Origin: Posidoniimonas corsicana
GTDB lineage: Bacteria; Planctomycetota; Planctomycetia; Pirellulales; Lacipirellulaceae
Direction: 5' to 3'
DNA length: 64,000 bases
Assembly (NCBI RefSeq): GCF_007859765.1
Contig: NZ_SIHJ01000002.1
Span: forward strand, 372,001-436,000
Notes under the pieces: model-generated
Told to the model about the DNA's origin: nothing
Database searches by the model: none
What the model saw: the letters and a program-made list of their open reading frames with translations, nothing else
Program-made: the position numbers and the translations under genes
Shown: piece after piece, positions 1 to 64,000 of the stretch
Numbering within the stretch: position 1 is the stretch's first letter
How the letters are laid out: each line of letters begins with the position of its first letter

Positions 1-945
1 TCTCGCCGTAGCCGACCACTCGGTCGGTGTCGTCAAAGTCCACCACCTGCAGCACGGCCCGCGGCTGCGGGGCGTGGTAGGTGATCTTGTACTTGTTCTC
101 GGCCGTGACCGGCTCGCTGCACGCCAGGCCCATTAGGGTGTTGCCGTAGGTGGGCGTCATGTACACGCCGGACTTCTCAGGCGGGCCGCCGAACAGCTCC
201 TCGACGCAGAACTTGGTCCACTGCGGCGTAAACTCGGTGCCGCCGGAGAAGATGCCCGTAATCCCGACCTCGGCCAGGCTCGTGCCGCGTTCTTCAAGCT
301 CCAGGCAGAGCGACTCGATCAGCTTTGGCGTGCCGAACATGCACTTCACTTCGTGCCCGGCGGTGAGGATCGTGATCGCCTGGTCGATGCAGTGCTTCTT
401 GTACTCCTCGACCTGATCCATCTTGCCCTTCTTGATGAGCTTGATCACCCACCGCGGGTCGAGATCGATGCAGAAGCAGATGCCGCCGCGGTGCTGAGCC
501 AGGTGCTCCACCGCCAGCCGCAGCCGCCGCGGTCCGCTGGGGCCGAGCATCAGCCAGTTGGCGCCGGGCGGGAAATACTGGTCCGGCAGCGTGTCGGAGA
601 AGTTGGAGTAGTCAGTGCGGAAGTCGTCGATCGCGATGCGGCTCTTGGGCACGCCGGTGGTGCCGCCGGTCTCGAACACGTAGACCGGCTTGTCGGCCAG
701 GCCCTGGGGCACCCACCGCCGAACCGGCCCGCCGCGGAGCCATTCGTCCTCAAAGTCCGGAAACTTGTTCAGGTCCTCAAAGCACTTGATCTCGGTGAGC
801 GGGTCGAAGTTGAGCTCCCGCTTCTTCTCCAGCCAGAACGGGCAGCCGGTGTTGTCGTTGAAGTGCCAGGCGACCGTCTCCACGGTGTGCGCGTCGAGGT
901 CCTGCTGGGCTTGGTCCACCGCGGCTTGGAGGTTCGCTTCGCTCA
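1..945 (-). CDS. AMP-dependent synthetase-like (ANL superfamily) protein, C-terminus cut by window edge
   Basis: The 315 codons seen run without a stop from ATG at 945 to the first base of the window, so the C-terminal part is missing. An ANL-type phosphate-binding loop TGGTTGVPK lies at about residues 93-101. It is followed by a region resembling phenylacetate-CoA ligase-like adenylating enzymes (GIFSGGTEF and TPTYGNT stretches, where the adenine-binding motif is expected). Members of this superfamily activate a carboxylate as acyl-AMP and usually pass it to CoA. No substrate can be assigned. No signal peptide is visible, so it is probably cytoplasmic. It differs from the CapK-like protein at 46400-47863, whose P-loop is degenerate. 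Confidence 0.8.
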
Positions 946-1138
946 TAGGAGGGGTGAGGCCTGTAAGGAAGTTGCGTGAGGGGTGAGACATGCAACGATA
1001 GTCGCCCGACAAGCGGGTGGCAACGGGACCGGCCACTCAGGCACGGGCAGCGAACGCATGGGCACGGGTGACCGAGGGGCCCCGCCGCTCACGGGGCGGG
1101 CCGACGCGGCCACGTTCGCATCCAGCACGCCCGGCGCA

Positions 1139-1169
1139 CAAAAACACCCCACTCAACCGAGCGGGGTGT
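1139..1169 (-). terminator. Intrinsic terminator for the minus-strand gene at 1199-1663
   Basis: On the minus strand the sequence reads ACACCCC, a 12-nt loop, GGGGTGT, then TTTTTGTG. This is a 7-bp stem followed by a U-run, about 30 bp past the stop codon of the 154-residue protein. Confidence 0.7.
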
Positions 1170-1198
1170 GGGGTGGTTCGTTGGCTATGTATGCGGCG

Positions 1199-1663
1199 TT
1201 ACTCTTCCGCCTCTTCCTCGCCGCCGTTGGCGCTGAGCTGGGCCAGCACCTGGATCACGCCGTTGAGATGGGCCAAGCGGGGGCCGAAGCGGTCGATGAA
1301 CTCGCTCAGCATGAACTCGCCGTAGACCAGGTCCTCGCGGTTCTCCATGATCTCGTCGGTCATCCGCTCCAGGTACTCCACCTGGACCTGGCTGAGCGTC
1401 TCGGCGGCCTTGCGGCACCGCTTGGAGAGCTGCGGGTTGGCGGACTTCCACTGGTTGAGCTCGTTGGCCCGCTGCTTGTGCTGGGCGGCCATCGCGCCGA
1501 CCAGTTCTTCCAGCAGCTCGTTGGTCCGGTCCTGAGCGGACAGCACCTCGCGGAGCAGCTCGTTGTGCTCTTCCGCAGGTGGCAGCATCGTATTGGGGGG
1601 CGAGCCGGTCGACACGTCAACCTGGGAAAACAGCGGGGCGAGCGGCGGCTTGTTCTCGGCCAT
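1199..1663 (-). CDS. Conserved hypothetical protein, helical, 154 aa
   Basis: I do not recognise a family. The product is soluble, highly charged and largely helical (runs such as HNELLREVLSAQDRTNELLEEL, EYLERMTDEIMENRED), with an acidic tail ending EEEAEE; coiled-coil character is likely. No signal peptide or membrane segment. ATG at 1663 was chosen over an upstream in-frame start at 1819 because AAGGAAG lies 11 nt before it and the upstream extension is Arg/Pro-rich low-quality sequence. The gene stands alone and ends in a good intrinsic terminator. Confidence 0.75.
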   Translation of the reverse strand: MAENKPPLAPLFSQVDVSTGSPPNTMLPPAEEHNELLREVLSAQDRTNELLEELVGAMAAQHKQRANELNQWKSANPQLSKRCRKAAETLSQVQVEYLERMTDEIMENREDLVYGEFMLSEFIDRFGPRLAHLNGVIQVLAQLSANGGEEEAEE

Positions 1664-2066
1664 AGCGGGGTCGGCTTCCTTGGATAACAGCGTTGATAAG
1701 AGCGAATGTGGCTGGCGCCGGTCCGGTTTGTCGTCCTGTTGCCGGCCTGTCCTGTCCGCTAGGGCCAGGGCCGGGCGTGACAGCACTGCCGGCTTCGACC
1801 CGCGGGTCGCAAACACCACCCGGCGGGTGGGGATGCCTGCCTTTTCGCCTAAGCCCTTACTTTAACGGAGGTCAAACAGGGAATCCAGCGTTTCGGCGCA
1901 AATCCGACCCCCGCGGCGCCAAGATTTGTCTCCGGTCAGGCGGGTCGCAGCGGCTGCTAAAGTCTGTCCGCTCCGGGTCCCGATGCTTGAAATGTGCGTC
2001 TGCCCAATTAGCCCTGCTATGCCGGCGCCAGCTGCTGACTGCTCTCCTCCTGATCGACGACTGCTG
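1664..2066. other. Intergenic region between divergent genes
   Basis: About 400 bp between the minus-strand gene at 1663 and the plus-strand gene at 2067. Reading frames here are short and Arg/Pro-rich. Promoters for both flanking genes presumably lie here, but I cannot point to a convincing -35/-10 pair. Confidence 0.4.
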
Positions 2067-2624
2067 ATGAATGTCCCGAATCGGGGACGCCGGGCCCCCT
2101 CCGTGGGGTACCTGGCGGTCCTCCATGACCCCCAACTCGGCTACACAGGAGGGCTGCTGATCGTTTCGGCAAGCGGCAGACCTCTCGAGTTCCACTGCTC
2201 CACGCCGCTGGCGGTCACCAGGGCGCAGGAGATCCTGTTCGGCGCCACGCTGTCGGCGCACGTCTGCGGCGAGCTCATCGGCGGCGCCCTGGTCAATGCC
2301 GCCAAGATCAAACCGACGCTGCTGCTGGTTCAGCACGCGGACGCCGCGCCCGCCGCCGGCCTGCCGGTCATGCTGCTGGCGCCGGCCGAAGAAACCGCGG
2401 ACACGACCGACACCACAGAATCCCCGGCTGCCGACGAAGAGTCGCCCGCGTCACCCGTCCCGCTAACAGGCTTTGACGAGGAGGCCGCCGCGGAGGTCGA
2501 AGAGCTGCTCGCCACGCTCGACCAGCACATCGAGCTCGCCGAGCCGTTCGAGCGCGTTCACGAGGCGGTCCGCGAAGCACAGCGACTGAGCACGCCGGAG
2601 GCGCCCAGCAGTGTCGCCGCCTGA
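2067..2624 (+). CDS. Conserved hypothetical protein coupled to the SNF2 helicase gene, 185 aa
   Basis: The N-terminal half (RRAPSVGYLAVLHDPQLGYTGGLLIV) looks like a compact alpha/beta domain. The C-terminal half is Ala/Pro/Thr/Glu-rich and then acidic and helical (EEAAAEVEELLATLDQHIELAEP). I do not recognise a family. The stop overlaps the GTG start of the downstream helicase by 14 bp, so the two are almost certainly co-transcribed and translationally coupled; it is probably a partner of that helicase. ATG at 2067 was chosen because the domain begins just after it; the frame is open further upstream (to 1926) but that extension is poor in protein-like features. Confidence 0.7.
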   Translation: MNVPNRGRRAPSVGYLAVLHDPQLGYTGGLLIVSASGRPLEFHCSTPLAVTRAQEILFGATLSAHVCGELIGGALVNAAKIKPTLLLVQHADAAPAAGLPVMLLAPAEETADTTDTTESPAADEESPASPVPLTGFDEEAAAEVEELLATLDQHIELAEPFERVHEAVREAQRLSTPEAPSSVAA

Positions 2625-4344
2625 CCAACACGCCGCCCCGAAAACCTGGTCTGTCGGCTCGGACGAGTTGGTAATGACGGTCGGCGCCGATCGTTTCGGC
2701 GGCACCGACGCGATCGCGTTCCCGCAGCCGCCGGTGGCCTCGGTGTCGGTCGCGGCGCCGCGGGTCCGCACCAACGGCTGCCTGCTGCCCGAGGGTGATG
2801 CCTTCCTGGCGGGCAGGAGCAACGCCGCCCCTCCCCCACCGCCGAGCGGCGATGCCGTCGGCCCTAGGCGGAGGAGCCGTCGTAGCTCGAAGCACACCCG
2901 CATCCGCCCGCCGCGCGACATCGTCAAGCTCTCCGATCGGCTGCAGTACCTGCTGCAGCCACCGCTGGAGTCGTTGCTGGCGGCCAAGAGCCTGCGGTTC
3001 CCGTTCCACCCGTTCCCGTACCAGCTAGACGGCGTGGCGTTCTTGTACCCGCGGCAGTCGGCGGTGCTGGCCGACGAGATGGGGCTCGGCAAGACGATGC
3101 AGACGATCACCACGATCCGCTTGCTCGCGCACAGCGGCCAGGTGCGGCGGGTGCTGCTGGTCTGCCCCAAGCCGCTGATCACCAATTGGCGGCGTGAATT
3201 CGCGCTGTGGGCGCCCGAATTGTCGGTCGTCACGGTCGAGGGCACGGGGGAAAAGCGCCGCTGGGCGTGGGAGAACTCGTCGGCCGTCGTGACGATGACC
3301 AACTACGAGACCGCCGTGCGGGACGCCGACACGCTGCACGAGTCGCAGCCCTACGACTTGGTCGTCATCGACGAGGCGCAACGCGTCAAGAACCGCTCGG
3401 GCGCCACGGCGGCCGCGGTGCGCGGCGTGCCGCGGCAGCGCAGCTGGGCCCTCACCGGCACCCCGATCGAGAACAGCCTGGACGACCTGGTTGGCATCTA
3501 CGAGTTCGTCTCGCCCGGCAAGCTACGGCTCGGTCAAACCGCGCGACAGATCGGCGCGGCGGTGGGCGACTCGGTGCTCCGCCGCACCAAGGAGATGGTG
3601 CTGACGGACATGCCGCCCAAGATCGTCCGCGACGAGCACATCGACCTCAACCCAGAGCAGTGGGACGCCTACCACAACGCCGAGCAGAACGGCGTGCTGG
3701 AGCTGGAGGGCCTGGGCGAGGCGATCACCCTGCAGCACGTGTTCGAGCTGGTGCTGCGGCTCAAGCAGATCTGCAACTTTGACCCGCTCACCAAGAGCAG
3801 CAGCAAGCTCGACCGCCTAGAGGCCGAACTGGAAGAGGTCGCCGCCAGCGGCCGCAAGGCGATTGTGTTCAGCCAGTGGGTCGACGCCATCGATGTCATC
3901 GCCGAGCGGCTCGGCCGCTTCTCGCCCGCGCAGTACCACGGGCGCGTGCCGCACGCCAAGCGGGACGGCGTGATCGACCGCTTCAAGAACGACCCCGACT
4001 GCTCGGTCATCCTGATGAGCTACGGCGCCGGCAGCGTGGGCCTGAACCTGCAGTTCAGCGAGTACGTGTTCCTGTTCGACCGCTGGTGGAACCCGGCGGT
4101 CGAGGACCAGGCGATTAATCGTGCGCACCGCATCGGCGCCAAGGGAGCGGTGACTGTCACCCGCTACATCGCGATGGGGACTATCGAGCAACGCATCGAC
4201 GACATCCTCGCGCAGAAGCGAGAGCTCTTCCAGAGCGTGTTCAGCGACACCAACGCGCCCCGCAGCTACGGGCTGTCGCGCGACGAGTTGCTCTCGCTGT
4301 TCCACCTGCAGTCGCCGCAAGGACGGATCGGCAAGGCGGCGTAG
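2611..4344 (+). CDS. SNF2-family DEAD/DEAH-box helicase, 577 aa
   Basis: A dsDNA-translocating ATPase of the SNF2/RapA type. Motif I DEMGLGKT is at residues 155-162, motif II DEAQ at about 254-257, motif III LTGTPIEN follows, and the C-terminal RecA lobe carries SYGAGSVGLNL and NRAHRIG (motifs V and VI). The first ~130 residues are Pro/Arg-rich and lack a recognisable domain. GTG start at 2611 lies inside the 3' end of the preceding gene. The short length and lack of accessory domains fit the minimal bacterial SNF2 proteins. Role (transcription recycling or repair) is inferred, not shown. Confidence 0.92.
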   Translation: MSPPDQHAAPKTWSVGSDELVMTVGADRFGGTDAIAFPQPPVASVSVAAPRVRTNGCLLPEGDAFLAGRSNAAPPPPPSGDAVGPRRRSRRSSKHTRIRPPRDIVKLSDRLQYLLQPPLESLLAAKSLRFPFHPFPYQLDGVAFLYPRQSAVLADEMGLGKTMQTITTIRLLAHSGQVRRVLLVCPKPLITNWRREFALWAPELSVVTVEGTGEKRRWAWENSSAVVTMTNYETAVRDADTLHESQPYDLVVIDEAQRVKNRSGATAAAVRGVPRQRSWALTGTPIENSLDDLVGIYEFVSPGKLRLGQTARQIGAAVGDSVLRRTKEMVLTDMPPKIVRDEHIDLNPEQWDAYHNAEQNGVLELEGLGEAITLQHVFELVLRLKQICNFDPLTKSSSKLDRLEAELEEVAASGRKAIVFSQWVDAIDVIAERLGRFSPAQYHGRVPHAKRDGVIDRFKNDPDCSVILMSYGAGSVGLNLQFSEYVFLFDRWWNPAVEDQAINRAHRIGAKGAVTVTRYIAMGTIEQRIDDILAQKRELFQSVFSDTNAPRSYGLSRDELLSLFHLQSPQGRIGKAA

Positions 4345-4588
4345 CTCCTGCGGCCGGCAAGGAGGTCGGTCTGACGCATGGCTGACGACTGCGGAAACTC
4401 TGCCGGCTGGGTTGTGGCCGCTGGGCGTGACGCCCGCACCGATTCCAGGCCTCAAGATTCTGCTCCGCCCGCTGTATTCTCGCGGCGCGTGCCTTGACGC
4501 GCGGGCATGCTTTCACGGCGCTTCGCGCGCCCGCTGGCCCCAGGACCCCGGGCCGGCGCCCTCCCCCGCTGAGCAAGGAGCGCCCGCC

Positions 4589-5011
4589 GTGATCGCCCAC
4601 CTACCGTCGATTGCATCTACCCTGCTGCTGGTCTTCGGGCCGCTGGCCACGCTGTCGAGCGCGTGGGCGCCCTGCCTGCTCGACCCGGTCACCACGTACA
4701 CCAACGGCCTGCCGCTGGCGTCGACCGACCCGATGCGGACGCACAACTTCAACTACGGGTGCGACCCGTACCGCGTGGGCTGCTGCGGCGGACACTACCA
4801 CTGCCCGTGCCTGAAGGGCGCCCTGTTTCCTAACCGCTGTTGTGGCTGCCAGGCAACCCCGCCCGACGCGTGCCGCAACCGCGTGGGCGCGGCGGAGGAA
4901 CTGGAGCCCAGTGGCGTGATCACCCTGGGCAACCTGCCGGCGCCTTCGGTCGGCGGCGTCTTTGGCGCCGGCCCCGCATCGCCCGCGGCGGCGAGCCCGT
5001 TCGGGAGGTAG
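4589..5011 (+). CDS. Cys-rich secreted hypothetical protein, 140 aa
   Basis: GTG at 4589 has AAGGAG 8 nt upstream. The first ~27 residues form a signal peptide (hydrophobic run ending SSAWA). The mature part contains a tight cluster of about ten cysteines (CCGGHYHCPCLKG, CCGCQ) with His and Tyr, followed by a low-complexity Gly/Ala/Pro tail. Cysteine spacing suggests disulfides or metal binding outside the cytoplasm. Family not recognised. It ends about 80 bp from the convergent stop at 5092. Confidence 0.65.
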   Translation: MIAHLPSIASTLLLVFGPLATLSSAWAPCLLDPVTTYTNGLPLASTDPMRTHNFNYGCDPYRVGCCGGHYHCPCLKGALFPNRCCGCQATPPDACRNRVGAAEELEPSGVITLGNLPAPSVGGVFGAGPASPAAASPFGR

Positions 5012-5091
5012 GCGCGAACGCAACCGCAGGTCCCAGCTCAGCACCATCTCGCCCAGCTTTGGCGCCGGGCGCGCGACTTCGCCACACGTGC

Positions 5092-7974
5092 TCACGGCAG
5101 GATTGGCTGAGGACGGCCCGAAACGCCGGAAGCAGCGTTGTCTATTTCGCTGATCCGCGCGCGGGCGTGCTCGGCGAGTTCGCTCCAGGAGTCGAGCTCC
5201 AGGGCTCGGGCGTAGCAGACGCGGCTCTGGCCTTCGCCGCGTTGCGGGTCACTATCGCAGACCTTCCCGAGTAGCACGTAGAGGACCGGCTCGTCGGCAT
5301 GCTCGTTGATGGCGTCGATCAGGTCGCTGGCAAGTTCCGGATCGGGCTCCCCGGTGCGGGCCAACTCCCACCGTGCTGAGAACCAGGCATGGCGATCAAT
5401 GCTCTCGGCCATGTCGGCGTCGACGAACTCGGCGGCGAGGCTGCGCAAAGTCTCTGCGTCGCCCGCGCCTCCAAACTGGCGGTACACGGCGGCGCGGAAG
5501 AATGTGTTGTTCGGAGCCGAGTGCAGCATCTCCAAGAGGCGGCCGGGCGTGCCGGACTCGAGTGTTTCGGTGGCGCCGGGAGGCTGTGCCTGCTCAACGG
5601 CCTGCGTGACAACTTGCGGGTCGAGAGACAATAGCACCCGCCGACCGCCAGAGTTCTTGACGATGTACTCGCCTGGGGACCAATAGCCATCCGCGTTGTA
5701 GAGGGTGTCGGTCAGTAGCGCCGCCGGGGTGTGCCCCTCGGCGAACGCATTCACGGGGTTGACCGCGTCCGCCGCCAACCAGTCGACCAACCCACCACGG
5801 TCCGAGTGAACCCATTCGGCACCCTGCTCCAACAGGCAGTTCGTCAACGCGACTGCAACCATTTGCTTGGCGGCCGGGCTGAGACCGTCCCCGGCGATCA
5901 GCGGGTAGAGCAGCTGGTCCACCCCGCGCCCATCCGTCGGGAGCGGCGTCCCGATCACCGCCTGGCACTGTTCCGAGGCGGAAGAGAATGCGGCGCGGAT
6001 CCCCTCCTGTGTCGATATTCGCGCAGGCGGCTGCCAGCGGGCCGCGGCGTCATTGATCCTGGCGACGCAGAATGGCCGGCACAACGGGCCAACTTTGGTC
6101 AGGTCGGCAAGCGGCGCCGAGTACACCGCCAGCCGCTCGCCCTCACCCGTCGGCGTCAGCCTGGTGTACCACAGCCGCTCCTCTTCCAGCGCCACGCCCA
6201 GGAACCTGTCGCCCGTCAGCAAGCAGCGCACCAGTCCATCGGTGTTCGCTACGTAGACGCCCGACGGTTTGCCGGCCGGCGTCCCCGAAACCAGCCACTG
6301 GTCGCCGGCCGCGACGACGTTCGAGATTCGCCGCCACTCGGCGATCACGCCATGCCCGCCGGTCTCGAGGTCGACCCACAACAACGAGGGGGACATCTGC
6401 CCCCAGGTCAGTTTCGCCCGCTGCACTGGTTCGGCGGACACGGCGGCGACAGAGGCGCCGGGGGCGGCGGCAATCGCGATCGGCCGGCGCCCCTTTAATG
6501 TCGTGATGAGACGACCGCCCACGCCGGCCCTGAGACTCGACAGTTGCGCACCAACACCCGATGGTTCATTCTCGAATCCGACCAGCTGCTCTGACCTCTG
6601 CGGCGGAGAGTAGAGGAGGCTGTCGCCCCAGTTGGTGAGCACGTCCGCCGTAATGCCTATCAGGTTGAGGTCGCCATCGGGGTCCAGCGTCTTTGCCTCC
6701 TCGCTGTCGGCGACCGCCACCGCCAGCCCCCCACCCCACGGCGCCGCCGAGTACCGCCGCCCCCAACGCTCGTCTTCCAAGACAACCCGCTCCTCGTCCC
6801 CATTCAGTTCGATCAGCCCGTATCCGTGCGTCAGCAGCAGGCGCCCGTCAGCCAACCGCCGAGCCGCGCTAACGCTGGAGAGTGAGGTCTGGACTTCCAG
6901 GGTGGAAATCCGGTCCAGCTCCTGCTCGTGTTGATTGCGGTACTGCTCGGCCACTTGCAGAGGGAGTTCGGGCAGGTCCAACCCTACGCTCACGGGAGTT
7001 AGGTCGAGGCTCTCCAGAAACAGATCGCGGTCGAAGCGAGGGGCGTCGGGCTTGCCCTCGTGCAGGAAGCGGATGTCGAGAGTCCGGCCCCGCTCCACCG
7101 GCAAGGCGATGAGCAGCAGGGTCAACGCCCCGTCGTACCCAGTAAGCATCCTTCCTGATGCTTCGCCCACGGTGATGTCTTTGCGGCCTCGTTCCTTGAA
7201 AGGGACGCTCTCGCCCAGATTGATGGCTGCGAAAGACTCGTTGAGCAAGCGATTGGGGTCGTCGGTGTCGCTCTCCGACACGTAAATCGCGTTCTGCTGA
7301 TCGGGCGTCAGCAGTCCCAGCAGCACACTCTCGTCGTCGGCCGGCCTAAACACAGATGGCCGGAAACGGAACGCCAACCGGTGCCCGCCAACGACCAGCC
7401 CGCGGTCGATGGGCCGGAGTCCGCGTCGCCATCCCGATCCCGGCTTGGGCATCTCGAACCCGTCGTGCAGCCGCGCCGCGAGATCGTCGACCGTGTCGGC
7501 ATTCTCGGCGATTGACCAAACGAGGCAGCAGTAGGTGAGCCCGTTCTGGGACAGGTAACAGACGTTGTAGAAGATCTGGAAACCGCTGACCGACGCCTCG
7601 AGAGACTGCGTCGCCCGCTCTACCCCGGAGGCGTCTTTGGTGTAGCGGGGGCGGCCCTTGAGTCGCGGGCGGTCGACCATGTTTTGCACGTGCGTCCGCA
7701 GCGCGTGGATAAGCTGCTCTTCGCCCTCGAGCAATCGCTCCGACTCGATCACCGTCGCAAAGTAGCCGGCCCGACCCGCGAGCTTGAACTGGTCTCTGCC
7801 CAGGTTCGCCACTAGTTGCTGTCGGCGCCAGTTGTCGCGCACATCAAATGATGCGCCGTGGGCCCCGATCGCTACCTCACGCCCGTCGGCGATGCCACAC
7901 GCGGCTACGCAGCACCAGGTCCCAATCAGGTAGACAAGCGACCCTCGCCAATCCGGCACGCGGCTAATGTGCAT
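5092..7974 (-). CDS. Large exported hypothetical protein with DcrB/PsbP-like N-terminus and propeller-like centre, 960 aa
   Basis: A signal peptide covers roughly residues 1-31 (VYLIGTWCCVAACGIADG). Residues ~35-330 look like two alpha/beta segments with the flavour of DcrB/PsbP-like folds (LTYCCLVWSIAENADTVDDL). Residues ~360-650 contain repeated strand-rich stretches (LADGRLLLTHGYGLIEL, GGGLAVAVADS, PSLLWVDLETGG) that could form a beta-propeller. The C-terminal ~300 residues are helical and TPR/HEAT-like. No catalytic motif is recognisable. Function unknown; extracytoplasmic location is inferred. It is convergent with the Cys-rich gene and monocistronic. Confidence 0.7.
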   Translation of the reverse strand: MHISRVPDWRGSLVYLIGTWCCVAACGIADGREVAIGAHGASFDVRDNWRRQQLVANLGRDQFKLAGRAGYFATVIESERLLEGEEQLIHALRTHVQNMVDRPRLKGRPRYTKDASGVERATQSLEASVSGFQIFYNVCYLSQNGLTYCCLVWSIAENADTVDDLAARLHDGFEMPKPGSGWRRGLRPIDRGLVVGGHRLAFRFRPSVFRPADDESVLLGLLTPDQQNAIYVSESDTDDPNRLLNESFAAINLGESVPFKERGRKDITVGEASGRMLTGYDGALTLLLIALPVERGRTLDIRFLHEGKPDAPRFDRDLFLESLDLTPVSVGLDLPELPLQVAEQYRNQHEQELDRISTLEVQTSLSSVSAARRLADGRLLLTHGYGLIELNGDEERVVLEDERWGRRYSAAPWGGGLAVAVADSEEAKTLDPDGDLNLIGITADVLTNWGDSLLYSPPQRSEQLVGFENEPSGVGAQLSSLRAGVGGRLITTLKGRRPIAIAAAPGASVAAVSAEPVQRAKLTWGQMSPSLLWVDLETGGHGVIAEWRRISNVVAAGDQWLVSGTPAGKPSGVYVANTDGLVRCLLTGDRFLGVALEEERLWYTRLTPTGEGERLAVYSAPLADLTKVGPLCRPFCVARINDAAARWQPPARISTQEGIRAAFSSASEQCQAVIGTPLPTDGRGVDQLLYPLIAGDGLSPAAKQMVAVALTNCLLEQGAEWVHSDRGGLVDWLAADAVNPVNAFAEGHTPAALLTDTLYNADGYWSPGEYIVKNSGGRRVLLSLDPQVVTQAVEQAQPPGATETLESGTPGRLLEMLHSAPNNTFFRAAVYRQFGGAGDAETLRSLAAEFVDADMAESIDRHAWFSARWELARTGEPDPELASDLIDAINEHADEPVLYVLLGKVCDSDPQRGEGQSRVCYARALELDSWSELAEHARARISEIDNAASGVSGRPQPILP

Positions 7975-8320
7975 CCAACACCTGCGTTGCGAAGAATGAG
8001 ACTCGGCGGAACGCCGCCGCCCGTTCGCCCAACCTTAGTCGCACAGCCGCATCGCGGCAACCAAGACAAGAGTCCCCTATCGATCGGAGGACGCAGCAGC
8101 ATGAATCGCCCGCCGGTTGGCACGTCCCATGTCGCTCTCAACGCACGCCTGCCTCGTGCTTCGCCAGCCAGGGAGCCCCGTCCGATACTCTCGCTTTGGT
8201 GCTCAGCCTCGGCAATTCGGCGGGCGGAGCCAACGCCTGCACGTTTAGCTTGCAAGCGGGTAGCCACGCGGCTACGGTGGACAGGCTGCACCTCCTTGAG
8301 AACACCGGCAGGAGAGTCTA
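7975..8320. other. Intergenic region between divergent genes
   Basis: 346 bp separating the 960-aa exported protein (minus) from the PEP-CTERM-like protein (plus). It contains an ATG at 8101 preceded by GGAGG, but the frame it opens is Arg/Pro-rich and overlaps the next gene, so I do not call it. No terminator or clear promoter box seen. Confidence 0.4.
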
Positions 8321-8941
8321 ATGAAGTTGAAACCAGCCAGCCTGCTGCTGGCGTTAACGGCTGTCGCGGGCGGCGTGGCCCACGCGGATGACGCCTTCTT
8401 TCCGCTCGACCTGCGCTACGGGCAGAAGCTCGTTATCTCGTTTGAAACGCCCAGCCCCCGCCTGCCGGACGCAGATACCATCGCCATAGGAAACTCGAAC
8501 GCAAGAGGGAACTCTGGGATTGAATACCTCTTCGAGTTCGCCCTGTTCGACGGGGATCAGCTCCTAGGATCGTTCACGACAGACAACGCCATCGGCCTGC
8601 GTCAGGACTTGCCTGCGCTCTTCACCAGCCCCGACAGCAACGAGATGGTGACCCAGGCCGTCGTTGACTTCTCGTCAATCCGCGATGGTTCGATCGATGG
8701 CCGCCTGATCATTTCTTCGGTGGGGGACGACGCCAGCCCTCTCAACGTGATGACCTACAACAGCCTTGCCTTCCTTGTCGGCATGTCGGAACCGGAACCC
8801 GATTTCCCGCCGGCCCACTTTCCGCACCTCATTCCACAGGGCAACCTGGTCATCCTCGACGCCGTGGTGGTCCCTTCGCCTACCGGCGTTTCCCTCGCCG
8901 CCTTAGCAAGCGTCGTTCTGCTCGGACGACCCCGCCAGTAG
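8321..8941 (+). CDS. Exported protein with PEP-CTERM-like sorting tail, 206 aa
   Basis: Signal peptide at residues 1-22 (MKLKPASLLLALTAVAGGVAHA). The beta-rich body has no recognised enzyme motif. The C-terminus has the tripartite sorting layout: VPSPTG in place of Val-Pro-Glu-Pro, a hydrophobic helix (VSLAALASVVLLG) and a basic end (RPRQ). In planctomycetes such tails are processed by exosortase-type enzymes. The start is well supported by AGGAGAG just upstream of the ATG. Followed 13 bp later by a small membrane protein, probably in one transcript. Confidence 0.8.
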   Translation: MKLKPASLLLALTAVAGGVAHADDAFFPLDLRYGQKLVISFETPSPRLPDADTIAIGNSNARGNSGIEYLFEFALFDGDQLLGSFTTDNAIGLRQDLPALFTSPDSNEMVTQAVVDFSSIRDGSIDGRLIISSVGDDASPLNVMTYNSLAFLVGMSEPEPDFPPAHFPHLIPQGNLVILDAVVVPSPTGVSLAALASVVLLGRPRQ

Positions 8942-8954
8942 CCGCGAGGGAAGC

Positions 8955-9161
8955 ATGCACACATTCTGGGGCGGCCTGATGATCGCAATCGGGCTGCTGA
9001 TGTCCTGGTGGGCCGCCGCGCGGAGCGACTTTGTCGTCTACCGCTTGCTGGTCGCGCGGTCCCGCTTGCTGTGGGGAGATCGGGTCCACGCGTTCCACTT
9101 CGTCGCGGGGCTCCTTGTGGCGCTCTGCGGCCTCTTGATGGTGTTGGGCGTGTTTGGCTGA
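8955..9161 (+). CDS. Small two-helix membrane protein, 68 aa
   Basis: Two hydrophobic segments (residues ~5-20 and ~48-67) flank a basic, aromatic linker (RSDFVVYRLLVARSRLLWGDRVHAFH). GAGGGA lies upstream of the ATG at a good spacing, and the gene follows the PEP-CTERM-like gene by 13 bp. Function unknown; the size and tail-to-tail position with the 9176-9493 gene support a real but short gene. Confidence 0.6.
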   Translation: MHTFWGGLMIAIGLLMSWWAAARSDFVVYRLLVARSRLLWGDRVHAFHFVAGLLVALCGLLMVLGVFG

Positions 9162-9175
9162 TGGGCTTGTGGCTC

Positions 9176-9493
9176 CTAACGCCACACCTCAAGCCCCGCA
9201 ACTGTGTACTCCAGTCCCGCCACCTCCACCCGATCGCCCGGACGCAGCTGGGTAATCCTGGCGGCGGTCAGGGGGCGGACCCTCACGGCCTTGCGCGTCG
9301 GTTCCCGCCACAGGATCCAGGCCAGCGTGCCGCGGCCGTCCGGCTTGTGCAGTTCCAGTCGCACCGCGGCGCAGTCCTCGAGGGTAGTGGCCGGGCCGGC
9401 ATGACGGCACCGCGTGACGCCCTGGGGCAAAGGCGCCGGCGGCTGCCTGCAGACGGGCGTTGAGTGGGCGGGGACGGGCATGGCGGCGGGCAT
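9176..9493 (-). CDS. Hypothetical protein, 105 aa
   Basis: No family recognised. The N-terminus is Pro-rich with three cysteines (VCRQPP, TRCRHAG, EDCAAV); the C-terminal part is a small beta-rich unit (KAVRVRPLTAARITQLRPGDRVEVAGLEYTV split over strands) reminiscent of a short SH3/PilZ-like barrel. Convergent with the preceding small membrane protein (14 bp between stops). ATG at 9493 is used; an ATG at 9481 is equally possible and neither has a strong ribosome-binding site. Confidence 0.55.
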   Translation of the reverse strand: MPAAMPVPAHSTPVCRQPPAPLPQGVTRCRHAGPATTLEDCAAVRLELHKPDGRGTLAWILWREPTRKAVRVRPLTAARITQLRPGDRVEVAGLEYTVAGLEVWR

Positions 9494-9712
9494 CTTAATG
9501 GCTCGCGGGCCACAGCGGCCGGCGCCCGGCTATCTTGGGCCCGCGCGTTCCCGCCGGTCCGCAGGTCGTGGTGTTCGTTGCATACGGGTTGCGCCGGTTG
9601 TTCCGATTCGCCACCCTGGATTTCGCACCCGGCCCCCGCAGATTTGGTGGTTGCAGTGTGACCACCTAGCAAGAATTGGATCAGAGCCCTCCCCCTGATT
9701 GAACGAGAACCC

Positions 9713-9997
9713 ATGCCTGAACTACAAGAACGCGAGATTAAGCTGCTGGACCTGTTGGTCTCGGGCGAGTCGAACAAGGGCGCGGCGAACAAGCTCGGCA
9801 TCGCCCTGCGTACGATGGAGCTCCACCGGCACAAGGTGATGCAGAAGCTAGGAGCCAAGTCGGCAGCACAGCTCGGCTACCTCTACGCCCAGCGGAAGCG
9901 GCAAGGTGCGACGCCCGACCACAGCGTCGTCGAAACGCCGCGCGTCCCCGCCCCTGAGGCCCACACTAGCGACGCGACCACCCCGGCCTGGGGCTAG
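9713..9997 (+). CDS. Standalone LuxR/FixJ-type HTH DNA-binding protein, 94 aa
   Basis: Residues ~4-60 match the LuxR C-terminal helix-turn-helix: LQEREIKLLDLLVSGESNKGAA (first helices), then LGIALRTMELHRHKVMQKLG (recognition helix and the typical H-x-x-x-V-M-x-K-L end). The remaining ~35 residues are Pro/Thr-rich and probably disordered. There is no receiver or sensor domain, so it would act as an orphan transcription factor. No cognate kinase gene is adjacent. Confidence 0.8.
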   Translation: MPELQEREIKLLDLLVSGESNKGAANKLGIALRTMELHRHKVMQKLGAKSAAQLGYLYAQRKRQGATPDHSVVETPRVPAPEAHTSDATTPAWG

Positions 9998-10202
9998 CCC
10001 GTAGTCGCGCCGGCCAACCGCTACACTCGGGCCAACCTGCCCGCGGGCAGCGGCACACCGCACCACCGACCTACCCTGCCGGGGCTCTCCGCACGGTAGA
10101 GTTGGGTAGCGGCGCCAGCCGTGAACCCAGCCCAAAAGCTTCGTCCGCGGGATGCGCCGCGGCCAGGCTTAGTGCGGCCCAGTAAGTGGCGAGGACGACG
10201 CC

Positions 10203-10592
10203 GTGGCCCCCATCGATTCCCAAGCATTGCCCAGCGATCCAACCTGGGACCAGGTGGTCGCGTGCGTCGACCTTCCGGCCAAGCCGAACGGGCCGCCGCC
10301 CGCCACCGGCGCCGTCGCGGAGGCGGCAGACAGCAAGCGGGCGCATCCGCGCACTTCGCTCCCGGCGTGGGGCATCCTCCGCCACAACAAGCAGCTGTTC
10401 GGCGCCTACTTGTGCGACGTCTCCCGGTCGGGCCTGGGATTCTATTCCCCGGTGGCCCTCATCCCGCCCGCTACGGTCGAGATCTGGCTGCCCAATGGCA
10501 GCCGACTAGAGGTCGTGGTCAAGCGGTGCATCCGCCACGCGAAGGACCGGTACCGCTGCGGGGCCGTCCACGTTGGTCACGCCGATTCGTAG
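10203..10592 (+). CDS. PilZ-domain protein, 129 aa
   Basis: The C-terminal ~85 residues carry the two c-di-GMP-binding signatures of PilZ: a basic R-x-x-P-R element (RAHPR, residues 46-50, matching RxxxR) and DVSRSG (residues 72-77, matching DxSxxG), followed by strand-rich sequence (VEIWLPNG, LEVVVKRC). The first ~40 residues are a Pro/Ala-rich extension. GTG start at 10203 with GAGGA about 7 nt upstream. Likely a c-di-GMP receptor; the controlled process is unknown. Confidence 0.78.
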   Translation: MAPIDSQALPSDPTWDQVVACVDLPAKPNGPPPATGAVAEAADSKRAHPRTSLPAWGILRHNKQLFGAYLCDVSRSGLGFYSPVALIPPATVEIWLPNGSRLEVVVKRCIRHAKDRYRCGAVHVGHADS

Positions 10593-10790
10593 CCACGGCT
10601 GCAGTCGTCGGCGACGCCTACAGCTGGCCAGGCGTCACGGTATCCTTCCGCCCCAGAGTATCTCTGCGGGTTGCCCGGTCGGGGGAGGAATTCCGAGGTT
10701 CGCTCCGTAACAGTCCTGCCGGGCCTGCGTAGGAGAGTCATGGGCTCTGCCGATCGGCGGCCCCTAGCCCTACACCCGGAGGAATACCTG

Positions 10791-11033
10791 ATGAATGCCC
10801 GCAAGCTCTTCCTGTCGGCCGCGGCGGCCGCGTTGACCGTGTCCTTTGTGGCCGAACAGGCCGACGCGGCCTGGCGATGGCGGCGCCGGAGGGCGGCGCC
10901 GCGGACCACCTACAGCATGAGCAACTTCAAGTACTCGTCCGGGATTGCGCGGGGCGAGTACGAACGGTTCCGCCGGCTCGACAACTGGTACAACGACGCC
11001 TACAACGGCTTCCGCCCGAGCGACTTCCGGTAG
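10791..11033 (+). CDS. Short exported Arg/Tyr-rich protein, 80 aa
   Basis: Signal peptide MNARKLFLSAAAAALTVSF..ADA (about 26 residues), then a very basic patch (AWRWRRRRAAPR) and a Tyr/Asn/Arg-rich end (NFKYSSGIARGEYERF, NWYNDAYNGF). GGAGGAA sits 6 nt before the ATG. Similar in style to the exported proteins at 26878-27240 and 36659-37093. No function known. Confidence 0.7.
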   Translation: MNARKLFLSAAAAALTVSFVAEQADAAWRWRRRRAAPRTTYSMSNFKYSSGIARGEYERFRRLDNWYNDAYNGFRPSDFR

Positions 11034-11036
11034 CGG

Positions 11037-12500
11037 CTACTGCGCCCGCTGCGCGGCGCGGGCCTGCAATTCGGGGCCGCGGTCGGGCGGCATCGCGGCG
11101 TGCCAGTCAACCGCCGCGCGGGTGAGCCGCTGCGTGACCGCGGAGTGCTCCCCCGCGACGTTGGTCGTCTCGCCCGGGTCTTGGCCGAGGTCGTACAGCT
11201 GGGCGTCGGCGCCGTCGTACTCGCAGAGCAGCTTCCATCGGCCATCGCGGACAGCGAGGTCCGGCAGGTTGGCGTCAGGGACGCCGCCGAAACGGTTTCG
11301 GTCGGGCGGGCGGCGGAAGAAGATCGGGCCCTGGTGCGACGCCCGTGAGGCGCCGCGGATCACGTCCGGCAGGGGCTGCCCGTCGGCGCGGTCGACCAGC
11401 GGCGACTCAATGCCGGCGATCGCCAGCAGGGTTGGCGGCAGATCGAACGCGGCGAGGACCGAGTTATCGTTGACAGCGTCTCGCACACCGTCGGCCAGCA
11501 CGCCGGGGCCCCACGCAATCAACGGCGAGCGGACGCCGCCCTCGTAGAGCGTCGCCTTGACTCCCCGCAGCGGGCCGGCGCTGCCGGCGCCCGGCTCGGG
11601 ACCGTTGTCGCTGCAGACCAGGATAAGCGTGTTGTCGCGCAGGCGGGGGTCGTCGCGGATCAGGGTGAACAGTTCGCCGAGCTGCTGGTCCATCGCGTCG
11701 AGCACCCCGTGGTAGCGGGCGCGTTTGCCGCCGTCGCCCCTCAGGTCGGCGGGCGGGAAGAACGGCGAGTGCACGTCGTCCGGCCAGAGGTTGACGTAGA
11801 ACGGCTGGCCCCGGTGGGCGGCGGCCTGGATGAACCGGATGGCCGACTCCGTGAACGCCTGGGTAACGTACGCGCGGTCGCGCCACTCGATGGGACCGCG
11901 GCCCAGCTTATCAGAGCCCAACGCATGTGGGTGCGGGGCGCGGCCGTCGTGCGCGTCACACAACGGCAGCACACGGGGCCCCAGGCCCTCGAAGTTGGTT
12001 AGTGACTGGTCGTAGCCGTAGCGTGTGATGAGCGGCGCGTCTCCGACGTCGCGCTGCCCGCCCAGGTGCCACTTGCCGAAGTGTCCGGTCGCGTAGCCGC
12101 TGCGTTGGAGCTCTCGGGCCAGGGTGGGCGCCTCGGGGTCGAGCCAGTCCGCGACGCCACGGCGTTTATTCGCCCGGCGGTTGTCGAGGTACGACGTGAT
12201 TCGCCACCGCTGCGGGTACTGCCCCGTAGTGATGGCGCACCGGCTGGGTGAACATATTGGGGAGTTCACGTAGAACTGCGTGAAGCGGAGCCCCTCGGCG
12301 GCCAAGCGGTCGATGTGCTCGGTCGTGGGGCCCGGCGCGGAGTCCTCTCGGAAGCACGAGAGGTCGCCCCAGCCCATATCGTCGATGAAGACCAAAAGCA
12401 GGTTGGGCCGCCCCGGCGCCGCCTCGGCCAGTGCGGACGGGCACAGCGTCGACGCGGCCAGTATCAACAGACTGCATCGGATCGCGGGGGAGCTGAGCAT
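11037..12500 (-). CDS. Arylsulfatase-type sulfatase (Cys/formylglycine), exported, 487 aa
   Basis: Hydrolyses sulfate esters, probably from sulfated polysaccharides. A signal peptide covers residues 1-26. Metal ligands DD are at about 40-41. The activation motif CSPSR (residues 83-87) has Cys83 to be converted to formylglycine. GKWHLGG, the metal-binding SDNG and C-terminal DGRWKLL motifs are all present. An in-frame extension upstream to 12755 exists, but it crosses the 12702-12746 hairpin and precedes the signal peptide, so ATG 12500 is chosen although it lacks a strong ribosome-binding site. Any maturase is outside the window. Confidence 0.93.
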   Translation of the reverse strand: MLSSPAIRCSLLILAASTLCPSALAEAAPGRPNLLLVFIDDMGWGDLSCFREDSAPGPTTEHIDRLAAEGLRFTQFYVNSPICSPSRCAITTGQYPQRWRITSYLDNRRANKRRGVADWLDPEAPTLARELQRSGYATGHFGKWHLGGQRDVGDAPLITRYGYDQSLTNFEGLGPRVLPLCDAHDGRAPHPHALGSDKLGRGPIEWRDRAYVTQAFTESAIRFIQAAAHRGQPFYVNLWPDDVHSPFFPPADLRGDGGKRARYHGVLDAMDQQLGELFTLIRDDPRLRDNTLILVCSDNGPEPGAGSAGPLRGVKATLYEGGVRSPLIAWGPGVLADGVRDAVNDNSVLAAFDLPPTLLAIAGIESPLVDRADGQPLPDVIRGASRASHQGPIFFRRPPDRNRFGGVPDANLPDLAVRDGRWKLLCEYDGADAQLYDLGQDPGETTNVAGEHSAVTQRLTRAAVDWHAAMPPDRGPELQARAAQRAQ

Positions 12501-12701
12501 AGGCAGGCCGACAAGTTGGGGCGCCAGCAGGCCGACGCCGGGCGGTTCCCCCAGCCGGCATAGATTGCCAGCGGGGCATGCAGAACAAGCCGCATCCGTG
12601 CGAAGCGGAGGATTCCTCTCACCTGAACGACCCGTTCGGCCGATACTAAGGACTAGGAAACGGGAGGGCGAGGCACGCTCGCGTGTGTCTTGCTTCAGGA
12701 T

Positions 12702-12746
12702 AAAGGTCGTGGCAGGACGACGGATCGACCTGCCACGACCTTTTTT
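12702..12746. terminator. Bidirectional intrinsic terminator (15-bp perfect stem)
   Basis: AAAGGTCGTGGCAGG at 12702-12716 pairs perfectly with CCTGCCACGACCTTT at 12729-12743; on the plus strand six T follow the GC stem. On the minus strand it lies about 50 bp downstream of the TPR gene (stop at 12794), which it most likely terminates. Confidence 0.88.
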
Positions 12747-12793
12747 AGTTCGCAATCCCGATTGGGCGGGCCCCGCGGGGCCGGGCCGGCGTG

Positions 12794-14143
12794 CTACAGG
12801 CCGGCGAGCATCTTCTCGGCCTCACCGCGTTTGACGAAGATGTGGCGTTTGTCTTCCAGCGCCTGCGTCAGCAGCCGCTTGGCGCCCTCCTTCTGATTGT
12901 TCATCATCAGCACCTTGGCCAGCAGCAGGGTCGAGTCCGGGTCGATGTTGCCCAGCTTGAGGTTCTGCAGCAGGGCCGATCCTTGGCGGCTCTGGCCGTT
13001 TTCGTAGAGCGCCCAGGCCAGCGTGATGTTGGCGTCCGGGTTGTCGGGACTCAGCTTCTGACTGGTGGCGGCGAAGTTGAGCGCCCGCCGCTTGTCCTCA
13101 TCGTCGGAGCTCTCGATCAGCGTCAGCGCCAGCTGACCGTAGGCGACCGCGTTGGCCGGGGCGTACGCGACGGTCCGCAGGAAGTTTTTCTCCGCCTGGT
13201 CGAGGTCACCGCCCATGCGGTCGGCGACGCCCAGCAGCAGCCAAACGTTCGCGGAGCCGGGGTGCTGCTTAGCGCCCGCGGTGAGCACCTTCTTGGCCTC
13301 GTCGACCTTCTCGTCCTTCAGCAGCGCCTGCCCGTAGGCGACGATCACCGACTCGTCGTTGGGGGCCGCCTTGTAGGCGCCCTGGAAGTACTGCATCGCC
13401 TCGCTCGACTTGCCCTGACTCTCGAAGGTCTTGCCGGCCGCGACGTATGGGTGGTCGAGGTTCTCGTTGATCTTGCGGGCCTTGTCGAAAGCGGCCAGGC
13501 CCTCCTTTGCTCGTGGCGGGTCGACCACAAACAGGATCTGGCCGGTCGCGAACAACGCGGCGGCGTTCTCGGGGTCGACCTTCAGCAGCTCCTGCAGGTC
13601 GGACTCGGCCTGGTCCCACTTCTTGCGGGCCTGGGCGATGCGGGTTCGGCCGCTGTAGGCGCGGATCATGAAGTCACGCTTCCGCTTAGCGTTGGCGTCG
13701 TACTCCTGCATCAGCTTGACCGCCTTGTCGAACAGCGCGTCGGCCTCGATGGTGCGGTTGCCGCGGATCGAATCCTCGGCCAGGATCAGGTACGGCTCGG
13801 GGTCGTCGGGCGCCTCGGTGATGCAGTCCTCCAGCGCAGGGCGCACCGCGTTGGCGTTTCCGGCCAAAGCGTGGAGCTTGGCCAGCATCACGGCAACCGG
13901 CGGCAGCTTCGGGTTCTTGCGTTTGGCGGTCTCGAGGAACGTGCGGGCGGCGACGATGTCGCGGTTGCCGTAGCGTTCGATGGCGTTCTTCACGTCCGAG
14001 TAGCGCGAGGCGTCGGCGTCCGAAACGGCGTCGCCGATCAGCGCCTGGTTGGTAATCTGCGCCGATGCCTGGCCGGCGGTCAGCAGCAACACGGCCGCGC
14101 CGAGGGCCGCCAGTCCATGGCGGAGAGTGGGTACGGGGGTCAT
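12794..14143 (-). CDS. Exported tetratricopeptide-repeat protein, 449 aa
   Basis: Signal peptide of ~28 residues (LRHGLAALGAAVLLLTAGQASA). The rest is a continuous array of TPR-like helical hairpins with A-x-x-x-Y/F...P consensus (EAMQYFQGAYKAAPND, QAEKNFLRTVAYAPAN, ANITLAWALYENGQ). Such proteins scaffold protein complexes in the periplasm or cell surface. No catalytic motif. ATG 14143 was chosen because the signal peptide starts there; the open frame to 14287 is not protein-like. Ends at the strong hairpin at 12702-12746. Confidence 0.85.
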   Translation of the reverse strand: MTPVPTLRHGLAALGAAVLLLTAGQASAQITNQALIGDAVSDADASRYSDVKNAIERYGNRDIVAARTFLETAKRKNPKLPPVAVMLAKLHALAGNANAVRPALEDCITEAPDDPEPYLILAEDSIRGNRTIEADALFDKAVKLMQEYDANAKRKRDFMIRAYSGRTRIAQARKKWDQAESDLQELLKVDPENAAALFATGQILFVVDPPRAKEGLAAFDKARKINENLDHPYVAAGKTFESQGKSSEAMQYFQGAYKAAPNDESVIVAYGQALLKDEKVDEAKKVLTAGAKQHPGSANVWLLLGVADRMGGDLDQAEKNFLRTVAYAPANAVAYGQLALTLIESSDDEDKRRALNFAATSQKLSPDNPDANITLAWALYENGQSRQGSALLQNLKLGNIDPDSTLLLAKVLMMNNQKEGAKRLLTQALEDKRHIFVKRGEAEKMLAGL

Positions 14144-14369
14144 CAGGAACACCTGTGGTCGATGGAGAACGAAGAAGTTGTTTCGGAGGAGCGGCTGCGG
14201 CGGCCGCGGTGTGGGCGGCGTGGCGCCGCGGGCGCCGGTCATCTCGATTGTAGACGATTCGGCTAAGCGCGGCACGCCGGCGCGCAAACTACCTATCGTA
14301 CGCGACGGCAGGCGGTCGGGTTCTGCCGGTCACGCCGGTTGCCGCGATAAACAGCCCACGTCGGCGGGC

Positions 14370-15995
14370 CTAGCCGAGCCAGGCCGGCAGCGTTCCGGCC
14401 GCCGGCAGGTGCACGACCTTGGCGCTGGTGATGCCGTCGATCTTGAGGAGTGCGTCGATGGCCTCCTGTGGCGGCTCGCCGTCGATGTTGAGCACGCCGA
14501 TGGCGTCGCCCCCCGGCTGATTGCCCGCGCGGCCCACCGCCATCTGCGCGATGTTGACCCCGTGCCCGCCGAGCGCGGCGCCGATTCCGCCGATGATGCC
14601 GGGCACGTCCTTGTGGCTGAACACCAGCAGGCAGCCGTCGAGGAACGCCTCGAGGCGGTAGTCGTCGATCCCGACAAGGCGCGGCATCGACTGGCCGAAT
14701 AGCGTGCCCGCGATCTGGCGGGTCGCGCCGCCCGCGGCCACCTCGACTGAGATCGACGAGCGGAAGGCGCCCATGTCGCTGTTGCACTCCTCGACCACCT
14801 CGATGCCACGGTCGCGGAGCAGGGTCTCGGCGTTGATGAGGTTGACGGTCTCGTCGAGGGCGCCCTCGAGCAGACCGGCCGCAAAGGCGGAGGTCAGCAG
14901 CTTTGTGTCGCGGTCGCAGACCTCACCGCGGTAGTGGAGCTTGCAGCTCTTGACGCCGCTGGGCGCCAGCCCGGCGGCCATGCGGCCCAGGCGGTGCGCT
15001 ACGTCCAGGTAGCCGCGGACCGACTCCAGCGTCTTGGGGTCGACCGACGGAACGTTCACGGCGCAACGGATGGCGCCGGTGGTGAGGTACGCGGTGAGCA
15101 GCTCGACCGCCTCAACCGCGACGTTGGTCTGGGCCTCCTCGGTGCTGGCGCCCAGGTGCGGCGTGCAGACCACGCCGGGCAGGCCGAACAGCGGGCTCTC
15201 GGTGCAGGGCTCCTCCGGGTAGACGTCCAGCGCGACGCCACCCAGCTTGCCGCTCTTCAAGCCCTCGACCAGCGCGGCCTCGTCGTAGATACCGCCGCGG
15301 GCGGCATTCACCAGCCGCGCGCCGGGCTTGATGATCTCGATCTCGGCGGTGCTGATCAGGTTCTTGGTCTCTTCGGTCAGCGGCGTGTGGACCGACAGGT
15401 AGTCGATCTTCGGCAGCATCTCGCGGACCTCGGCCACCAGCTCGATGCCGAGCTCGGCGGCGCGTTCGGCCGACATGAAAGGGTCGTAGCCGATAACGTT
15501 CATCTCGAACGCCTGGGCCCGTTCGACCAAGGCCAAGCCGATGCGGCCTAGCCCCACCACGCCGAGCGTCTTGCCGGCCAGCTGGGTCCCCATGAACTTC
15601 TTGCGGTCCCAGCGGCCCTCCAGCAGGCTCTGGTAGGCCGGGGCCACGTTGCGGCTCATCGCCAGCATCAACGCGAACGCGTGCTCGGCGGTGCTGACAG
15701 TGTTGCCCGCCGGCGTGTTCATCACCACGATGCCCGCGCGGGTGGCGGCCGGCTTGTCGATATTGTCGGTGCCGACGCCCGCCCGCACCACCGCCTTCAG
15801 CCTGGTCTGCCCGTCGAGCACGTCGGGGGTCAGCTTCACGCCGCTGCGGCAGATCGCGCCGTCAAACTCGGAGAGCGCCTGGCGGAGGTCGTCCCCCTTG
15901 AGTCCGGTGCGGACCTCGTAGGTGATCCCTTCGGCGGCCTCGAGCAGGTCGAGGCCTTCTTGCGACAAGTCATCCAGGACAATAACGCTTGGCAT
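14370..15995 (-). CDS. serA: D-3-phosphoglycerate dehydrogenase, 541 aa
   Basis: First step of phosphorylated serine biosynthesis: 3-phosphoglycerate to 3-phosphohydroxypyruvate with NAD. Residues ~50-310 form the D-isomer 2-hydroxyacid dehydrogenase core, with GLGRIG at 148-153 and the substrate-side RAGVGTDNID. Then comes the long-form intervening domain (ASB) and a C-terminal ACT domain (from about residue 465; DVPGIIGGIGAALGGHGVNIA) for serine feedback. Length is typical of the long bacterial form. It follows serC by 88 bp in the same direction, so the pair is probably one operon. Confidence 0.97.
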   Translation of the reverse strand: MPSVIVLDDLSQEGLDLLEAAEGITYEVRTGLKGDDLRQALSEFDGAICRSGVKLTPDVLDGQTRLKAVVRAGVGTDNIDKPAATRAGIVVMNTPAGNTVSTAEHAFALMLAMSRNVAPAYQSLLEGRWDRKKFMGTQLAGKTLGVVGLGRIGLALVERAQAFEMNVIGYDPFMSAERAAELGIELVAEVREMLPKIDYLSVHTPLTEETKNLISTAEIEIIKPGARLVNAARGGIYDEAALVEGLKSGKLGGVALDVYPEEPCTESPLFGLPGVVCTPHLGASTEEAQTNVAVEAVELLTAYLTTGAIRCAVNVPSVDPKTLESVRGYLDVAHRLGRMAAGLAPSGVKSCKLHYRGEVCDRDTKLLTSAFAAGLLEGALDETVNLINAETLLRDRGIEVVEECNSDMGAFRSSISVEVAAGGATRQIAGTLFGQSMPRLVGIDDYRLEAFLDGCLLVFSHKDVPGIIGGIGAALGGHGVNIAQMAVGRAGNQPGGDAIGVLNIDGEPPQEAIDALLKIDGITSAKVVHLPAAGTLPAWLG

Positions 15996-16083
15996 GGTAG
16001 TGGTGCGGGGTGGGTAGTTTGGTGGTGGGTGGCGGCCCGTGACCCGTCGGTTGGCCGCCCGTCGGTAAGTTTATCGCGGCCGG

Positions 16084-17172
16084 CTAGCAGCTCTTCGCGA
16101 AGTCGGTCATGAAGCTGGCCAGGGCGTCGACGCCTTCGATCGGCATGGCGTTGTAGATCGAGGCGCGGATGCCGCCGACCGAGCGGTGGCCCTTGAGCGC
16201 GTCGAGCTTGTGCTTCTTGGCCTCGCTCAGGAACCTGCTGGTGAGCTCGTCCGACGGCAGGTTGAACGTGACGTTCATCACGCTGCGGCTGTGCGGCTGG
16301 GCGTGCCCTTTGTAGACGTCGGTGTGGGCGTCGATCACATCGTACAGCTTCAGAGCCTTCGCCTTGTTGCGATCGAACATCTTGTCCAGGCCGCCGATCT
16401 CGTTGAGCAGCCACTTGGCCACCAGGTCAACGACGTAGATCCCGAACGTTGGGGGCGTGTTGCCAAGCGACTCCTCCTGCACGTGGTTCTTGTAGCTGAG
16501 GTACGACGGGAGGTTGTCGCCCGAGCGTTCGGCCAGGTCCTTCCGCATGATGACCACGGTCACGCCCGACGGGCCGGCGTTCTTCTGGGCGCAGGCGTAG
16601 ATCATCCCGTACCGGCTGACGTCCAGCTTGCGGTGCAGGAAGTCGCTCGAGGCGTCGCAAATCAGCGGCACATCGCCAGTGTCGGGTTCGCCGGCAAACT
16701 GCACTCCCTCGATGGTTTCGTTGCAGGTGTAGTGGCAGTACGCGGCGTTCGGGTCGAGGTCGAGGTCGCCTTCGGCGGGCACGTGGTCAAAGCCAGAGTC
16801 CTTCGCCGTAAACGCAACGCGGGTCTTGCCTTCCTTCTGGGCCTCCTGCAGGGCCTTCTTGCCCCACGACCCCGTCAGGATGTAATCGGCGGACTGCCCC
16901 TCGCCCAGCAGGTTGATGGGGATCATCGAGAACTGCAGCCGGCTGCCGCCCTGCAGGAACAGCACCGCGTAGTCGTCGGAGATATCGAGCAGCTTGCGGA
17001 GGTTCGCCTCGGCGGACTGGATGATCTCCGTGAACGGTCCCCCGCGGTGGCTGATCTCGAGGATCGACGCCCCCGCGCCCGGCAGACAGAGCATCTCGTC
17101 GCGGATCTGCTCGAGGACGGGAACGGGCAGGACGGCGGGGCCGGCCGAAAAGTTGTAGACTCTCTCATCCAT
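16084..17172 (-). CDS. serC: Phosphoserine aminotransferase, 362 aa
   Basis: Converts 3-phosphohydroxypyruvate plus glutamate to phosphoserine, second step after SerA. The N-terminus VYNFSAGPAVLP is diagnostic for SerC. GGSRLQFSMIP, the pyridoxal region around the CAQKNAGPSG lysine, and the C-terminal GHRSVGGIRASIYNAM complete the family profile; 362 residues is the normal length. It starts the likely serC-serA operon. Confidence 0.97.
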   Translation of the reverse strand: MDERVYNFSAGPAVLPVPVLEQIRDEMLCLPGAGASILEISHRGGPFTEIIQSAEANLRKLLDISDDYAVLFLQGGSRLQFSMIPINLLGEGQSADYILTGSWGKKALQEAQKEGKTRVAFTAKDSGFDHVPAEGDLDLDPNAAYCHYTCNETIEGVQFAGEPDTGDVPLICDASSDFLHRKLDVSRYGMIYACAQKNAGPSGVTVVIMRKDLAERSGDNLPSYLSYKNHVQEESLGNTPPTFGIYVVDLVAKWLLNEIGGLDKMFDRNKAKALKLYDVIDAHTDVYKGHAQPHSRSVMNVTFNLPSDELTSRFLSEAKKHKLDALKGHRSVGGIRASIYNAMPIEGVDALASFMTDFAKSC

Positions 17173-17444
17173 GGCGGTCGGGGCGATGCTGGTCGGAGGT
17201 GGCTGGCGGCGCCCAGAGGGCGGCCGCGGTGCGGTTGAAAAGGACGATATTCTACCGCCGGGCGGCCCCGCTCGCTAAGGGGCCGCCGGCTCAAAACACG
17301 CGGTAATTCCTTGCAGACGCGCACCCCCCAGACGGCGAGCCGGCACTAGAACCTTCACGCCGGTGGCCCTACTCTGAAAGGCTTCGCGCCGCCCACTGCC
17401 GCCACGCCTTTCTGCGGGCCGCCCGGCCCCCAGCCCCCGCCCGC

Positions 17445-19445
17445 ATGCCCCCCTCCCCTGACGCCGCCGACCCCTCCGACCTGCGTCAGACGCTACGCGA
17501 GGCGGTCGACTCGGTCGCGCAGCGGGGCGCCATCCCGGGGGGCACCCTCACTATCATCCTGGCGGGCATCACTGGTTTGCTGGCGGGCTTCGGCGCGGTG
17601 GCCTTCACCTGGATCATCGAGACCATCACCCACCTGACCTACGGCGGGGCGAACGACCACCTGGGCAACGCCTGGTGGTGGAGCCTGGCGGTCGTCGTCA
17701 GCCCGGCGGCAGGTCTGCTGTTTGTGTCGTGGTTCACCCGCCGCTTCGCACCGGAGGCCCAAGGGCACGGTGTGCCGGAGGTGATCACCGCGGTCGCCCG
17801 CAATGACGGGCGGATCCGCCCGATGGTGGCGCTGGTGAAGATCCTGGCCAGCGGGGTCACCATCGGCACCGGCGGGTCGGTAGGCCGCGAGGGGCCGATC
17901 GTGCAGATTGGCAGCGCGCTGGGCAGCTCGGCTGGGCAGCTGTTCCAGCTCTCGGCAAGGAACGTAAAGGTGCTGGTCGCGGCGGGCGCGGCGGCCGGCA
18001 TCAGCGCGACGTTCAACGCGCCACTGGCCGGCGTAATCTTCGCCAGCGAGATCATCCTCGGTAGCTTTGCGGTCGAGTCGCTGACGCCGATCGTGCTGGC
18101 CAGCGTCGTGGCCGACATCGTGCAGCAGCACCACGGCGAGCACCGCTTTGAGGCCGCCTTTGGCCAGCTCGACGGCTACGACTTCGCCGGCGCGTGGGCG
18201 CTGCTGCCGGCCTACCTTGTGCTGGGTCTGGTCGCGGGCCTCGCGGCGGTGGGGTTCACCAAGCTGGTCTACAAGACCGAGGACGTCGTCCACGCGTGGC
18301 TGCCGGACTGGCCACGGCGGGCGGTGGTCATCGGCCTGCTCATCGGCGTGGTTGGTCTGCTCTACCCCGCTTGGCCGCCGGTGCTGTCCAAAGAGTTTGT
18401 CGAGCTCAAAGATGAGGGTCGCCGCACGCTGCCCGCGGTGATGGGCGTGGGCTACAACGTGGTTGACCACGCTCTGCACCTCAAGCCAATTGCCAAGCAG
18501 GATGTCGGCGAGCCGCAGGACCTTATCGACCTGGGCGTGGAGGTCGGGCAGCGCCTGCAGCGGATGAGGCGTGGCGAGGGCGCCGACAAATCCGTCTGGC
18601 TCGCGCCCGATGACCTGCTTGCCGAACTCTGGTGGCTGCTGCCGCTGGTGCTGCTCAAGCCGCTGCTGACAAGCATGACCCTGGCCGGCGGAGGGTCGGG
18701 CGGGGTGTTTGCGCCATCGCTCTACTTGGGGGCGACGCTCGGCGCGTGCTTTGGACTGCTGATGAATGCGGCGTTCCCAGAGTCGAGCCACTCGCCCGGC
18801 ATGTACGCTATCGTTGGCATGGGCGCGGTCGTCGCGGGCACTACGCATGGCGTGCTGTCGGCCATCCTCATCGTGTACGAGATGACTAACCGCTACGAGG
18901 TCATTCTGCCAATCATGGCGGCCGCCGGCCTGTCGAGCCTGATCGCCACCGTGATCGACCCTGAGAGCATCTACTACAAGAAGCTGAGCCGTCGCGGCGA
19001 GAAAATCGCCCGCGGGCACGACCTGCACAACCTCGACCACATCATGGTGCGGGACGTGATGATCCGGCACTTCCCGACCCTTAGCCCTGAGGACAACGCG
19101 TTGGAGATCATCCGGATCGCGAGGCAGAACCCGGAAATCGAAAGCCTGCCGGTCATGAGCGACGACGGCAAACTCACCGGGATCATCCGCGCCGAGGACC
19201 TGCACCGTGTGCTCGACAGCGATATCTCGCCGGTGCTCGTAAACGCCGAAGACATCGCGTTGAAGACGCCGCTAGCGCTGCACCCCGCTCAGAACCTGAT
19301 CGAGGCGATGCGGGACTTTGGCGCGCGTGACGTCGAGACCCTGCCCGTCGAAGTAGGCAAGGACGACAACCGCCGCCTGGTAGGGCTGCTTCTGCGGGCG
19401 GATGTCATCAAGCGGTACCGGCAGGAAATGCTGCGGCGGCACTAG
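17445..19445 (+). CDS. ClC-family chloride channel/transporter with C-terminal CBS pair, 666 aa
   Basis: The membrane part shows ClC signature blocks: GHGVPE (107-112), GREGP with the gating glutamate at 149, FNAPLAG before helix G, and GGVFAP near residue 418. Two CBS domains fill roughly residues 530-660 (IMVRDVMIRHFPTLSPEDN). The site corresponding to the internal proton glutamate of the E. coli exchanger appears to be Ile (sequence FASEIILG), and ~60 extra charged residues lie between GVGYNVVDHAL (about 333) and LLLKPLLTS (about 405). Whether it is a channel or an exchanger is therefore open. ATG 17445 begins directly before the predicted N-terminal helix region. Confidence 0.92.
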   Translation: MPPSPDAADPSDLRQTLREAVDSVAQRGAIPGGTLTIILAGITGLLAGFGAVAFTWIIETITHLTYGGANDHLGNAWWWSLAVVVSPAAGLLFVSWFTRRFAPEAQGHGVPEVITAVARNDGRIRPMVALVKILASGVTIGTGGSVGREGPIVQIGSALGSSAGQLFQLSARNVKVLVAAGAAAGISATFNAPLAGVIFASEIILGSFAVESLTPIVLASVVADIVQQHHGEHRFEAAFGQLDGYDFAGAWALLPAYLVLGLVAGLAAVGFTKLVYKTEDVVHAWLPDWPRRAVVIGLLIGVVGLLYPAWPPVLSKEFVELKDEGRRTLPAVMGVGYNVVDHALHLKPIAKQDVGEPQDLIDLGVEVGQRLQRMRRGEGADKSVWLAPDDLLAELWWLLPLVLLKPLLTSMTLAGGGSGGVFAPSLYLGATLGACFGLLMNAAFPESSHSPGMYAIVGMGAVVAGTTHGVLSAILIVYEMTNRYEVILPIMAAAGLSSLIATVIDPESIYYKKLSRRGEKIARGHDLHNLDHIMVRDVMIRHFPTLSPEDNALEIIRIARQNPEIESLPVMSDDGKLTGIIRAEDLHRVLDSDISPVLVNAEDIALKTPLALHPAQNLIEAMRDFGARDVETLPVEVGKDDNRRLVGLLLRADVIKRYRQEMLRRH

Positions 19446-19454
19446 CCGGGCCTG

Positions 19455-20834
19455 CTAGTGGGTTGGCTTACGCGCGAGGAACCTGCCGTGGCCTAATTCA
19501 CCGACAAACTGCCCGCCCTCGGCCATCACCTTTCCGCGGACGGTCACCACCTCCGGCCGACCTTTAATCTCCCATCCCTCGAACGCGCTGTAGTCGGTGT
19601 TCATCAGGTGCGTGTCGGCTGAGATCTTGCCGCGGTAGCCGGGGTCGTAGACCACCAGATCCGCGTCGGCCCCAACCTGGATGGCGCCCTTCTGGGGATA
19701 CAGGCCAAACAGCTTGGCGGCCTGGGTGCTGGCGGAGTCGACGAATCGCTGCAGGTCGATCTTCCCCGTCGCGACGCCGTGCGTGTACAGCAGGTTGACG
19801 CGGTCCTGCACGCTGGGGATGCCGTTGGGAATCAGAGTAAAGTTGTCGCGGCCCATCTCCTTCTGGCCGTGGAAGTCGAACGGCGCGTGGTCGGTGGCGA
19901 CCGTGCTGACCTCGCCGGCGGCCAACGCCCGCCACAGGTACTCCTGCTCCGCCTTGCCGCGTATCGGCGGCGACATCACGTACTTGGCGCCCTCGAAGTC
20001 GGGCTTCTGCGCGTAGGTCTCGTCGAGTGTGAGGTAAGAGATGACCGTCTCGACCCACACGTTCACCCCGCGGCTGCGCGCGGCGGCGGCGGCCTCAACC
20101 GCGGCCTGGTTGCTGGTATGCACGACGTAGACATGCGCGCCGGTCAGTTGAGCGAAGGTCGTGATGTGCTCAACGCCGGAGGCCTCGACGATCGTCGGAC
20201 GCGATGGCTCGTGCCACTCGGGGCCCGTCCTGCCGGCGGCCAGCAGCCGCTGCTGCAGCTCCGCGACGAGGGTCTCATTCTCGCAGTGGGCCGTGACGAT
20301 CACGCCTAGTTGCTCGGCAAGCTCTAGCGTGTTGAAGAGCTCCTGGTCGTCCACGCCCAGCGCGCCCTTGTAGGCGAGGAACACCTTGAAGCTCGCGACC
20401 CCGTCGTCCACGATCCGGCGGAGCAGGTCGGGCGTTTGCTGGGTCCAGTTCGTGACCCCCATATGGAAGCTGAAGTCGCAGGCGGCAGTGCCCTCGGCCT
20501 TGCCCCGCCAGAGCTGGTAGGCGTCCCACGGGTCTTCGTCGCGGCCGGGGCAGATCATCTCAATGAGCGACGTCGTCCCGCCCACAATCGCCGCCCGGCT
20601 CACGGAGTCCCAATCGTCCTTGGCGTACGTGCCCATGAACGGCAGGTAGACGTGGACGTGCGGATCGATGAACCCCGGCATCACTAGCTTGCCGGCCGCG
20701 TCGATCACCGTGGCGTCCTGCGGAGCTGAGAGTTGCGACCCGATCGCAGCTATGGTCTCGCCGTCGCACAGGATGTCCGCGACATAGTCGTCCTTGTCCG
20801 TGACGATCCGTCCGCCAGTGATCAGCAGCGACAT
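19455..20834 (-). CDS. Dihydropyrimidinase/hydantoinase-type amidohydrolase, 459 aa
   Basis: Cyclic-amide hydrolase of the dihydropyrimidinase/D-hydantoinase group. The metal-binding HVH (DPHVHVYLPF) follows PGFID near residue 58. SFKVFLAYKG contains the lysine expected to be carboxylated. AHCEN and VATDHAPF supply the further His and Asp ligands. ATG 20834 has GGAGGG 8 nt upstream; the open frame to 20951 is rejected. It could act in pyrimidine or hydantoin breakdown, and allantoinase is a less likely alternative. Transcribed divergently from xseA over a 116-bp gap. Confidence 0.9.
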   Translation of the reverse strand: MSLLITGGRIVTDKDDYVADILCDGETIAAIGSQLSAPQDATVIDAAGKLVMPGFIDPHVHVYLPFMGTYAKDDWDSVSRAAIVGGTTSLIEMICPGRDEDPWDAYQLWRGKAEGTAACDFSFHMGVTNWTQQTPDLLRRIVDDGVASFKVFLAYKGALGVDDQELFNTLELAEQLGVIVTAHCENETLVAELQQRLLAAGRTGPEWHEPSRPTIVEASGVEHITTFAQLTGAHVYVVHTSNQAAVEAAAAARSRGVNVWVETVISYLTLDETYAQKPDFEGAKYVMSPPIRGKAEQEYLWRALAAGEVSTVATDHAPFDFHGQKEMGRDNFTLIPNGIPSVQDRVNLLYTHGVATGKIDLQRFVDSASTQAAKLFGLYPQKGAIQVGADADLVVYDPGYRGKISADTHLMNTDYSAFEGWEIKGRPEVVTVRGKVMAEGGQFVGELGHGRFLARKPTH

Positions 20835-20950
20835 GCGAGGTGCCCTCCGGAATTGGGTGCTTGCGTCTTGTGTGATGGACTCTGGCACAACCCCCGCGGA
20901 TTTGCAATTGGCAGGCCCTTCCCCTTTCCCGTTTCGACGAGAACTGGACA

Positions 20951-22159
20951 ATGAGCAGCATGCCCCCAGGACCCGACCATCCCGCGATGAGCGTGGCGGA
21001 GCTAACCGCCCAGATCAAGGGACTCGTCGAGGAGTCCTTCCCCTCGGTCTGGGTGACAGGCGAGGTCTCTAACTTTGCCCGCCCCGCGTCGGGACACTGC
21101 TACTTCACACTGAAGGACCAGCACGCGCAGATCCGAGCGGTGGTTTGGAAGGGGTCCGCGGCGCGACTCAAGTTCGACCTCACCGACGGCCTGGAGATTG
21201 TCTGCCACGGCCGGCTTGACCTGTACGCCCCGCGGGGCAGCTACCAGCTCGTCATCGACCAGGCCCAGCCCCAAGGGGTCGGGTCGCTGGAGCTCGCTCT
21301 GCGGCAGCTCAAAGAGAAGCTCACGGCGGAGGGGCTGTTCGACGCGGACCGCAAGCGGCCGCTGCCGTCGTTTCCTAGACGGGTCGGGTTTGTCACCAGC
21401 CCGACCGGCGCCGCTATCCGCGACTTCCTGGAGGTCGCCCGCCGCCGGTGGAGCGGCACCCAGGTGCTGGTCATCCCCACGCGAGTCCAGGGCGATGGCG
21501 CCGCCGAGGAGATCGCCGCCGCGGTGCAGCTCGCCAACCGGGTCCGGCCGGCGCTAGACGTGCTGGTAGTCGGACGTGGCGGCGGCAGCATCGAGGACCT
21601 GTGGTGCTTCAACGAAGCGCCAGTGGTCCGCGCCGTAGCAGCTTCGGAAATCCCAACCGTCTCGGCGGTGGGGCACGAGATCGACGTCACGCTGTGCGAC
21701 TTGGCCGCCGATGTCCGAGCGTTTACCCCTAGCGAGGCCGCCGAGCGCGTCATCCCCTCCGGCGACGAGTTCGCTGGCCGGGTGCAGACGCTGCACAACC
21801 GGCTGCACGGCACCGCCCGCCGCGCGACGCAGCTGCGACGGCAGCGGCTCGAAGCGCTCGCCAGCCGCCGCCCGCTAGCCAGGCCGTACTCGCTGATCCA
21901 GGACCACTCGGGGCGGCTCGACGAGCTGCAGCTCACCGCCGAGCGTGCGGTGCGTCGACTCACGGACCAACACCGGCGTCTGCTCGACGCGGCGGCAGGC
22001 AGGCTTCATTCGCTCAGCCCGCTTGCCGTGCTGTCCCGCGGATACAGCATCACCCAGGACTCCAAGGGCCGGATTGTGCGTGACGCGGCTCAGCTCCGCC
22101 CCGGCGAACGGGTTAGCCTGCGATTCGCGGAGGGTGAAGCCTCCGCCACAGTCGATTAG
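20951..22159 (+). CDS. xseA: Exodeoxyribonuclease VII large subunit, 402 aa
   Basis: Degrades single-stranded DNA together with the small subunit XseB. The N-terminal OB-fold (VWVTGEVSNFARP, SGHCYFTLKD) is followed by the catalytic region with GFVTSPTGAAIRDF, VVGRGGGSIEDLW and VSAVGHEIDVT. The C-terminal helical arm ends in SPLAVLSRGYSIT, as in XseA. No xseB is adjacent; it must lie elsewhere. Confidence 0.96.
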   Translation: MSSMPPGPDHPAMSVAELTAQIKGLVEESFPSVWVTGEVSNFARPASGHCYFTLKDQHAQIRAVVWKGSAARLKFDLTDGLEIVCHGRLDLYAPRGSYQLVIDQAQPQGVGSLELALRQLKEKLTAEGLFDADRKRPLPSFPRRVGFVTSPTGAAIRDFLEVARRRWSGTQVLVIPTRVQGDGAAEEIAAAVQLANRVRPALDVLVVGRGGGSIEDLWCFNEAPVVRAVAASEIPTVSAVGHEIDVTLCDLAADVRAFTPSEAAERVIPSGDEFAGRVQTLHNRLHGTARRATQLRRQRLEALASRRPLARPYSLIQDHSGRLDELQLTAERAVRRLTDQHRRLLDAAAGRLHSLSPLAVLSRGYSITQDSKGRIVRDAAQLRPGERVSLRFAEGEASATVD

Positions 22160-22321
22160 CGTTCGACGGCCGACTTGCAAAACCGAAACAACCCATCGCA
22201 GAGAGCGGCAAGGAGGGCGTGTTTGCAGAATCCCGCCCTAGCCGGACGCCCGTAAGTCGGCGACGGGCAGAGGGGACCTACAGTTTCAGGCCGATTCCCG
22301 GGCTCAATACTTGAGGAGCGT

Positions 22322-23974
22322 ATGAAGGCTTCCGACCTATTCGTCCGAGCGCTAGAGGCCGAGGGCGTCGAGTACATCTTCGGCATCCCTGGCGAAGAGA
22401 ACCTCGACCTGCTCGACTCGCTGTCCCGGTCCACGATCCGGTTGGTCATCACCCGCCACGAGCAGGCCGCCGGCTTCATGGCGGCCACCTACGGACGCCT
22501 GACCGGCAAGGCGGGTGTCTGCCTGTCAACACTGGGTCCGGGCGCCACGAACTTCGTCACCGCCGCCGCCTACGCCCAGCTCGGCGCCATGCCAATGCTG
22601 ATGATCACCGGGCAGAAGCCGATCAAGAGCAGCAAGCAGGGGCACTTCCAGATCATCGACACGGTCGACATGATGCGGCCGATCACTAAGTACACCAAGC
22701 AGATCGTCAGCGGCGACAACATCCCCTCGCGGATCCGCGAGGCGTTCCGGCTGGCCGAGGAGGAACGCCCCGGCGCGGTCCACCTGGAGCTGCCCGAGGA
22801 CATCGCCCGCGAGTCCACCGACGAGCCGGTCATGCCCGCCAGCCGGTCGCGACGGCCCGTGGCCGAGGACAAGTCGATCCGTCAGGCGGTGGAGCTGATC
22901 GAGTCGGCCGAGCGGCCGCTGATCCTGATCGGCGCGGCCGCCAACCGCAAGCTGACCTGCCGCGCGATCCGCCGTCTCGTCAACCTGACGGGGATCCCCT
23001 TCTTCGCCACCCAGATGGGCAAGGGCGTTGGCGACGAGACCGACCCGCTCTGCCTGGGGAACGCGGCGCTCTCGTCCGGCGACTTCCTGCACCGCGCGAT
23101 CGACGCGGCGGATCTGATCGTCAACATCGGTCACAACGTGGTCGAGAAGCCGCCATTCTTCATGACGCCCGGCGGCGTGAGGGTAGTGCACATAAACTTT
23201 ACTTCCGCCGAGGTCGACCCGGTCTACTTCCCCCAGGTCGAGGTCGTGGGGGACATCGCCCACAGCGTCTGGAGGCTGGGCAACGAGGTCCGCCCCCGCG
23301 ACAGCTGGGATTTTGGCCCGTTCTTCGCCGCGCGAGACGCGGAGCAAGAGCACATAGCCCCCTACCTGGTCGACGATGGCTTCCCGGTCTCGCCGATCCG
23401 GCTGGTGCACGAGATTCAGCGTGTGATGCCCGACGACGGCATCCTGGCACTGGACAACGGCATGTACAAGATTTGGTTCGCGCGCAACTACAGGGCCCGC
23501 CAGCCTAACACCGTGCTGCTGGACAACGCGCTTGCCAGCATGGGCGCGGGTCTGCCGTCGGCGATGGCGGCGCACCTGGTCCACCCGAACCGCAAGGTGA
23601 TGGCGATCTGCGGCGACGGCGGCTTCATGATGAACGCTCAGGAATTGGAAACCGCCGTCCGCCTGAAGATGAACCTCAGCGTTGTCATCCTTAACGACAG
23701 CGCCTATGGCATGATCAAGTGGAAGCAGGGCGACATGGGCTTCGAAGATTTTGGGCTCGACTTCACCAATCCTGACTGGGTGAAGTTCGCGGAGTGCCAC
23801 GGCGCCCGCGGCCGGCGGGTAGATTCGATTGATCAGCTGGGCCCCGTGCTGCGGGCCGCTGGCGAAGAACCGGGAGTCGACCTCATCGACGTGCCGGTCG
23901 ACTACTCCGTAAGCGACAAGGTCCTGAACAACGAGATTAAAGAGCTGTCAGCCGAGCTGACTCCCGCTGGCTAA
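22322..23974 (+). CDS. Acetolactate synthase large-subunit-like TPP enzyme, 550 aa
   Basis: TPP-dependent enzyme of the acetohydroxyacid synthase family. The catalytic Glu is at residue 47 (TRHEQAAGF), the domain-I signature GPGATN follows, and the TPP/Mg motif GDGGFMMN...LND starts at about residue 430. It belongs to the single-subunit-looking relatives found beside aldehyde dehydrogenases rather than to classical ilvB with ilvN, since no regulatory subunit follows. The expected reaction is condensation or decarboxylation of pyruvate or another 2-oxoacid; the substrate is unproven. It precedes the aldehyde dehydrogenase by 49 bp and is probably co-transcribed with it. Confidence 0.88.
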   Translation: MKASDLFVRALEAEGVEYIFGIPGEENLDLLDSLSRSTIRLVITRHEQAAGFMAATYGRLTGKAGVCLSTLGPGATNFVTAAAYAQLGAMPMLMITGQKPIKSSKQGHFQIIDTVDMMRPITKYTKQIVSGDNIPSRIREAFRLAEEERPGAVHLELPEDIARESTDEPVMPASRSRRPVAEDKSIRQAVELIESAERPLILIGAAANRKLTCRAIRRLVNLTGIPFFATQMGKGVGDETDPLCLGNAALSSGDFLHRAIDAADLIVNIGHNVVEKPPFFMTPGGVRVVHINFTSAEVDPVYFPQVEVVGDIAHSVWRLGNEVRPRDSWDFGPFFAARDAEQEHIAPYLVDDGFPVSPIRLVHEIQRVMPDDGILALDNGMYKIWFARNYRARQPNTVLLDNALASMGAGLPSAMAAHLVHPNRKVMAICGDGGFMMNAQELETAVRLKMNLSVVILNDSAYGMIKWKQGDMGFEDFGLDFTNPDWVKFAECHGARGRRVDSIDQLGPVLRAAGEEPGVDLIDVPVDYSVSDKVLNNEIKELSAELTPAG

Positions 23975-24023
23975 TCGAATTACCACCATTGCAACCGCCG
24001 ACCCTGATCGACACGGTACCGCC

Positions 24024-25457
<1,434 letters not shown>

Positions 25458-25497
25458 TCCAGGCGTAGAGCGGGCACCAACACTTAAGGATCGAACC

Positions 25498-26853
25498 ATG
25501 GCGGACGCGGCCGAAGAAGAGATCGAACAGTTCATGCACGGCCTCGAGCGCCGGAACCCGGGCGAGACCGAGTTCCACCAGGCCGTGCACGAGGTGGTGG
25601 AGTCCGTGATGCCGTTCGTGCTCGACCACCAGAAGTACAAGCAGGCCCAGATCCTGGAACGGATGACCGAGCCGGACCGGATCATCATCTTCCGCGTCAC
25701 CTGGCAGGATGACTCCGGGCAGATCCGCGCCAACCGCGCCTGGCGGGTCCAGTTCAACAACTCGATCGGCCCTTACAAGGGCGGACTGCGGTTCCACCCG
25801 GAGGTGACGCTCAGCGTGCTGAAGTTCCTGGGGTTCGAGCAGACCTTCAAGAACAGCCTGACCGGCCTGCCGATGGGGGGCGCCAAGGGCGGAGCCAATT
25901 TCAATCCCAAGGGCAAGACCGACAACGAGGTGATGCGGTTCTGCCACTCAATGATGACCGAGCTGCACCGCCACATCGGCGAGGACACCGACGTCCCCGC
26001 CGGTGATATCGGCGTTGGTGGCCGGGAGATCAGCTACCTGTTTGGCCAGTACAAGCGGCTCGCCAACCGCTACGCCGGCATCCTGACCGGCAAGGGGCTG
26101 TCGTTCGGCGGCAGCAAGGTCCGCACCGAGGCCACCGGTTACGGCTGCGCGTACTTCTGCGAGAACATGCTGAAGCACCAGCACGACTCGCTCGAGGGCA
26201 AGTCGTGTATCGTCTCCGGGTCGGGGAACGTGGCGATCTACACAGTCGAAAAGCTCAACCACCTCGGCGCCAGGGCCGTGACGCTCAGCGACTCCGACGG
26301 GTTTGTGCACGATCCCGACGGGATCGACGCCGAGAAGCTGGCCTGGGTGAAGGAACTGAAGGAGGTCCGCCGCGGCCGCATCAGCGAGTACGCCGAGGAG
26401 TTCTCGACCGCCAAGTACCACGCCGGCGCCAAGCCCTGGGGCGTGGAGGCTGACATTGCTTTCCCCTGCGCGACCCAGAATGAGATCGAGCTGGAGGACG
26501 CACAGTCGCTGCTCAAGAACGGCGTCCGTGCCGTGGCCGAGGGCGCCAACATGCCAACCGTCCTCGAGGGCGCCCACGCGTTCACCGAGTCCGGCATTCT
26601 CTACGCGCCGAGCAAGGCAGCCAACGCGGGCGGGGTTGCAGTCTCTGGGCTGGAGCAAAGCCAGAACGCGCTACGCATCTCCTGGGACCACGAGGAGGTC
26701 GACCGCCGCCTGCGCGGCATCATGTGCGACATCCACGAGAAGTGCGTCGAGTACGCCAAGAACGGCGACGGCACCGTCAACTACGTCCGGGGCGCCAATA
26801 TCGCCGGCTTCGTCAAGGTCGCCGACGCGATGCTCGCCTACGGCGCCGTCTAG
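25498..26853 (+). CDS. gdhA: NADP-type glutamate dehydrogenase, 451 aa
   Basis: Reductive amination of 2-oxoglutarate to glutamate. The catalytic region is clear: GPYKGGLRFHPEV and LPMGGAKGGANFNPKG (substrate-binding and catalytic lysines), DVPAGDIGVGGREI, and the Rossmann part GSGNVAIYTVEKL. About 450 residues fits the hexameric small GDH. AAGGA lies about 10 nt before the ATG. Last gene of the 22.3-26.85 kb run. Confidence 0.96.
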   Translation: MADAAEEEIEQFMHGLERRNPGETEFHQAVHEVVESVMPFVLDHQKYKQAQILERMTEPDRIIIFRVTWQDDSGQIRANRAWRVQFNNSIGPYKGGLRFHPEVTLSVLKFLGFEQTFKNSLTGLPMGGAKGGANFNPKGKTDNEVMRFCHSMMTELHRHIGEDTDVPAGDIGVGGREISYLFGQYKRLANRYAGILTGKGLSFGGSKVRTEATGYGCAYFCENMLKHQHDSLEGKSCIVSGSGNVAIYTVEKLNHLGARAVTLSDSDGFVHDPDGIDAEKLAWVKELKEVRRGRISEYAEEFSTAKYHAGAKPWGVEADIAFPCATQNEIELEDAQSLLKNGVRAVAEGANMPTVLEGAHAFTESGILYAPSKAANAGGVAVSGLEQSQNALRISWDHEEVDRRLRGIMCDIHEKCVEYAKNGDGTVNYVRGANIAGFVKVADAMLAYGAV

Positions 26854-26877
26854 GCCGCCCCGCGCCGCGCGAACGCC

Positions 26878-27240
26878 CTACCGGACTAGATAGATCGTCG
26901 ACGAGTAGGTCTGCGGACGCCACGCGAACGGGCGGCCGCCCGGGTTCTGCCAGGCCGGGCTGTACATGCCGGTGAACGGGGTCGGCGAGGCGGTCGGGCG
27001 GGAGTTGCTCATCCCGTACCAGTTCATCGCCGCGATCCGGGCGGCACGCTGCGCGCCCCGCTGAGCCGCCTTCTGCATGTGGATCTGCAGCGGGTCGACC
27101 TTCATCTCGCCCGACTCGTAGTACCAGGCGTCCCGTTTGGCGTCTGCCCCGCGGTCCGCGTCGGAGGGGCTCTGCGCGGCGACCGGCGCCCCACAAGCGA
27201 GCAACAGGGCCAGGCTGCAAAAGATAGCGCGCATAGACAT
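26878..27240 (-). CDS. Short exported Asn/Arg/Tyr-containing protein, 120 aa
   Basis: Signal peptide MSMRAIFCSLALLLACGAPVAA. The mature part is basic and helical, then ends in a Pro/Tyr/Trp-rich segment (NWYGMSNSRPTASPTPFTGM, FAWRPQTYSS). It resembles other short planctomycete exported proteins in this window (10791-11033, 36659-37093) in composition, not in clear alignment. Convergent with gdhA. Function unknown. Confidence 0.7.
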   Translation of the reverse strand: MSMRAIFCSLALLLACGAPVAAQSPSDADRGADAKRDAWYYESGEMKVDPLQIHMQKAAQRGAQRAARIAAMNWYGMSNSRPTASPTPFTGMYSPAWQNPGGRPFAWRPQTYSSTIYLVR

Positions 27241-27618
27241 GACTCCGGTGGATAGCGTTCCGACAACACCCCTCAGATCGGCCCGGGCCGGCGGCAAACT
27301 ATGGCGGCATGACCCGGACAAGCCTTTCCCGTGGCGCCCCTGGTGACTTCTCTGCCGGTTAGGCAAGCGGCGCCGGCACAAATGTGAACATTCGGTGAAC
27401 GGCCCCGGTTGGCGAGGCCGACTCCACGGTGCTACCATGCGGTAAACGGCGTGCGGGATTCGGCTCAGGCGGAGCAATAACCGGACGCCCGCCGCGAAAT
27501 AGGTGAGGGCCCCCCCTACTCCCGCCCCGCGCACACAACGCCAACCACCAGCGTGTTGGGTCAGCGACCAACTCGTGACGCCCAACCCGCATCCTTCTGA
27601 AACGACAAGGAGACCCTT
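27241..27618. other. Intergenic region between divergent small genes
   Basis: 378 bp between the exported protein (minus) and the small lipoprotein (plus). I see no gene, hairpin or repeat that I can support; it presumably carries both promoters. Confidence 0.4.
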
Positions 27619-27783
27619 ATGAAGCGATTTGCCCTTTCGACCATGCTGCTGGCCCTCCTGGGCCTTACTGTTGGCTGCGGCGGCGCCGCCACTGACGAGG
27701 CCGCTCCCGAGGTTGAAGCCCCGCCTGTGGGAGTCGAAGAGACCGAAGTGGTCGAAACCGAGGAAGAAGCCCCGGCCGAGTAA
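27619..27783 (+). CDS. Small acidic lipoprotein, 54 aa
   Basis: ATG at 27619 with AAGGAG 8 nt upstream; stop TAA at 27781-27783. The first 19 residues form a lipoprotein signal (MKRFALSTMLLALLGLTVG) with the lipidated Cys at 20 (lipobox LTVGC). The mature part is ~34 residues, Gly/Ala then strongly acidic (EETEVVETEEEAPAE). It ends in a strong intrinsic terminator, supporting a real, well-expressed short gene. Function unknown. Confidence 0.82.
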   Translation: MKRFALSTMLLALLGLTVGCGGAATDEAAPEVEAPPVGVEETEVVETEEEAPAE

Positions 27784-27808
27784 ACTCAGCTCGCGACCGT
27801 TGAAACAC

Positions 27809-27846
27809 AAGCGGCCGGCGTCCCTCGCGACGCCGGCCGCTTTTCT
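27809..27846 (+). terminator. Intrinsic terminator after the small lipoprotein gene
   Basis: AAGCGGCCGGCGTC (27809-27822) pairs perfectly with GACGCCGGCCGCTT (27829-27842) around a 6-nt loop, followed by TTTTCTTG. 26 bp downstream of the stop codon. Confidence 0.92.
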
Positions 27847-28039
27847 TGTGGCCCGAACCCTCCGCCGTCCGATAGTTGTCCTTCCAGGCGGGCGGCAGCC
27901 GCACAAAGCCGCCTTGACCAGACCGCCGACATTGCGTAGTTTTTGGTTAAGTTTAACGGTTGTTCGGGTCGATCCGTTAAGTACGCCCGGCAGCGAGCAC
28001 GAGGCGTCGGGTCGCCGACCGACCCGGCCAACATTTCAT

Positions 28040-28111
28040 GGCGCCGTGGCCAAGTGGCTAAGGCATCGGATTGCAAATCCGACATCCCCGGTTCGAATCC
28101 GGGCGGCGCCT
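28040..28111 (+). tRNA. tRNA-Cys (GCA)
   Basis: The 72-nt cloverleaf has acceptor strands GGCGCCG (28040-28046) and CGGCGCC (28104-28110) with U as discriminator base, as expected for tRNA-Cys. The anticodon stem-loop TCGGA-TTGCAAA-TCCGA gives anticodon GCA. The T-arm CCCCG-GTTCGAAT-CCGGG is perfect. CCA is not encoded. The 3' half is the probable attachment site of the element to its right; the recombinase reading frame ends inside this gene on the other strand. Confidence 0.97.
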
Positions 28112-29764
28112 CTCAGAAGAACCCCATGAAACACCTTGTTTCGTGGGGTTTTTTCGTGTCGGATCGGACTCCGTTGGCCTAGGTGAGTTGTCAGCAGTTA
28201 TCACTAAATCGCCCCCGTTGCCACGATTTGGTGCAACCACTGGTGCAACCGAAGGAGACGAGGGCTGCCCCCGGTCGCTGTCTCTGGGTTGACTTCGGGG
28301 GCATGATGCCTCCAAGGGCAGACTTGGAAGCTTCTCGAGGGCGCCGGCAACGTCGAGCATCCGCGGGTCGGTGTAGACGTTCATCGTCAGGTCGATCGAG
28401 CTATGCCGCATCGCCGCCTGGGCGGTCCTCGGAGTGACTCCCCCGGCCGAGAGCAGAGACCCGAAACTGTGCCGCAGAGCGTGGATGTCGAGCGTCCTGC
28501 CGCGGTCGTCTGCTTTTGGGATGCCCGCCACCTCTAGGTCGCGGTCAAACACTGCAATCGGGACCGGCGGCATGGTGAACAGCTTCCTGTCGGCTGATGG
28601 AAGCCCACCATCTTCCATGGTTTGGCAAGGCTCGCCGGGTTTCTCGCCCTGCGCACTTAGCTGACCAATCCATTGCCGAAGATCGTCTGCCAGATCGCTC
28701 CGGAGAGGAGCCTCGGTGCGCTGTCGGTTCTTCGCATGCTTGGCTTCTAGAATCGCGTAGGGAGTAGCCGTATCAAGCACCAGCGAGCCGACTGTAAGCG
28801 AAGCTAGTTCGCCGCGCCGCAGGCCAGTCAATACGAGCGTCTTGTAGAAGAGAGCCCTTTGACGCCCCAAGGATTCGAGCCGGGTGATCGTCTCTGGTTC
28901 GGCTGTGAGGCGGTCTTTCGCCCGCGCAATGCATGCCTGCAGATTCTCCAGCCTCAGCGGCTCGAACTGCCAGGTATCACGCTTGCTACGCCGTTCGGAC
29001 TCATCCTTAGGCACGGTTAGTCGGCCCCGCTCGGCCAGTGGACGCCAGCAGGCTGCGTTGAGTAGCCTCCGCAACTCATCAGCGGTCATTGCCCTTCGCT
29101 GGCGTCGGATGTCAACCTTCTGGTCGAGGTTACCGATCCGCTTTGTGGGATCCGCCGAGAGCCTTGATGCCGCAACTGCCCAACGGCAGAATGCCCCCAC
29201 TGCTTGCAGGTAACTGTTGCGGGTCCGAGGGGAGAGCCCCTCAGCGACTTGTGCAGAGAGCCATTGCTCAATCGGCGTGGCAACGATGTCCCGCATCGAA
29301 CACATCGCACACTCTTGAAATACCCGCCGCGCCAACCGATCGCAGTCGGCGATATGCCTCGCACAGCGACCTCTGTTGCGCAGGTGTGTCATGTAGTCAT
29401 TCAAGCTCTCAGCGATTGGCGTCGCGAGCCAATCGCGGACCTCGTCCTCGGTCTGCGTGACGATCCCAGACCGGACCCGTTCCGCACGCGCTAGGTGGTC
29501 GTTCAACACCGCCTGGGCAGCGTCCTTTGACCGGCATCCCGTGGCGACCTCTCTGACAACGCCAGAGCCGTCGCGGTACTTGGCGGTGTAGGTGCTGGCC
29601 TCGGTACGGATCCGCAGTCTGCCGTCTTCCCCCTGTATGACCGGCGCCGTTTGGCGCCTCCCATTGCGGCCCCGCCACGTTGCTAGCCGCACCCCGTTCT
29701 TGACGTAGCACTCCGCCGATGCCGGCAGGTTTCGAGTTACTGTCTTGCGGAAGACTGATCCCAT
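28058..29764 (-). CDS. Tyrosine recombinase (integrase) of a tRNA-Cys-linked element, 568 aa
   Basis: Site-specific recombinase. The core-binding SAM-like domain is at about residues 110-210. The catalytic domain has Arg316 (LTGLRRGEL), His428-x-x-Arg431 (HALRHSF), His454 and nucleophile Tyr464 (NVYTD). About 100 residues follow the tyrosine, Ser/Pro/Arg-rich and unlike known folds; the last ~18 (RRRPDSNRGCRICNPMP) are simply the antisense of tRNA-Cys, so the frame crosses both the terminator and the tRNA. The true functional end may be earlier. Being next to an intact tRNA is the classic arrangement for an integrated element. Confidence 0.93.
   Translation of the reverse strand: MGSVFRKTVTRNLPASAECYVKNGVRLATWRGRNGRRQTAPVIQGEDGRLRIRTEASTYTAKYRDGSGVVREVATGCRSKDAAQAVLNDHLARAERVRSGIVTQTEDEVRDWLATPIAESLNDYMTHLRNRGRCARHIADCDRLARRVFQECAMCSMRDIVATPIEQWLSAQVAEGLSPRTRNSYLQAVGAFCRWAVAASRLSADPTKRIGNLDQKVDIRRQRRAMTADELRRLLNAACWRPLAERGRLTVPKDESERRSKRDTWQFEPLRLENLQACIARAKDRLTAEPETITRLESLGRQRALFYKTLVLTGLRRGELASLTVGSLVLDTATPYAILEAKHAKNRQRTEAPLRSDLADDLRQWIGQLSAQGEKPGEPCQTMEDGGLPSADRKLFTMPPVPIAVFDRDLEVAGIPKADDRGRTLDIHALRHSFGSLLSAGGVTPRTAQAAMRHSSIDLTMNVYTDPRMLDVAGALEKLPSLPLEASCPRSQPRDSDRGQPSSPSVAPVVAPNRGNGGDLVITADNSPRPTESDPTRKNPTKQGVSWGSSERRRPDSNRGCRICNPMP
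28120..28155 (+). terminator. Intrinsic terminator after tRNA-Cys
   Basis: AACCCCATGAAACA (28120-28133), loop CCT, TGTTTCGTGGGGTT (28137-28150), then TTTTCG. The 14-bp stem has a single G-U pair. It sits within the recombinase reading frame (antisense), so this hairpin belongs either to the tRNA or to the element's att region. Confidence 0.88.
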
Positions 29765-29823
29765 TTTGTTCTCGCTTGCTCTGCTTAACGGTAGTAGTCG
29801 TAGCGCGTTATCTTGCGAATGGG

Positions 29824-31929
29824 CTACTCGAGATCCGCGTCGAAGAGTTGGAAGTAGGTCTTCGGGCGACCTCCGCCAGGGCCGGGGGTTGTGGTGAACC
29901 AGGCCCCCAATCCTTCCTTCCGTAGGTTGTTCAGCGCCATTTCTGCTTCATTCGCCGATCTAATCGCGCTGCCTTTCCGCTTCGCAAGCCGACCTCGTAC
30001 GACGTCGCTTGCGGTTACACTCCCCCCCTGCTCTAGAATCCAGCCCACGAGGTCTTCTGATTGCCGGTCTGCTAGCGTTTGCGACAGCATTGAGTAAACC
30101 CGCATCGTCTCTGCCTTGAACCACTCTGTGAGCTCGATTGCGGTCTCCAATGTGCCGTCCGAAACGAAGTCGTCCTCGCTGCCGTCTTCGGACACGTCGC
30201 CAACGGCCACCTTGACGCAATGCAAGACCAGCGCGAGGCGTAGTGGAATCTCTTCAAGCTTCGCCCAAGCAGCGGCCCTGCTGCCCACGAATGCGCTTCC
30301 CGATGCGTTGTGGCGATCATACCACTGCTTGTACCTTTGAGCGGCGTCTTCGCCGAGGGCGACCTCTCTTGGATGCGGACGTCCCAGGCAATCCGATTCG
30401 AGGTCTATATCCCACAGCCCGTCGAGGACTTGCTGCACCCGCCAGTCGACAGAGGCATCGACCTCCTCGTCACGCCACACCTTGGGTAGGCGAGGCGGGG
30501 CGGTCAGCAGAAAGCGGGCGAGAAGTCCTGAGTCTTCAGCGTCTTGTCCGATGAGGCGCCTAAACATGCCCGGCTGAATACCGCCTATGATTGAAACCGA
30601 GGGCGCCCAAACGGTAATTGTGGGCGGGACTCCCGTCTTTCGGTCAACCACGAGTCGTTCGGCGGAATAGAAAGACAAGTACTGCGGCATCTGCGATCCC
30701 TTGCTGTACTTCTCGAACGAGTTGAGCCAGGCGCCCAACTCGTCCTGGACCATTAGAAGGCCTTTGGGGTTCTCCTGAAGTAGAACCGCGAGGGCCTCGA
30801 TCGTTGTGTCAGCCACAACAATCCGGCGTTCATCCGGCTTCGTCGGCGGCTCAGGTGGGGCGACTCCGTCGGACGCGGCCTTATCCCATTTCCGGCGGTC
30901 CTTCTCGTAGAACGCAAGCAACCGATTGTAATCTTCCCAGGCTGGAGCGGTGCGTAGCTGTTCTTGAGCTTCGAGTTCATCCAGTGCACTTCGGACTACC
31001 CTCATCGCAGGACTCTTCTGAGTCCCACTTTCACCTATCACGGCCGCCCAGAGGATTGGGGGCACCTTCCAGTTGCTTCGCACTCTGAGTCTCGCCGTGT
31101 TCCCAATCACCGCACCAACTGCGGTCACCAGCGGAACTGCGACATAGGAGGCGTCGCACCCCATGACCTTCGCGTGTGCCTGAACGAAGTCATCTAATGG
31201 GTAGGGAAGAAGCTCTGATGGAAAGGGCCTAAACTGTTCTCTGAGGGTCGGCTGGCGCGACCGTCTTTGTTCGGGTAGCTGTGCAATCTGCTCAGCTAAG
31301 TTCCTTCCGATCTGTTCGGGCTCGGCTGCGTCTCCGAAGCCGTCGACCCAGTCAGCTAGGCTCTCTGCTCCGAGGATGCCACGCACTTCAACCACCCGTA
31401 CGCTCAGTCGGGGCTCGCATCTCAACAGTCGTTCGATTGCAAGATCAGTAAACCCGCGGTCATCAGCTGGCTCAAGGAGAACGACCGCAGAGCGACCCGA
31501 GTAGCCGGTGAACGGATCGGCCTCACTGTGTCCGTCGGGTGGCGCGACCACGACGTGAAGCCCGAGTGAAGCGAGCTGCTCTCGCGCCTGTTCCGTCCCT
31601 ACTACGTACAGCGCGGAGCGTTCTGGATTGCCGCAAACATCCGTCTCCTCATTTGATGCCGTCGAGTCTCCAGTGATGTCGTGTGAAGCCCCGCCCGCGC
31701 AGGCAGCAGCCTCAGCTGCGCGGGCTGCGGCCAGCCCTGCCTTGTCAAACCTCACGTCCCATTCCGCGCTGCCTTCGGCGACGGTCCGCGGTGGAAGGTC
31801 ACGTGTCGCGTCCCACTTGCGGGGCTCCTGAAGGGGCCTCTTGTCGCCTTCTTGGCGGGCCCCTGAGGGGGAGACAGGATTGGCGCCTGCTGCTGAGGAG
31901 GGAGTTTCGAGTCTCTTGCCGTCATCCAT
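29824..31929 (-). CDS. DUF3987-type ATPase with TOPRIM-like N-terminal region, 701 aa
   Basis: Probable replication or primase-helicase-like protein of the element. Residues ~105-200 resemble a degenerate TOPRIM segment (VVLLEPADDRG, then SLADWVDGFGD). Residues ~225-600 match the DUF3987 helicase-like domain: Walker A GESGTQKS at 299-306, an acidic Walker B-type strand LLMVQDELGAW, and GIQPGMFRRLIG. The first 100 residues are charged and probably disordered. ATG 31929 has AGGAG 7 nt upstream; the frame is open to 32052 but that part overlaps the HTH gene. A phage- and element-associated family in planctomycetes. Confidence 0.82.
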   Translation of the reverse strand: MDDGKRLETPSSAAGANPVSPSGARQEGDKRPLQEPRKWDATRDLPPRTVAEGSAEWDVRFDKAGLAAARAAEAAACAGGASHDITGDSTASNEETDVCGNPERSALYVVGTEQAREQLASLGLHVVVAPPDGHSEADPFTGYSGRSAVVLLEPADDRGFTDLAIERLLRCEPRLSVRVVEVRGILGAESLADWVDGFGDAAEPEQIGRNLAEQIAQLPEQRRSRQPTLREQFRPFPSELLPYPLDDFVQAHAKVMGCDASYVAVPLVTAVGAVIGNTARLRVRSNWKVPPILWAAVIGESGTQKSPAMRVVRSALDELEAQEQLRTAPAWEDYNRLLAFYEKDRRKWDKAASDGVAPPEPPTKPDERRIVVADTTIEALAVLLQENPKGLLMVQDELGAWLNSFEKYSKGSQMPQYLSFYSAERLVVDRKTGVPPTITVWAPSVSIIGGIQPGMFRRLIGQDAEDSGLLARFLLTAPPRLPKVWRDEEVDASVDWRVQQVLDGLWDIDLESDCLGRPHPREVALGEDAAQRYKQWYDRHNASGSAFVGSRAAAWAKLEEIPLRLALVLHCVKVAVGDVSEDGSEDDFVSDGTLETAIELTEWFKAETMRVYSMLSQTLADRQSEDLVGWILEQGGSVTASDVVRGRLAKRKGSAIRSANEAEMALNNLRKEGLGAWFTTTPGPGGGRPKTYFQLFDADLE

Positions 31930-31993
31930 GTAGAACTCCTGTAATTCGATCACTGGTGCGCTACTTGCCCACCGTCCTTGCCACACCGCACCG

Positions 31994-32266
31994 CTACGAC
32001 CGCCGACGCATCTTAAGTCCTGGTGGCTTGTTTCCGGCGGCGTCCCACGCATCGAGTTCCGAGATCCGCCACCGCCTCAGGCGGCCAAACTCGCGAGGCT
32101 GCGGCGCCTTGCCGGTGTCAGACAGCCGCCGCCAGGTAGACGGCGAGACAGCGTACCGAGCGGCACACTCGTTGACGTCGTAGAACTCTCGAAGATCTCT
32201 GTCTTCCGGAGAGCAGAACCTCTCCGGTTGCTGACCGCCGTCGCTTGGCTTGTCGTCCGAATGCAT
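31994..32266 (-). CDS. Excisionase/AlpA-type helix-turn-helix protein, 90 aa
   Basis: Residues ~28-72 form a MerR/excisionase-like HTH: FYDVNECAARYAVSPSTWRRLSD, then PREFGRLRRWRISELDAW, with the Trp/Arg pattern of HTH_17 proteins. Such proteins direct excision or repress element genes. It lies 64 bp upstream of the DUF3987 gene in the same direction, so the order is HTH, ATPase, recombinase. Start is uncertain: ATG 32266 is chosen since the upstream extension (to 32386) is Arg-rich and unlike the family. Confidence 0.75.
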   Translation of the reverse strand: MHSDDKPSDGGQQPERFCSPEDRDLREFYDVNECAARYAVSPSTWRRLSDTGKAPQPREFGRLRRWRISELDAWDAAGNKPPGLKMRRRS

Positions 32267-33983
32267 TCCACAATCTCGCTTCAGGAGCTCGGCAAGATTC
32301 CATCCCGCCAGCCTCCTCCTGGAGTTAGTCGCCCTCATGGCGACCCGATTAGAAGCGGCCTGACCAATGGCCGCGCGCTGAATCAACCCGATGCGGACAA
32401 GGCCTCCGCGCTACCAAGGCCTAGAGCCGTTCTTGACGACGTCGCAAGTGCGTCGTTCCGACGAGGGGCAAATCTTACCTACCCGAGGCTGCCGATCAAG
32501 GTGATTCTAGCGTCTCTAACGCCTAACAATGCGTCGCACTGCTTCGCATTTTGCTTCGCTCGGTGAGCGCTGAACGAGACTGTCAAGGTGATCGCACGTA
32601 GGTTCCTCCCCCAACAGAATGGGAACCATGGGAACTTCTTTAAGAAAAAAACTTCCCCGGCTCACCTAATGGGGCCAGCAACCACTCCACAAGAGGGGGC
32701 TGCTACTAGGACTAGCCACCGGACCTCAAACCCTCGGTACAAGTCACTGGCGATGTGCTGAAGGTGCAATCGAGCGTGCTCTCCGGACAACCAGTGCCTG
32801 CACTCAAGACAAGCTCGCGTCATCGGATTCTGCCTTGTATGGTGGGTCGAGGGGCGATACGCGGTCTCCAACCACCGTAGCCGGCCGTGATCGCAGTTGG
32901 CCGAACTGGTTCGCGGGAATCTCCAGACCCCAAGAGTGATTCACGGTTCTAGGCGTCAATAAGGGGGCGTTCCCACGGAGTGACGCAAGGACCGCCACAC
33001 CCGGAGCTTCGGAGACAATCAACTGCACGCACCTCGCTGGAGCCTGCCGTAGGGTTCCTTCACTGAGAGTAGGGTCGTACCTCTGCATGGAGGACAACGG
33101 TGACACCATGCACGCAGCATCGACCAATCGACCAGCGCGGGCGCCGCACCAAGCCACCTGACGATGACGTAGTCCAAGCGTGAGTTACCGTTGTGCCTCG
33201 ATTGCGATCAGATCCACTAGCAGCCCGGAATTGCTAATAGCCCGACCTACGGGGAGCAAACCTCTACACAACTGCCAAGATTCCCTGAAATCCGGAGTTC
33301 CGTAGAACCTTGTCGCGGTAGAACGGCAGGTGGAATAGGTGCTGCGAGTTCATCCTAGAGCAAAGGCAAGGCTCCGTTCAGCGAACAGAGGTCACCGCCG
33401 GCGAAGGCCCCGCCCTGTTGAGGGCAAGCCCTCCAACAACCAAACCTGCCTGCTCAACCCCTGTCGCTCTTGAGCACTACTTCAGAACTACAAGGCGACC
33501 TGCCCGTCGATACGCCATCGGGCACCTGTCGGCTGTCTCGCGTGCCGTGGCGTCACCTTCGGCTCGGCGGCAGAAGGGTCGAGGCGGTAGCTGAGTGCGT
33601 AACCTTCCATGGAGCCGCTCCAAATGCCGAGAACGAAGATCGCGGTGAAGGCGCCTGCAGGTCGCCCGGTTCTGCGATCGCTGCAACTGATGCGGCCGAT
33701 ACAATCGTCGCAAGGGGACTCCCAGACATCGCCGCAAGGACAGATTCTCGGCACGTTCACCTGGAGTGAACTAGGGTTCAGATGAGCGGGTGTGTATCGC
33801 GCATGCTCTGCTCCTTTTCACCACACTCATCTTCCGCTTCCCGTCGTCTACAGGGCAACCTGCCGCGCGCCGCGAGGCATCGGCACTCTAACGACTGCCT
33901 AGCAACGTGTGCTTGGCTATAGAACCTCGATTGGGCGTGGGCCGTTTCGCCGGCTCGCGGTCGCCAGGAGACTGTTTCACCTC
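32267..33983. other. 1.7-kb stretch without a convincing gene, possible far end of the element
   Basis: Short frames on both strands (for example minus 32804-33157 and 33488-33760) lack recognisable domains or ribosome-binding sites. An A/T-rich patch at about 32618-32660 contains the spaced repeat GGGAACcatGGGAAC and a small palindrome (TTCTTTAAGAA); it lies upstream of the HTH gene and could hold its operator. No copy of the tRNA-Cys 3' end was found here. I read this as decayed DNA or element flank. Confidence 0.5.
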
Positions 33984-34724
33984 ATGAACACAGTAGACGC
34001 TGAGAGCCTGACGTTTTCGAAGTGTGACAACATCTCGTTGCAACTCGCCCGCACGACCGACGACTACCTGGGCGCGTTTACCCTGGTGCACGATTCGTAC
34101 GTTCGAGCTGACCTAAGCGATCCCCATCCGATGGGCCTGAGGATTATGCCGCACCAGCTCCTCGACACATCGCAGGTATTCGTCGCCAAGTACGATGAAC
34201 GCGTTATCAGCACCCAGACCGTCGTTGTCGACTCGCCCTTGGGGCTGCCCATGGAATCGATCTACCCGGACGTCATCGGCAGGCACCGCGCGAGCGGTCG
34301 ACGGCTGGCCGAGGTATGCTGCCTGGCCGACCGCCGGCTAAGTCCTAAGCGGTTCTTCGACCTGTTCTCAGAGCTGAGCCGGTTGATGGCCCAATTCGCT
34401 CTGCGGCACGGCGTCGACGACCTGTGGATCGCTTGCCACCCCCGCCACGCCAAACTGTATGAACGCCGCATGGGATTCCAGCTGATGGGCGACGAGCGGG
34501 ACCACCCGCTTGTGAAAGGGAACCCGGCGGTCCCGCTCCGCGTCGACCTTATCAATCTCCGCGAGGAGTACCCCAAGGTGTGGACGCAGTTCTTCAGCGA
34601 ACCGATTTCGGAGCCCGCCCTCGCACCAACACCGCACCCCGAGGCCGACTGGGAATACTTCCAGCGAATCGCGGAGGGGTGTGTGGGGGAGTTCGCTGAG
34701 AGCTCTCCCCACGTGGCAGCCTGA
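33984..34724 (+). CDS. FeeM-like N-acyl amino acid synthase (GNAT fold), 246 aa
   Basis: Resembles the N-acyl amino acid synthase FeeM group of GNAT proteins that often accompany PEP-CTERM/exosortase polysaccharide loci. Indicators are DYLGAFTLVHDSYVRADL, the strand VISTQTVVVDSPLGLPMESIY and the acetyl-donor-binding region GRRLAEVCCLADRR. Near the C-terminus, IACHPRHAKLYERRMGFQL is a typical GNAT end (motif Q-x-x-G-x-G is not visible, as in this branch). It probably joins an acyl chain to an amino acid or amine. GTG 33909 is an alternative start. First gene of the polysaccharide locus. Confidence 0.7.
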   Translation: MNTVDAESLTFSKCDNISLQLARTTDDYLGAFTLVHDSYVRADLSDPHPMGLRIMPHQLLDTSQVFVAKYDERVISTQTVVVDSPLGLPMESIYPDVIGRHRASGRRLAEVCCLADRRLSPKRFFDLFSELSRLMAQFALRHGVDDLWIACHPRHAKLYERRMGFQLMGDERDHPLVKGNPAVPLRVDLINLREEYPKVWTQFFSEPISEPALAPTPHPEADWEYFQRIAEGCVGEFAESSPHVAA

Positions 34725-34856
34725 TAGCATCAGGCTGGTCAAGCCGGGCAGCTAGGCAAATCCTGCCGGAAACAACGGCCGCGGCCGAGTTTGGCGTCTG
34801 TAGTGCCGATAATGCGCGATACGCCCCGTATCACGCCCGCGCCCTACGGCTCCACC

Positions 34857-36164
34857 ATGCGTTCCGCCCTTCTCGCCCTGCTGATCCTCTGGCCTGCCGC
34901 GCAGCCCGCGGCGGCGGAGACTCTGTGGGACCTGTGGCGGACGGCGGCCACGAACAATCCCGGGATCACCGCCACCAGACTTGAGACTCAAGCGGCCGGC
35001 AGCGAGGCCCTGGCTGCCGAGGCCAAGCTGGCGCCGTCCGCATCGATCAAGACCGGCTACACGTTTCGGAGCAGCGAGCCGAGCTTCGTCGGCAGCCAAC
35101 CCCAACTGGGCTTCAGCTCGTTCCGTCTGCCCTACGCGCAGCAGCAGGCCGCCAACCTTGCCGCGCGGGTTAACGTGCCCCTATGGACCGCGGGGCGGCT
35201 AGAGAGTTCTGCGGCGGCCGCGCACTCTCGTCAGCACGCTTCACGCGAGGCAGCGTGCTGGGCGGAGATGCAGCTCCGCATGGCGGTGGCCGACGCTTTC
35301 GTGCGAGTGCTGCAGGCCGACGCCGAACTGATCGCCGCCGGCCGCCTGCTGAAGAGCTCAGAGGCGATCGCGTCGGATACCCGCCAGCGGTCGATACAGC
35401 AGCTAGCAACCGACCAGCGGGTGCTCGAATCACGAGTTCTGGTGCTGGAATCGCAGCAGCGACTCGTCGAGGCGAGGAACTCTCAGCAGGACTCGGTCGC
35501 CGAGCTCAACCAGCTTCTCGGACGCCCCTTGGACTACCGGGTTGAGCTCGCGGAGCCCTATCTCGCCCCGTTGAGCCAGACCCGCGCCGAGTTGGCCGAG
35601 CTCTCCCAGACCACCCGCCCAGACATCCTCGAGTTGGTGCGAATGGTGCGAATGCACGAACACGACGCGGCCGGTTGGAAGGCCGCCAAGAAGCCGCAGG
35701 TTACCGCCGAGGTCGGCTACGACTTCGAGGAGAACCGGTTCCAGTCGCCGCAGGGCATCGCCAGCGCCGGGGTCGTCGTTGACCTGAACGTCTTCGATGC
35801 AGGACAGAAACGCGAGCAATCAGAAGCCGCGCGGTGCCGGGCCTCGGCAATGACCGCCTCCTTACGCGAGCGTCAGAACGAGGCCGCACTCGAGGTGTTG
35901 CAAGCCTGGAATGCTCGGAGCCAAGCGCTCAGTGCAGAGCAGCTCGCCGCAGAGAGCCTTACGCTCGCCCTCGAGTACCATCGATCAATGCAGAAACGCT
36001 ACGAGCAGGGACTTGTGGTTGAATCCGACCTAGAAACCGCCACAGCGCGGCTGGTCGAGGCCCGAACTCAAATGACCTACGCCCGTACGAACCGCATCCT
36101 AAGCCAAATACAGCTTCGATTTGTTGCAGGATTGCTCGGGCCGGCGATGCACGTCGTAGAGTGA
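34857..36164 (+). CDS. TolC-like outer membrane efflux/export protein, 435 aa
   Basis: Signal peptide MRSALLALLILWPAAQPAAA. Two OEP-type repeats of long helices with strands between: the first starts LWDLWRTAATNNPGI, and the second is around RPDILELVRMVRMHEHDAA. QVTAEVGYDFEENRF and NVFDAGQKREQSEAA are typical strand/helix transitions of the family. Forms a trimeric outer-membrane channel with an inner-membrane partner that is not in this window. Frame is open further upstream to 34791 (TTG); ATG 34857 immediately precedes the signal peptide. Confidence 0.9.
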   Translation: MRSALLALLILWPAAQPAAAETLWDLWRTAATNNPGITATRLETQAAGSEALAAEAKLAPSASIKTGYTFRSSEPSFVGSQPQLGFSSFRLPYAQQQAANLAARVNVPLWTAGRLESSAAAAHSRQHASREAACWAEMQLRMAVADAFVRVLQADAELIAAGRLLKSSEAIASDTRQRSIQQLATDQRVLESRVLVLESQQRLVEARNSQQDSVAELNQLLGRPLDYRVELAEPYLAPLSQTRAELAELSQTTRPDILELVRMVRMHEHDAAGWKAAKKPQVTAEVGYDFEENRFQSPQGIASAGVVVDLNVFDAGQKREQSEAARCRASAMTASLRERQNEAALEVLQAWNARSQALSAEQLAAESLTLALEYHRSMQKRYEQGLVVESDLETATARLVEARTQMTYARTNRILSQIQLRFVAGLLGPAMHVVE

Positions 36165-36186
36165 CCCGCAAACGCAACGCTGCAAC

Positions 36187-36522
36187 CTACTCAAAAGTCT
36201 CGAAACTCCGCTCCGGCTCGCCCGACAGGTGGGCGGCTTCGCCGTGACTCTCCCCGACTCTCTCGAGGAGCGACGCATTGACTCGCAGGAGTTCGCGATT
36301 CTGATCGCCCAATTGGCGATTCGCCAAGACGATGCGGTTGCAGTAGGCCGACTTGGACCGTTCTCCGAGAGCGAGCCCAACTAAGAATGAAAGCAGCAGG
36401 GCCAGAATGCCGTACATTGCCTTCGTCGACACCGGATCGGCGTGGAATGTCTGCCAACTCGCGAATGCAGCGACAGCCACGGCGAGTGAGGTAAGGATGG
36501 AAAAGCTGGGGAGATCCCTCAT
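36187..36522 (-). CDS. Small two-TM membrane protein with coiled coil, 111 aa
   Basis: Hydrophobic segments at about residues 6-24 and 36-52, then a charged helical part (NRIVLANRQLGDQNRELLRVNASLLERV) that looks like a coiled coil, then an acidic end. GGAAGTGAG lies upstream of the ATG. Ends 22 bp from the stop of the TolC-like gene (convergent). Function unknown. Confidence 0.62.
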   Translation of the reverse strand: MRDLPSFSILTSLAVAVAAFASWQTFHADPVSTKAMYGILALLLSFLVGLALGERSKSAYCNRIVLANRQLGDQNRELLRVNASLLERVGESHGEAAHLSGEPERSFETFE

Positions 36523-36658
36523 AAGTAACTCACTTCCACCGACCCACCCATATCGGTGTCGCCTAGCAGAAACACCCTCCCCTACTGGAAATATAGGTCA
36601 CTCAGTTCCGGCGGGCTACGCCGAATCGCCAACCAACGGCTACGGATCGCTGCACAAT

Positions 36659-37093
36659 CTAGCGTCCACCCGCACGGCTGAAGTACTGCGAGGTATTCAG
36701 AAAGGTCGACCGCGACCCAGGATTTTGAAACCACGCGGACGCTCCCGATACGGGGCCCGCGACTCCCGCCTTCATGAGGTCGGCCTGAAGCTGCTGGTTC
36801 TCCGCGTTCTGCCGAACCTGAAACTGGATCTGCTGTTGATTGAAGGTCGCCTGCTGTTGGTTGAAGGCCGCTTGACGCTGCATCGGCCGCACGAATGAGT
36901 AGTAATTGGGTACCGGCGATGCATTCCGCCGCAGCAAGTTCATATAGGGGCTGACAGTCGGCCGTGAGGGCTGGTAGCGCTGCGGACCTTGGGCGGAAAC
37001 CATAGGCACACATGTCGCAAAGACCACCAGCGCAGCGAGCACTTTGACGAGTGCCTTGCCTCCGAACCGTTTCTTCTCCTGATCACACCTCAT
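36659..37093 (-). CDS. Short exported Gln/Asn-rich planctomycete protein, 144 aa
   Basis: Signal peptide from about residue 14 (ALVKVLAALVVFATCVPMVSA), then a proline-containing segment with the recurring planctomycete motif SPYMNLLRRN and NYYSFVRP. A Gln-rich repeat follows (FNQQQATFNQQQIQFQ) and an end FLNTSQYFSRAGG. This pattern recurs in many short exported planctomycete proteins; function unknown. ATG 37093 selected over an open upstream extension because of the signal peptide. Probably surface or periplasmic. Confidence 0.72.
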   Translation of the reverse strand: MRCDQEKKRFGGKALVKVLAALVVFATCVPMVSAQGPQRYQPSRPTVSPYMNLLRRNASPVPNYYSFVRPMQRQAAFNQQQATFNQQQIQFQVRQNAENQQLQADLMKAGVAGPVSGASAWFQNPGSRSTFLNTSQYFSRAGGR

Positions 37094-37272
37094 GTCTCTG
37101 ATCCCCTTGCATGCATTGAATAGCCAGCTATCCAGCTCTAAGAATCGGCTTATTTGAGGTTCGCGATTAAGGATTGTGACCATTCGTCCCGATGTAGGAC
37201 CCGCAGGGGTTGATCTTTTTCGTACTTCTGGGTCAACCAACGCTCCTAAGCCGCTTCCAAAACAGGTAAGCC

Positions 37273-38325
37273 GTGGCAGGTAGGCAATCAACAGCCCGTA
37301 TGGTCCTCGCACTGGCAGCTCTAGTCTCCAGCGCCGGGTGCCACGTCGTCTACCCAGGCACCAAACCGGGGGGTCCCCAGCCCTGTGTGCCGCCAAGCGT
37401 GCCGCGGGAGCTGTCAAAGGTAGTTCTGCCGGACTACATCATCGAGCCGCCTGATGTGCTCGAGATTGAGGCGATCCGCCTGGTTCCCAGGTCCCCATAC
37501 CAGCTAGAGCCGCTGGACGTCGTTGCGATCGCCGCCCAGGGATTGCTGCCCGAGCAACAGATTACGGGCGAGTACACTATCCAACCCAATGGCACCATCC
37601 ATTTGGGCTTTGAATTAGGGGCCGTGCAGGCAGCTGGGATGAGCGCCGAACAGCTGCAGGCTAACCTCGACAGGCTCTTAAATGAAGCCTACAGAGCGCC
37701 AAAGGTCTCTGTGACGCTCAGCCAGCTCGGCGCCCAGCAGCAGATCGCTGGTGAGCACCTTGTGGCGCCAGATGGTCGGGTCAATTTGGGGACATACGGC
37801 CGGGTTCAGCTGGTCGGGCTAACCATCGACGAGGCTAGAGCGAAGCTCGAGGCTCACCTATCGACCTACCTGGAAGACCCGAAGATTAGCCTCGATGTGC
37901 TTGGCTACAACAGCAAGGTCTTCTATGTCGTGACGCAGGGGGCGGGGCTGGGCGACGGCGTCGTCATCCTCCCCACACGTGGCAACGAGACGGTCATTGA
38001 CGCGATCGGTCAGATCCAGGGGCTCCAATCGACCTCCAGTACACGCATGTGGGTCGCCCGCCCCGGTGGAAACTCCTGCGGCGGCGACCAAGTGCTGCCG
38101 GTCGATTGGCTCGCGATCACGCAGCGCGGTGACGTGACTACCAATTACCAGCTCTTGCCAGGAGACAGGCTATATGTCTCGGAGGACAAGCTGATGGCGT
38201 TCGATACGAAGATGGCAAAGATCTTCGCACCGCTAGAGCGTGTGTTTGGCGTCACCCTACTGGGTACCTCAACCGTGCGGCAACTCGAAGGTCGAAACAA
38301 TGGAGGATTTGGCGGCGGCTTCTAG
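37273..38325 (+). CDS. Wza-type polysaccharide export lipoprotein, 350 aa
   Basis: Outer-membrane polysaccharide export protein. Signal with lipobox SSAGC (Cys23). Poly_export domain: DYIIEPPDVLEIEAIR, then GEYTIQPNGTIHLGF and a second repeat GEHLVAPDGRVNLGTYG, followed by SLBB-like strands (LDVLGYNSKVFYVVTQG, YQLLPGDRLYVSED). The Gly-rich end GGFGGGF is usual in planctomycete versions. GTG start at 37273. Followed 39 bp later by another lipoprotein. Confidence 0.93.
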   Translation: MAGRQSTARMVLALAALVSSAGCHVVYPGTKPGGPQPCVPPSVPRELSKVVLPDYIIEPPDVLEIEAIRLVPRSPYQLEPLDVVAIAAQGLLPEQQITGEYTIQPNGTIHLGFELGAVQAAGMSAEQLQANLDRLLNEAYRAPKVSVTLSQLGAQQQIAGEHLVAPDGRVNLGTYGRVQLVGLTIDEARAKLEAHLSTYLEDPKISLDVLGYNSKVFYVVTQGAGLGDGVVILPTRGNETVIDAIGQIQGLQSTSSTRMWVARPGGNSCGGDQVLPVDWLAITQRGDVTTNYQLLPGDRLYVSEDKLMAFDTKMAKIFAPLERVFGVTLLGTSTVRQLEGRNNGGFGGGF

Positions 38326-38364
38326 CAATGGATCGGGTACAAAGCCCGGCTAGCAGTCACTGCC

Positions 38365-38928
38365 TTGAATACCGTGCGCGCACATCACCTTCTTATATTG
38401 TCGTTGCTATTGTTGGCCTGTGGCTGTCGGCATGGCTTGATCACCAAGCGCGTGCAAGAGTCCAAGTGCCCCACTGACATTCGCCAGAAGCACTGCTGGT
38501 GCTGGGGCGAGGACGCCGTATTCGACACGCCGTGCGGAACGGATCAGGCCTACCACGGTCACAAGCCGACCTGCTGGCGGCCGTGGCCGGCCCCAGCCGC
38601 CGTTTGGCGCGACGAGCGTTGCGGGGGACCTCCGGCTGACTTTAGCGTCGCGACTCACGTCGCCCCTCCAGTCTATCCGAACACCGCCGAGAAGATCCCC
38701 TCATCCACGGAACTGCAGACGCCTACACCCAAGCGGCAAGAGTATATCGCCCCCGAAGCGCCGACCCCGGCGCCGGAAGTGATACCGGGAGCGCCGCCGA
38801 ACGGCGAGGTCCCGCCTGAAGTCAACGACCTCCGGTCGCCAGACCTGACTGAGTTCCGGCATTCGCTGTTGTTCAGCCCGCCGGAAAAAAAAAACCTTGG
38901 TCCAGCCCTTGCTAGCGGCGGTGCATGA
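38365..38928 (+). CDS. Planctomycete-type Cys/Pro-rich lipoprotein, 187 aa
   Basis: TTG start at 38365; the signal HHLLILSLLLLACGC contains the lipobox LACGC. The body has a conserved-looking YHGHKPTCWRPWP motif that I know from short planctomycete surface lipoproteins, then a long Pro/Thr/Glu-rich linker. It lies directly behind the polysaccharide export gene and may assist export or envelope attachment. Start is uncertain but the lipobox fixes the frame. Confidence 0.72.
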   Translation: MNTVRAHHLLILSLLLLACGCRHGLITKRVQESKCPTDIRQKHCWCWGEDAVFDTPCGTDQAYHGHKPTCWRPWPAPAAVWRDERCGGPPADFSVATHVAPPVYPNTAEKIPSSTELQTPTPKRQEYIAPEAPTPAPEVIPGAPPNGEVPPEVNDLRSPDLTEFRHSLLFSPPEKKNLGPALASGGA

Positions 38929-39113
38929 AGACCGCGTGACTACATCCCCTGAGGTGAGCCCGCGAGGCATTTCAGCAATCTCTAGTGTGCGAGCTCTGCA
39001 ATTTCGTCGCAAACATTCGTAGAGGTTGCGTGGCGACAACGAACAAGTCACCAGCGGCTGCGTTGCGAGTCGCACAGGGCGAGCTGCGGGCGTACTCGCC
39101 CCGGTGAAGGCCG

Positions 39114-39845
39114 AAGAAGTTCACGCAGCACCACCTGTTCACCTAGCTGGTGATTAGAGAGCTCCTCAGAACCGACTATCGCGGCATGGCGACGAACCTA
39201 CGTGACAGCCGCGATCGGCGTGACGCGATTGAGCTAAAGGAGCCTCCACAATTCACCAAGCGGAACGCGGACGACCAGCTGCTTCTCGGCTTCTCTGGCG
39301 CGGCCGCTGGACTCATCGATCCTCGGCCACCTGACGAAATGGCTTCGCTGTCCGCGTCGACTCGACAAGCCTTGAGTGCACGGACGCCCCTGGAAAGTGA
39401 TGGTCTACCGCCGCACTCCTAAGCTGAGCGTCATCTGCAATTTCGACTCCCACTCATCCTAGCTTTCGCGCCCGAGCGAGGCCCCCGGCCCTACGTGGCC
39501 TAGTTTCAGCCGCTGCTCAACAACGCGCGACAGCGGGGAGGCATGACGCCCTCCGAGCCGACGCCGGCTACCCTCCGTGGCCAACAACTGCTACGCCCGT
39601 GAGGTGTGCCGTGTTAGCTCTATGATGCCTGCCATGCACGGTCGGCCGACGAACAAGGTGGCGAAGCGCCGCTACCGACGAATGGACCAGGCCGCCCCCT
39701 TATGTTGATGATCAAACGCCGCAAGAGCCCTTCACATCCCCGACCGGAGCATCCGACGACAACGCCACGAGCTAGGCTTGATGGCGATTGCTAGACACAC
39801 CATGATCCGCCAACAGAACGCAGGTTCTCTACAGAGCCAGTCCGC
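39114..39845 (+). pseudogene. Decayed DDE transposase (IS4/IS5-like)
   Basis: Pieces of one transposase are readable in shifting frames. KKFTQHHLFT, stop (TAG 39144), LVIRELLRTDYRGMATNLRDSRD matches the N-terminus of DDE_Tnp_1-type transposases. Then KLSVICNFDS; after a frameshift LILAFAPERGPRPYVA, stop, FQPLLNNARQ; ADAGY (DDE Asp); after another shift YAREVCRVSSMMPAMHGRPTN and KRRYRRMD; and finally HIPDRSIRRQRHELGLMAIA. At least two stops and several frameshifts make it inactive. Ends and inverted repeats not identifiable. Confidence 0.85.
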
Positions 39846-40506
39846 CATTCTTTCGGTGGCCGCCGAGTCTGGATGTTGTCAGCGGTAAGGCGACAATTCG
39901 CCAACAATCGATGTACATGAACGTCGGAGGAAACAGGATGCGGTGGGTACCTCGCATCCTCCGGTTAACCTCCCAGTTCGGTAGGAAGACTTGGACCTAG
40001 CAAACTGATACGACCCGGATGTATCCGCTCGATTGCCCCAACGTAGTGTCACGCGGGGAGACTTGATCTGGCTCCTTTAATGAGCGACTGGGGCTACATG
40101 CAAGAGGTAAGTCGCCTTGCCACGCAGCTGGCAGGCGATCGTCAAGTAGCATTTCTCGCTACAAGTACCGTCTCGCGCATGATATAGCTCCGCGAGTTGA
40201 CACCCAGAAAGCCGGCGCTCCGCAGGATCTTGCGATGACTGACCGCAGCTACGGCGAAGCGGATGCTCGCGCGCAAGTTGACGCCACCCTCCGGGGCCTA
40301 CCCGAACCATGGTCGGAAGAGTCGTCTCCGTCACTGAGTATGGCTATCTACGGCACTGAGTGTAGTATTGAATAGGTCAGCGTATAGCGACACTCAGCCG
40401 CAAGCGGCATGACGTGCGAACCTTACCACGCTAACCGCGTCAACTAACGTACTCATGCAATCGTCGCGGCGACACTCTAAGTCCATTCCATAACAGGTGC
40501 TCCACC
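39846..40506. other. Gene-free region before the epimerase gene
   Basis: About 660 bp with no supportable gene; a minus-strand frame at 40077-40334 has no recognisable features. It contains an inverted repeat AGGATGCG (39935-39942) and CGCATCCT (39953-39960), extended by flanking GGAGG/CCTCC. The promoter of the epimerase gene probably lies near its right end. Confidence 0.45.
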
Positions 40507-41493
40507 GTGGAAGATGAATCTGCCTCGTCCGCCCTGGTCACCGGGTGCGCCGGCCTCATTGCCAGTCGGACGGCCGACCTACTGCTCGACGCTGGTGTAC
40601 CGGTAGTTGGTGTAGACAACCTCAACGACTACTACGACGTCGCACTTAAGCTACACCGGCTAGACCGACTACGGTCGCGGAAAGGCTTCACGTTTGTAGG
40701 AATCGACATCGAGGACAAGCCGGCGGTCGATAAGCTGTTTTCCGAGCACGCGTTTAGTGTGGCCTACAATCTCGCCGCGCGGGCGGGAGTGCGGTACAGC
40801 ATTGAGAACCCTCACGTTTACTTCTCCACGAACGTGGTCGGCTCGCTCAACCTGCTGGAGGCAATTCGCAGGCACGGGACTAAGAAGTATGTGCTGGCGT
40901 CGACCTCGTCGCTCTATGCAGGCCAGCCAATGCCCTTTATCGAGACCTTACCGGTCAACACGCCGCTCTCGCCGTACGCCGCTTCTAAGAAGGCTTCCGA
41001 GGTCCTCGCCTATACGTACCACCAGTTGTTCGGCATCGACGTGTCGATAGTCCGCTACTTCACTGTGTATGGGCCTGCCGGCCGTCCCGATATGAGTGTG
41101 TTCCGCTTCATCAGATGGATCGACCAGGGCGACCCCATCCAAGTCTATGGCGACGGCTCCCAGGCCCGAGATTTCACCTACGTGGATGACATCGCCCGAG
41201 GCACCATCGACGCGTCACGGCCACTGGGGTACGAGATCATCAACCTGGGCGGCGGTAACAACCCGGTCACGCTCCTTGAGTTGATTGGCAAGATCGAGCG
41301 TCAACTGGACAAAGAGGCCGTCATCCAGCACCATCCATTCCACCGCGCCGACATGAAGGTCACGTGGGCCAACATCGACAAAGCGGCGCGACTACTCGAA
41401 TGGCGCCCCGAGGTCTCGCTGGACGATGGTATTGCAAGAACGGTCCGATGGTACCGCGACAATCTCCCATTTGCGGCAAAGATCAAGGTCTGA
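40507..41493 (+). CDS. NAD-dependent epimerase, UDP-glucuronate 4-epimerase type, 328 aa
   Basis: Extended SDR enzyme expected to convert UDP-glucuronate to UDP-galacturonate for the polysaccharide. Catalytic Ser in ASTSSLY and Y157-x-x-x-K161 are present, with RYFTVYGPAGRPDMS and GSQARDFTYVDDIA characteristic of the glucuronate branch. The glycine-rich loop reads TGCAGLIAS (12-20) instead of the usual TGxAGFIGS, losing the third glycine. GTG start at 40507. Single gene; nearest plus-strand gene is far upstream. Confidence 0.88.
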   Translation: MEDESASSALVTGCAGLIASRTADLLLDAGVPVVGVDNLNDYYDVALKLHRLDRLRSRKGFTFVGIDIEDKPAVDKLFSEHAFSVAYNLAARAGVRYSIENPHVYFSTNVVGSLNLLEAIRRHGTKKYVLASTSSLYAGQPMPFIETLPVNTPLSPYAASKKASEVLAYTYHQLFGIDVSIVRYFTVYGPAGRPDMSVFRFIRWIDQGDPIQVYGDGSQARDFTYVDDIARGTIDASRPLGYEIINLGGGNNPVTLLELIGKIERQLDKEAVIQHHPFHRADMKVTWANIDKAARLLEWRPEVSLDDGIARTVRWYRDNLPFAAKIKV

Positions 41494-41798
41494 CTCGAAC
41501 TCGGTGATCTCATTCGGCAATTTCTGCAGGATGCATGGTATCGCGAGACTATTGACATCGCTTCCGCTACGCCCGCTAAGCGACCCAGCCAGCTCCCTTC
41601 GTTTCGGCTGCGTCCCACGAAGGAGCTGGCTGAGATGCTACACTAACAATGAATTCACTACTGGGCGCAGGTCACCATCTCGCAATGCTGGCAGAATGGC
41701 GATTTCAGATTCGCTCTAGCCATCGGACCTAAATGAGCCAGGATGTGCGGGCTCTAGGCGGAACGATGCTTCAGGCACCTAACGTGGGCCAAGCTCAG
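41494..41798. other. Convergent intergenic region with hairpin
   Basis: 305 bp between the epimerase (plus) and the FemAB-like gene (minus). Apart from the hairpin at 41586-41632 nothing is supportable. Confidence 0.4.
41586..41632. terminator. Long hairpin between convergent genes, possible terminator
   Basis: CAGCCAGCTCC-C-TTCGT (41586-41602) pairs with ACGAAGGAGCTGGCTG (41617-41632), a 16-bp stem with one bulged C and a 14-nt loop. No T-run follows on either strand, so it is an atypical terminator or a transcript-end stabiliser for the convergent genes. Confidence 0.55.
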
Positions 41799-42836
41799 TC
41801 AGGGTGCGTGCCGGACGATGAGAGGCCCGATCCGTCGTGACGCCCACAGCGGAAGTCTAGTCCAGACGCGCTGGGCCAAACCAAACTTCTCGCCAGCCGC
41901 GCCGGGGTCTTGGTCTTCCGCTTGTTTCAACGAGTGGCCCCACCAGGCGAGCGACGCCTCCTCCGCCCCCCACTGCTTCTTGAAGCGGTGTTGACCGCTC
42001 CCAACGCTGCTGCGTCCGAAATGGAACCACTCGTGACCGGCATCGCAGGAGTCCTTCAGCACGGCCCAATACATTCCGTGGTTTACGCACAGCGGGTTGA
42101 ACTCGCGGAGGCTCGAGGCCCACGGGATGTCGAGAGACCGGCCGTTGTGCAGCACGATCCCGGCTCCCACCGCCCTGCTCTGGAGCCTGATGCAGTAGAC
42201 CTCCGCGCAACTTCCCAGCCCGGCGACGAGCGTCTGGAAGAACCTGAGGCAGTGGGAAGGGCTCCCCAGGTCCCGCATGTTCTGAGAGTAGACCGAGTAA
42301 AAGTCTTCCAGCAGCTCGGCGCCGCCCCGTTCGGTGACCAGCCCCGACCGCTCCGCCTTTCGGACCTGGTTTCGCACCTTCGGCGAGAGTCGGCCCCACA
42401 ACGCATCCGCGTTCGACTCCAGGCGCAGCCGCATCAGCACCTTCGCGCCCCCCTGGCGAGCCCACCCAGGGGGGAGGTCACCGCCGCCCAGCGTCAGCGG
42501 CTGCTTGACGATCACCGAGTAGCCGGTCCCTAACTCGCCGGCCAGTCCCACCGCCCGATCCAACAGAGACGCCACAGCATCGGGGGCACCAACGGCGCCC
42601 GCCTCGTCAACCCAAGGAAGAGAGATCAGACGCCGGCCAAACAGTGGCGAAGACTGCTGCACGAGCGGCAGGAACCCGCGGGCTGCACCATCGAGCTCTG
42701 ACCGCAGGGCGTGAAACTTGAGCCCGTACACACCGCACGCGTCCTCCCACGCCGGGTGGTGGTAGATGCTCGTCGCAAACGCCAGCGCGGGGTCGGTTGG
42801 CTGATCGCCTCGGTCATTCATCTCTTGCACCGTCAT
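41799..42836 (-). CDS. FemAB-like GNAT protein, PEP-CTERM/EPS-associated, 345 aa
   Basis: Resembles the FemAB-related proteins that occur with PEP-CTERM polysaccharide loci. Indicators are IYHHPAWEDACGVYGLKFH at the start, ARGFLPLVQQSSPLFGRRLISLP (split across strands), SPKVRNQVRKAERSGLV, and at the end WFHFGRSSVGSGQHRFKKQWGAE. Fold is a double GNAT; aminoacyl or acyl transfer onto a sugar or peptide is expected but unproven. ATG 42836 lies 11 bp after the stop of the upstream glycosyltransferase. Last gene of the operon-like run 50447 to 41799. Confidence 0.82.
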   Translation of the reverse strand: MTVQEMNDRGDQPTDPALAFATSIYHHPAWEDACGVYGLKFHALRSELDGAARGFLPLVQQSSPLFGRRLISLPWVDEAGAVGAPDAVASLLDRAVGLAGELGTGYSVIVKQPLTLGGGDLPPGWARQGGAKVLMRLRLESNADALWGRLSPKVRNQVRKAERSGLVTERGGAELLEDFYSVYSQNMRDLGSPSHCLRFFQTLVAGLGSCAEVYCIRLQSRAVGAGIVLHNGRSLDIPWASSLREFNPLCVNHGMYWAVLKDSCDAGHEWFHFGRSSVGSGQHRFKKQWGAEEASLAWWGHSLKQAEDQDPGAAGEKFGLAQRVWTRLPLWASRRIGPLIVRHAP

Positions 42837-42846
42837 CAGAGTCGCT

Positions 42847-44028
42847 CTATACCCCCAACGATGCATAGACGTCGCGAATCTTTTCCATCCGCGACGAAAA
42901 GTTGTACTGGTCCTCAATGACTCGGCGCCCGTTGGCGGCAATATCCGCCCGCATCCTGGGGTCCGTGATGAGCTGGCAAATCGCCCCGGACAGCGCCTCC
43001 TCGTCCCCGATAGGAACGATCAGACCGCTGCGGCCGTCCTGGATCAGCCTCGGCACGCCAGCAACGCGCGTCGCGACGACGGGCGTCTCGACCGCCATCG
43101 CTTCGAGCGCCACGTTCGGCAGGCCCTCACGCAGGCTGCTGAGCGCGAAGAGGTCCATCGCCTCGAACCACTCCCTGGTATTGGACTGGAATCCCATTAG
43201 CCTAGCGTGCGCACCGAGTCCGGCCGTGTCAATCAGCGACTGCAGAGCCGTCCGTTGGTCGCCGTCGCCAAGGATCGCGAGCATTGGCTTCATACCCAGC
43301 ACGTGCAGTCGGGCAACCGACCTAACAAGCACGTCGAATCCTTTCTCCGGAGAAAGCCTCCCCACCCCCCCGATCAGGAACCCATCGGCCGGTAGCCCGA
43401 GTGCCTGCCTGGCCTCGCCAGGGCTGCGGCGGCGCCGGAACTGTTTGCAATCGATCGCGTTCTCGATCAACAGTCGCCTGTCCTCCCGGACGCCGATCTC
43501 GCTGCACTCTTCCAGCAGATCGGGCGACACACAGATGACTCGCTCATAGTGTTTGAGCGCCCAGCGGTCCAGCTTGTAGTAGAGCGGCGTGCGGCTAGTG
43601 TGGTGGACCCATCCGTGCACGGTGGTCACTAGACGCATGGGCCGCCACCGCCGCAGCAGGAGGCCCATCAGGTTGGTCTTGTAGTCGTGGCCGTGCCAGA
43701 CGCGCACATCTAACCGTCGGCACACCTCCAGTGCGCGGGACAGCACGCGCCAGTCGGCGGCGCCCCGGTCGTCGATCTCTTCCAGCGGCGCGCCCAATTC
43801 TTCGGCCCTGGCTCGGATCGCCTCAAAACCCGGGTCGTTTGGCGGTCGAAGATACATGCACGCGGAGTCGTATCCCAGGGAACGCAAGAACCGAGGCGAG
43901 TTGAGGATGGTCTTGTCCGGGCCGCCGCCCGACCCGGTGACGACCCGCGGGTGGAGAACCATCGGCATCTTGGCCGCGGACCCCGTGGCGACGCTTCGGC
44001 CCGACGTTGATTCTGGTTCGGTCAGCAC
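42847..44028 (-). CDS. GT4-family glycosyltransferase, 393 aa
   Basis: GT-B fold retaining glycosyltransferase. N-terminal Gly-rich RVVTGSGGGPDKT, middle VVTTVHGW, and the C-terminal donor-binding part with GGVGRLSPEKGFDVL, then SLREGLPNVALEAMAVETPVVAT (the E-x7-E region of GT4). Length typical. Its start overlaps the stop of the upstream glycosyltransferase by 7 bp, so the two are translationally coupled. It adds one sugar to the repeat unit; specificity unknown. Confidence 0.92.
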   Translation of the reverse strand: MLTEPESTSGRSVATGSAAKMPMVLHPRVVTGSGGGPDKTILNSPRFLRSLGYDSACMYLRPPNDPGFEAIRARAEELGAPLEEIDDRGAADWRVLSRALEVCRRLDVRVWHGHDYKTNLMGLLLRRWRPMRLVTTVHGWVHHTSRTPLYYKLDRWALKHYERVICVSPDLLEECSEIGVREDRRLLIENAIDCKQFRRRRSPGEARQALGLPADGFLIGGVGRLSPEKGFDVLVRSVARLHVLGMKPMLAILGDGDQRTALQSLIDTAGLGAHARLMGFQSNTREWFEAMDLFALSSLREGLPNVALEAMAVETPVVATRVAGVPRLIQDGRSGLIVPIGDEEALSGAICQLITDPRMRADIAANGRRVIEDQYNFSSRMEKIRDVYASLGV

Positions 44029-45218
44029 GCGGCCCTCTCGATCTCCACGAGGAAGGACCTAGCCTTCGCCTCCCATCCCTCTTGCTCCAGGCGGACCCGC
44101 GCGGCGGCCTGTGCCGCGGAGATCCCACCGTCGATTCGATTCGCGACTGCATCGACGAAGTCGTCCCGCGTCGAAACGAGGTCGAGGCAGTCTGACCACT
44201 CAGAGGTTGCCGGCAGGTCACGCGCAACCACCGGCAGCCCAGTCGCAAGGTACTCCTTGAGCTTCAGCGGCTGCATCGACCTGGTGACCGGCAGGTCCTT
44301 GTAGGGCATGACTAGCACCGAAGCGGAACGGGCAATCCCGGGCAAGCTCTCGTACGCAACAGCGCCGGTAGTCGACACACGCGGGTGCGACCGCAAACGC
44401 TTGTCGATCGTCTCAATCGGGCCTACAAGCACGACCGACCCGCGGTCAAGACGGTCCGCCAACGCCAGGACCCACTCGGTCTCAAGCCGCCCATCGATCA
44501 ACCCCCAAAAGACGGCTTGCGGCGCCGACGGGCCGGACCTTGCCACTGGTGGTTCAATAGCACTAGCCTTCCACAGGTCGAGTTCCACGCCGTGCGTGAT
44601 CAGCGTTGACTCTCGCCCCAGTTCGCCCATCCGTTGCTGCAGCGTCTGGCTCACAGTCACCACGTGGTCGACCCGCTCAACCAGCTTCGATTCCATCTCT
44701 CTAAGCGTTGTGCCGTCCAGGCCGGGCCAAAGTGAGAGGTCGTCAACGCAGTAATATAGCCAGCTGTCGACGTCGAGCGAGTCCGTCAAGTCTGCGACGA
44801 TTGGGAGGGTGGTGACCGCCACCAGGGGGCGCGGAAGGTGTGCCGCGGCCTGGTTGACCGCACGGACGAGCATCTTCTTATTAATCCATCGGTCGGCGGG
44901 GCGGCTGAACCAAGGCCACATGAGCGGGCTTAGCACGGAGGGGCCCGACTCTGTGCACGCTGGATCACTGCCCCGCTGGTCACCGCCGACCCACTCTCGG
45001 ATCTTTCCTGCGGCTCGGCAAACCGTCGAAAGGTCCACCTTCGGTGCGCGGGTGCCGATTGTGTTTACCCACAGCACCTCGCAGTCTGCCGGCAGCCTCT
45101 TGACCAGGTGCTGGCAGCTAGAAGGGTGACGGCCCCAGTCGTCCGAGAAGACTACCAGAGACTTCACGGCATTCCCTGACTGCGTCCAAGCGGGTTGTGC
45201 TTCCGCTTGGTCAGTCAT
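44022..45218 (-). CDS. Glycosyltransferase, family-1/GT4-like, 398 aa
   Basis: GT-B protein with the N-terminal VFSDDWGRHPSSCQHL motif and WVNTIGTR, WLYYCVDDLS, and a donor half with VFWGLIDGRL, VLVGPIE and LPVTRSMQPLKLKEYLATGLPVVA. This pattern is common in exosortase-associated glycosyltransferases. The start overlaps the stop of the SufS-like gene by 4 bp (ATGA type). Specificity unknown. Confidence 0.87.
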   Translation of the reverse strand: MTDQAEAQPAWTQSGNAVKSLVVFSDDWGRHPSSCQHLVKRLPADCEVLWVNTIGTRAPKVDLSTVCRAAGKIREWVGGDQRGSDPACTESGPSVLSPLMWPWFSRPADRWINKKMLVRAVNQAAAHLPRPLVAVTTLPIVADLTDSLDVDSWLYYCVDDLSLWPGLDGTTLREMESKLVERVDHVVTVSQTLQQRMGELGRESTLITHGVELDLWKASAIEPPVARSGPSAPQAVFWGLIDGRLETEWVLALADRLDRGSVVLVGPIETIDKRLRSHPRVSTTGAVAYESLPGIARSASVLVMPYKDLPVTRSMQPLKLKEYLATGLPVVARDLPATSEWSDCLDLVSTRDDFVDAVANRIDGGISAAQAAARVRLEQEGWEAKARSFLVEIERAAC

Positions 45219-46396
45219 CCGATCTGCGTCTGCGCGAGCTGTTCGATGACCGCGCAGGCCTTCTCGATATCGGAATGGTCGTTGTACGCCTGGAAGCTCA
45301 GCCGCAGCGTCGGCCGCAGCCCGAGCCGCTGGTGTAGGGGTTCAGCGCAGTGGAAACCGGACCGGACGCAGATATTGCCGCGTTGGCTCAGGACCCTCGC
45401 GGCCGCGTGGGACTCCCACCCGTCTACCGAGAGCGAGACGATGCCCAATTGTTCTTCTACATCGGCGGGGCCGTGGACGCGGACCCCTCTCACACCGCTA
45501 AATCTCTTAATCGCGGCAAGCGTCAGCGCCCTTGTGTGCTCAGTTAGATTCTCCCTACCAATCGATTCGAGGTAGTCGAGCGCCGTGGCCCAGCCGAGCA
45601 CTGACTCCACCGGAGGCGTGCCTGCTTCGAAGCGTCGAGGGGCAGGCTGCAGCCGCACGTCATCGGGGCTAACCGACTCGACCATGCCGCCCCCCCAGCT
45701 GATTGGCTTCAGTCGCGCTAGCGCCTCCGACGTGGCGACCAGCGCGCCGACGCCGCTGGGACCCAGCATTTTGTGGCCGCTGCAGGCGATGAAGTCGGCG
45801 CCGCACAAGTTTGGCTCAACCGGCAGGTGGCTCGCGCTCTGCGCCGCGTCCAGAAGCAGCAGGGCCCCGTGCCTATGGGCGACTTCCGCCAACTCGGAGA
45901 CGGGCTGGATCACACCCAAGACGTTACTTACGTGCGACACGGCAACCAGATCGGCCGGAGCGGACAACAGCTCCTTGTCGAGGTCCTCCGCGGAGACCCG
46001 CCCGCACGGGTCGCACGGCAATGTCCGGCAGGACTGCACGTTCGTCCACGGCAACAGGTTACTGTGGTGTTCGACGATCGTCGTCACGACGCTGTTGAGA
46101 TCGGGCCAACCGTTCCGCACAAGGTTGATGGCGCCCGTGGCGCCGGTCGTGATGACCACCTCGTCGTCGGCCACGCCAAACCAGCGGGCGATGGTGGCCC
46201 TCGCATCATCGAAGCGGGCGGTCAACTCGACGCCTCGGCGGTGGACCCCGCGGTAGATGGCCGACGCTCCTTCGGTGAGGCACCACGAAACCTCATCGAC
46301 GACGCAGCGCGGCTTGAGCGTGGTAGCCGCGCTGTCCAGGTAGACCAACGTCGGGTCGCAAGTGAACGCCAGGAAATCGTCGCGGACACTGAGCAC
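45215..46396 (-). CDS. Class-V aminotransferase, SufS/CsdA-like cysteine desulfurase, 393 aa
   Basis: PLP enzyme. YLDSAATTLKP at the N-terminus, VEHHSNLLPW, LDAAQSASH, and the PLP-binding SGHK with Lys209. The desulfurase active-site loop RSGFHCAEP carries Cys350, so the sulfur-accepting residue is intact. It lies in a polysaccharide operon between a CapK-like ligase gene (3 bp away) and a glycosyltransferase (4-bp overlap), not with Fe-S genes. It could supply sulfur or act as a lyase on a pathway intermediate. Selenocysteine lyase or an isopenicillin-epimerase-like activity are alternatives. Confidence 0.88.
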   Translation of the reverse strand: MLSVRDDFLAFTCDPTLVYLDSAATTLKPRCVVDEVSWCLTEGASAIYRGVHRRGVELTARFDDARATIARWFGVADDEVVITTGATGAINLVRNGWPDLNSVVTTIVEHHSNLLPWTNVQSCRTLPCDPCGRVSAEDLDKELLSAPADLVAVSHVSNVLGVIQPVSELAEVAHRHGALLLLDAAQSASHLPVEPNLCGADFIACSGHKMLGPSGVGALVATSEALARLKPISWGGGMVESVSPDDVRLQPAPRRFEAGTPPVESVLGWATALDYLESIGRENLTEHTRALTLAAIKRFSGVRGVRVHGPADVEEQLGIVSLSVDGWESHAAARVLSQRGNICVRSGFHCAEPLHQRLGLRPTLRLSFQAYNDHSDIEKACAVIEQLAQTQIG

Positions 46397-46399
46397 GTT

Positions 46400-47863
46400 C
46401 TATCCCGCGTTGACGGCGCCGGCCGTTGTAAGAGGCTTTGCGGGCAACGCCTTGACCCAGCGGAACTTGCCGCCCGGCTCCGGGCTGATACTCCTGGCGG
46501 TCCGGATTCGCAGACGCACTTCTCGACCCAGCCGATCGCGGAAGTAGGAAGACAGCTGCCCCTCGTCGGGCCGAAGCCCCTGGCGGATGACGACCGTTAT
46601 TTCAAGCAAGTCCTCGCGGCGCTCGACGAGCTGGAATTGATCGACCCACGGAAGCCTGTATATGTGCTCGGCGATCTCGTTGCTTGTGACCCAATTCCCC
46701 TGACTATCGCGCAGCGCGTCCTGCAGGCGCCCCTCCACCCTAAGCCGGCGCGACAGCCTACCGCACTGGCATTCGCCTTCCAATAGACGCCCCAGGTCGC
46801 CCACACGATAGCGGATGAGCGGCATAGCGTGGTTCGCCAGATCAGTCACCACCACCTCACCGACCTCGCCTGGCGGCGTCGGGGCCCCCTGGCTGTCTAG
46901 CACCTCGACGATAAACAGGTCCTCCAGCACATGCATGCCGTCAGAATCTCCACACGAGAAAGCCACGGACCCCAGCTCGGCGCTTCCATAGTCGTCCCAG
47001 AATCTTCCGCCAAAAGCAGTTTCGAGCGTTTCGCGCATGTGTGGCGTCGCGCCCGAGCCCAGCGGCTTGATAACCGGAATCTCAAGGTCGATGCGTCCAC
47101 GCTCTAGTACCCGTTGGGCAATCTGGTAAAGGTACGTCGTCAGGCCCTTCAACAAAAACGGCCTGTCGCGTTGAAGCCTGTCGATATAGTAGTCAAGTCG
47201 AGCCGTACCTGGATGACTGCCCCCCGCCCCAAACGGCGGATAGGTCTTGCGGTTATAGACCCAGTTGCGCTCTACGAGGCCCCGCAGATCACGGTAGGTG
47301 TTGGCGTCTCGCCAGCGATTGTACCGAAGAATCCCTAGAAGGTGTCGAAGCACCCCCTCGTCTCGCTCCCCTTGCTCCCCGCAAACAACGTCGCAGATAT
47401 CGGGCGGTATCTCTACCATCCGCATGCCCAAGCGGTAGCCCGATGCACGCAATGTCACGATGTTTGCGGCGCGGATAGCGTCACGCTTGGCAAAGTCGTG
47501 GACGCAGATCATCCGCTGCGTGGTGCCCCGTGTGGCGGCAAATCTGAGGTCCGATTGGGGCGAAGATGGGTGGATCGCACGATCGGGGAACGCCGCCGCA
47601 AGCTCTGACTTGCTGACGGGCGGGATTCGGCCTGTGTCAACAGTTTCCAAATCTCCCGCCTGCGAGGCGAGCGCGAGACGCTCCTTCCAGAACTCAACAC
47701 CCGACGCGCAACGCACAAGACGATCTTGCTTCTCGCGCTGCAACTGCGACACCTCAGTTGCCGTCTGCCTGCAATCGATCTCTCTCGCCAGAGTCCATGC
47801 ATTGCTCCTGGACGCTCGCTGCAGGTTTGGAAGGAAGAGGGATTCAACGAATAGGGATTTCAC
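46400..47863 (-). CDS. CapK/PaaK-like adenylate-forming enzyme, 487 aa
   Basis: Resembles phenylacetate-CoA ligase-like proteins of capsule loci (CapK). Supporting motifs are FWDDYGSAELGSVAFSCGD (adenine-binding YG-S/T-x-E region), PLIRYRVGDLGRL (the Asp that binds ribose), and EGRLQDAL in the hinge. The phosphate-binding loop is unusual: AATRGTTQRM in place of SSG-T/S-TG-x-P, so adenylation is plausible but not certain. GTG 47863 lies 4 bp after the stop of the upstream gene; the frame open to 47977 overlaps that gene and is not used. Confidence 0.82.
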   Translation of the reverse strand: MKSLFVESLFLPNLQRASRSNAWTLAREIDCRQTATEVSQLQREKQDRLVRCASGVEFWKERLALASQAGDLETVDTGRIPPVSKSELAAAFPDRAIHPSSPQSDLRFAATRGTTQRMICVHDFAKRDAIRAANIVTLRASGYRLGMRMVEIPPDICDVVCGEQGERDEGVLRHLLGILRYNRWRDANTYRDLRGLVERNWVYNRKTYPPFGAGGSHPGTARLDYYIDRLQRDRPFLLKGLTTYLYQIAQRVLERGRIDLEIPVIKPLGSGATPHMRETLETAFGGRFWDDYGSAELGSVAFSCGDSDGMHVLEDLFIVEVLDSQGAPTPPGEVGEVVVTDLANHAMPLIRYRVGDLGRLLEGECQCGRLSRRLRVEGRLQDALRDSQGNWVTSNEIAEHIYRLPWVDQFQLVERREDLLEITVVIRQGLRPDEGQLSSYFRDRLGREVRLRIRTARSISPEPGGKFRWVKALPAKPLTTAGAVNAG

Positions 47864-47867
47864 GCCC

Positions 47868-50447
47868 TTACCACATGTAGCTGTAGAGGCCGAGGCTCCC
47901 GGCGACCAGAACGACCAATGCACCGGCGCCCGCCAGAAGCTTTGCACGGCGGATCGCCTGCTTCTTCTGGGGGACAAACCTCCTTCTCACACCAAGGTCG
48001 AGTTTTGGTCCTTCCGGCAACGGAGAGGAGTCAACGTTCTTCCGAAACCAGTCGTAGGATTGACCGCATCCCAAGAGTAGCGCCAGCGGCCTGCAGAAGT
48101 GAGCGGTGGGCATCTCAGAAAGCGTAGAAACAGACTCGTGGAAGAAGTAAGCTCCCCGCTCTTGAAACGTTCTTCGCAAGTCTGAATCGACGTGCCTTGC
48201 CGCGTAGTGGAAGACCTCACTCTTCCTTAGGTCTTGCGCCGCCCAGGTCTCAGTCGGATACTCAAGGATCTCGGGCCTGTCGAGGTACGGATACTCCTTA
48301 TCGGCCATCCAGGTGGCGTAGTGGACCAAGCAAGCCCGGCCGTAGGCGTATTGCTGATCGATCTCACCAAGATCTACCTTGACCTCCAAGTACCGACCGA
48401 GGGCCTGCAGGTACAAGTTGTAGTACCAACGCCATTCCGCATTCAGTAGGTCGAGCGCATCCAGGTCGTCGCGAGGGTCAATCACGCGGTACATCAACTC
48501 TTCAACGCGTTCAATGTACTTCCGGTCCCCGGTCAGCTCGAAGGCCGCCAGTAGTGTCTCGCTTGCGTTTCCCGGCCCGCGCCCAGGCCCGTGGTAGTCG
48601 GGCGTTCCGCTCGCGCTGCTAAGCCCCGTGGGAGCCCACGAGAGCCATCGGAAAGGTGTCGCTGAGCCATCTTCCAGCGAGAGTACCCAGTCACCGAGCT
48701 CAACTACCACTTCTCGGATGGCTTCACAACCCGTGAGGTAGTAGTAGAGCATGAGACCCCGAGCGTAGGCGTGTTCAGCACATGGACCACCACCTACGGT
48801 CCCGGTCGGGTAGCTCCGGTGGTTTGCTTTGCCTGCATCGACGTAGTGGACAGTGTGCCAGAACAACCCGTGGTTGTAGGCGAGCTTGTCTTCGTCTGTG
48901 TGATAGACATCAATGTCGGACACGTGCCAAACCATGTCCTCCATCAACTCGAACCACCGGCGGTCGCCACCCCTCATGTAACGGACACCGAGGCCATTGA
49001 TCAGGTCGTACTGATTGTTCCAGTGCGATACGAGCGGTGGATCCGGCTCGCTGAATGCGGCTTCGTGATCGCCGTACACGTCGCCGAAGTGCCTCCAGCC
49101 GTACTCGTCGATCGCCTCTCGCTTGGCAAACAGCGATGAGGGGCCATCGATGGCCCTATCGACAAGCGCGGCATAGCCATCGCAGGTCTCTTCTGACAGG
49201 GGAGTAAGATGCCGCACTGCACAAGTGCTTTCGACGTGCCTATCCAATGTTCGTGGGAGCGGCGGTTGCCGTGCCGCGTCGAGAAGTCCACCCACTATCG
49301 CGGCGTCGCCTCTAGCGATCCAAAACGTATGGGTCTTACGCTCGCCGCCCTGCAACTCGTGGCAACCTGACTCAACTTTGGGAAACAGATCTAGAGTGAT
49401 CCCATCTCGGTCGGCCTCAAGCGACTTTGGAAAGTTTTGCCAGAGCTTCTCTTGGTAGACTCCGATAACCGGCGAACGACCGCTGTGTAGCCTCACGATC
49501 GGGTCAGCCCGCGTGCCCTCGTTGAGTTCATCGCCTACTCTTGTTCGATAGCCTCGGCAGTTAGTACTGACACGTCCATCGCGATCGATGTGGTTGGAAC
49601 AATCCCACGCCTCCCCCCCACTCGAGTACTGCGTGACAGACACTAATTCGGCTGCGTGCACGGGATCGGTCGGACTTGTCGAGACACTGGCGTAATTGCA
49701 GACTTGCTCGGCTGCGACTCGAAGCCGCGCTCGGTCGAATAATGCCGAGCCGTGGTCGCCGAGTTCCCAGATTCCTCCCACGTGCTGCGCGCGTCGTGGG
49801 TTGTGTAAGGTAAATCGCCAACGCTGCAGGTCGGCGTGAGCCCAGTAGTCGACTTCAGCGCTCCAGCGGAGGTCCCCCTGCCCTTGCCGGTCGACGCACC
49901 TTCCCGCAAGCCGAAGTCGCGCACGTAGAGGACCACGGTCAATGGGAACGACCGTATCAACTCTCGGGCTGCAGGCAAGAGCCCCTGACGTTTCAATTTG
50001 GACTGCAATACCTTGGGATAGACTCTCACCAACATAGTGCCTGATCGTCCGAAAGGGCGACACAATTTCCACCCCATTGGACAATTCCCCTAACCGCACG
50101 ACACCTTCAAGCAAATCGCCACCTTCGCTGCGCTGTTGCTCCCCGGCAACCAGGGTGGCGCTCGATCCGTTGTCTATCCAGTCTAGGAGCACCCACTTGA
50201 GACTTTGATCAGGCCATCGCGCGAGGCACCTGCACTGGACACCTTTCGGCTTGCCTTTGCCATCCTCCAGGCGAAGTTCTTCGACACTATGCGTCGCACC
50301 CAACGGAAGCGGGACACCCAGGGAACACGGCCAAGAGACATCGCTGAGAATCCGATTAGCTAGAATCGGCATACGGAACAACGAAGTTTCCGTCGGCTTG
50401 CACTCTCCAGTCGGCTCAGATTGCGACAGCTCGGGCATCTCTCTCAT
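47868..50447 (-). CDS. PcRGLX/YetA-like RIFT-barrel protein with C-terminal membrane anchor, 859 aa
   Basis: The N-terminal ~90 residues (SLGVPLPLGATHSVEELRL and CLARWPDQSLKWVLLDW) match the RIFT barrel of PcRGLX/YetA-type exo-rhamnogalacturonan-lyase-like proteins. The centre and C-terminal part form an alpha/alpha-barrel-like region (YNHGLFWHTVHYVDAGK, EHAYARGLMLYYYLTG, PGNASETLLAAFELTGDRKY). No signal peptide. The last ~25 residues (AKLLAGAGALVVLVAGSLGLYSYMW) are one hydrophobic helix behind basic residues, a tail anchor. Family enzymes cleave uronic acid polysaccharides; here a cytoplasm-facing role is implied. First gene of the tight run to 41799. Confidence 0.75.
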   Translation of the reverse strand: MREMPELSQSEPTGECKPTETSLFRMPILANRILSDVSWPCSLGVPLPLGATHSVEELRLEDGKGKPKGVQCRCLARWPDQSLKWVLLDWIDNGSSATLVAGEQQRSEGGDLLEGVVRLGELSNGVEIVSPFRTIRHYVGESLSQGIAVQIETSGALACSPRVDTVVPIDRGPLRARLRLAGRCVDRQGQGDLRWSAEVDYWAHADLQRWRFTLHNPRRAQHVGGIWELGDHGSALFDRARLRVAAEQVCNYASVSTSPTDPVHAAELVSVTQYSSGGEAWDCSNHIDRDGRVSTNCRGYRTRVGDELNEGTRADPIVRLHSGRSPVIGVYQEKLWQNFPKSLEADRDGITLDLFPKVESGCHELQGGERKTHTFWIARGDAAIVGGLLDAARQPPLPRTLDRHVESTCAVRHLTPLSEETCDGYAALVDRAIDGPSSLFAKREAIDEYGWRHFGDVYGDHEAAFSEPDPPLVSHWNNQYDLINGLGVRYMRGGDRRWFELMEDMVWHVSDIDVYHTDEDKLAYNHGLFWHTVHYVDAGKANHRSYPTGTVGGGPCAEHAYARGLMLYYYLTGCEAIREVVVELGDWVLSLEDGSATPFRWLSWAPTGLSSASGTPDYHGPGRGPGNASETLLAAFELTGDRKYIERVEELMYRVIDPRDDLDALDLLNAEWRWYYNLYLQALGRYLEVKVDLGEIDQQYAYGRACLVHYATWMADKEYPYLDRPEILEYPTETWAAQDLRKSEVFHYAARHVDSDLRRTFQERGAYFFHESVSTLSEMPTAHFCRPLALLLGCGQSYDWFRKNVDSSPLPEGPKLDLGVRRRFVPQKKQAIRRAKLLAGAGALVVLVAGSLGLYSYMW

Positions 50448-50642
50448 AGGTCAGCGTGCAAGATTGCAGGACAGCAGTAGCGTTGTGGCCGCAAGGACAA
50501 TTCGTTCCGCGCAACGTCAGACTGCTGCACAGGACGCCCCCTACGAACCACATACATTGCTAGGGTTGAGTGATCGGTTTTGGCCAGGCCCGTTGTCTGA
50601 GTTGAACTCAAATCGAGAGAATGCGATGCGGGGACTCTGCGC

Positions 50643-51395
50643 CTATTTTTGAGCGCGCACAACCAAGACAGACCCAGGCCGGCTTGATCGAATAGTATGT
50701 CGATCCCAAGCGTGAGATACCCACCGCATATAGCTGGGGATGTAGTAGTCCAGCTGCCCTACGCGGTGCAAGGTATCGCACTCTATGCACTCGAATCCGG
50801 CGGCGTGCCGTTGAATGTGTTCGGGCGTATTGCAACGATAGTACGTTCGATAGTTCTCGTAGCGTTCTACGCCTCTGGATCCGCGGAGCGAATCCAGGTA
50901 CCAATCTTTCAGCCTCAGCCGGCCCAAGACACTGCTTGCAAGAGCGAAAGCGTGACGCGAGTTCACTGTGAAACCCCAGAAAACACCGCCAGTCCGCAAC
51001 ACGCCCCGAACTTTGTGCCAAAATGCACTAGGGTCCGAAACGTGCTCGAGGACCATGACCGCGTACGCTACATCGACGGAATCTTTGGGAATATCGACGG
51101 ACTCGAAGCAATCCCTATAGACCCTGTCGAAGCAGGCTGGCGGCAGCACCGACTCATCAGGCTCGACCCCCCAAAACTCGTCACACATCTTGGCCAACTC
51201 GAGTTGCGAGGCATGCGATTTGTCGAACCCAGCACCGCACCCAATGTCGAGTAGAGTAACTGGCTTTTGACCACCTCGATTAGCGGTAAGGTCGCACTCC
51301 ACGAGTTTACGGAAGACTACGTGGCGAGAATCGCCACGACGATAGGCCTGAAGTATCTCGGCGTACTTGCTTGCGAGCATCGCGGGCTTCTTCAA
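50643..51395 (-). CDS. Class I SAM-dependent methyltransferase, 250 aa
   Basis: Rossmann methyltransferase: VTLLDIGCGAGFDKS (motif I), FWGVEPDES (motif II acidic residue), VDVAYAVMVLEHVSDPSAFW (motif IV, with the H-V-x-D of Methyltransf_11), then LRTGGVFWGFTV. C-terminal part varies as in sugar or lipid methylating enzymes. No partner gene touches it; about 195 bp separate it from the 859-residue protein gene downstream. Probably methylates a sugar or lipid carrier in the locus. Confidence 0.88.
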   Translation of the reverse strand: MKKPAMLASKYAEILQAYRRGDSRHVVFRKLVECDLTANRGGQKPVTLLDIGCGAGFDKSHASQLELAKMCDEFWGVEPDESVLPPACFDRVYRDCFESVDIPKDSVDVAYAVMVLEHVSDPSAFWHKVRGVLRTGGVFWGFTVNSRHAFALASSVLGRLRLKDWYLDSLRGSRGVERYENYRTYYRCNTPEHIQRHAAGFECIECDTLHRVGQLDYYIPSYMRWVSHAWDRHTIRSSRPGSVLVVRAQK

Positions 51396-51778
51396 CTAAA
51401 TGTCCGAATAGTGCGAAGGAGTCGAAGCTATGCCGTCGACAGTGCTTCGCCTACAACTCCTTCGCGGACGGACTCAAACATGGCTGCGCACAACACGTCT
51501 CAAAGCGCGCCGAAATCACCCAAACCTGGAAGCCTGATCGGACCGGTGACGAAGGGCACAGCAAGAGGAAGCAGATAGTTCGCGCGAGTCGCCCTGGAAA
51601 CAGACTCGATCTAAATGCCTCGCGACCTTTACGGGCTGCGCTAGGCCAATCTAGTGGATTGGACTTGCGAGATTGCGCCCACTGGAATTCTGGTCCATTC
51701 TCGGCAGCGGCGGTCGCTTGATCCCTTCTTCACTCAACTTGGATAATGTCACAGGAGTTTCTCGAGTTCTTCATTCGA
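51396..51778. other. Intergenic region
   Basis: 383 bp between two minus-strand genes. Only short unconvincing frames are present; the promoter of the methyltransferase gene presumably lies near its left end. Confidence 0.4.
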
Positions 51779-53341
51779 CTAGCGGCTAAAGACTTGACTA
51801 AGTAACAGTGTGGCTACGGCGAACACAGACAATGCCGCAACGGTTGGTTCAGGAATTACGACGGCACCTGAGTTCTCGTATAGCGCAGCTCTCCACTCGA
51901 CATAGTCAGCCTCATCAACAAAGCCATCCCAATTCGCGTCCGCACCTTCTCCAGGCGTCACGGACTGTCCTCTACTCATTCGCCAAAAGATAAAGTCTCT
52001 CGCGTCAACTTGGCCATCCCGGTCAAAGTCGCCCGGACGGAAGTCGATATTGGAGACAATCTCGTACTCGGCAATCACGGGAAAAAATCTACTTCCGGGT
52101 CGCGTGCCCCACGCCTCGTTGAAGAACACGTACAGCCTCTCGCGTTCAGCATCCCATTCCATACCCATGGGGCGTCCATGAATGCCGTGCGTCGGGAACT
52201 CAAATCGGCTTCCCTTTACTTCCCAAGTCTTGAGTTCACCACTCGCGATGCGCGCGAGATCATCTGGATCATAGACGTAGAGGACTGATGCTTCATAACC
52301 GGGCGGATCGTTTGCGAACTCAGTATCTTTGCTCGCTCCGCGGTTGGGTGCTCCCTCGGGAGAGTAGAATTTCTTTGGATCGGCTACCGTAAAGAGGCTT
52401 GTCTGCGCTCGGTAGTCTAAAGTGCCTCGCCCGGTAGCAACCGCGTAGAGCAGACCTGAGAGGCCGTCATGCTCCACCCAAGCCGGTCCGCCATTCACTT
52501 CTTCGGCCTGCCAATAGCCAACACCGTTCTCCGCTGGAAACGACCACTGAAGGGCGCCGCCGGTTTTGTCTTGCAGATAGCGTCCAAAATAGTTTGGGTC
52601 TCGCAATTCAACCTTTTCACGCCCACCATGCACGGGAAAGTGCAGAATCTCCCGTGCCTCCATGTCTTCAAGGGATATGGTCGCCAGTGACGGCCCCAGA
52701 GACGAATTAAGGGTGTCGTAGCCACCCGCGGCGATCCCAATTGCTTGTCCAGATACGTGCCGCTCAGCCCACTGCGTCGGAACCCGAGTGAACCCCGCCC
52801 CGTAGATCTGATGTGACACCGACGGTATGTATCGCTCTCTCGCTCCACTCTTAGGGTCAATCGTTAAAAGCCAGTCTGGGGTATCGGGATTTCGATACCA
52901 TGACCGTGCAGACACTATCAGCTTGCCACTGGATTCATCCCAAAGGACCCCCCGTGGACCGCCTCTAAAGTAGTTATTCTCGACGTCTGAAAAAGTCTCC
53001 CAACTCTGCACGGGGTCCAGCAGAGGCCAATCATTGGGGTCACCAGCGGCACCAACCGCTCCGTCTGCCCGAAGTTCGTAGATCAGCCCGGTATGCATGT
53101 GGTGATGTATGAAGAACCGTAGTTCACCGTCAACACGTCGGGAACTTAGAGCTCCACTGCTCCACCGCGTATTCTTACCTTTACTGCCAACTGCTAGCTG
53201 CGGCACACGATAACCACCAACAAGCTTTAAGTTCTTTGCTCCAATCAGATGCTCTTGCGAGTATGCATTTGCCGTAAGCCAACAAGCTGATATCGCCAGT
53301 ACTCCAATCTTCAACACCACTCGCGTGAAATAGCTAACCAT
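51779..53341 (-). CDS. Exported PEP-CTERM protein with dockerin-like calcium loops, 520 aa
   Basis: Signal peptide of ~26 residues (LKIGVLAISACWLTANAYS). The body is beta-rich with propeller-like repeats (LSGLLYAVATGRGTLDY, PMGMEWDAERERLYVFF). Around residues 430-480 there are two dockerin/EF-hand loops: DFDRDGQVDARDFIFW and DANWDGFVDEADYVEW. The C-terminus is a classical PEP-CTERM: PEP at 497-499, hydrophobic helix VAALSVFAVATLLLS, basic end SR. AAGGAGAG precedes the ATG. Likely a substrate of the exosortase that works with this polysaccharide locus. Confidence 0.92.
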   Translation of the reverse strand: MVSYFTRVVLKIGVLAISACWLTANAYSQEHLIGAKNLKLVGGYRVPQLAVGSKGKNTRWSSGALSSRRVDGELRFFIHHHMHTGLIYELRADGAVGAAGDPNDWPLLDPVQSWETFSDVENNYFRGGPRGVLWDESSGKLIVSARSWYRNPDTPDWLLTIDPKSGARERYIPSVSHQIYGAGFTRVPTQWAERHVSGQAIGIAAGGYDTLNSSLGPSLATISLEDMEAREILHFPVHGGREKVELRDPNYFGRYLQDKTGGALQWSFPAENGVGYWQAEEVNGGPAWVEHDGLSGLLYAVATGRGTLDYRAQTSLFTVADPKKFYSPEGAPNRGASKDTEFANDPPGYEASVLYVYDPDDLARIASGELKTWEVKGSRFEFPTHGIHGRPMGMEWDAERERLYVFFNEAWGTRPGSRFFPVIAEYEIVSNIDFRPGDFDRDGQVDARDFIFWRMSRGQSVTPGEGADANWDGFVDEADYVEWRAALYENSGAVVIPEPTVAALSVFAVATLLLSQVFSR

Positions 53342-53535
53342 GTCGACTCTCCTTCTGTCGCGAGCAAACACCGTGCCCAGGGTCTGCAACCTCGATTTTG
53401 CTTAAGCTACGGATACGCGGTGGCTTGTTCTGTACCGTGCTCGCCACTCCTGCTATCAAAGGCTGCGGCCGCAAAGCGAAATCGAGCGTAGCATCCAACT
53501 GTCGGTCATCGTTGTGGTCAAGAAAGATCGCGTCA

Positions 53536-54750
53536 CTAGTTGAGTAATTCGCATGCAAGCTTGCTCCAATCAAAGTTACCTTCTATCCATTGACGAGCGG
53601 CATTGCCCATCGCGACCAACCGCCGTTCGTCAGCGAGCATTCGCAGCACTTCTCTAGCGATCGAATCGGGATCGCCGCAATCGACGAGAACTCCGCTCAC
53701 GCCTTCCTTAAGGGTCTCGCGCGTACCTCCCGACCGGCCAGCAACAACTGGTTTCCCGCATGCCTGGGCCTCAAGGAGCACTATGCCAAACCCCTCAATA
53801 TCAGCGCCAACTCGACGGTTCGGCAGAGCGAAAAGGTCGCACTGCTGATACATCTGCAAGAGTTCCGTGTCTGAAGCGTCCGTACGAAAGACCACTGATG
53901 CCTGAACGCCGCATTCGTTGACGAGACTCCGCAAATAGTCCAGTTCGCCACCATTGCCAACAATAACGTAGAGCACATCTGGAGCCGACTCAAGGATACG
54001 CGGCATAGCGCGTATCATCATGTCGTGCCCCTTACGCCGCTGCAGCCTGCCCACCGTTAGTACTACTTGCTTACCCGACCACCCCAGCCTCGCCCTGATG
54101 GATGGAGAATACTCCGTCGGCACATAGTGACTAGCGTCAACGCCAGGGTGCATAACCCGCAAGCGTTCAGATGGAACGCCCCAAGATTCCTCAAGGAGCC
54201 GCGCCGTGTTGTTGCTATTGGCAATCAGACGGTCCGCTGAACTGACAATCAGCCGCATCTGAAACCTCAACTGACGGCTGCTGAGCAAACCTGTAGGCGG
54301 CTCGTCTTCCGGAAAAAACACCTCTTCTCCGTGAACGAAACAGACGTAGGGAATCCGTAACACCTTTTTTACCAACCAGGCTACCCACCCCGGAGTCACG
54401 CAGCTTCCGCAATAGACTCTTTCAAACCGGTGCAATCGGTGAAGTCGCACCACCTCCCAGACAAGTCCGGCGTAGGCAATCATCCCGCGAGGGACAAAGA
54501 AACCTGCGTCCTCAGGCACCCGGTATGTCCTGGACACTGCAAGCAACTCGGGACACACCTCGTCTACAGCGCCTTGCGAAGCTAGGGGCGGTGCCAGGAC
54601 GTGAATTGACTCAAACGAGGATGCGCGAGAAAACACTTCATATAGCCAACGCCCGCTCCCTCCTATCTGCGGTGGGAAGACCTCGGATATCACTAGGACC
54701 CGTCCGATCTTCCGCCTCCCACCATTTTTGGATTCGGCCTCAGGTGCCAT
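53536..54750 (-). CDS. GT4-family glycosyltransferase, 404 aa
   Basis: N-terminal VISEVFPPQIGGSGRWLYEVF, middle VCFVHGEEVFFPED, and the donor half HPGVDASHYVPTEY, LTVGRLQRRKGHDMMIRA, VGADIEGFGIVLLEAQACGKPVVAGRSGGTRE, all standard GT4. Probably a mannosyl- or glucosyltransferase. Its start overlaps the stop of the polymerase/ligase gene by 11 bp, indicating coupling. Confidence 0.93.
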   Translation of the reverse strand: MAPEAESKNGGRRKIGRVLVISEVFPPQIGGSGRWLYEVFSRASSFESIHVLAPPLASQGAVDEVCPELLAVSRTYRVPEDAGFFVPRGMIAYAGLVWEVVRLHRLHRFERVYCGSCVTPGWVAWLVKKVLRIPYVCFVHGEEVFFPEDEPPTGLLSSRQLRFQMRLIVSSADRLIANSNNTARLLEESWGVPSERLRVMHPGVDASHYVPTEYSPSIRARLGWSGKQVVLTVGRLQRRKGHDMMIRAMPRILESAPDVLYVIVGNGGELDYLRSLVNECGVQASVVFRTDASDTELLQMYQQCDLFALPNRRVGADIEGFGIVLLEAQACGKPVVAGRSGGTRETLKEGVSGVLVDCGDPDSIAREVLRMLADERRLVAMGNAARQWIEGNFDWSKLACELLN

Positions 54751-56014
54751 CGTATTCAGCCCTCGCCTCCTCTAACATACGCCCACCAATAGCTGTCGCA
54801 CACACGCCAACGACCGCGCAGGCGTAAGAGCTTTCAGACAAAGCTCCGCTTGAGAACATGCTCGATGTCCAGTAGCCAACAAGGCCTGGGACTACCGCCA
54901 GTGAGGCGCAGCGATGCCATCGATCAGCGTTTGTTGCTTGAGCAGTTCCGTAGCAGGCAATCGCTGGGTATGCGAAAAAGGCCAAGTAGCAGACAAGGGC
55001 TGGGAGGCCACAGCCTGTGCTGATCTCGAAGAACAGATTGTGAAGCCCTTTCGCGTGTTGGTCTAACCCTCCCGGAAAGTAAGCGGGCACCAGATACTGC
55101 CCAGCATACGGACCGACGCCAAGTACTGGGTAGTCCTTGGTGATTTCGAATCCTGCTTGCCACAGACCAAAGCGCCCCTCCGCAGACGAATCGCGCTCGC
55201 CTTCCTCCGCGAACGCTGATGCAAACTCTTCGACCACTGGGGGCCCTGCAAGGATCGCTCCCATTATCAGCATTGCGGCAAGTACTGTGACCGTCCTGCG
55301 AGTCTTCGGCATCAGCCACACAAACACGGCCAGCATTGGCAAGCAGCCAAGCATACACCCACGCGACTCGAACAGCATAATCTCGTGGACCTGAAGCAAG
55401 GCGATTGTCGCGGCAACGGCCTTCTGCCATCCACGCTCTGCGTAGAGTGCGAGGGAAAGCGAACACGCAATCAGAGGAACGGTCAGGATCGAATAGACAT
55501 TGTTATCACCCTTGTCGCCAAAGTTCCGATAAGCGTAGGAGCTATGCCCGTCTTCAAAGTACTCTAGGTTAATCTGGTAGGCGTTGTAGCCTTGAGCGAG
55601 CACCAGAACCCACATCAGCGCTAACACCTTGCCCGGTGAGTCTATCAGTCTTATGCCCAGCACCGCCATCAGTACTATCTTCCAGAGATTGTCCATGTAG
55701 AACGCGGTAGCGTCCGGTTCAATAGAAGAAGCTGCGCTGATGAATGCTAGAGCGAGAAATCCCCCAATCGCGAGAGACGATCGCGCGACGATTCCAACGA
55801 ACTGATTCCCTTGGAAACCTACGACCAAGAACCCGATTAGCGTGCTAGCCGCGATGAACTTCTGATACTGGAATCCAGGGGGCAGGCTCCACCGCCAGTT
55901 CCACTCCGGCTGAAGGAGGGCGAAGCCGTAGTACCCAATCACGCCGACATGCGGGCTACGCAGCGACTTCATACAGACGTAGGTGAGCAGCGTAAATACA
56001 ACAACTGGCCCCAT
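54740..56014 (-). CDS. O-antigen ligase/polymerase-like membrane protein, exosortase-type, 424 aa
   Basis: About 10-12 hydrophobic segments with a central loop carrying the ligase signature: RFGLWQAGFEITKDYPVLGVGP, then AYFPGGLDQHAKGLHNLFFEISTGCGLP (the H-N pair). Resembles the O-glycosylation ligase of exosortase A-type loci, which polymerises or transfers undecaprenyl-linked glycan. Its ATG directly follows the stop of the sulfotransferase gene (TAGATG). Whether it is a polymerase (Wzy-type) or ligase cannot be decided here. Confidence 0.85.
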   Translation of the reverse strand: MGPVVVFTLLTYVCMKSLRSPHVGVIGYYGFALLQPEWNWRWSLPPGFQYQKFIAASTLIGFLVVGFQGNQFVGIVARSSLAIGGFLALAFISAASSIEPDATAFYMDNLWKIVLMAVLGIRLIDSPGKVLALMWVLVLAQGYNAYQINLEYFEDGHSSYAYRNFGDKGDNNVYSILTVPLIACSLSLALYAERGWQKAVAATIALLQVHEIMLFESRGCMLGCLPMLAVFVWLMPKTRRTVTVLAAMLIMGAILAGPPVVEEFASAFAEEGERDSSAEGRFGLWQAGFEITKDYPVLGVGPYAGQYLVPAYFPGGLDQHAKGLHNLFFEISTGCGLPALVCYLAFFAYPAIACYGTAQATNADRWHRCASLAVVPGLVGYWTSSMFSSGALSESSYACAVVGVCATAIGGRMLEEARAEYDGT

Positions 56015-57067
56015 CTAACCGATTCTCAATCCCTCACGCACTGCAGTGGATCCCCTCCCCAACACACATTGATCTATTAGTTCATCACAGCGGGCTTCGC
56101 GTTCTTCGAACCAAGACGCGTCGGCATAGCTTTTCCACCGTCCGACGCTCCTGGTGCTCACTTGACCTATGCCAGGCAGTTGGTCCATCCCCTCTAACTT
56201 AAAGACATCGCCCAAGCTCTTCATCACCGCCCTAGGCTCAGACACAAGCGATTCGTAGCTCACGTCATAGGCAGAATGATTCGATGCGAATACGAAGGAC
56301 AACCTTGAAACGATGTAGGACAATTCATAGGGGTGAAGCTGCTTGACCTCGGCGAATAGTGGTATGTATCGTGCCAAATCGTTTGCCCAGGAGACCAGGT
56401 AAAACTCGTCCGACCTCGCAAAGTTCGCAACTGTAGCCGTGGTCGGCACCGGCTTCTGCCTAAGGAATGTTGAAATCCACTGATCTCGCGGATCCCGGTG
56501 AAGGTGAACCAGCAATACGTCGGGAAATCGGCTGGCGATCCAACCTAGCCGGAAGTCAAGCCGGTTGAACTGCAGCACGGGAAAACCCGGCGCCTCATCG
56601 ACCAGAAGCCTGAGGTACTCATAGAGTGTGTGGGCAGGCACCGTTGCGGGAAGGTAGAGATCTCTCGAGGACCACCATTCTTCCCAAGGCACCTCCACGC
56701 CTGCAAACCGGTTGTACTCTTCCCAGTACTGCTCAACCCCGCGGTGGGTGTTGTCGACGCGTTGGCCCCGAGCCGCGGGATCGAACCATCTGCGTGGGTT
56801 TAATGGCTCGTAGTACGCTGTGAGTTGCCTATGCTCGCGCAAAAGCTTCCATAGCAGCGTCGAACCGCTACGGAATCGCGCGGTTATGAAAGCTGCTGGC
56901 GGAGCTGCCTCAGGAAAAGCCCGGCGATCAATCGTGCCTGACCAACCCGTCGGCTGGAACCCTGGAGGAACCTCCGCCGGCGCCGTCAGGCTGGACTGAA
57001 GAGCCGCCTTCATGACTCCTCGCTCGAGCCCCCACTGCGCGATGCGTCTGACTACAGTCCTGAACAT
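56015..57067 (-). CDS. Sulfotransferase-family protein, 350 aa
   Basis: PAPS-dependent sulfotransferase fold. The 5'-phosphosulfate loop FRSGSTLLWKLL is near residue 65, and the 3'-phosphate site VHLHRDPRDQWIS near residue 190. Likely sulfates a hydroxyl of the glycan. It is coupled with the O-ligase gene downstream (adjacent stop/start) and lies 42 bp below the next sulfotransferase gene. Acceptor unknown. Confidence 0.87.
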   Translation of the reverse strand: MFRTVVRRIAQWGLERGVMKAALQSSLTAPAEVPPGFQPTGWSGTIDRRAFPEAAPPAAFITARFRSGSTLLWKLLREHRQLTAYYEPLNPRRWFDPAARGQRVDNTHRGVEQYWEEYNRFAGVEVPWEEWWSSRDLYLPATVPAHTLYEYLRLLVDEAPGFPVLQFNRLDFRLGWIASRFPDVLLVHLHRDPRDQWISTFLRQKPVPTTATVANFARSDEFYLVSWANDLARYIPLFAEVKQLHPYELSYIVSRLSFVFASNHSAYDVSYESLVSEPRAVMKSLGDVFKLEGMDQLPGIGQVSTRSVGRWKSYADASWFEEREARCDELIDQCVLGRGSTAVREGLRIG

Positions 57068-57109
57068 GGGCGTCGCCTACATTCAATTGCGTTTCGGACC
57101 GACATCGAT

Positions 57110-58051
57110 CTAGCGAAACTTCCCATGTGAACTGCTAAGATCCCAAGTGGCTGTCTTGCCTACGAATGACCAGCATCGCCTTCGAATGCCATACCAGCGG
57201 GACGCCCGCTGCCATCTGTACTCCCACACTAGGCGGTTGTGCAAACGGTACATCTCCTTTCTAAGAGCCGATGGCCCCGGGACGCTCGACTCTGGCTTGT
57301 AACCTAGCTGGGTCATGACTTCCGCCGTTGCTGCTTCGACGTTGGCCAGCTGCCGACCGCTAAGAGATTCTCGCCACTTCTCGTTAATGGACGGATCTGG
57401 CGGGCGGCGAACGTTCCGATTGCCCTCATGAATCCGGATTCCACTATCCCGTTCATGATACCGAATCATTGCCTCTTCCATCGGCAACCCCACGAAGTCA
57501 CAAACACGTTGCAGCTCGTTGGCAAACGCCTTTACGAGGTCTTCGTACCGGAGAAGCAGGCATCGATTCTGATACTGTTGCCGGAATTCCAACTGCCCTT
57601 GCACCTCAGCGGCCCAGCGCTCGCCCGCCGAATACCAGTTGCAGCTCGTTCCACGCTCCAGAAAAGACCTGGCAACAGCGCGGGGATCCCGAACGATTAT
57701 GATGAACTTCACGCTGGGCATCGACTCCGCATAGTCGATCAGATAATGGGATACCTCTGGGTCTTTTAGGCACCACCTCGGCTTGCCGGCATCGGCCGCC
57801 GCCTGTGACATACGCGCGTCAAACAATTGCACAGGCGACGCAATCTCCGAGAGTGTTGCTGAGGCCCCCCCCAGCCCTAGCCCGTCCAGCCTTTCACTAA
57901 GTTCTCCCACGCTGCAGCTTCCACTAAACAACAGACGGTGCACTTCATGCAGCTCATTTCGACACCACAATCCGGTGGAGCCGGACAGCGCCTGGAATAG
58001 AAGCGTCGTTCCTGACCGGCGCGTACCAGTTATGAGTAAGGCGGGGCTCAA
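57110..58051 (-). CDS. Sulfotransferase-family protein, 313 aa
   Basis: The P-loop TGTRRSGTTLLFQAL starts at residue ~8, so there is no signal or anchor before it. The 3'-phosphate motif FIIIVRDPRAVARSF follows with FLERGTSCNWYSAGERW; C-terminal part contains DFVGLPMEEAMIRYHE and a helical end. A second, distinct sulfotransferase; likely modifies another position of the glycan. Confidence 0.87.
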   Translation of the reverse strand: MSPALLITGTRRSGTTLLFQALSGSTGLWCRNELHEVHRLLFSGSCSVGELSERLDGLGLGGASATLSEIASPVQLFDARMSQAAADAGKPRWCLKDPEVSHYLIDYAESMPSVKFIIIVRDPRAVARSFLERGTSCNWYSAGERWAAEVQGQLEFRQQYQNRCLLLRYEDLVKAFANELQRVCDFVGLPMEEAMIRYHERDSGIRIHEGNRNVRRPPDPSINEKWRESLSGRQLANVEAATAEVMTQLGYKPESSVPGPSALRKEMYRLHNRLVWEYRWQRASRWYGIRRRCWSFVGKTATWDLSSSHGKFR

Positions 58052-58550
58052 TTCAAACCGTCAACAAGTAAAGTACTACTGCCCAGACCGCCACCAGCCC
58101 GTCGATCTAGCTGCCAGCGTCTTTGATTGCTGGAGAGCAACACAACTGTTTCGCACTCGCACCTCGACTGCTCCGTTAAAGAGTCGAACGCATCTGGCTA
58201 TCACAGAGAATGAGCGGCTCCTAGACAAAGAATTCATGACTTCTAACGACAGCTGACAATCGCACGAGCTGATCACGAGCAATACGATTCTCCTCGCTGC
58301 TCCATGCGGCTCCTGTACGAGAAACTCATCGTTGCACCTCAACTGCACGCACGAATCTTTGTGAGTGACATTCCCTTACCCAACTCTTCCCGCGGACTTA
58401 AGCGAATCCCGACTGTAGAAGCAGGAAATACTTGCGCGAGCACAGCTTGCGAGGAACCAAACGAGAACCGCGACTTCAAGCGACTACTCACCTCCCAAGC
58501 ATCTAGCGAGAAAGCGGAGTCGTAGACGCTTGCGTTTATGAGACTCATTC
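58052..58550. other. Intergenic region
   Basis: About 500 bp between two sulfotransferase genes in the same direction. Frames on both strands are low-quality (for example minus 58076-58348). No hairpin found. May hold a promoter for the 58051 to 53536 run. Confidence 0.4.
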
Positions 58551-59393
58551 CTACCATCCGTAGTCGGTGGCATAACCGAAGTCGATCAGCTCTCTCCCGG
58601 CAATCCACTTGAATTGTGCCTTTCGCCACCATGACCAGGCACGCCACTTGTCAATTGGTCTAAAGCCCGCCGGCTTCGGAACCTGCTCCCAATGGAGTGC
58701 TCGCTTGCTTCCTCGATGTGTTGAGCTCCCCCTAAGCGGCAGCATGTCGAACTTTGTCCAATCGAACTCCCCATCGTCCACTCCCAAGAACGCGAGGATT
58801 TGCGGGATACACCGGCGTGGATGTTCTACCAGATCTTCATAGCGAACAAACGTCCAATTCTTACCTGCCGCCCCCCGATGAGTTGCCATAAACTCAAGAA
58901 GCGTTTTCGCACCGTTCCTCCACTGCCTCATCCAGTGACGAGGCGGCGCGTATGTGAAGCTGCGGGAAGCGGACTCTACCGTGTCACGACCGTCGCGAAC
59001 AATGATGATGAGCTTTGCCGATGGAAACAACAAATCAAAGTTCTCAATCCCCCACGGTCGAGGCGTCTTCATGATCAGCCTCGTGTGCTTACTCTCGCAA
59101 TGCTGACGAATGAACTCGAGCAGGCCACGCCCAAGGTAGGAAACCGCCGCACTACGCTGTTCCGCACTGATGCGAGTCTTCCATCTGTTGTCACTTCGAT
59201 TCACATACTCGACCAGCAAGTCCGAGTGTTCCAGCAAGTAATCTTCCGTTAAAGCAGGCAGCTCCCACCCTGGGAGAAGCTGTATGATGTCTGCGAGAAA
59301 GTTGGTGCCAGACCGGTTCATTGCGCCTACGATGAACGCGGGCGGATAAGAGGAGGCGGCTAGCTTCGAAGACGCGTCTAATTCAGCACGCAC
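58551..59393 (-). CDS. Sulfotransferase-family protein, 280 aa
   Basis: The P-loop FIVGAMNRSGTNFLADI begins about 20 residues in; 3'-phosphate site IIIVRDGRDTVESASRSF, then FVRYEDLVEHP and FLGVDDGEFDW. GTG at 59393 lies 3 bp after the stop of the upstream glycosyltransferase gene; ATG 59558 would overlap that gene by ~160 bp and add 55 residues of low quality, so it is not used. TTG 59399 is the other candidate. Probably sulfates the glycan. Confidence 0.82.
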   Translation of the reverse strand: MRAELDASSKLAASSYPPAFIVGAMNRSGTNFLADIIQLLPGWELPALTEDYLLEHSDLLVEYVNRSDNRWKTRISAEQRSAAVSYLGRGLLEFIRQHCESKHTRLIMKTPRPWGIENFDLLFPSAKLIIIVRDGRDTVESASRSFTYAPPRHWMRQWRNGAKTLLEFMATHRGAAGKNWTFVRYEDLVEHPRRCIPQILAFLGVDDGEFDWTKFDMLPLRGSSTHRGSKRALHWEQVPKPAGFRPIDKWRAWSWWRKAQFKWIAGRELIDFGYATDYGW

Positions 59394-59395
59394 AA

Positions 59396-60406
59396 TCAAT
59401 TGCTCTGAATCGCTAAGAAGGGGTACTTTGCCAAGGACGCGAGATAGGTCTTCCAGTACGGGAGGTGCAATGGTCGGTACTTCAGCCCCTGCCGAAAGCA
59501 CTTGAATGCCGAACGATAACGCCGATGCCGCCAGTAGACGCCGTATCCTAACCTCCAAAAATACTCACGAGACAGCCGCTTACGAACTGCAGAATGCAGA
59601 TGAACCGGAAGGTCCGGAACCGACTGAATATCTCGAAAGAGCTCGATCAATTCGCACTCGTTGTCTATCGCCTTGGAGATCGAACTAGCACTCGATGCAT
59701 TCGATATGTTATCGGTGTGCACTGAATACTCGAGATGGACGTCATTGATGTACGCTAGCTGCGCACCCGCGAGTAGTGCACGGATAGGATACTGCTGGTC
59801 CTCACAAACTCTATAGGTTCCACTAAACCGTACAGTATCGAGAACCCATCTGCGAATTAGCGACGTTTGCTGGCTACACTCTAACCCATTGAGAATTGCG
59901 CATTCGAGCGTCGAAGCATCGTCGAAGATATTCACTTCACCTACACGACGCACGTTCAGTTCGAGGAACGGGCGAGGCCTATCATCACTGTAGAATTTGT
60001 TCTCTACGAGCGTTTCTCGAGAAATCGAGTCCACCCGTCTCAAGGAACCGTAAACCCAATCCACTTCTGGATTGCTTTCTAGTGCGTCAACACAAGCTTG
60101 AAGGTGATAAGGTCGCCACGCGTCGTCGCTGTCAAGAGGCGCCACGTACTTACCCCTTGCTAGCTCTGCACCTCGGTTGCGGCAGTAGAAAAGCCCTCGA
60201 TTCTCATGCCGCGAGTAAGTAACTCGTCCAGCGACGTGGCTCGTAAGCCCCTCTACTACAGCCCTGGTATTGTCGCTGCTACCATCGTCGACGATTATCA
60301 ACTCCCAATCCGTGAAAGTCTGCTCTAGCACCGAGTTGATTGAGGCCTCAATTAAATGAGCTCTGTTAAACGTCGGAATGTACACAGACACGAGCGGCGT
60401 GCTCAT
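59396..60406 (-). CDS. GT2-family glycosyltransferase, 336 aa
   Basis: GT-A fold: PLVSVYIPTFNRAHLIEASINSVL at the start, LIIVDDGSSDNT, then GKYVAPLDSDDAW (DxD metal site) and YRVCEDQQYPIR (catalytic base region). C-terminal ~100 residues are helical. An inverting transferase of the repeat unit; specificity unknown. ATG 60406 is chosen over TTG 60436. Confidence 0.92.
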   Translation of the reverse strand: MSTPLVSVYIPTFNRAHLIEASINSVLEQTFTDWELIIVDDGSSDNTRAVVEGLTSHVAGRVTYSRHENRGLFYCRNRGAELARGKYVAPLDSDDAWRPYHLQACVDALESNPEVDWVYGSLRRVDSISRETLVENKFYSDDRPRPFLELNVRRVGEVNIFDDASTLECAILNGLECSQQTSLIRRWVLDTVRFSGTYRVCEDQQYPIRALLAGAQLAYINDVHLEYSVHTDNISNASSASSISKAIDNECELIELFRDIQSVPDLPVHLHSAVRKRLSREYFWRLGYGVYWRHRRYRSAFKCFRQGLKYRPLHLPYWKTYLASLAKYPFLAIQSN

Positions 60407-60461
60407 ACGTAACTTTCGGGATTTGGACCTAGGCAAGTTATAACTGCTGGTTGCAGCAACA

Positions 60462-61253
60462 CTATGCTGGTCGCTCCGCTAAGCTCAGTTCCCCAACACG
60501 GCGCAAGCGAAATCCATAACGCGCTGCTGCGCACTCAAATGCTTCAGTACACTCTGGTCCATGACATTCGACCGCACAACTTGACGTCGTTTTCAAGAAC
60601 GAGGTATCGCCGTTCCGAAACACGGCGTCTTCGGCTCCTTCGACATCCACCTTCAGAAGATCTACCCTGGGAAACCCGTATCGGTTGAGCAGTGTCTGCA
60701 GATGAAAAACTGGGATTCCTTCGTCGTTCCCATCGACTCTTGGTAGAGTTTGCGTCGCCCAATGACGGCCATCCCTATAATCTCCGCGTACTACTGCCAA
60801 CGTTGTATCTTCGGACCAGATGCCTGCATTCACGATATGGCAACGTGACGAAAACGCCCGAAGGTTCCTCGCTGCAACATCGAAGTTCTGAACATCTGGT
60901 TCGATTGCAATTACATGGGCATGTGGGTACCGATTGAGGAAGTACAAGCTTGTGAGTCCGACGTTGGCACCAGCGTCAACGATGTACCTTACGTCGTTGG
61001 ACTCAAGGCACTCGTACTGTTCTAAGAGAAACACTTGGCGAAAAACGTCGAAATCGCTCGATCCGTTTCGCAGTATGATTGAGTCAGGGTATCCTCTCAA
61101 ATGCAAGAGCGTGGCTCCACGGGTTTCCCCGCCGGCGGCTACGAGACCAGACAAGGCACTTACGATAGATTGAGTCTTCACCGTCTTTGTGACCCGCACA
61201 AGTTCGTAGAGACGGCGGCGGCAAGATCGCCAAGCGTTAACAAGAGAGCTCAT
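60462..61253 (-). CDS. FkbM-family methyltransferase, 263 aa
   Basis: SAM motif I IVDAGANVGLTSLYF (residues ~91-105), VIAIEPDVQNF (motif II), and the FkbM end VDLLKVDVEGAEDAVF with CAVECHG. FkbM enzymes O-methylate sugars and are frequent in exopolysaccharide loci. GTG 61265 is an alternative start; ATG 61253 is preceded by TAGGTG. Lies between a GT2 gene and the acyltransferase. Confidence 0.9.
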   Translation of the reverse strand: MSSLVNAWRSCRRRLYELVRVTKTVKTQSIVSALSGLVAAGGETRGATLLHLRGYPDSIILRNGSSDFDVFRQVFLLEQYECLESNDVRYIVDAGANVGLTSLYFLNRYPHAHVIAIEPDVQNFDVAARNLRAFSSRCHIVNAGIWSEDTTLAVVRGDYRDGRHWATQTLPRVDGNDEGIPVFHLQTLLNRYGFPRVDLLKVDVEGAEDAVFRNGDTSFLKTTSSCAVECHGPECTEAFECAAARYGFRLRRVGELSLAERPA

Positions 61254-61323
61254 TGCACAAGACACCTACTGCTTTTCCTATAGTCAAACAGGTTCGAAGA
61301 GACCTTGCCGAACCCTGAAACCC

Positions 61324-61902
61324 TCACTGCTCAGATAGATCCTTTATCGCCCGCGCGGGAACGCCTACAGCAACGCTCTGTGCTGGGATCGAATCTCGGA
61401 CTACGGCTCCTGCACCTACCACGCACCGGTCACCGATTGATACTCCGTCCAGCACTCGCACGCCGCAACCGATCCAACAGCCCTGGCCTATGTCGATACC
61501 TTTCTTCGCCACCCCGTTCCCTGCAATAGAACCCGAATGCCCAATCCGGTGGTTTGCCGGTATGATCGTTGTGTGCGCGGCAATCATAGTGTCGCGGCCT
61601 ATTCGCAATCCTCCATGCCCATAAAGCACGGCATAAGGCCCAATGAATACCCCATCTTCGATTTCGATTCTTCCGCCGCAGGTATCAATGACGACACCAA
61701 CTCCAAGTCGCACGCGACTTCCGACTACGATTTCGCCATTACTGCGGGTGTTAAACACGACTGATGGATGAATGAATTTGTAGGACGCAACATCTAGTCG
61801 TGGTGTCATCGTCTGCTGATGCCGACGAGCCTGCTCCTGCAGCTTCTCGATAAGTCTCCAGATTAGCCCCAACACCTCACCCTCAATCCTCAAACAGTGC
61901 AC
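61324..61902 (-). CDS. Left-handed beta-helix acyltransferase, 192 aa
   Basis: Hexapeptide-repeat protein: successive turns such as GEIVVGSRVRLGVGVVIDTCG, GVFIGPYAVLYGHGGLRIG, GCWIGCGVRVLDGVSIGDRCVVGAGAVV and the final VAVGVPARAIKD. These enzymes acetylate sugars. The catalytic His is probably in AAHTTIIPANHRIG. GTG 61902 overlaps the stop of the ABC ATPase by 20 bp; ATG at residue 32 is a possible shorter start. Likely glycan O-acetyltransferase. Confidence 0.88.
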   Translation of the reverse strand: MHCLRIEGEVLGLIWRLIEKLQEQARRHQQTMTPRLDVASYKFIHPSVVFNTRSNGEIVVGSRVRLGVGVVIDTCGGRIEIEDGVFIGPYAVLYGHGGLRIGRDTMIAAHTTIIPANHRIGHSGSIAGNGVAKKGIDIGQGCWIGCGVRVLDGVSIGDRCVVGAGAVVRDSIPAQSVAVGVPARAIKDLSEQ

Positions 61903-63187
61903 ACGTTACATCTGGCTCTAGGCGCCAAGTCGCATCCAACATTACGGTTCCCATATGCGGAATTGGTAGTTTTCCCGACCCATAGTAGTCAGTGCCAGCA
62001 ATTTCGAATGACAGGTATCCCTTCAACACGTCAATGTTAGTCGCCCCATCCCCTAGCCACACATCTACTTCGTAGGCCCCTTGCAGAAATGGGAGCTTTG
62101 GGATGCGGCAACTGAACTTGCCACTCGCGCGAGGTTTCGCATTGGCAGAGAACCCGGTCATCCGTGTATTAACACCAGCCACCACACCTTTCGTAATGTG
62201 ACTGAACACGAGTCCCATGACTGGAGAACGCAGCGGGACCTCCGGGTTGGAGAATTCCATCTCGACCTCAATACCACCCCCGAGCGGGACTTGGTGGTAC
62301 CTGCCACCTGAATCAATAATACGAGCAGATTGGATCGAAGGTCGGCACCACGCTTCGCGACAGTCACTCATACTGGTTATCGAAGCTCGATTTCCGGTGC
62401 TCACGGCGGTGTGTGATTCGATCGCTTCGTCAGGACGGCCGTCGAATGACAGTGAACCGTTGTGCATGACCAGCGCGCGAGAACAGAGGTTCAAGACCGA
62501 CGCCATGTTGTGACTGACGAAGAGCACCGTGCGACCACTTCGCGCAACATCTTGCATCTTCCCCAAGCACCGTTTCTGAAATTCCGCGTCTCCAACAGCC
62601 AGCACTTCGTCTATGATCAGTATTTCCGGCTCTAAGTTTGCAGCCACTGCAAACGCTAGTCGGACCTGCATTCCAGAACTATATCGCTTCGTCGGAGTGT
62701 CCAGAAACTTCTCGACTCCGCTGAATTCGACGATCTCGTCGAACTTGCGATCGATCTCTCGTTTAGTCATTCCGAGGATCGTTCCGTTCATATAGATGTT
62801 TTCGCGCCCCGTCAGTTCAGGGTGGAATCCGGTGCCTACTTCCAGCAGGCTCGACACACGGCCGCGGATCATCGCGCGGCCGCTGGTCGGCTCGGTGATT
62901 CGGCTAAGGATTTTCAGGAGCGTGCTCTTGCCCGCACCGTTGCGGCCAATGATGCCGACCACCTCTCCTTCCTTGACATCGAACGACACGTTCTTGAGCG
63001 CCCATAGCACGTCGTCGCCCCTGTCGTCGTCACGAAAGCTGGTCAACTGTCTGAGCCGAACGAGATTGCGCCAAGGGTAGCGGATGGCGCCGGCAACAGC
63101 CCCAGTGAGTGTGTCTGGCACTTCCTCCTTGGCGCCAATGCGGTAAACCTTAGAAATACTCTCGATGGCGATCGCGGGGGCTGGCAT
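61883..63187 (-). CDS. Wzt-type ABC transporter ATP-binding protein, 434 aa
   Basis: Energy component of an ABC exporter for a finished polysaccharide. Walker A GRNGAGKST at 81-89, signature YSSGMQVRLAFA, Walker B EILIIDEVLAVGD, H-loop FVSHNMA. Residues ~290-430 form the Wzt C-terminal carbohydrate-binding-type beta sandwich (MGLVFSHITKGVVAGVNTRM), which recognises the glycan end. No Wzm permease in the window; the gene upstream is the sulfotransferase at 63202-63990, so the permease probably lies beyond 64000. Confidence 0.95.
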   Translation of the reverse strand: MPAPAIAIESISKVYRIGAKEEVPDTLTGAVAGAIRYPWRNLVRLRQLTSFRDDDRGDDVLWALKNVSFDVKEGEVVGIIGRNGAGKSTLLKILSRITEPTSGRAMIRGRVSSLLEVGTGFHPELTGRENIYMNGTILGMTKREIDRKFDEIVEFSGVEKFLDTPTKRYSSGMQVRLAFAVAANLEPEILIIDEVLAVGDAEFQKRCLGKMQDVARSGRTVLFVSHNMASVLNLCSRALVMHNGSLSFDGRPDEAIESHTAVSTGNRASITSMSDCREAWCRPSIQSARIIDSGGRYHQVPLGGGIEVEMEFSNPEVPLRSPVMGLVFSHITKGVVAGVNTRMTGFSANAKPRASGKFSCRIPKLPFLQGAYEVDVWLGDGATNIDVLKGYLSFEIAGTDYYGSGKLPIPHMGTVMLDATWRLEPDVTCALFED

Positions 63188-63201
63188 CTAGCTATTTCGT
63201 G

Positions 63202-63990
63202 CTACGACTTCCACGAGGAAAGGTCTCTGTTTATTAGTTTCTCGGTCTCTTCGATGTCGCCGAGAAAGTTGGCGACTAGTCTGTGGCGGATCTGCCTACC
63301 CGCTCCACCGATCGATCGGATATGGCGTTGACGGATCCAATCTCCGATAGGCGTGCGTTTTACGATCTCTTTGGCCCATCCCAATCGCAGCGTGTCGAGC
63401 CTGCTCTGGAGGCCTGGATAGATGATGCGGTTGATGTGTTCTTCAACGCCACTTGGCTGAAAATCGGCATCAACGCCGAGGAATTGGAAGAACTTCCTAA
63501 GCGCGTCGCGCGGCCTGTCCTGAATGTCTTCATATAGCTGTACGCAAAGATTGTCCCAGCCGAAGACATCCGCCCACAAGCGCAGCTTGTCGGCGTACAA
63601 ACTGTGGCCGAAAAAATAAGGTCGATGACAGACATCACCGAAGGACTTGCCTGGGAATCTATGCGAAACCAGGGTGAACGCTGAGAATGCTCTGTCGACC
63701 GGATCTCGGAGAACCACGATTAGTTTCAGACCAGGAAACATATCAGCCACCTCCCTCGGATCTGCCTCGTGCAGATAGGTGGGTGTGATTTCGCCTACTG
63801 CCGATTCGCGATCGGCGGAGTGGAAGTGCGACAGATACCAGGCAAGCCCCTTGGACTGGTGATCTTCGAGGTTGAAAAATTGGATCTCTTTTTCGGCCGG
63901 CACAAAGATCTCTGGGTGCTCAGCCAGGCGGTTGTGGAGCCAAGTTGTAGCGGCACGTTGAACCCCAATACCTAGAAATGTAGGCTGCAC
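63202..63990 (-). CDS. Sulfotransferase-domain protein, 262 aa
   Basis: P-loop GVQRAATTWLHNRL at residue ~8 (the heparan-sulfate-like KxGTTxL position is degenerate here), PAEKEIQFFN, GEITPTYL, and the 3'-phosphate site VVLRDPVDRAFSAF. Length fits a complete protein: ATG 63990, stop 63202, near the right edge of the window. It ends 14 bp before the ATPase gene start. Fourth sulfotransferase of this locus. Confidence 0.9.
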   Translation of the reverse strand: MQPTFLGIGVQRAATTWLHNRLAEHPEIFVPAEKEIQFFNLEDHQSKGLAWYLSHFHSADRESAVGEITPTYLHEADPREVADMFPGLKLIVVLRDPVDRAFSAFTLVSHRFPGKSFGDVCHRPYFFGHSLYADKLRLWADVFGWDNLCVQLYEDIQDRPRDALRKFFQFLGVDADFQPSGVEEHINRIIYPGLQSRLDTLRLGWAKEIVKRTPIGDWIRQRHIRSIGGAGRQIRHRLVANFLGDIEETEKLINRDLSSWKS

Positions 63991-64000
63991 CGGGGTCGCT

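Follow-up and report, generated by a model that had tools for sequence, protein, structure and literature searches.

A recurrent gene pair for a CapK-like protein and a SufS-like cysteine desulfurase at an exosortase-linked locus of Posidoniimonas corsicana, a candidate sulfur-insertion module

Two described systems are among the closest to the locus reported here. According to PMC9283937, LarE adenylylates a carboxyl group; in T. maritima, IscS recharges LarE, whose product is a thiocarboxylic acid. For the PtmA3/PtmU4 thioacid cassette of thioplatensimycin, PMC6006322 names homologous gene pairs in the qbs, pdt and ytk clusters and reports that the cassette is widely distributed in bacteria. 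The locus compared with these systems lies in the window, that is, the whole stretch of 64,000 nucleotides of P. corsicana DNA that was analysed (NZ_SIHJ01000002.1, positions 372,001 to 436,000).

Six ORFs on the minus strand, all open and tightly packed, occupy positions 41799-50447 (Table 1). The junctions recomputed from the coordinates were gaps of 4 and 3 bp, overlaps of 4 and 7 bp and a gap of 10 bp (if the FemAB-type gene starts at 42836), in agreement with the tight minus-strand packing described in an earlier note on this DNA, whose family assignments for the six genes also hold by Pfam and NCBIfam matches. From this spacing we infer that the six genes form one transcription unit. The run is one end of an exosortase-linked exopolysaccharide gene run of about 38 kb, in which an exosortase gene (PF09721 match) is located about 30 kb from the CapK/SufS pair; the exosortase at L211:14633-15802 scored 155.8 bits against 8TM_EpsH (cut-off 105.55). 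The nucleotide-sugar epimerase/dehydratase convergent with the operon has a 34% relative within the equivalent operon of another locus, L045.

Table 1. Positions of the genes, motifs and residues discussed in the text
Feature	Positions in the window	Strand	Matches or conservation
PcRGLX-like protein, 859 aa, hydrophobic C-terminal helix, accessory	47868..50447	-	PF19501
CapK/PaaK-like adenylate-forming protein, 487 aa, GTG start; proposed persulfide-accepting thiocarboxylate synthase	46400..47863	-	
Variant P-loop TRGTTQR, residues 111-117	47513..47533	-	
IPPDICDVVCG motif, residues 152-162, occupying the position of ANL motif A4	47378..47410	-	
Cys157 of CapK-like protein	47393-47395	-	in IPPDICDVVCG
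Cys161 of CapK-like protein	47381-47383	-	in IPPDICDVVCG
Lys466, equivalent of A10 lysine	46466..46468	-	17/17 orthologues, 18/18 ordinary homologues
SufS-like cysteine desulfurase, 393 aa, GTG start, dedicated partner	45215..46396	-	
Lys209, PLP Schiff-base lysine	45770..45772	-	18/18 pair members, 9/9 housekeeping-type
Cys350, persulfide cysteine	45347..45349	-	18/18 pair members, 9/9 housekeeping-type
TuaH-like glycosyltransferase, 398 aa	44022..45218	-	family matches
GT4 glycosyltransferase, 393 aa, GTG start	42847..44028	-	family matches
FemAB/GNAT-type acyltransferase, near XrtA-associated type	41799..42836	-	Acetyltransf_6, TIGR03019
Nucleotide-sugar epimerase/dehydratase	40507..41493	+	convergent with operon

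The CapK-like and SufS-like genes form a two-gene unit with clade-specific features on both partners. Outside the window, this CapK clade was represented by 23 distinct loci, mostly from Planctomycetota and in genomes labelled with three phyla. At all of them the SufS gene was found downstream of the CapK gene on the same strand, with an ORF intervening at L041/L066, whereas none of 65 control loci with ordinary CapK proteins, some of them on short contigs, had a SufS partner. Orthologues and ordinary CapK proteins were already separated (tblastn 4e-59 versus 2e-34) before the neighbours were read. Duplicate loci, recognised by contigs of equal length, were merged ahead of the counts (L041=L066, L043=L069, L044=L071, L191=L065, L192=L074, L193=L076, L194=L075), as was L200=L079, which is an ordinary CapK and not a pair locus. 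One of the two contig-search patterns held the cysteine motif described below, so the sample leans toward it; L077, which does not match, was still found.

In the order, 396 genomes were compared: true CapK-clade matches occurred in 10 of them, the same 10 that had a SufS at 563-600 bits to the pair profile, and the next match reached 491 bits; this profile was trained on nine of its 10 top matches, and at most four candidates per genome were scored. The eleventh CapK match in the order (G652) was an ordinary CapK. Over 23 pairs the CapK and SufS distances correlated at 0.80 (best of 2000 permutations 0.32), a co-inheritance signal to which the species tree contributes in part. Few genomes carry the pair: 6 of 297 in the class, 4 of 392 in the phylum and 10 of 396 in the order, with the own genome counted each time; the class search used the whole CapK protein and the phylum and order profile includes the motif columns. 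Among the open-licence papers listed, no title or abstract opening described such a pair, which is a weak absence.

In the earlier note the PcRGLX-like gene had been added as the third member of a trio that might recur. The CapK-SufS order recurs as just described, but a PcRGLX-like homologue was close to the pair at only six of the 23 other loci, directly upstream on the same strand at two (L042, L064), and its alignment comprised six rows, two of them from one genome. The trio was rejected as a unit, and the PcRGLX-like protein is accessory to the pair. It is presumably of PL26 type; tested for the N-terminal RIFT barrel and C-terminal alpha/alpha toroid of PL26 lyases, it was over the cut-off for PF19501 (32.1 vs 22.1) and under that for PF21346 (20.4 vs 23.8). 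Its AF2 model was poor (pLDDT 58.3), and phmmer gave no match at E<=1 against solved structures. Relatives of the TuaH-like glycosyltransferase were found near the pair at 6/23 loci (tblastn E<=1e-60), close relatives of the GT4 enzyme at 3/23 (E<=1e-100), and relatives of the FemAB-type protein at 4/23; a fifth locus showed one in L069, a stretch of it with another placement. The FemAB-type ORF (345 aa when read from ATG, or 380 aa if it starts at the TTG upstream, 42941) matched Acetyltransf_6 (51.8 vs 22) and was just under the cut-off for FemAB (21.9 vs 24); the XrtA-associated FemAB model TIGR03019 gave 242.2 bits, under its cut-off of 260.35.

We read the CapK-like and SufS-like proteins, tentatively and at a little less than an even chance, as one two-enzyme sulfur-insertion module that would give a thiocarboxylic acid, its chemistry, substrate and product being inferred.

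The CapK-like protein showed no Pfam match at E<=0.01, and its NCBIfam PaaK-type matches were partial and far under the cut-offs. Its AF2 model (pLDDT 90.5), superimposed on PaaK1 (2y27; VIA Z 29.3, 384 residues, rmsd 3.4), predicts a PaaK-like ANL fold. The clade motif IPPxxCxxxCG replaces the aromatic acyl-pocket motif A4 of ordinary CapK relatives; the review PMC8388817 gives A4 as the aromatic residue in the pocket that binds the acyl group. Both C157 and C161 were present in 23/23 aligned orthologues, the window included, and in 0/18 ordinary homologues; these 23 proteins came from 24 loci, L067 being left out with its CapK split by a frame break. By pattern, the motif was found at 15/15 pair loci and at that place in 0/65 others (L108 had one match elsewhere); the strict pattern P..C...C misses L180, which reads PANIC and has both cysteines in the alignment. 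At the start of the motif, W-G stands in 15 of 18 ordinary homologues and P153-P154 in 17/17 orthologues, a placement obtained by sequence and profile alignment across a gapped region; in the model, confidence drops there to 77 (block 151-160) and 58 (161-170). The ordinary family's C304, C365 and C367 have been lost in L068 and L180 (the latter by eye). The alignment of 17 orthologues with 18 ordinary homologues showed no His, Asp or Glu specific to the clade that could complete a metal site. The CxxxC pair could instead be a structural or regulatory disulfide.

The P-loop reads TRGTTQR against the canonical [T/S]SG[T/S]TGxPK, with R117 in 17/17 orthologues and 0/18 ordinary homologues. K466, Y292-G293, Y352/D356 and G378-R379 were kept in all 17 orthologues and E296 in 15 of them, positions that we take, partly by assumption, to be those of A5, A7, A8 and A10; the A10 lysine serves adenylation in ANL enzymes. 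The P-loop had been called degenerate. Its sequence is indeed noncanonical, but since the variant is a clade signature and the A5, A7, A8 and A10 positions are kept, degenerate is not to be read as dead, and a CapK-like protein inactivated by its P-loop was rejected. The PaaK fold and the kept adenylation residues would also suit an acyl-CoA ligase, or an amide- or ester-forming enzyme, feeding the FemAB-type protein or the glycosyltransferases, with C157/C161 as a structural or redox-regulatory disulfide and SufS supplying sulfur for something else or keeping thiols sulfurated; PaaK relatives form CoA thioesters or amides, as family knowledge has it, and FemAB-type relatives occur near some pair loci (4/23). 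This explanation is unlikely: it does not account for SufS, alone of the window genes, adjoining CapK everywhere (23/23, several contigs being short), and the A4 motif and P-loop diverge together.

The SufS-like protein matched Aminotran_5 at 8.3e-105. Lys209 and Cys350, stated earlier to be intact, were borne out on sequence and were invariant in a 23-row alignment of pair SufS (near-copy L076 left out). Tallies of 18 refer to the pair SufS of the tree, for which ORFs were anchored by blast; six later sequences (L180, L195-L199) are only in the 23-row alignment. The equivalents of E. coli H123, D200, Q203, H225, K226, R359, C364 and R379, presumed to be catalytic, were present in 18/18 pair SufS, which also share two 5-residue deletions and H362 to F/Y (0/9 in housekeeping-type enzymes). 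The pair SufS formed their own clade (support 98/95) beside the housekeeping SufS/CsdA clade (99/99), the branch joining the two being weak (81/54). Against TIGR01979 the protein scored 362.2 bits, under the curated cut-off of 475.1; pair copies were under it in 6/6 genomes and another copy above it in 8/8. The window's genome has a separate housekeeping SufS beside an ORF that is SufU-like by eye, and SufE (PF02657) was found neither there nor in 8 of 10 other pair genomes searched. With a separate clade and another SufS in the genome, the enzyme is neither the sole nor the housekeeping SufS, a doubt raised in the earlier note, and a stray housekeeping SufS was rejected.

Other PLP chemistry (a C-S lyase, desulfinase or other elimination), on an amino acid or on a CapK-made acyl-cysteine, appears quite improbable. 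Class-V relatives do carry other names, such as EgtE-type (a weak match, its function assumed by us) and FGM3 (9x4u), and H362 to F/Y with the two deletions would mean a changed pocket or partner surface. However, the 18 pair SufS all retain the persulfide cysteine and the full set of eight catalytic positions, unlike the own-genome homologue L058, which is without the Cys loop, and a simple lyase would have no need of Cys350. As the pair recurs and its PLP enzyme is not the housekeeping SufS, the sulfur step guessed in the earlier note is likely.

In the proposed module, the SufS-like enzyme would form a persulfide on Cys350 with sulfur taken from L-cysteine, and Cys157 or Cys161 of the CapK-like protein would receive this sulfur straight from it, with no SufE, SufU or ThiS-type carrier. 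The CapK-like enzyme would adenylate a carboxylic acid in its PaaK-type active site; the bound persulfide would attack the acyl-adenylate, and the second cysteine would resolve the intermediate to give the thiocarboxylic acid and AMP. The reaction class is identical to that of LarE, a LarA-like racemase gene is present in L069, and L070 has an ORF of similar length in the same place; PF09861 (LarA-type) gave some match in each of 11 pair genomes, many of them weak. A pair replacing LarE in nickel-pincer cofactor synthesis is nevertheless highly improbable and was rejected as largely refuted, a separate gene over the cut-off for TIGR00268, which we take to be the LarE family, being present in 11/11 pair genomes.

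In the window, the thioacid may feed the exosortase-linked exopolysaccharide pathway, for instance as a uronic or hydroxy acid in thio-acid form or by serving the FemAB-type transferase as donor; at other loci it may feed another pathway. Six loci (L068, L073, L075-L078) had, besides CapK and SufS, no ORF matching window proteins at E<=1e-10, and among their scanned neighbours (only 5, 4 and 3 ORFs in L075, L068 and L077) were VWA/FecR, PAP2, 3-keto-disaccharide hydrolase, FAD-oxidase, DUF72 and hydrolase families. With no gene similar to the window's polysaccharide genes seen at these six loci, the product need not be the glycan; the glycan modification guessed earlier was not supported, nor was an unusual sugar or amino-acyl product. 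The same sulfur insertion could thus give a soluble metabolite or cofactor unrelated to the glycan, with an incidental operon position, which we consider rather unlikely: an exosortase gene lies on the same contig 18-47 kb from the pair in 10/10 testable genomes (11 searched), L045 keeps the whole order CapK-SufS-GT-GT4-epimerase-FemAB, and glycosyltransferase-like ORFs occur even at L197 and L199, where close relatives of the other window genes were not found.

The more specific form of the module, a carrier-free thioacid cassette in which the acyl-pocket motif of a PaaK fold has turned into a pair of cysteines that accepts sulfur and a dedicated desulfurase recharges this pair directly, is possible but doubtful. 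In planctomycete exosortase-linked loci the product of such a cassette would be an exopolysaccharide or envelope glycan that bears thio-acid. If right, it would be a further protein solution for converting a carboxylic into a thiocarboxylic acid, with two genes and no sulfur-carrier protein, would account for a sulfur enzyme within a polysaccharide operon, and would offer a signature (CapK with PPxxCxxxC beside SufS) for finding thio-acid metabolites or thio-modified glycans in genomes. Some planctomycete SufS- or phenylacetate-CoA-ligase-like proteins may also belong to a distinct pathway. The arrangement, recurring in distant relatives, suggests an undescribed two-enzyme addition of sulfur to an acid.

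LarE/IscS and ptmA3/ptmU4 are thus precedents, though with other proteins. In PMC9283937, LarE shares ATP-dependent carboxyl adenylylation followed, in T. maritima, by sulfur transfer from a cysteine desulfurase, but it is a PP-loop protein (SGGxDS), with a 4Fe-4S cluster in T. maritima, whereas the CapK-like protein has a predicted ANL fold. The PtmA3/PtmU4 cassette, as PMC6006322 presents it, is likewise a compact two-gene arrangement with an acid-activating enzyme, and thiocarboxylic acids are the product class proposed here; it uses CoA activation, a type III CoA-transferase and sulfur-carrier protein machinery, in contrast to the present combination of a cysteine desulfurase with a PaaK-like enzyme that has its own pair of cysteines. 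The Pfam matches of the six genes and of four genes upstream included no CoA-transferase family. With the XrtA/PEP-CTERM exopolysaccharide locus (PMC1569441), the window shares an exosortase and an stp1-type glycosyltransferase above cut-off, and tyrosine autokinase, FemAB and O-ligase types below it; none of the XrtA-system models matching the window describes the CapK/SufS pair. PaaK/CapK-type phenylacetate-CoA ligases and exopolysaccharide CapK proteins have the fold and adenylation positions in common with the window clade, but lack its R117 P-loop, the change of A4 to PPxxCxxxCG with an insertion, and the SufS partner at every orthologue locus. The group II desulfurases SufS/CsdA share all catalytic positions with the pair SufS (362 bits to TIGR01979), which differ in missing that cut-off, in their separate clade, two deletions and H362 to F/Y, and in having no SufE in the own genome.

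The six minus-strand genes described in the earlier note were confirmed in the sequence, and its observation of a tight gene run was sound: the successive junctions are a gap of 4, a gap of 3, an overlap of 4, an overlap of 7 and a gap of 10 bases, the last holding if the final gene starts at the ATG at 42836. Comparison with Pfam and NCBIfam placed the first product as PcRGLX-like, the third as Aminotran_5/SufS-like, the fourth and fifth as GT4-type glycosyltransferases and the sixth as a GNAT/FemAB-type protein near TIGR03019. The second, CapK-like, had no Pfam family and gave partial PaaK/CapK matches under the cut-offs. The PcRGLX-like proteins carry a hydrophobic C-terminal stretch, a helix in a low-confidence model, which suggests a membrane-anchored enzyme.

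On the same strand, 5′ of the six genes, lie genes for a methyltransferase, a protein whose dockerin match is below threshold (with a 24% relative at L064, another pair locus), a glycosyltransferase and a Wzy/O-ligase-like protein, as well as four sulfotransferases, an ABC exporter ATPase and others. The run passes the window edge into genes for an ABC permease, an stp1 glycosyltransferase, a sugar phosphotransferase, a tyrosine autokinase, an exosortase and an UpxY/RfaH-like antiterminator; beyond the window, the stp1 glycosyltransferase and the exosortase (8TM_EpsH) scored over their cut-offs and the remaining families mostly under theirs. Given these upstream genes and the exosortase-bearing continuation, the six-gene run is one end of an exosortase-linked exopolysaccharide cluster of about 38 kb. 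Since the cluster contains four sulfotransferase-family genes, its polysaccharide is probably sulfated as well. The whole cluster may be under the control of the antiterminator.

Features of the cluster and of a second pair locus (window positions unless a locus is named)
Feature	Position	Strand	Remark
PcRGLX-like protein	47868-50447	-	
CapK-like protein	46400-47863	-	487 aa
SufS-like protein	45215-46396	-	393 aa
TuaH-like glycosyltransferase	44022-45218	-	
GT4 glycosyltransferase	42847-44028	-	
FemAB-type protein	41799-42836	-	
Protein with sub-threshold dockerin match	51779-53389	-	C-terminus PEP-CTERM-like by eye
Sulfotransferase-family genes (four)	56015-57067, 57110-58051, 58551-59558, 63202-63990	-	same cluster
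Exosortase and UpxY/RfaH-like antiterminator (below cut-off)	L211 (G000:C2:435001-454500) 14633-15802, 15790-16479	-	start of run
Acyl-carrier-like protein, LarA-like hydroxyacid racemase and acyl-CoA ligase, in a row	L069:2866-6123		beside pair

When the CapK-like protein was searched against 297 genomes of the class, five others had strong matches over its full length (E 4e-117 to 2e-65), all five with a SufS-like gene adjacent or one ORF off. Some CapK match was present in 259 of the 297; the weaker group begins at 6e-39 and, among the matches listed, mostly covers the C-terminal half only. Among the best 80 of 412 confirmed CapK loci in a scan of genome contigs, 15 were found at E ≤ 4e-59, the next match reaching only 2e-34, and SufS adjoined CapK in all 15 loci above this gap and in 0 of the 65 below it. 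Profile searches at a threshold of E ≤ 1e-90 yielded 4 matches in 392 genomes of the phylum and 11 in 396 of the order (own genome included in both; G652, among the latter, has an ordinary CapK), and added six further pair loci. With duplicates merged, 23 loci besides the window were obtained, and in every one the two genes share a strand with CapK 5′ of SufS; at L041/L066 a 420-aa ORF without Pfam family separates them. Among the record titles are Rhodopirellula, Phycisphaera and further Planctomycetota, along with a single Krumholzibacteriota and a single Armatimonadota. The distribution is rare and patchy, and the pair is missing from the single sampled genome of the same genus.

The neighbours of the pair vary; their counts are lower bounds because several contigs are short and only the available stretches were covered. 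A PcRGLX-like gene is near the pair in at least 6 of the 23 loci, directly upstream on the same strand (L042, L064), adjacent on the opposite strand (L044, L045, L074) or about 6 kb upstream (L196). Relatives of the TuaH-like glycosyltransferase (at least 6/23), the FemAB protein (at least 4/23), GT4 (at least 3/23) and the Wzy/O-ligase (at least 8/23) were also found, and a near-complete order, CapK-SufS-GT-GT4-epimerase-FemAB, is kept at L045. Thus, of the trio proposed in the earlier note the CapK-SufS part recurs throughout and the PcRGLX-like member does not, and the six-gene pathway was not borne out as a unit; the constant unit is the pair, for which the suspicion of a sulfur step was a good one.

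At six loci (L068, L073, L075, L076, L077 and L078) no ORF besides CapK and SufS matched a window protein at E ≤ 1e-10. L073, L075, L076 and L078 have a common neighbour set unlike that of the window; at L075 a long VWA/FecR-type protein is encoded upstream of the pair and a PAP2 protein downstream of it, with 3-keto-disaccharide hydrolase and Gfo/Idh/MocA genes beyond the latter. The few ORFs scanned included FAD oxidases at L068 and hydrolases at L077. Against these neighbourhoods counts an exosortase that shares the pair's contig, at a distance of 18–47 kb, in 10 of 11 pair genomes searched, a set separate from the genomes of the six loci; the pair contig of the eleventh (G265), at 27 kb, is too short for this comparison. 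The gene row beside the pair at L069, whose acyl-CoA ligase scored 401 bits with TIGR03098 (below cut-off), may be a system donating hydroxyacyl groups to the glycan. ORFs of similar size are present at L070, families having been assigned at L069 alone.

Distances in two quick trees of CapK and SufS correlated at 0.80 over 23 pairs (maximum 0.32 in 2000 permutations), a correlation owed in part to the species tree. Across the order genomes, a best SufS of 563–600 bits with the pair profile was seen in exactly the ten that have a true CapK orthologue, the next-best scoring 491 bits; this gap is partly built in, since nine of the ten genomes contributed to the profile, and scoring covered at most four candidates per genome.

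When six pair members were combined with three other own-genome homologues in one profile, its top structure matches were SufS. In a 44-sequence tree the 18 pair members formed one branch (support 98/95), neighbouring a housekeeping SufS branch (99/99) in which E. coli SufS and part of CsdA fell; support for uniting the two was weak (81/54). A separate SufS above the TIGR01979 cut-off was present in all eight genomes examined, and the pair copies, in six of these, were all under it. The ORF preceding the housekeeping SufS of the own genome is SufU-like, as identified by eye; a SufE family member was absent from the own genome and present in two of 11 pair genomes. The catalytic positions are invariant in all 18 pair members and across the 23 rows of a larger alignment. 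Two five-residue stretches, E. coli 109-113 and 132-136, present in 9/9 housekeeping sequences, are absent from 18/18 pair members, in all of which the equivalent of E. coli H362 is F or Y, changes that would be expected of an altered sulfur-acceptor surface.

The AF2 model of the CapK-like protein (pLDDT 90.5) matched PaaK1 (2y27) with Z 29.3 over 384 residues (rmsd 3.4, 25% identity). Comparison of 17 orthologues with 18 ordinary homologues showed that both keep, among other positions, the adenylation residues Y292, G293, Y352, D356, R379 and K466, and that P93, R117, F124, R127, P153, P154, C157, C161, G162, Y244 and G269 are specific to the clade. C157 and C161 are present in 23/23 aligned orthologues. 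They appear more constrained than the usual cysteines of the family, since C304/C365/C367, otherwise near-universal in CapK/PaaK, are lost in L068 and L180, where C157/C161 stay. The cysteine motif occupies the W-G place of ordinary homologues, right after the strand following the P-loop helix, and in a profile alignment with E. coli PaaK falls, partly gapped, at KIHVAYGYG; local AF2 confidence in this region was only 77 and 58. In a review (PMC8388817), motif A4 is the acyl-binding pocket's aromatic residue. The clade has gained no further new metal ligand besides C157/C161.

The pairing, the identity of the clade, the residue conservation and the predicted fold were established in this analysis. 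A SufS coupled to an adenylating enzyme at every locus seen, together with two invariant cysteines gained in the acyl-pocket region, suggests a persulfide relay from the desulfurase onto the acyl-adenylate of the CapK-like enzyme. The SufS-like enzyme would act as a cysteine desulfurase and hand sulfur to C157/C161, a thiocarboxylic acid would be the product, and this product may be linked to the glycan.

In literature searches confined to open-licence papers, none of the papers listed described the CapK/SufS pair. LarE carries out the same overall reaction as proposed here with a different fold, T. maritima LarE being recharged by IscS, and thiouridine synthesis follows a logic similar to the proposed relay (PMC9283937). 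The ptmA3/ptmU4 thioacid cassette (PMC6006322) is a precedent for two-gene thioacid modules common to different pathways.
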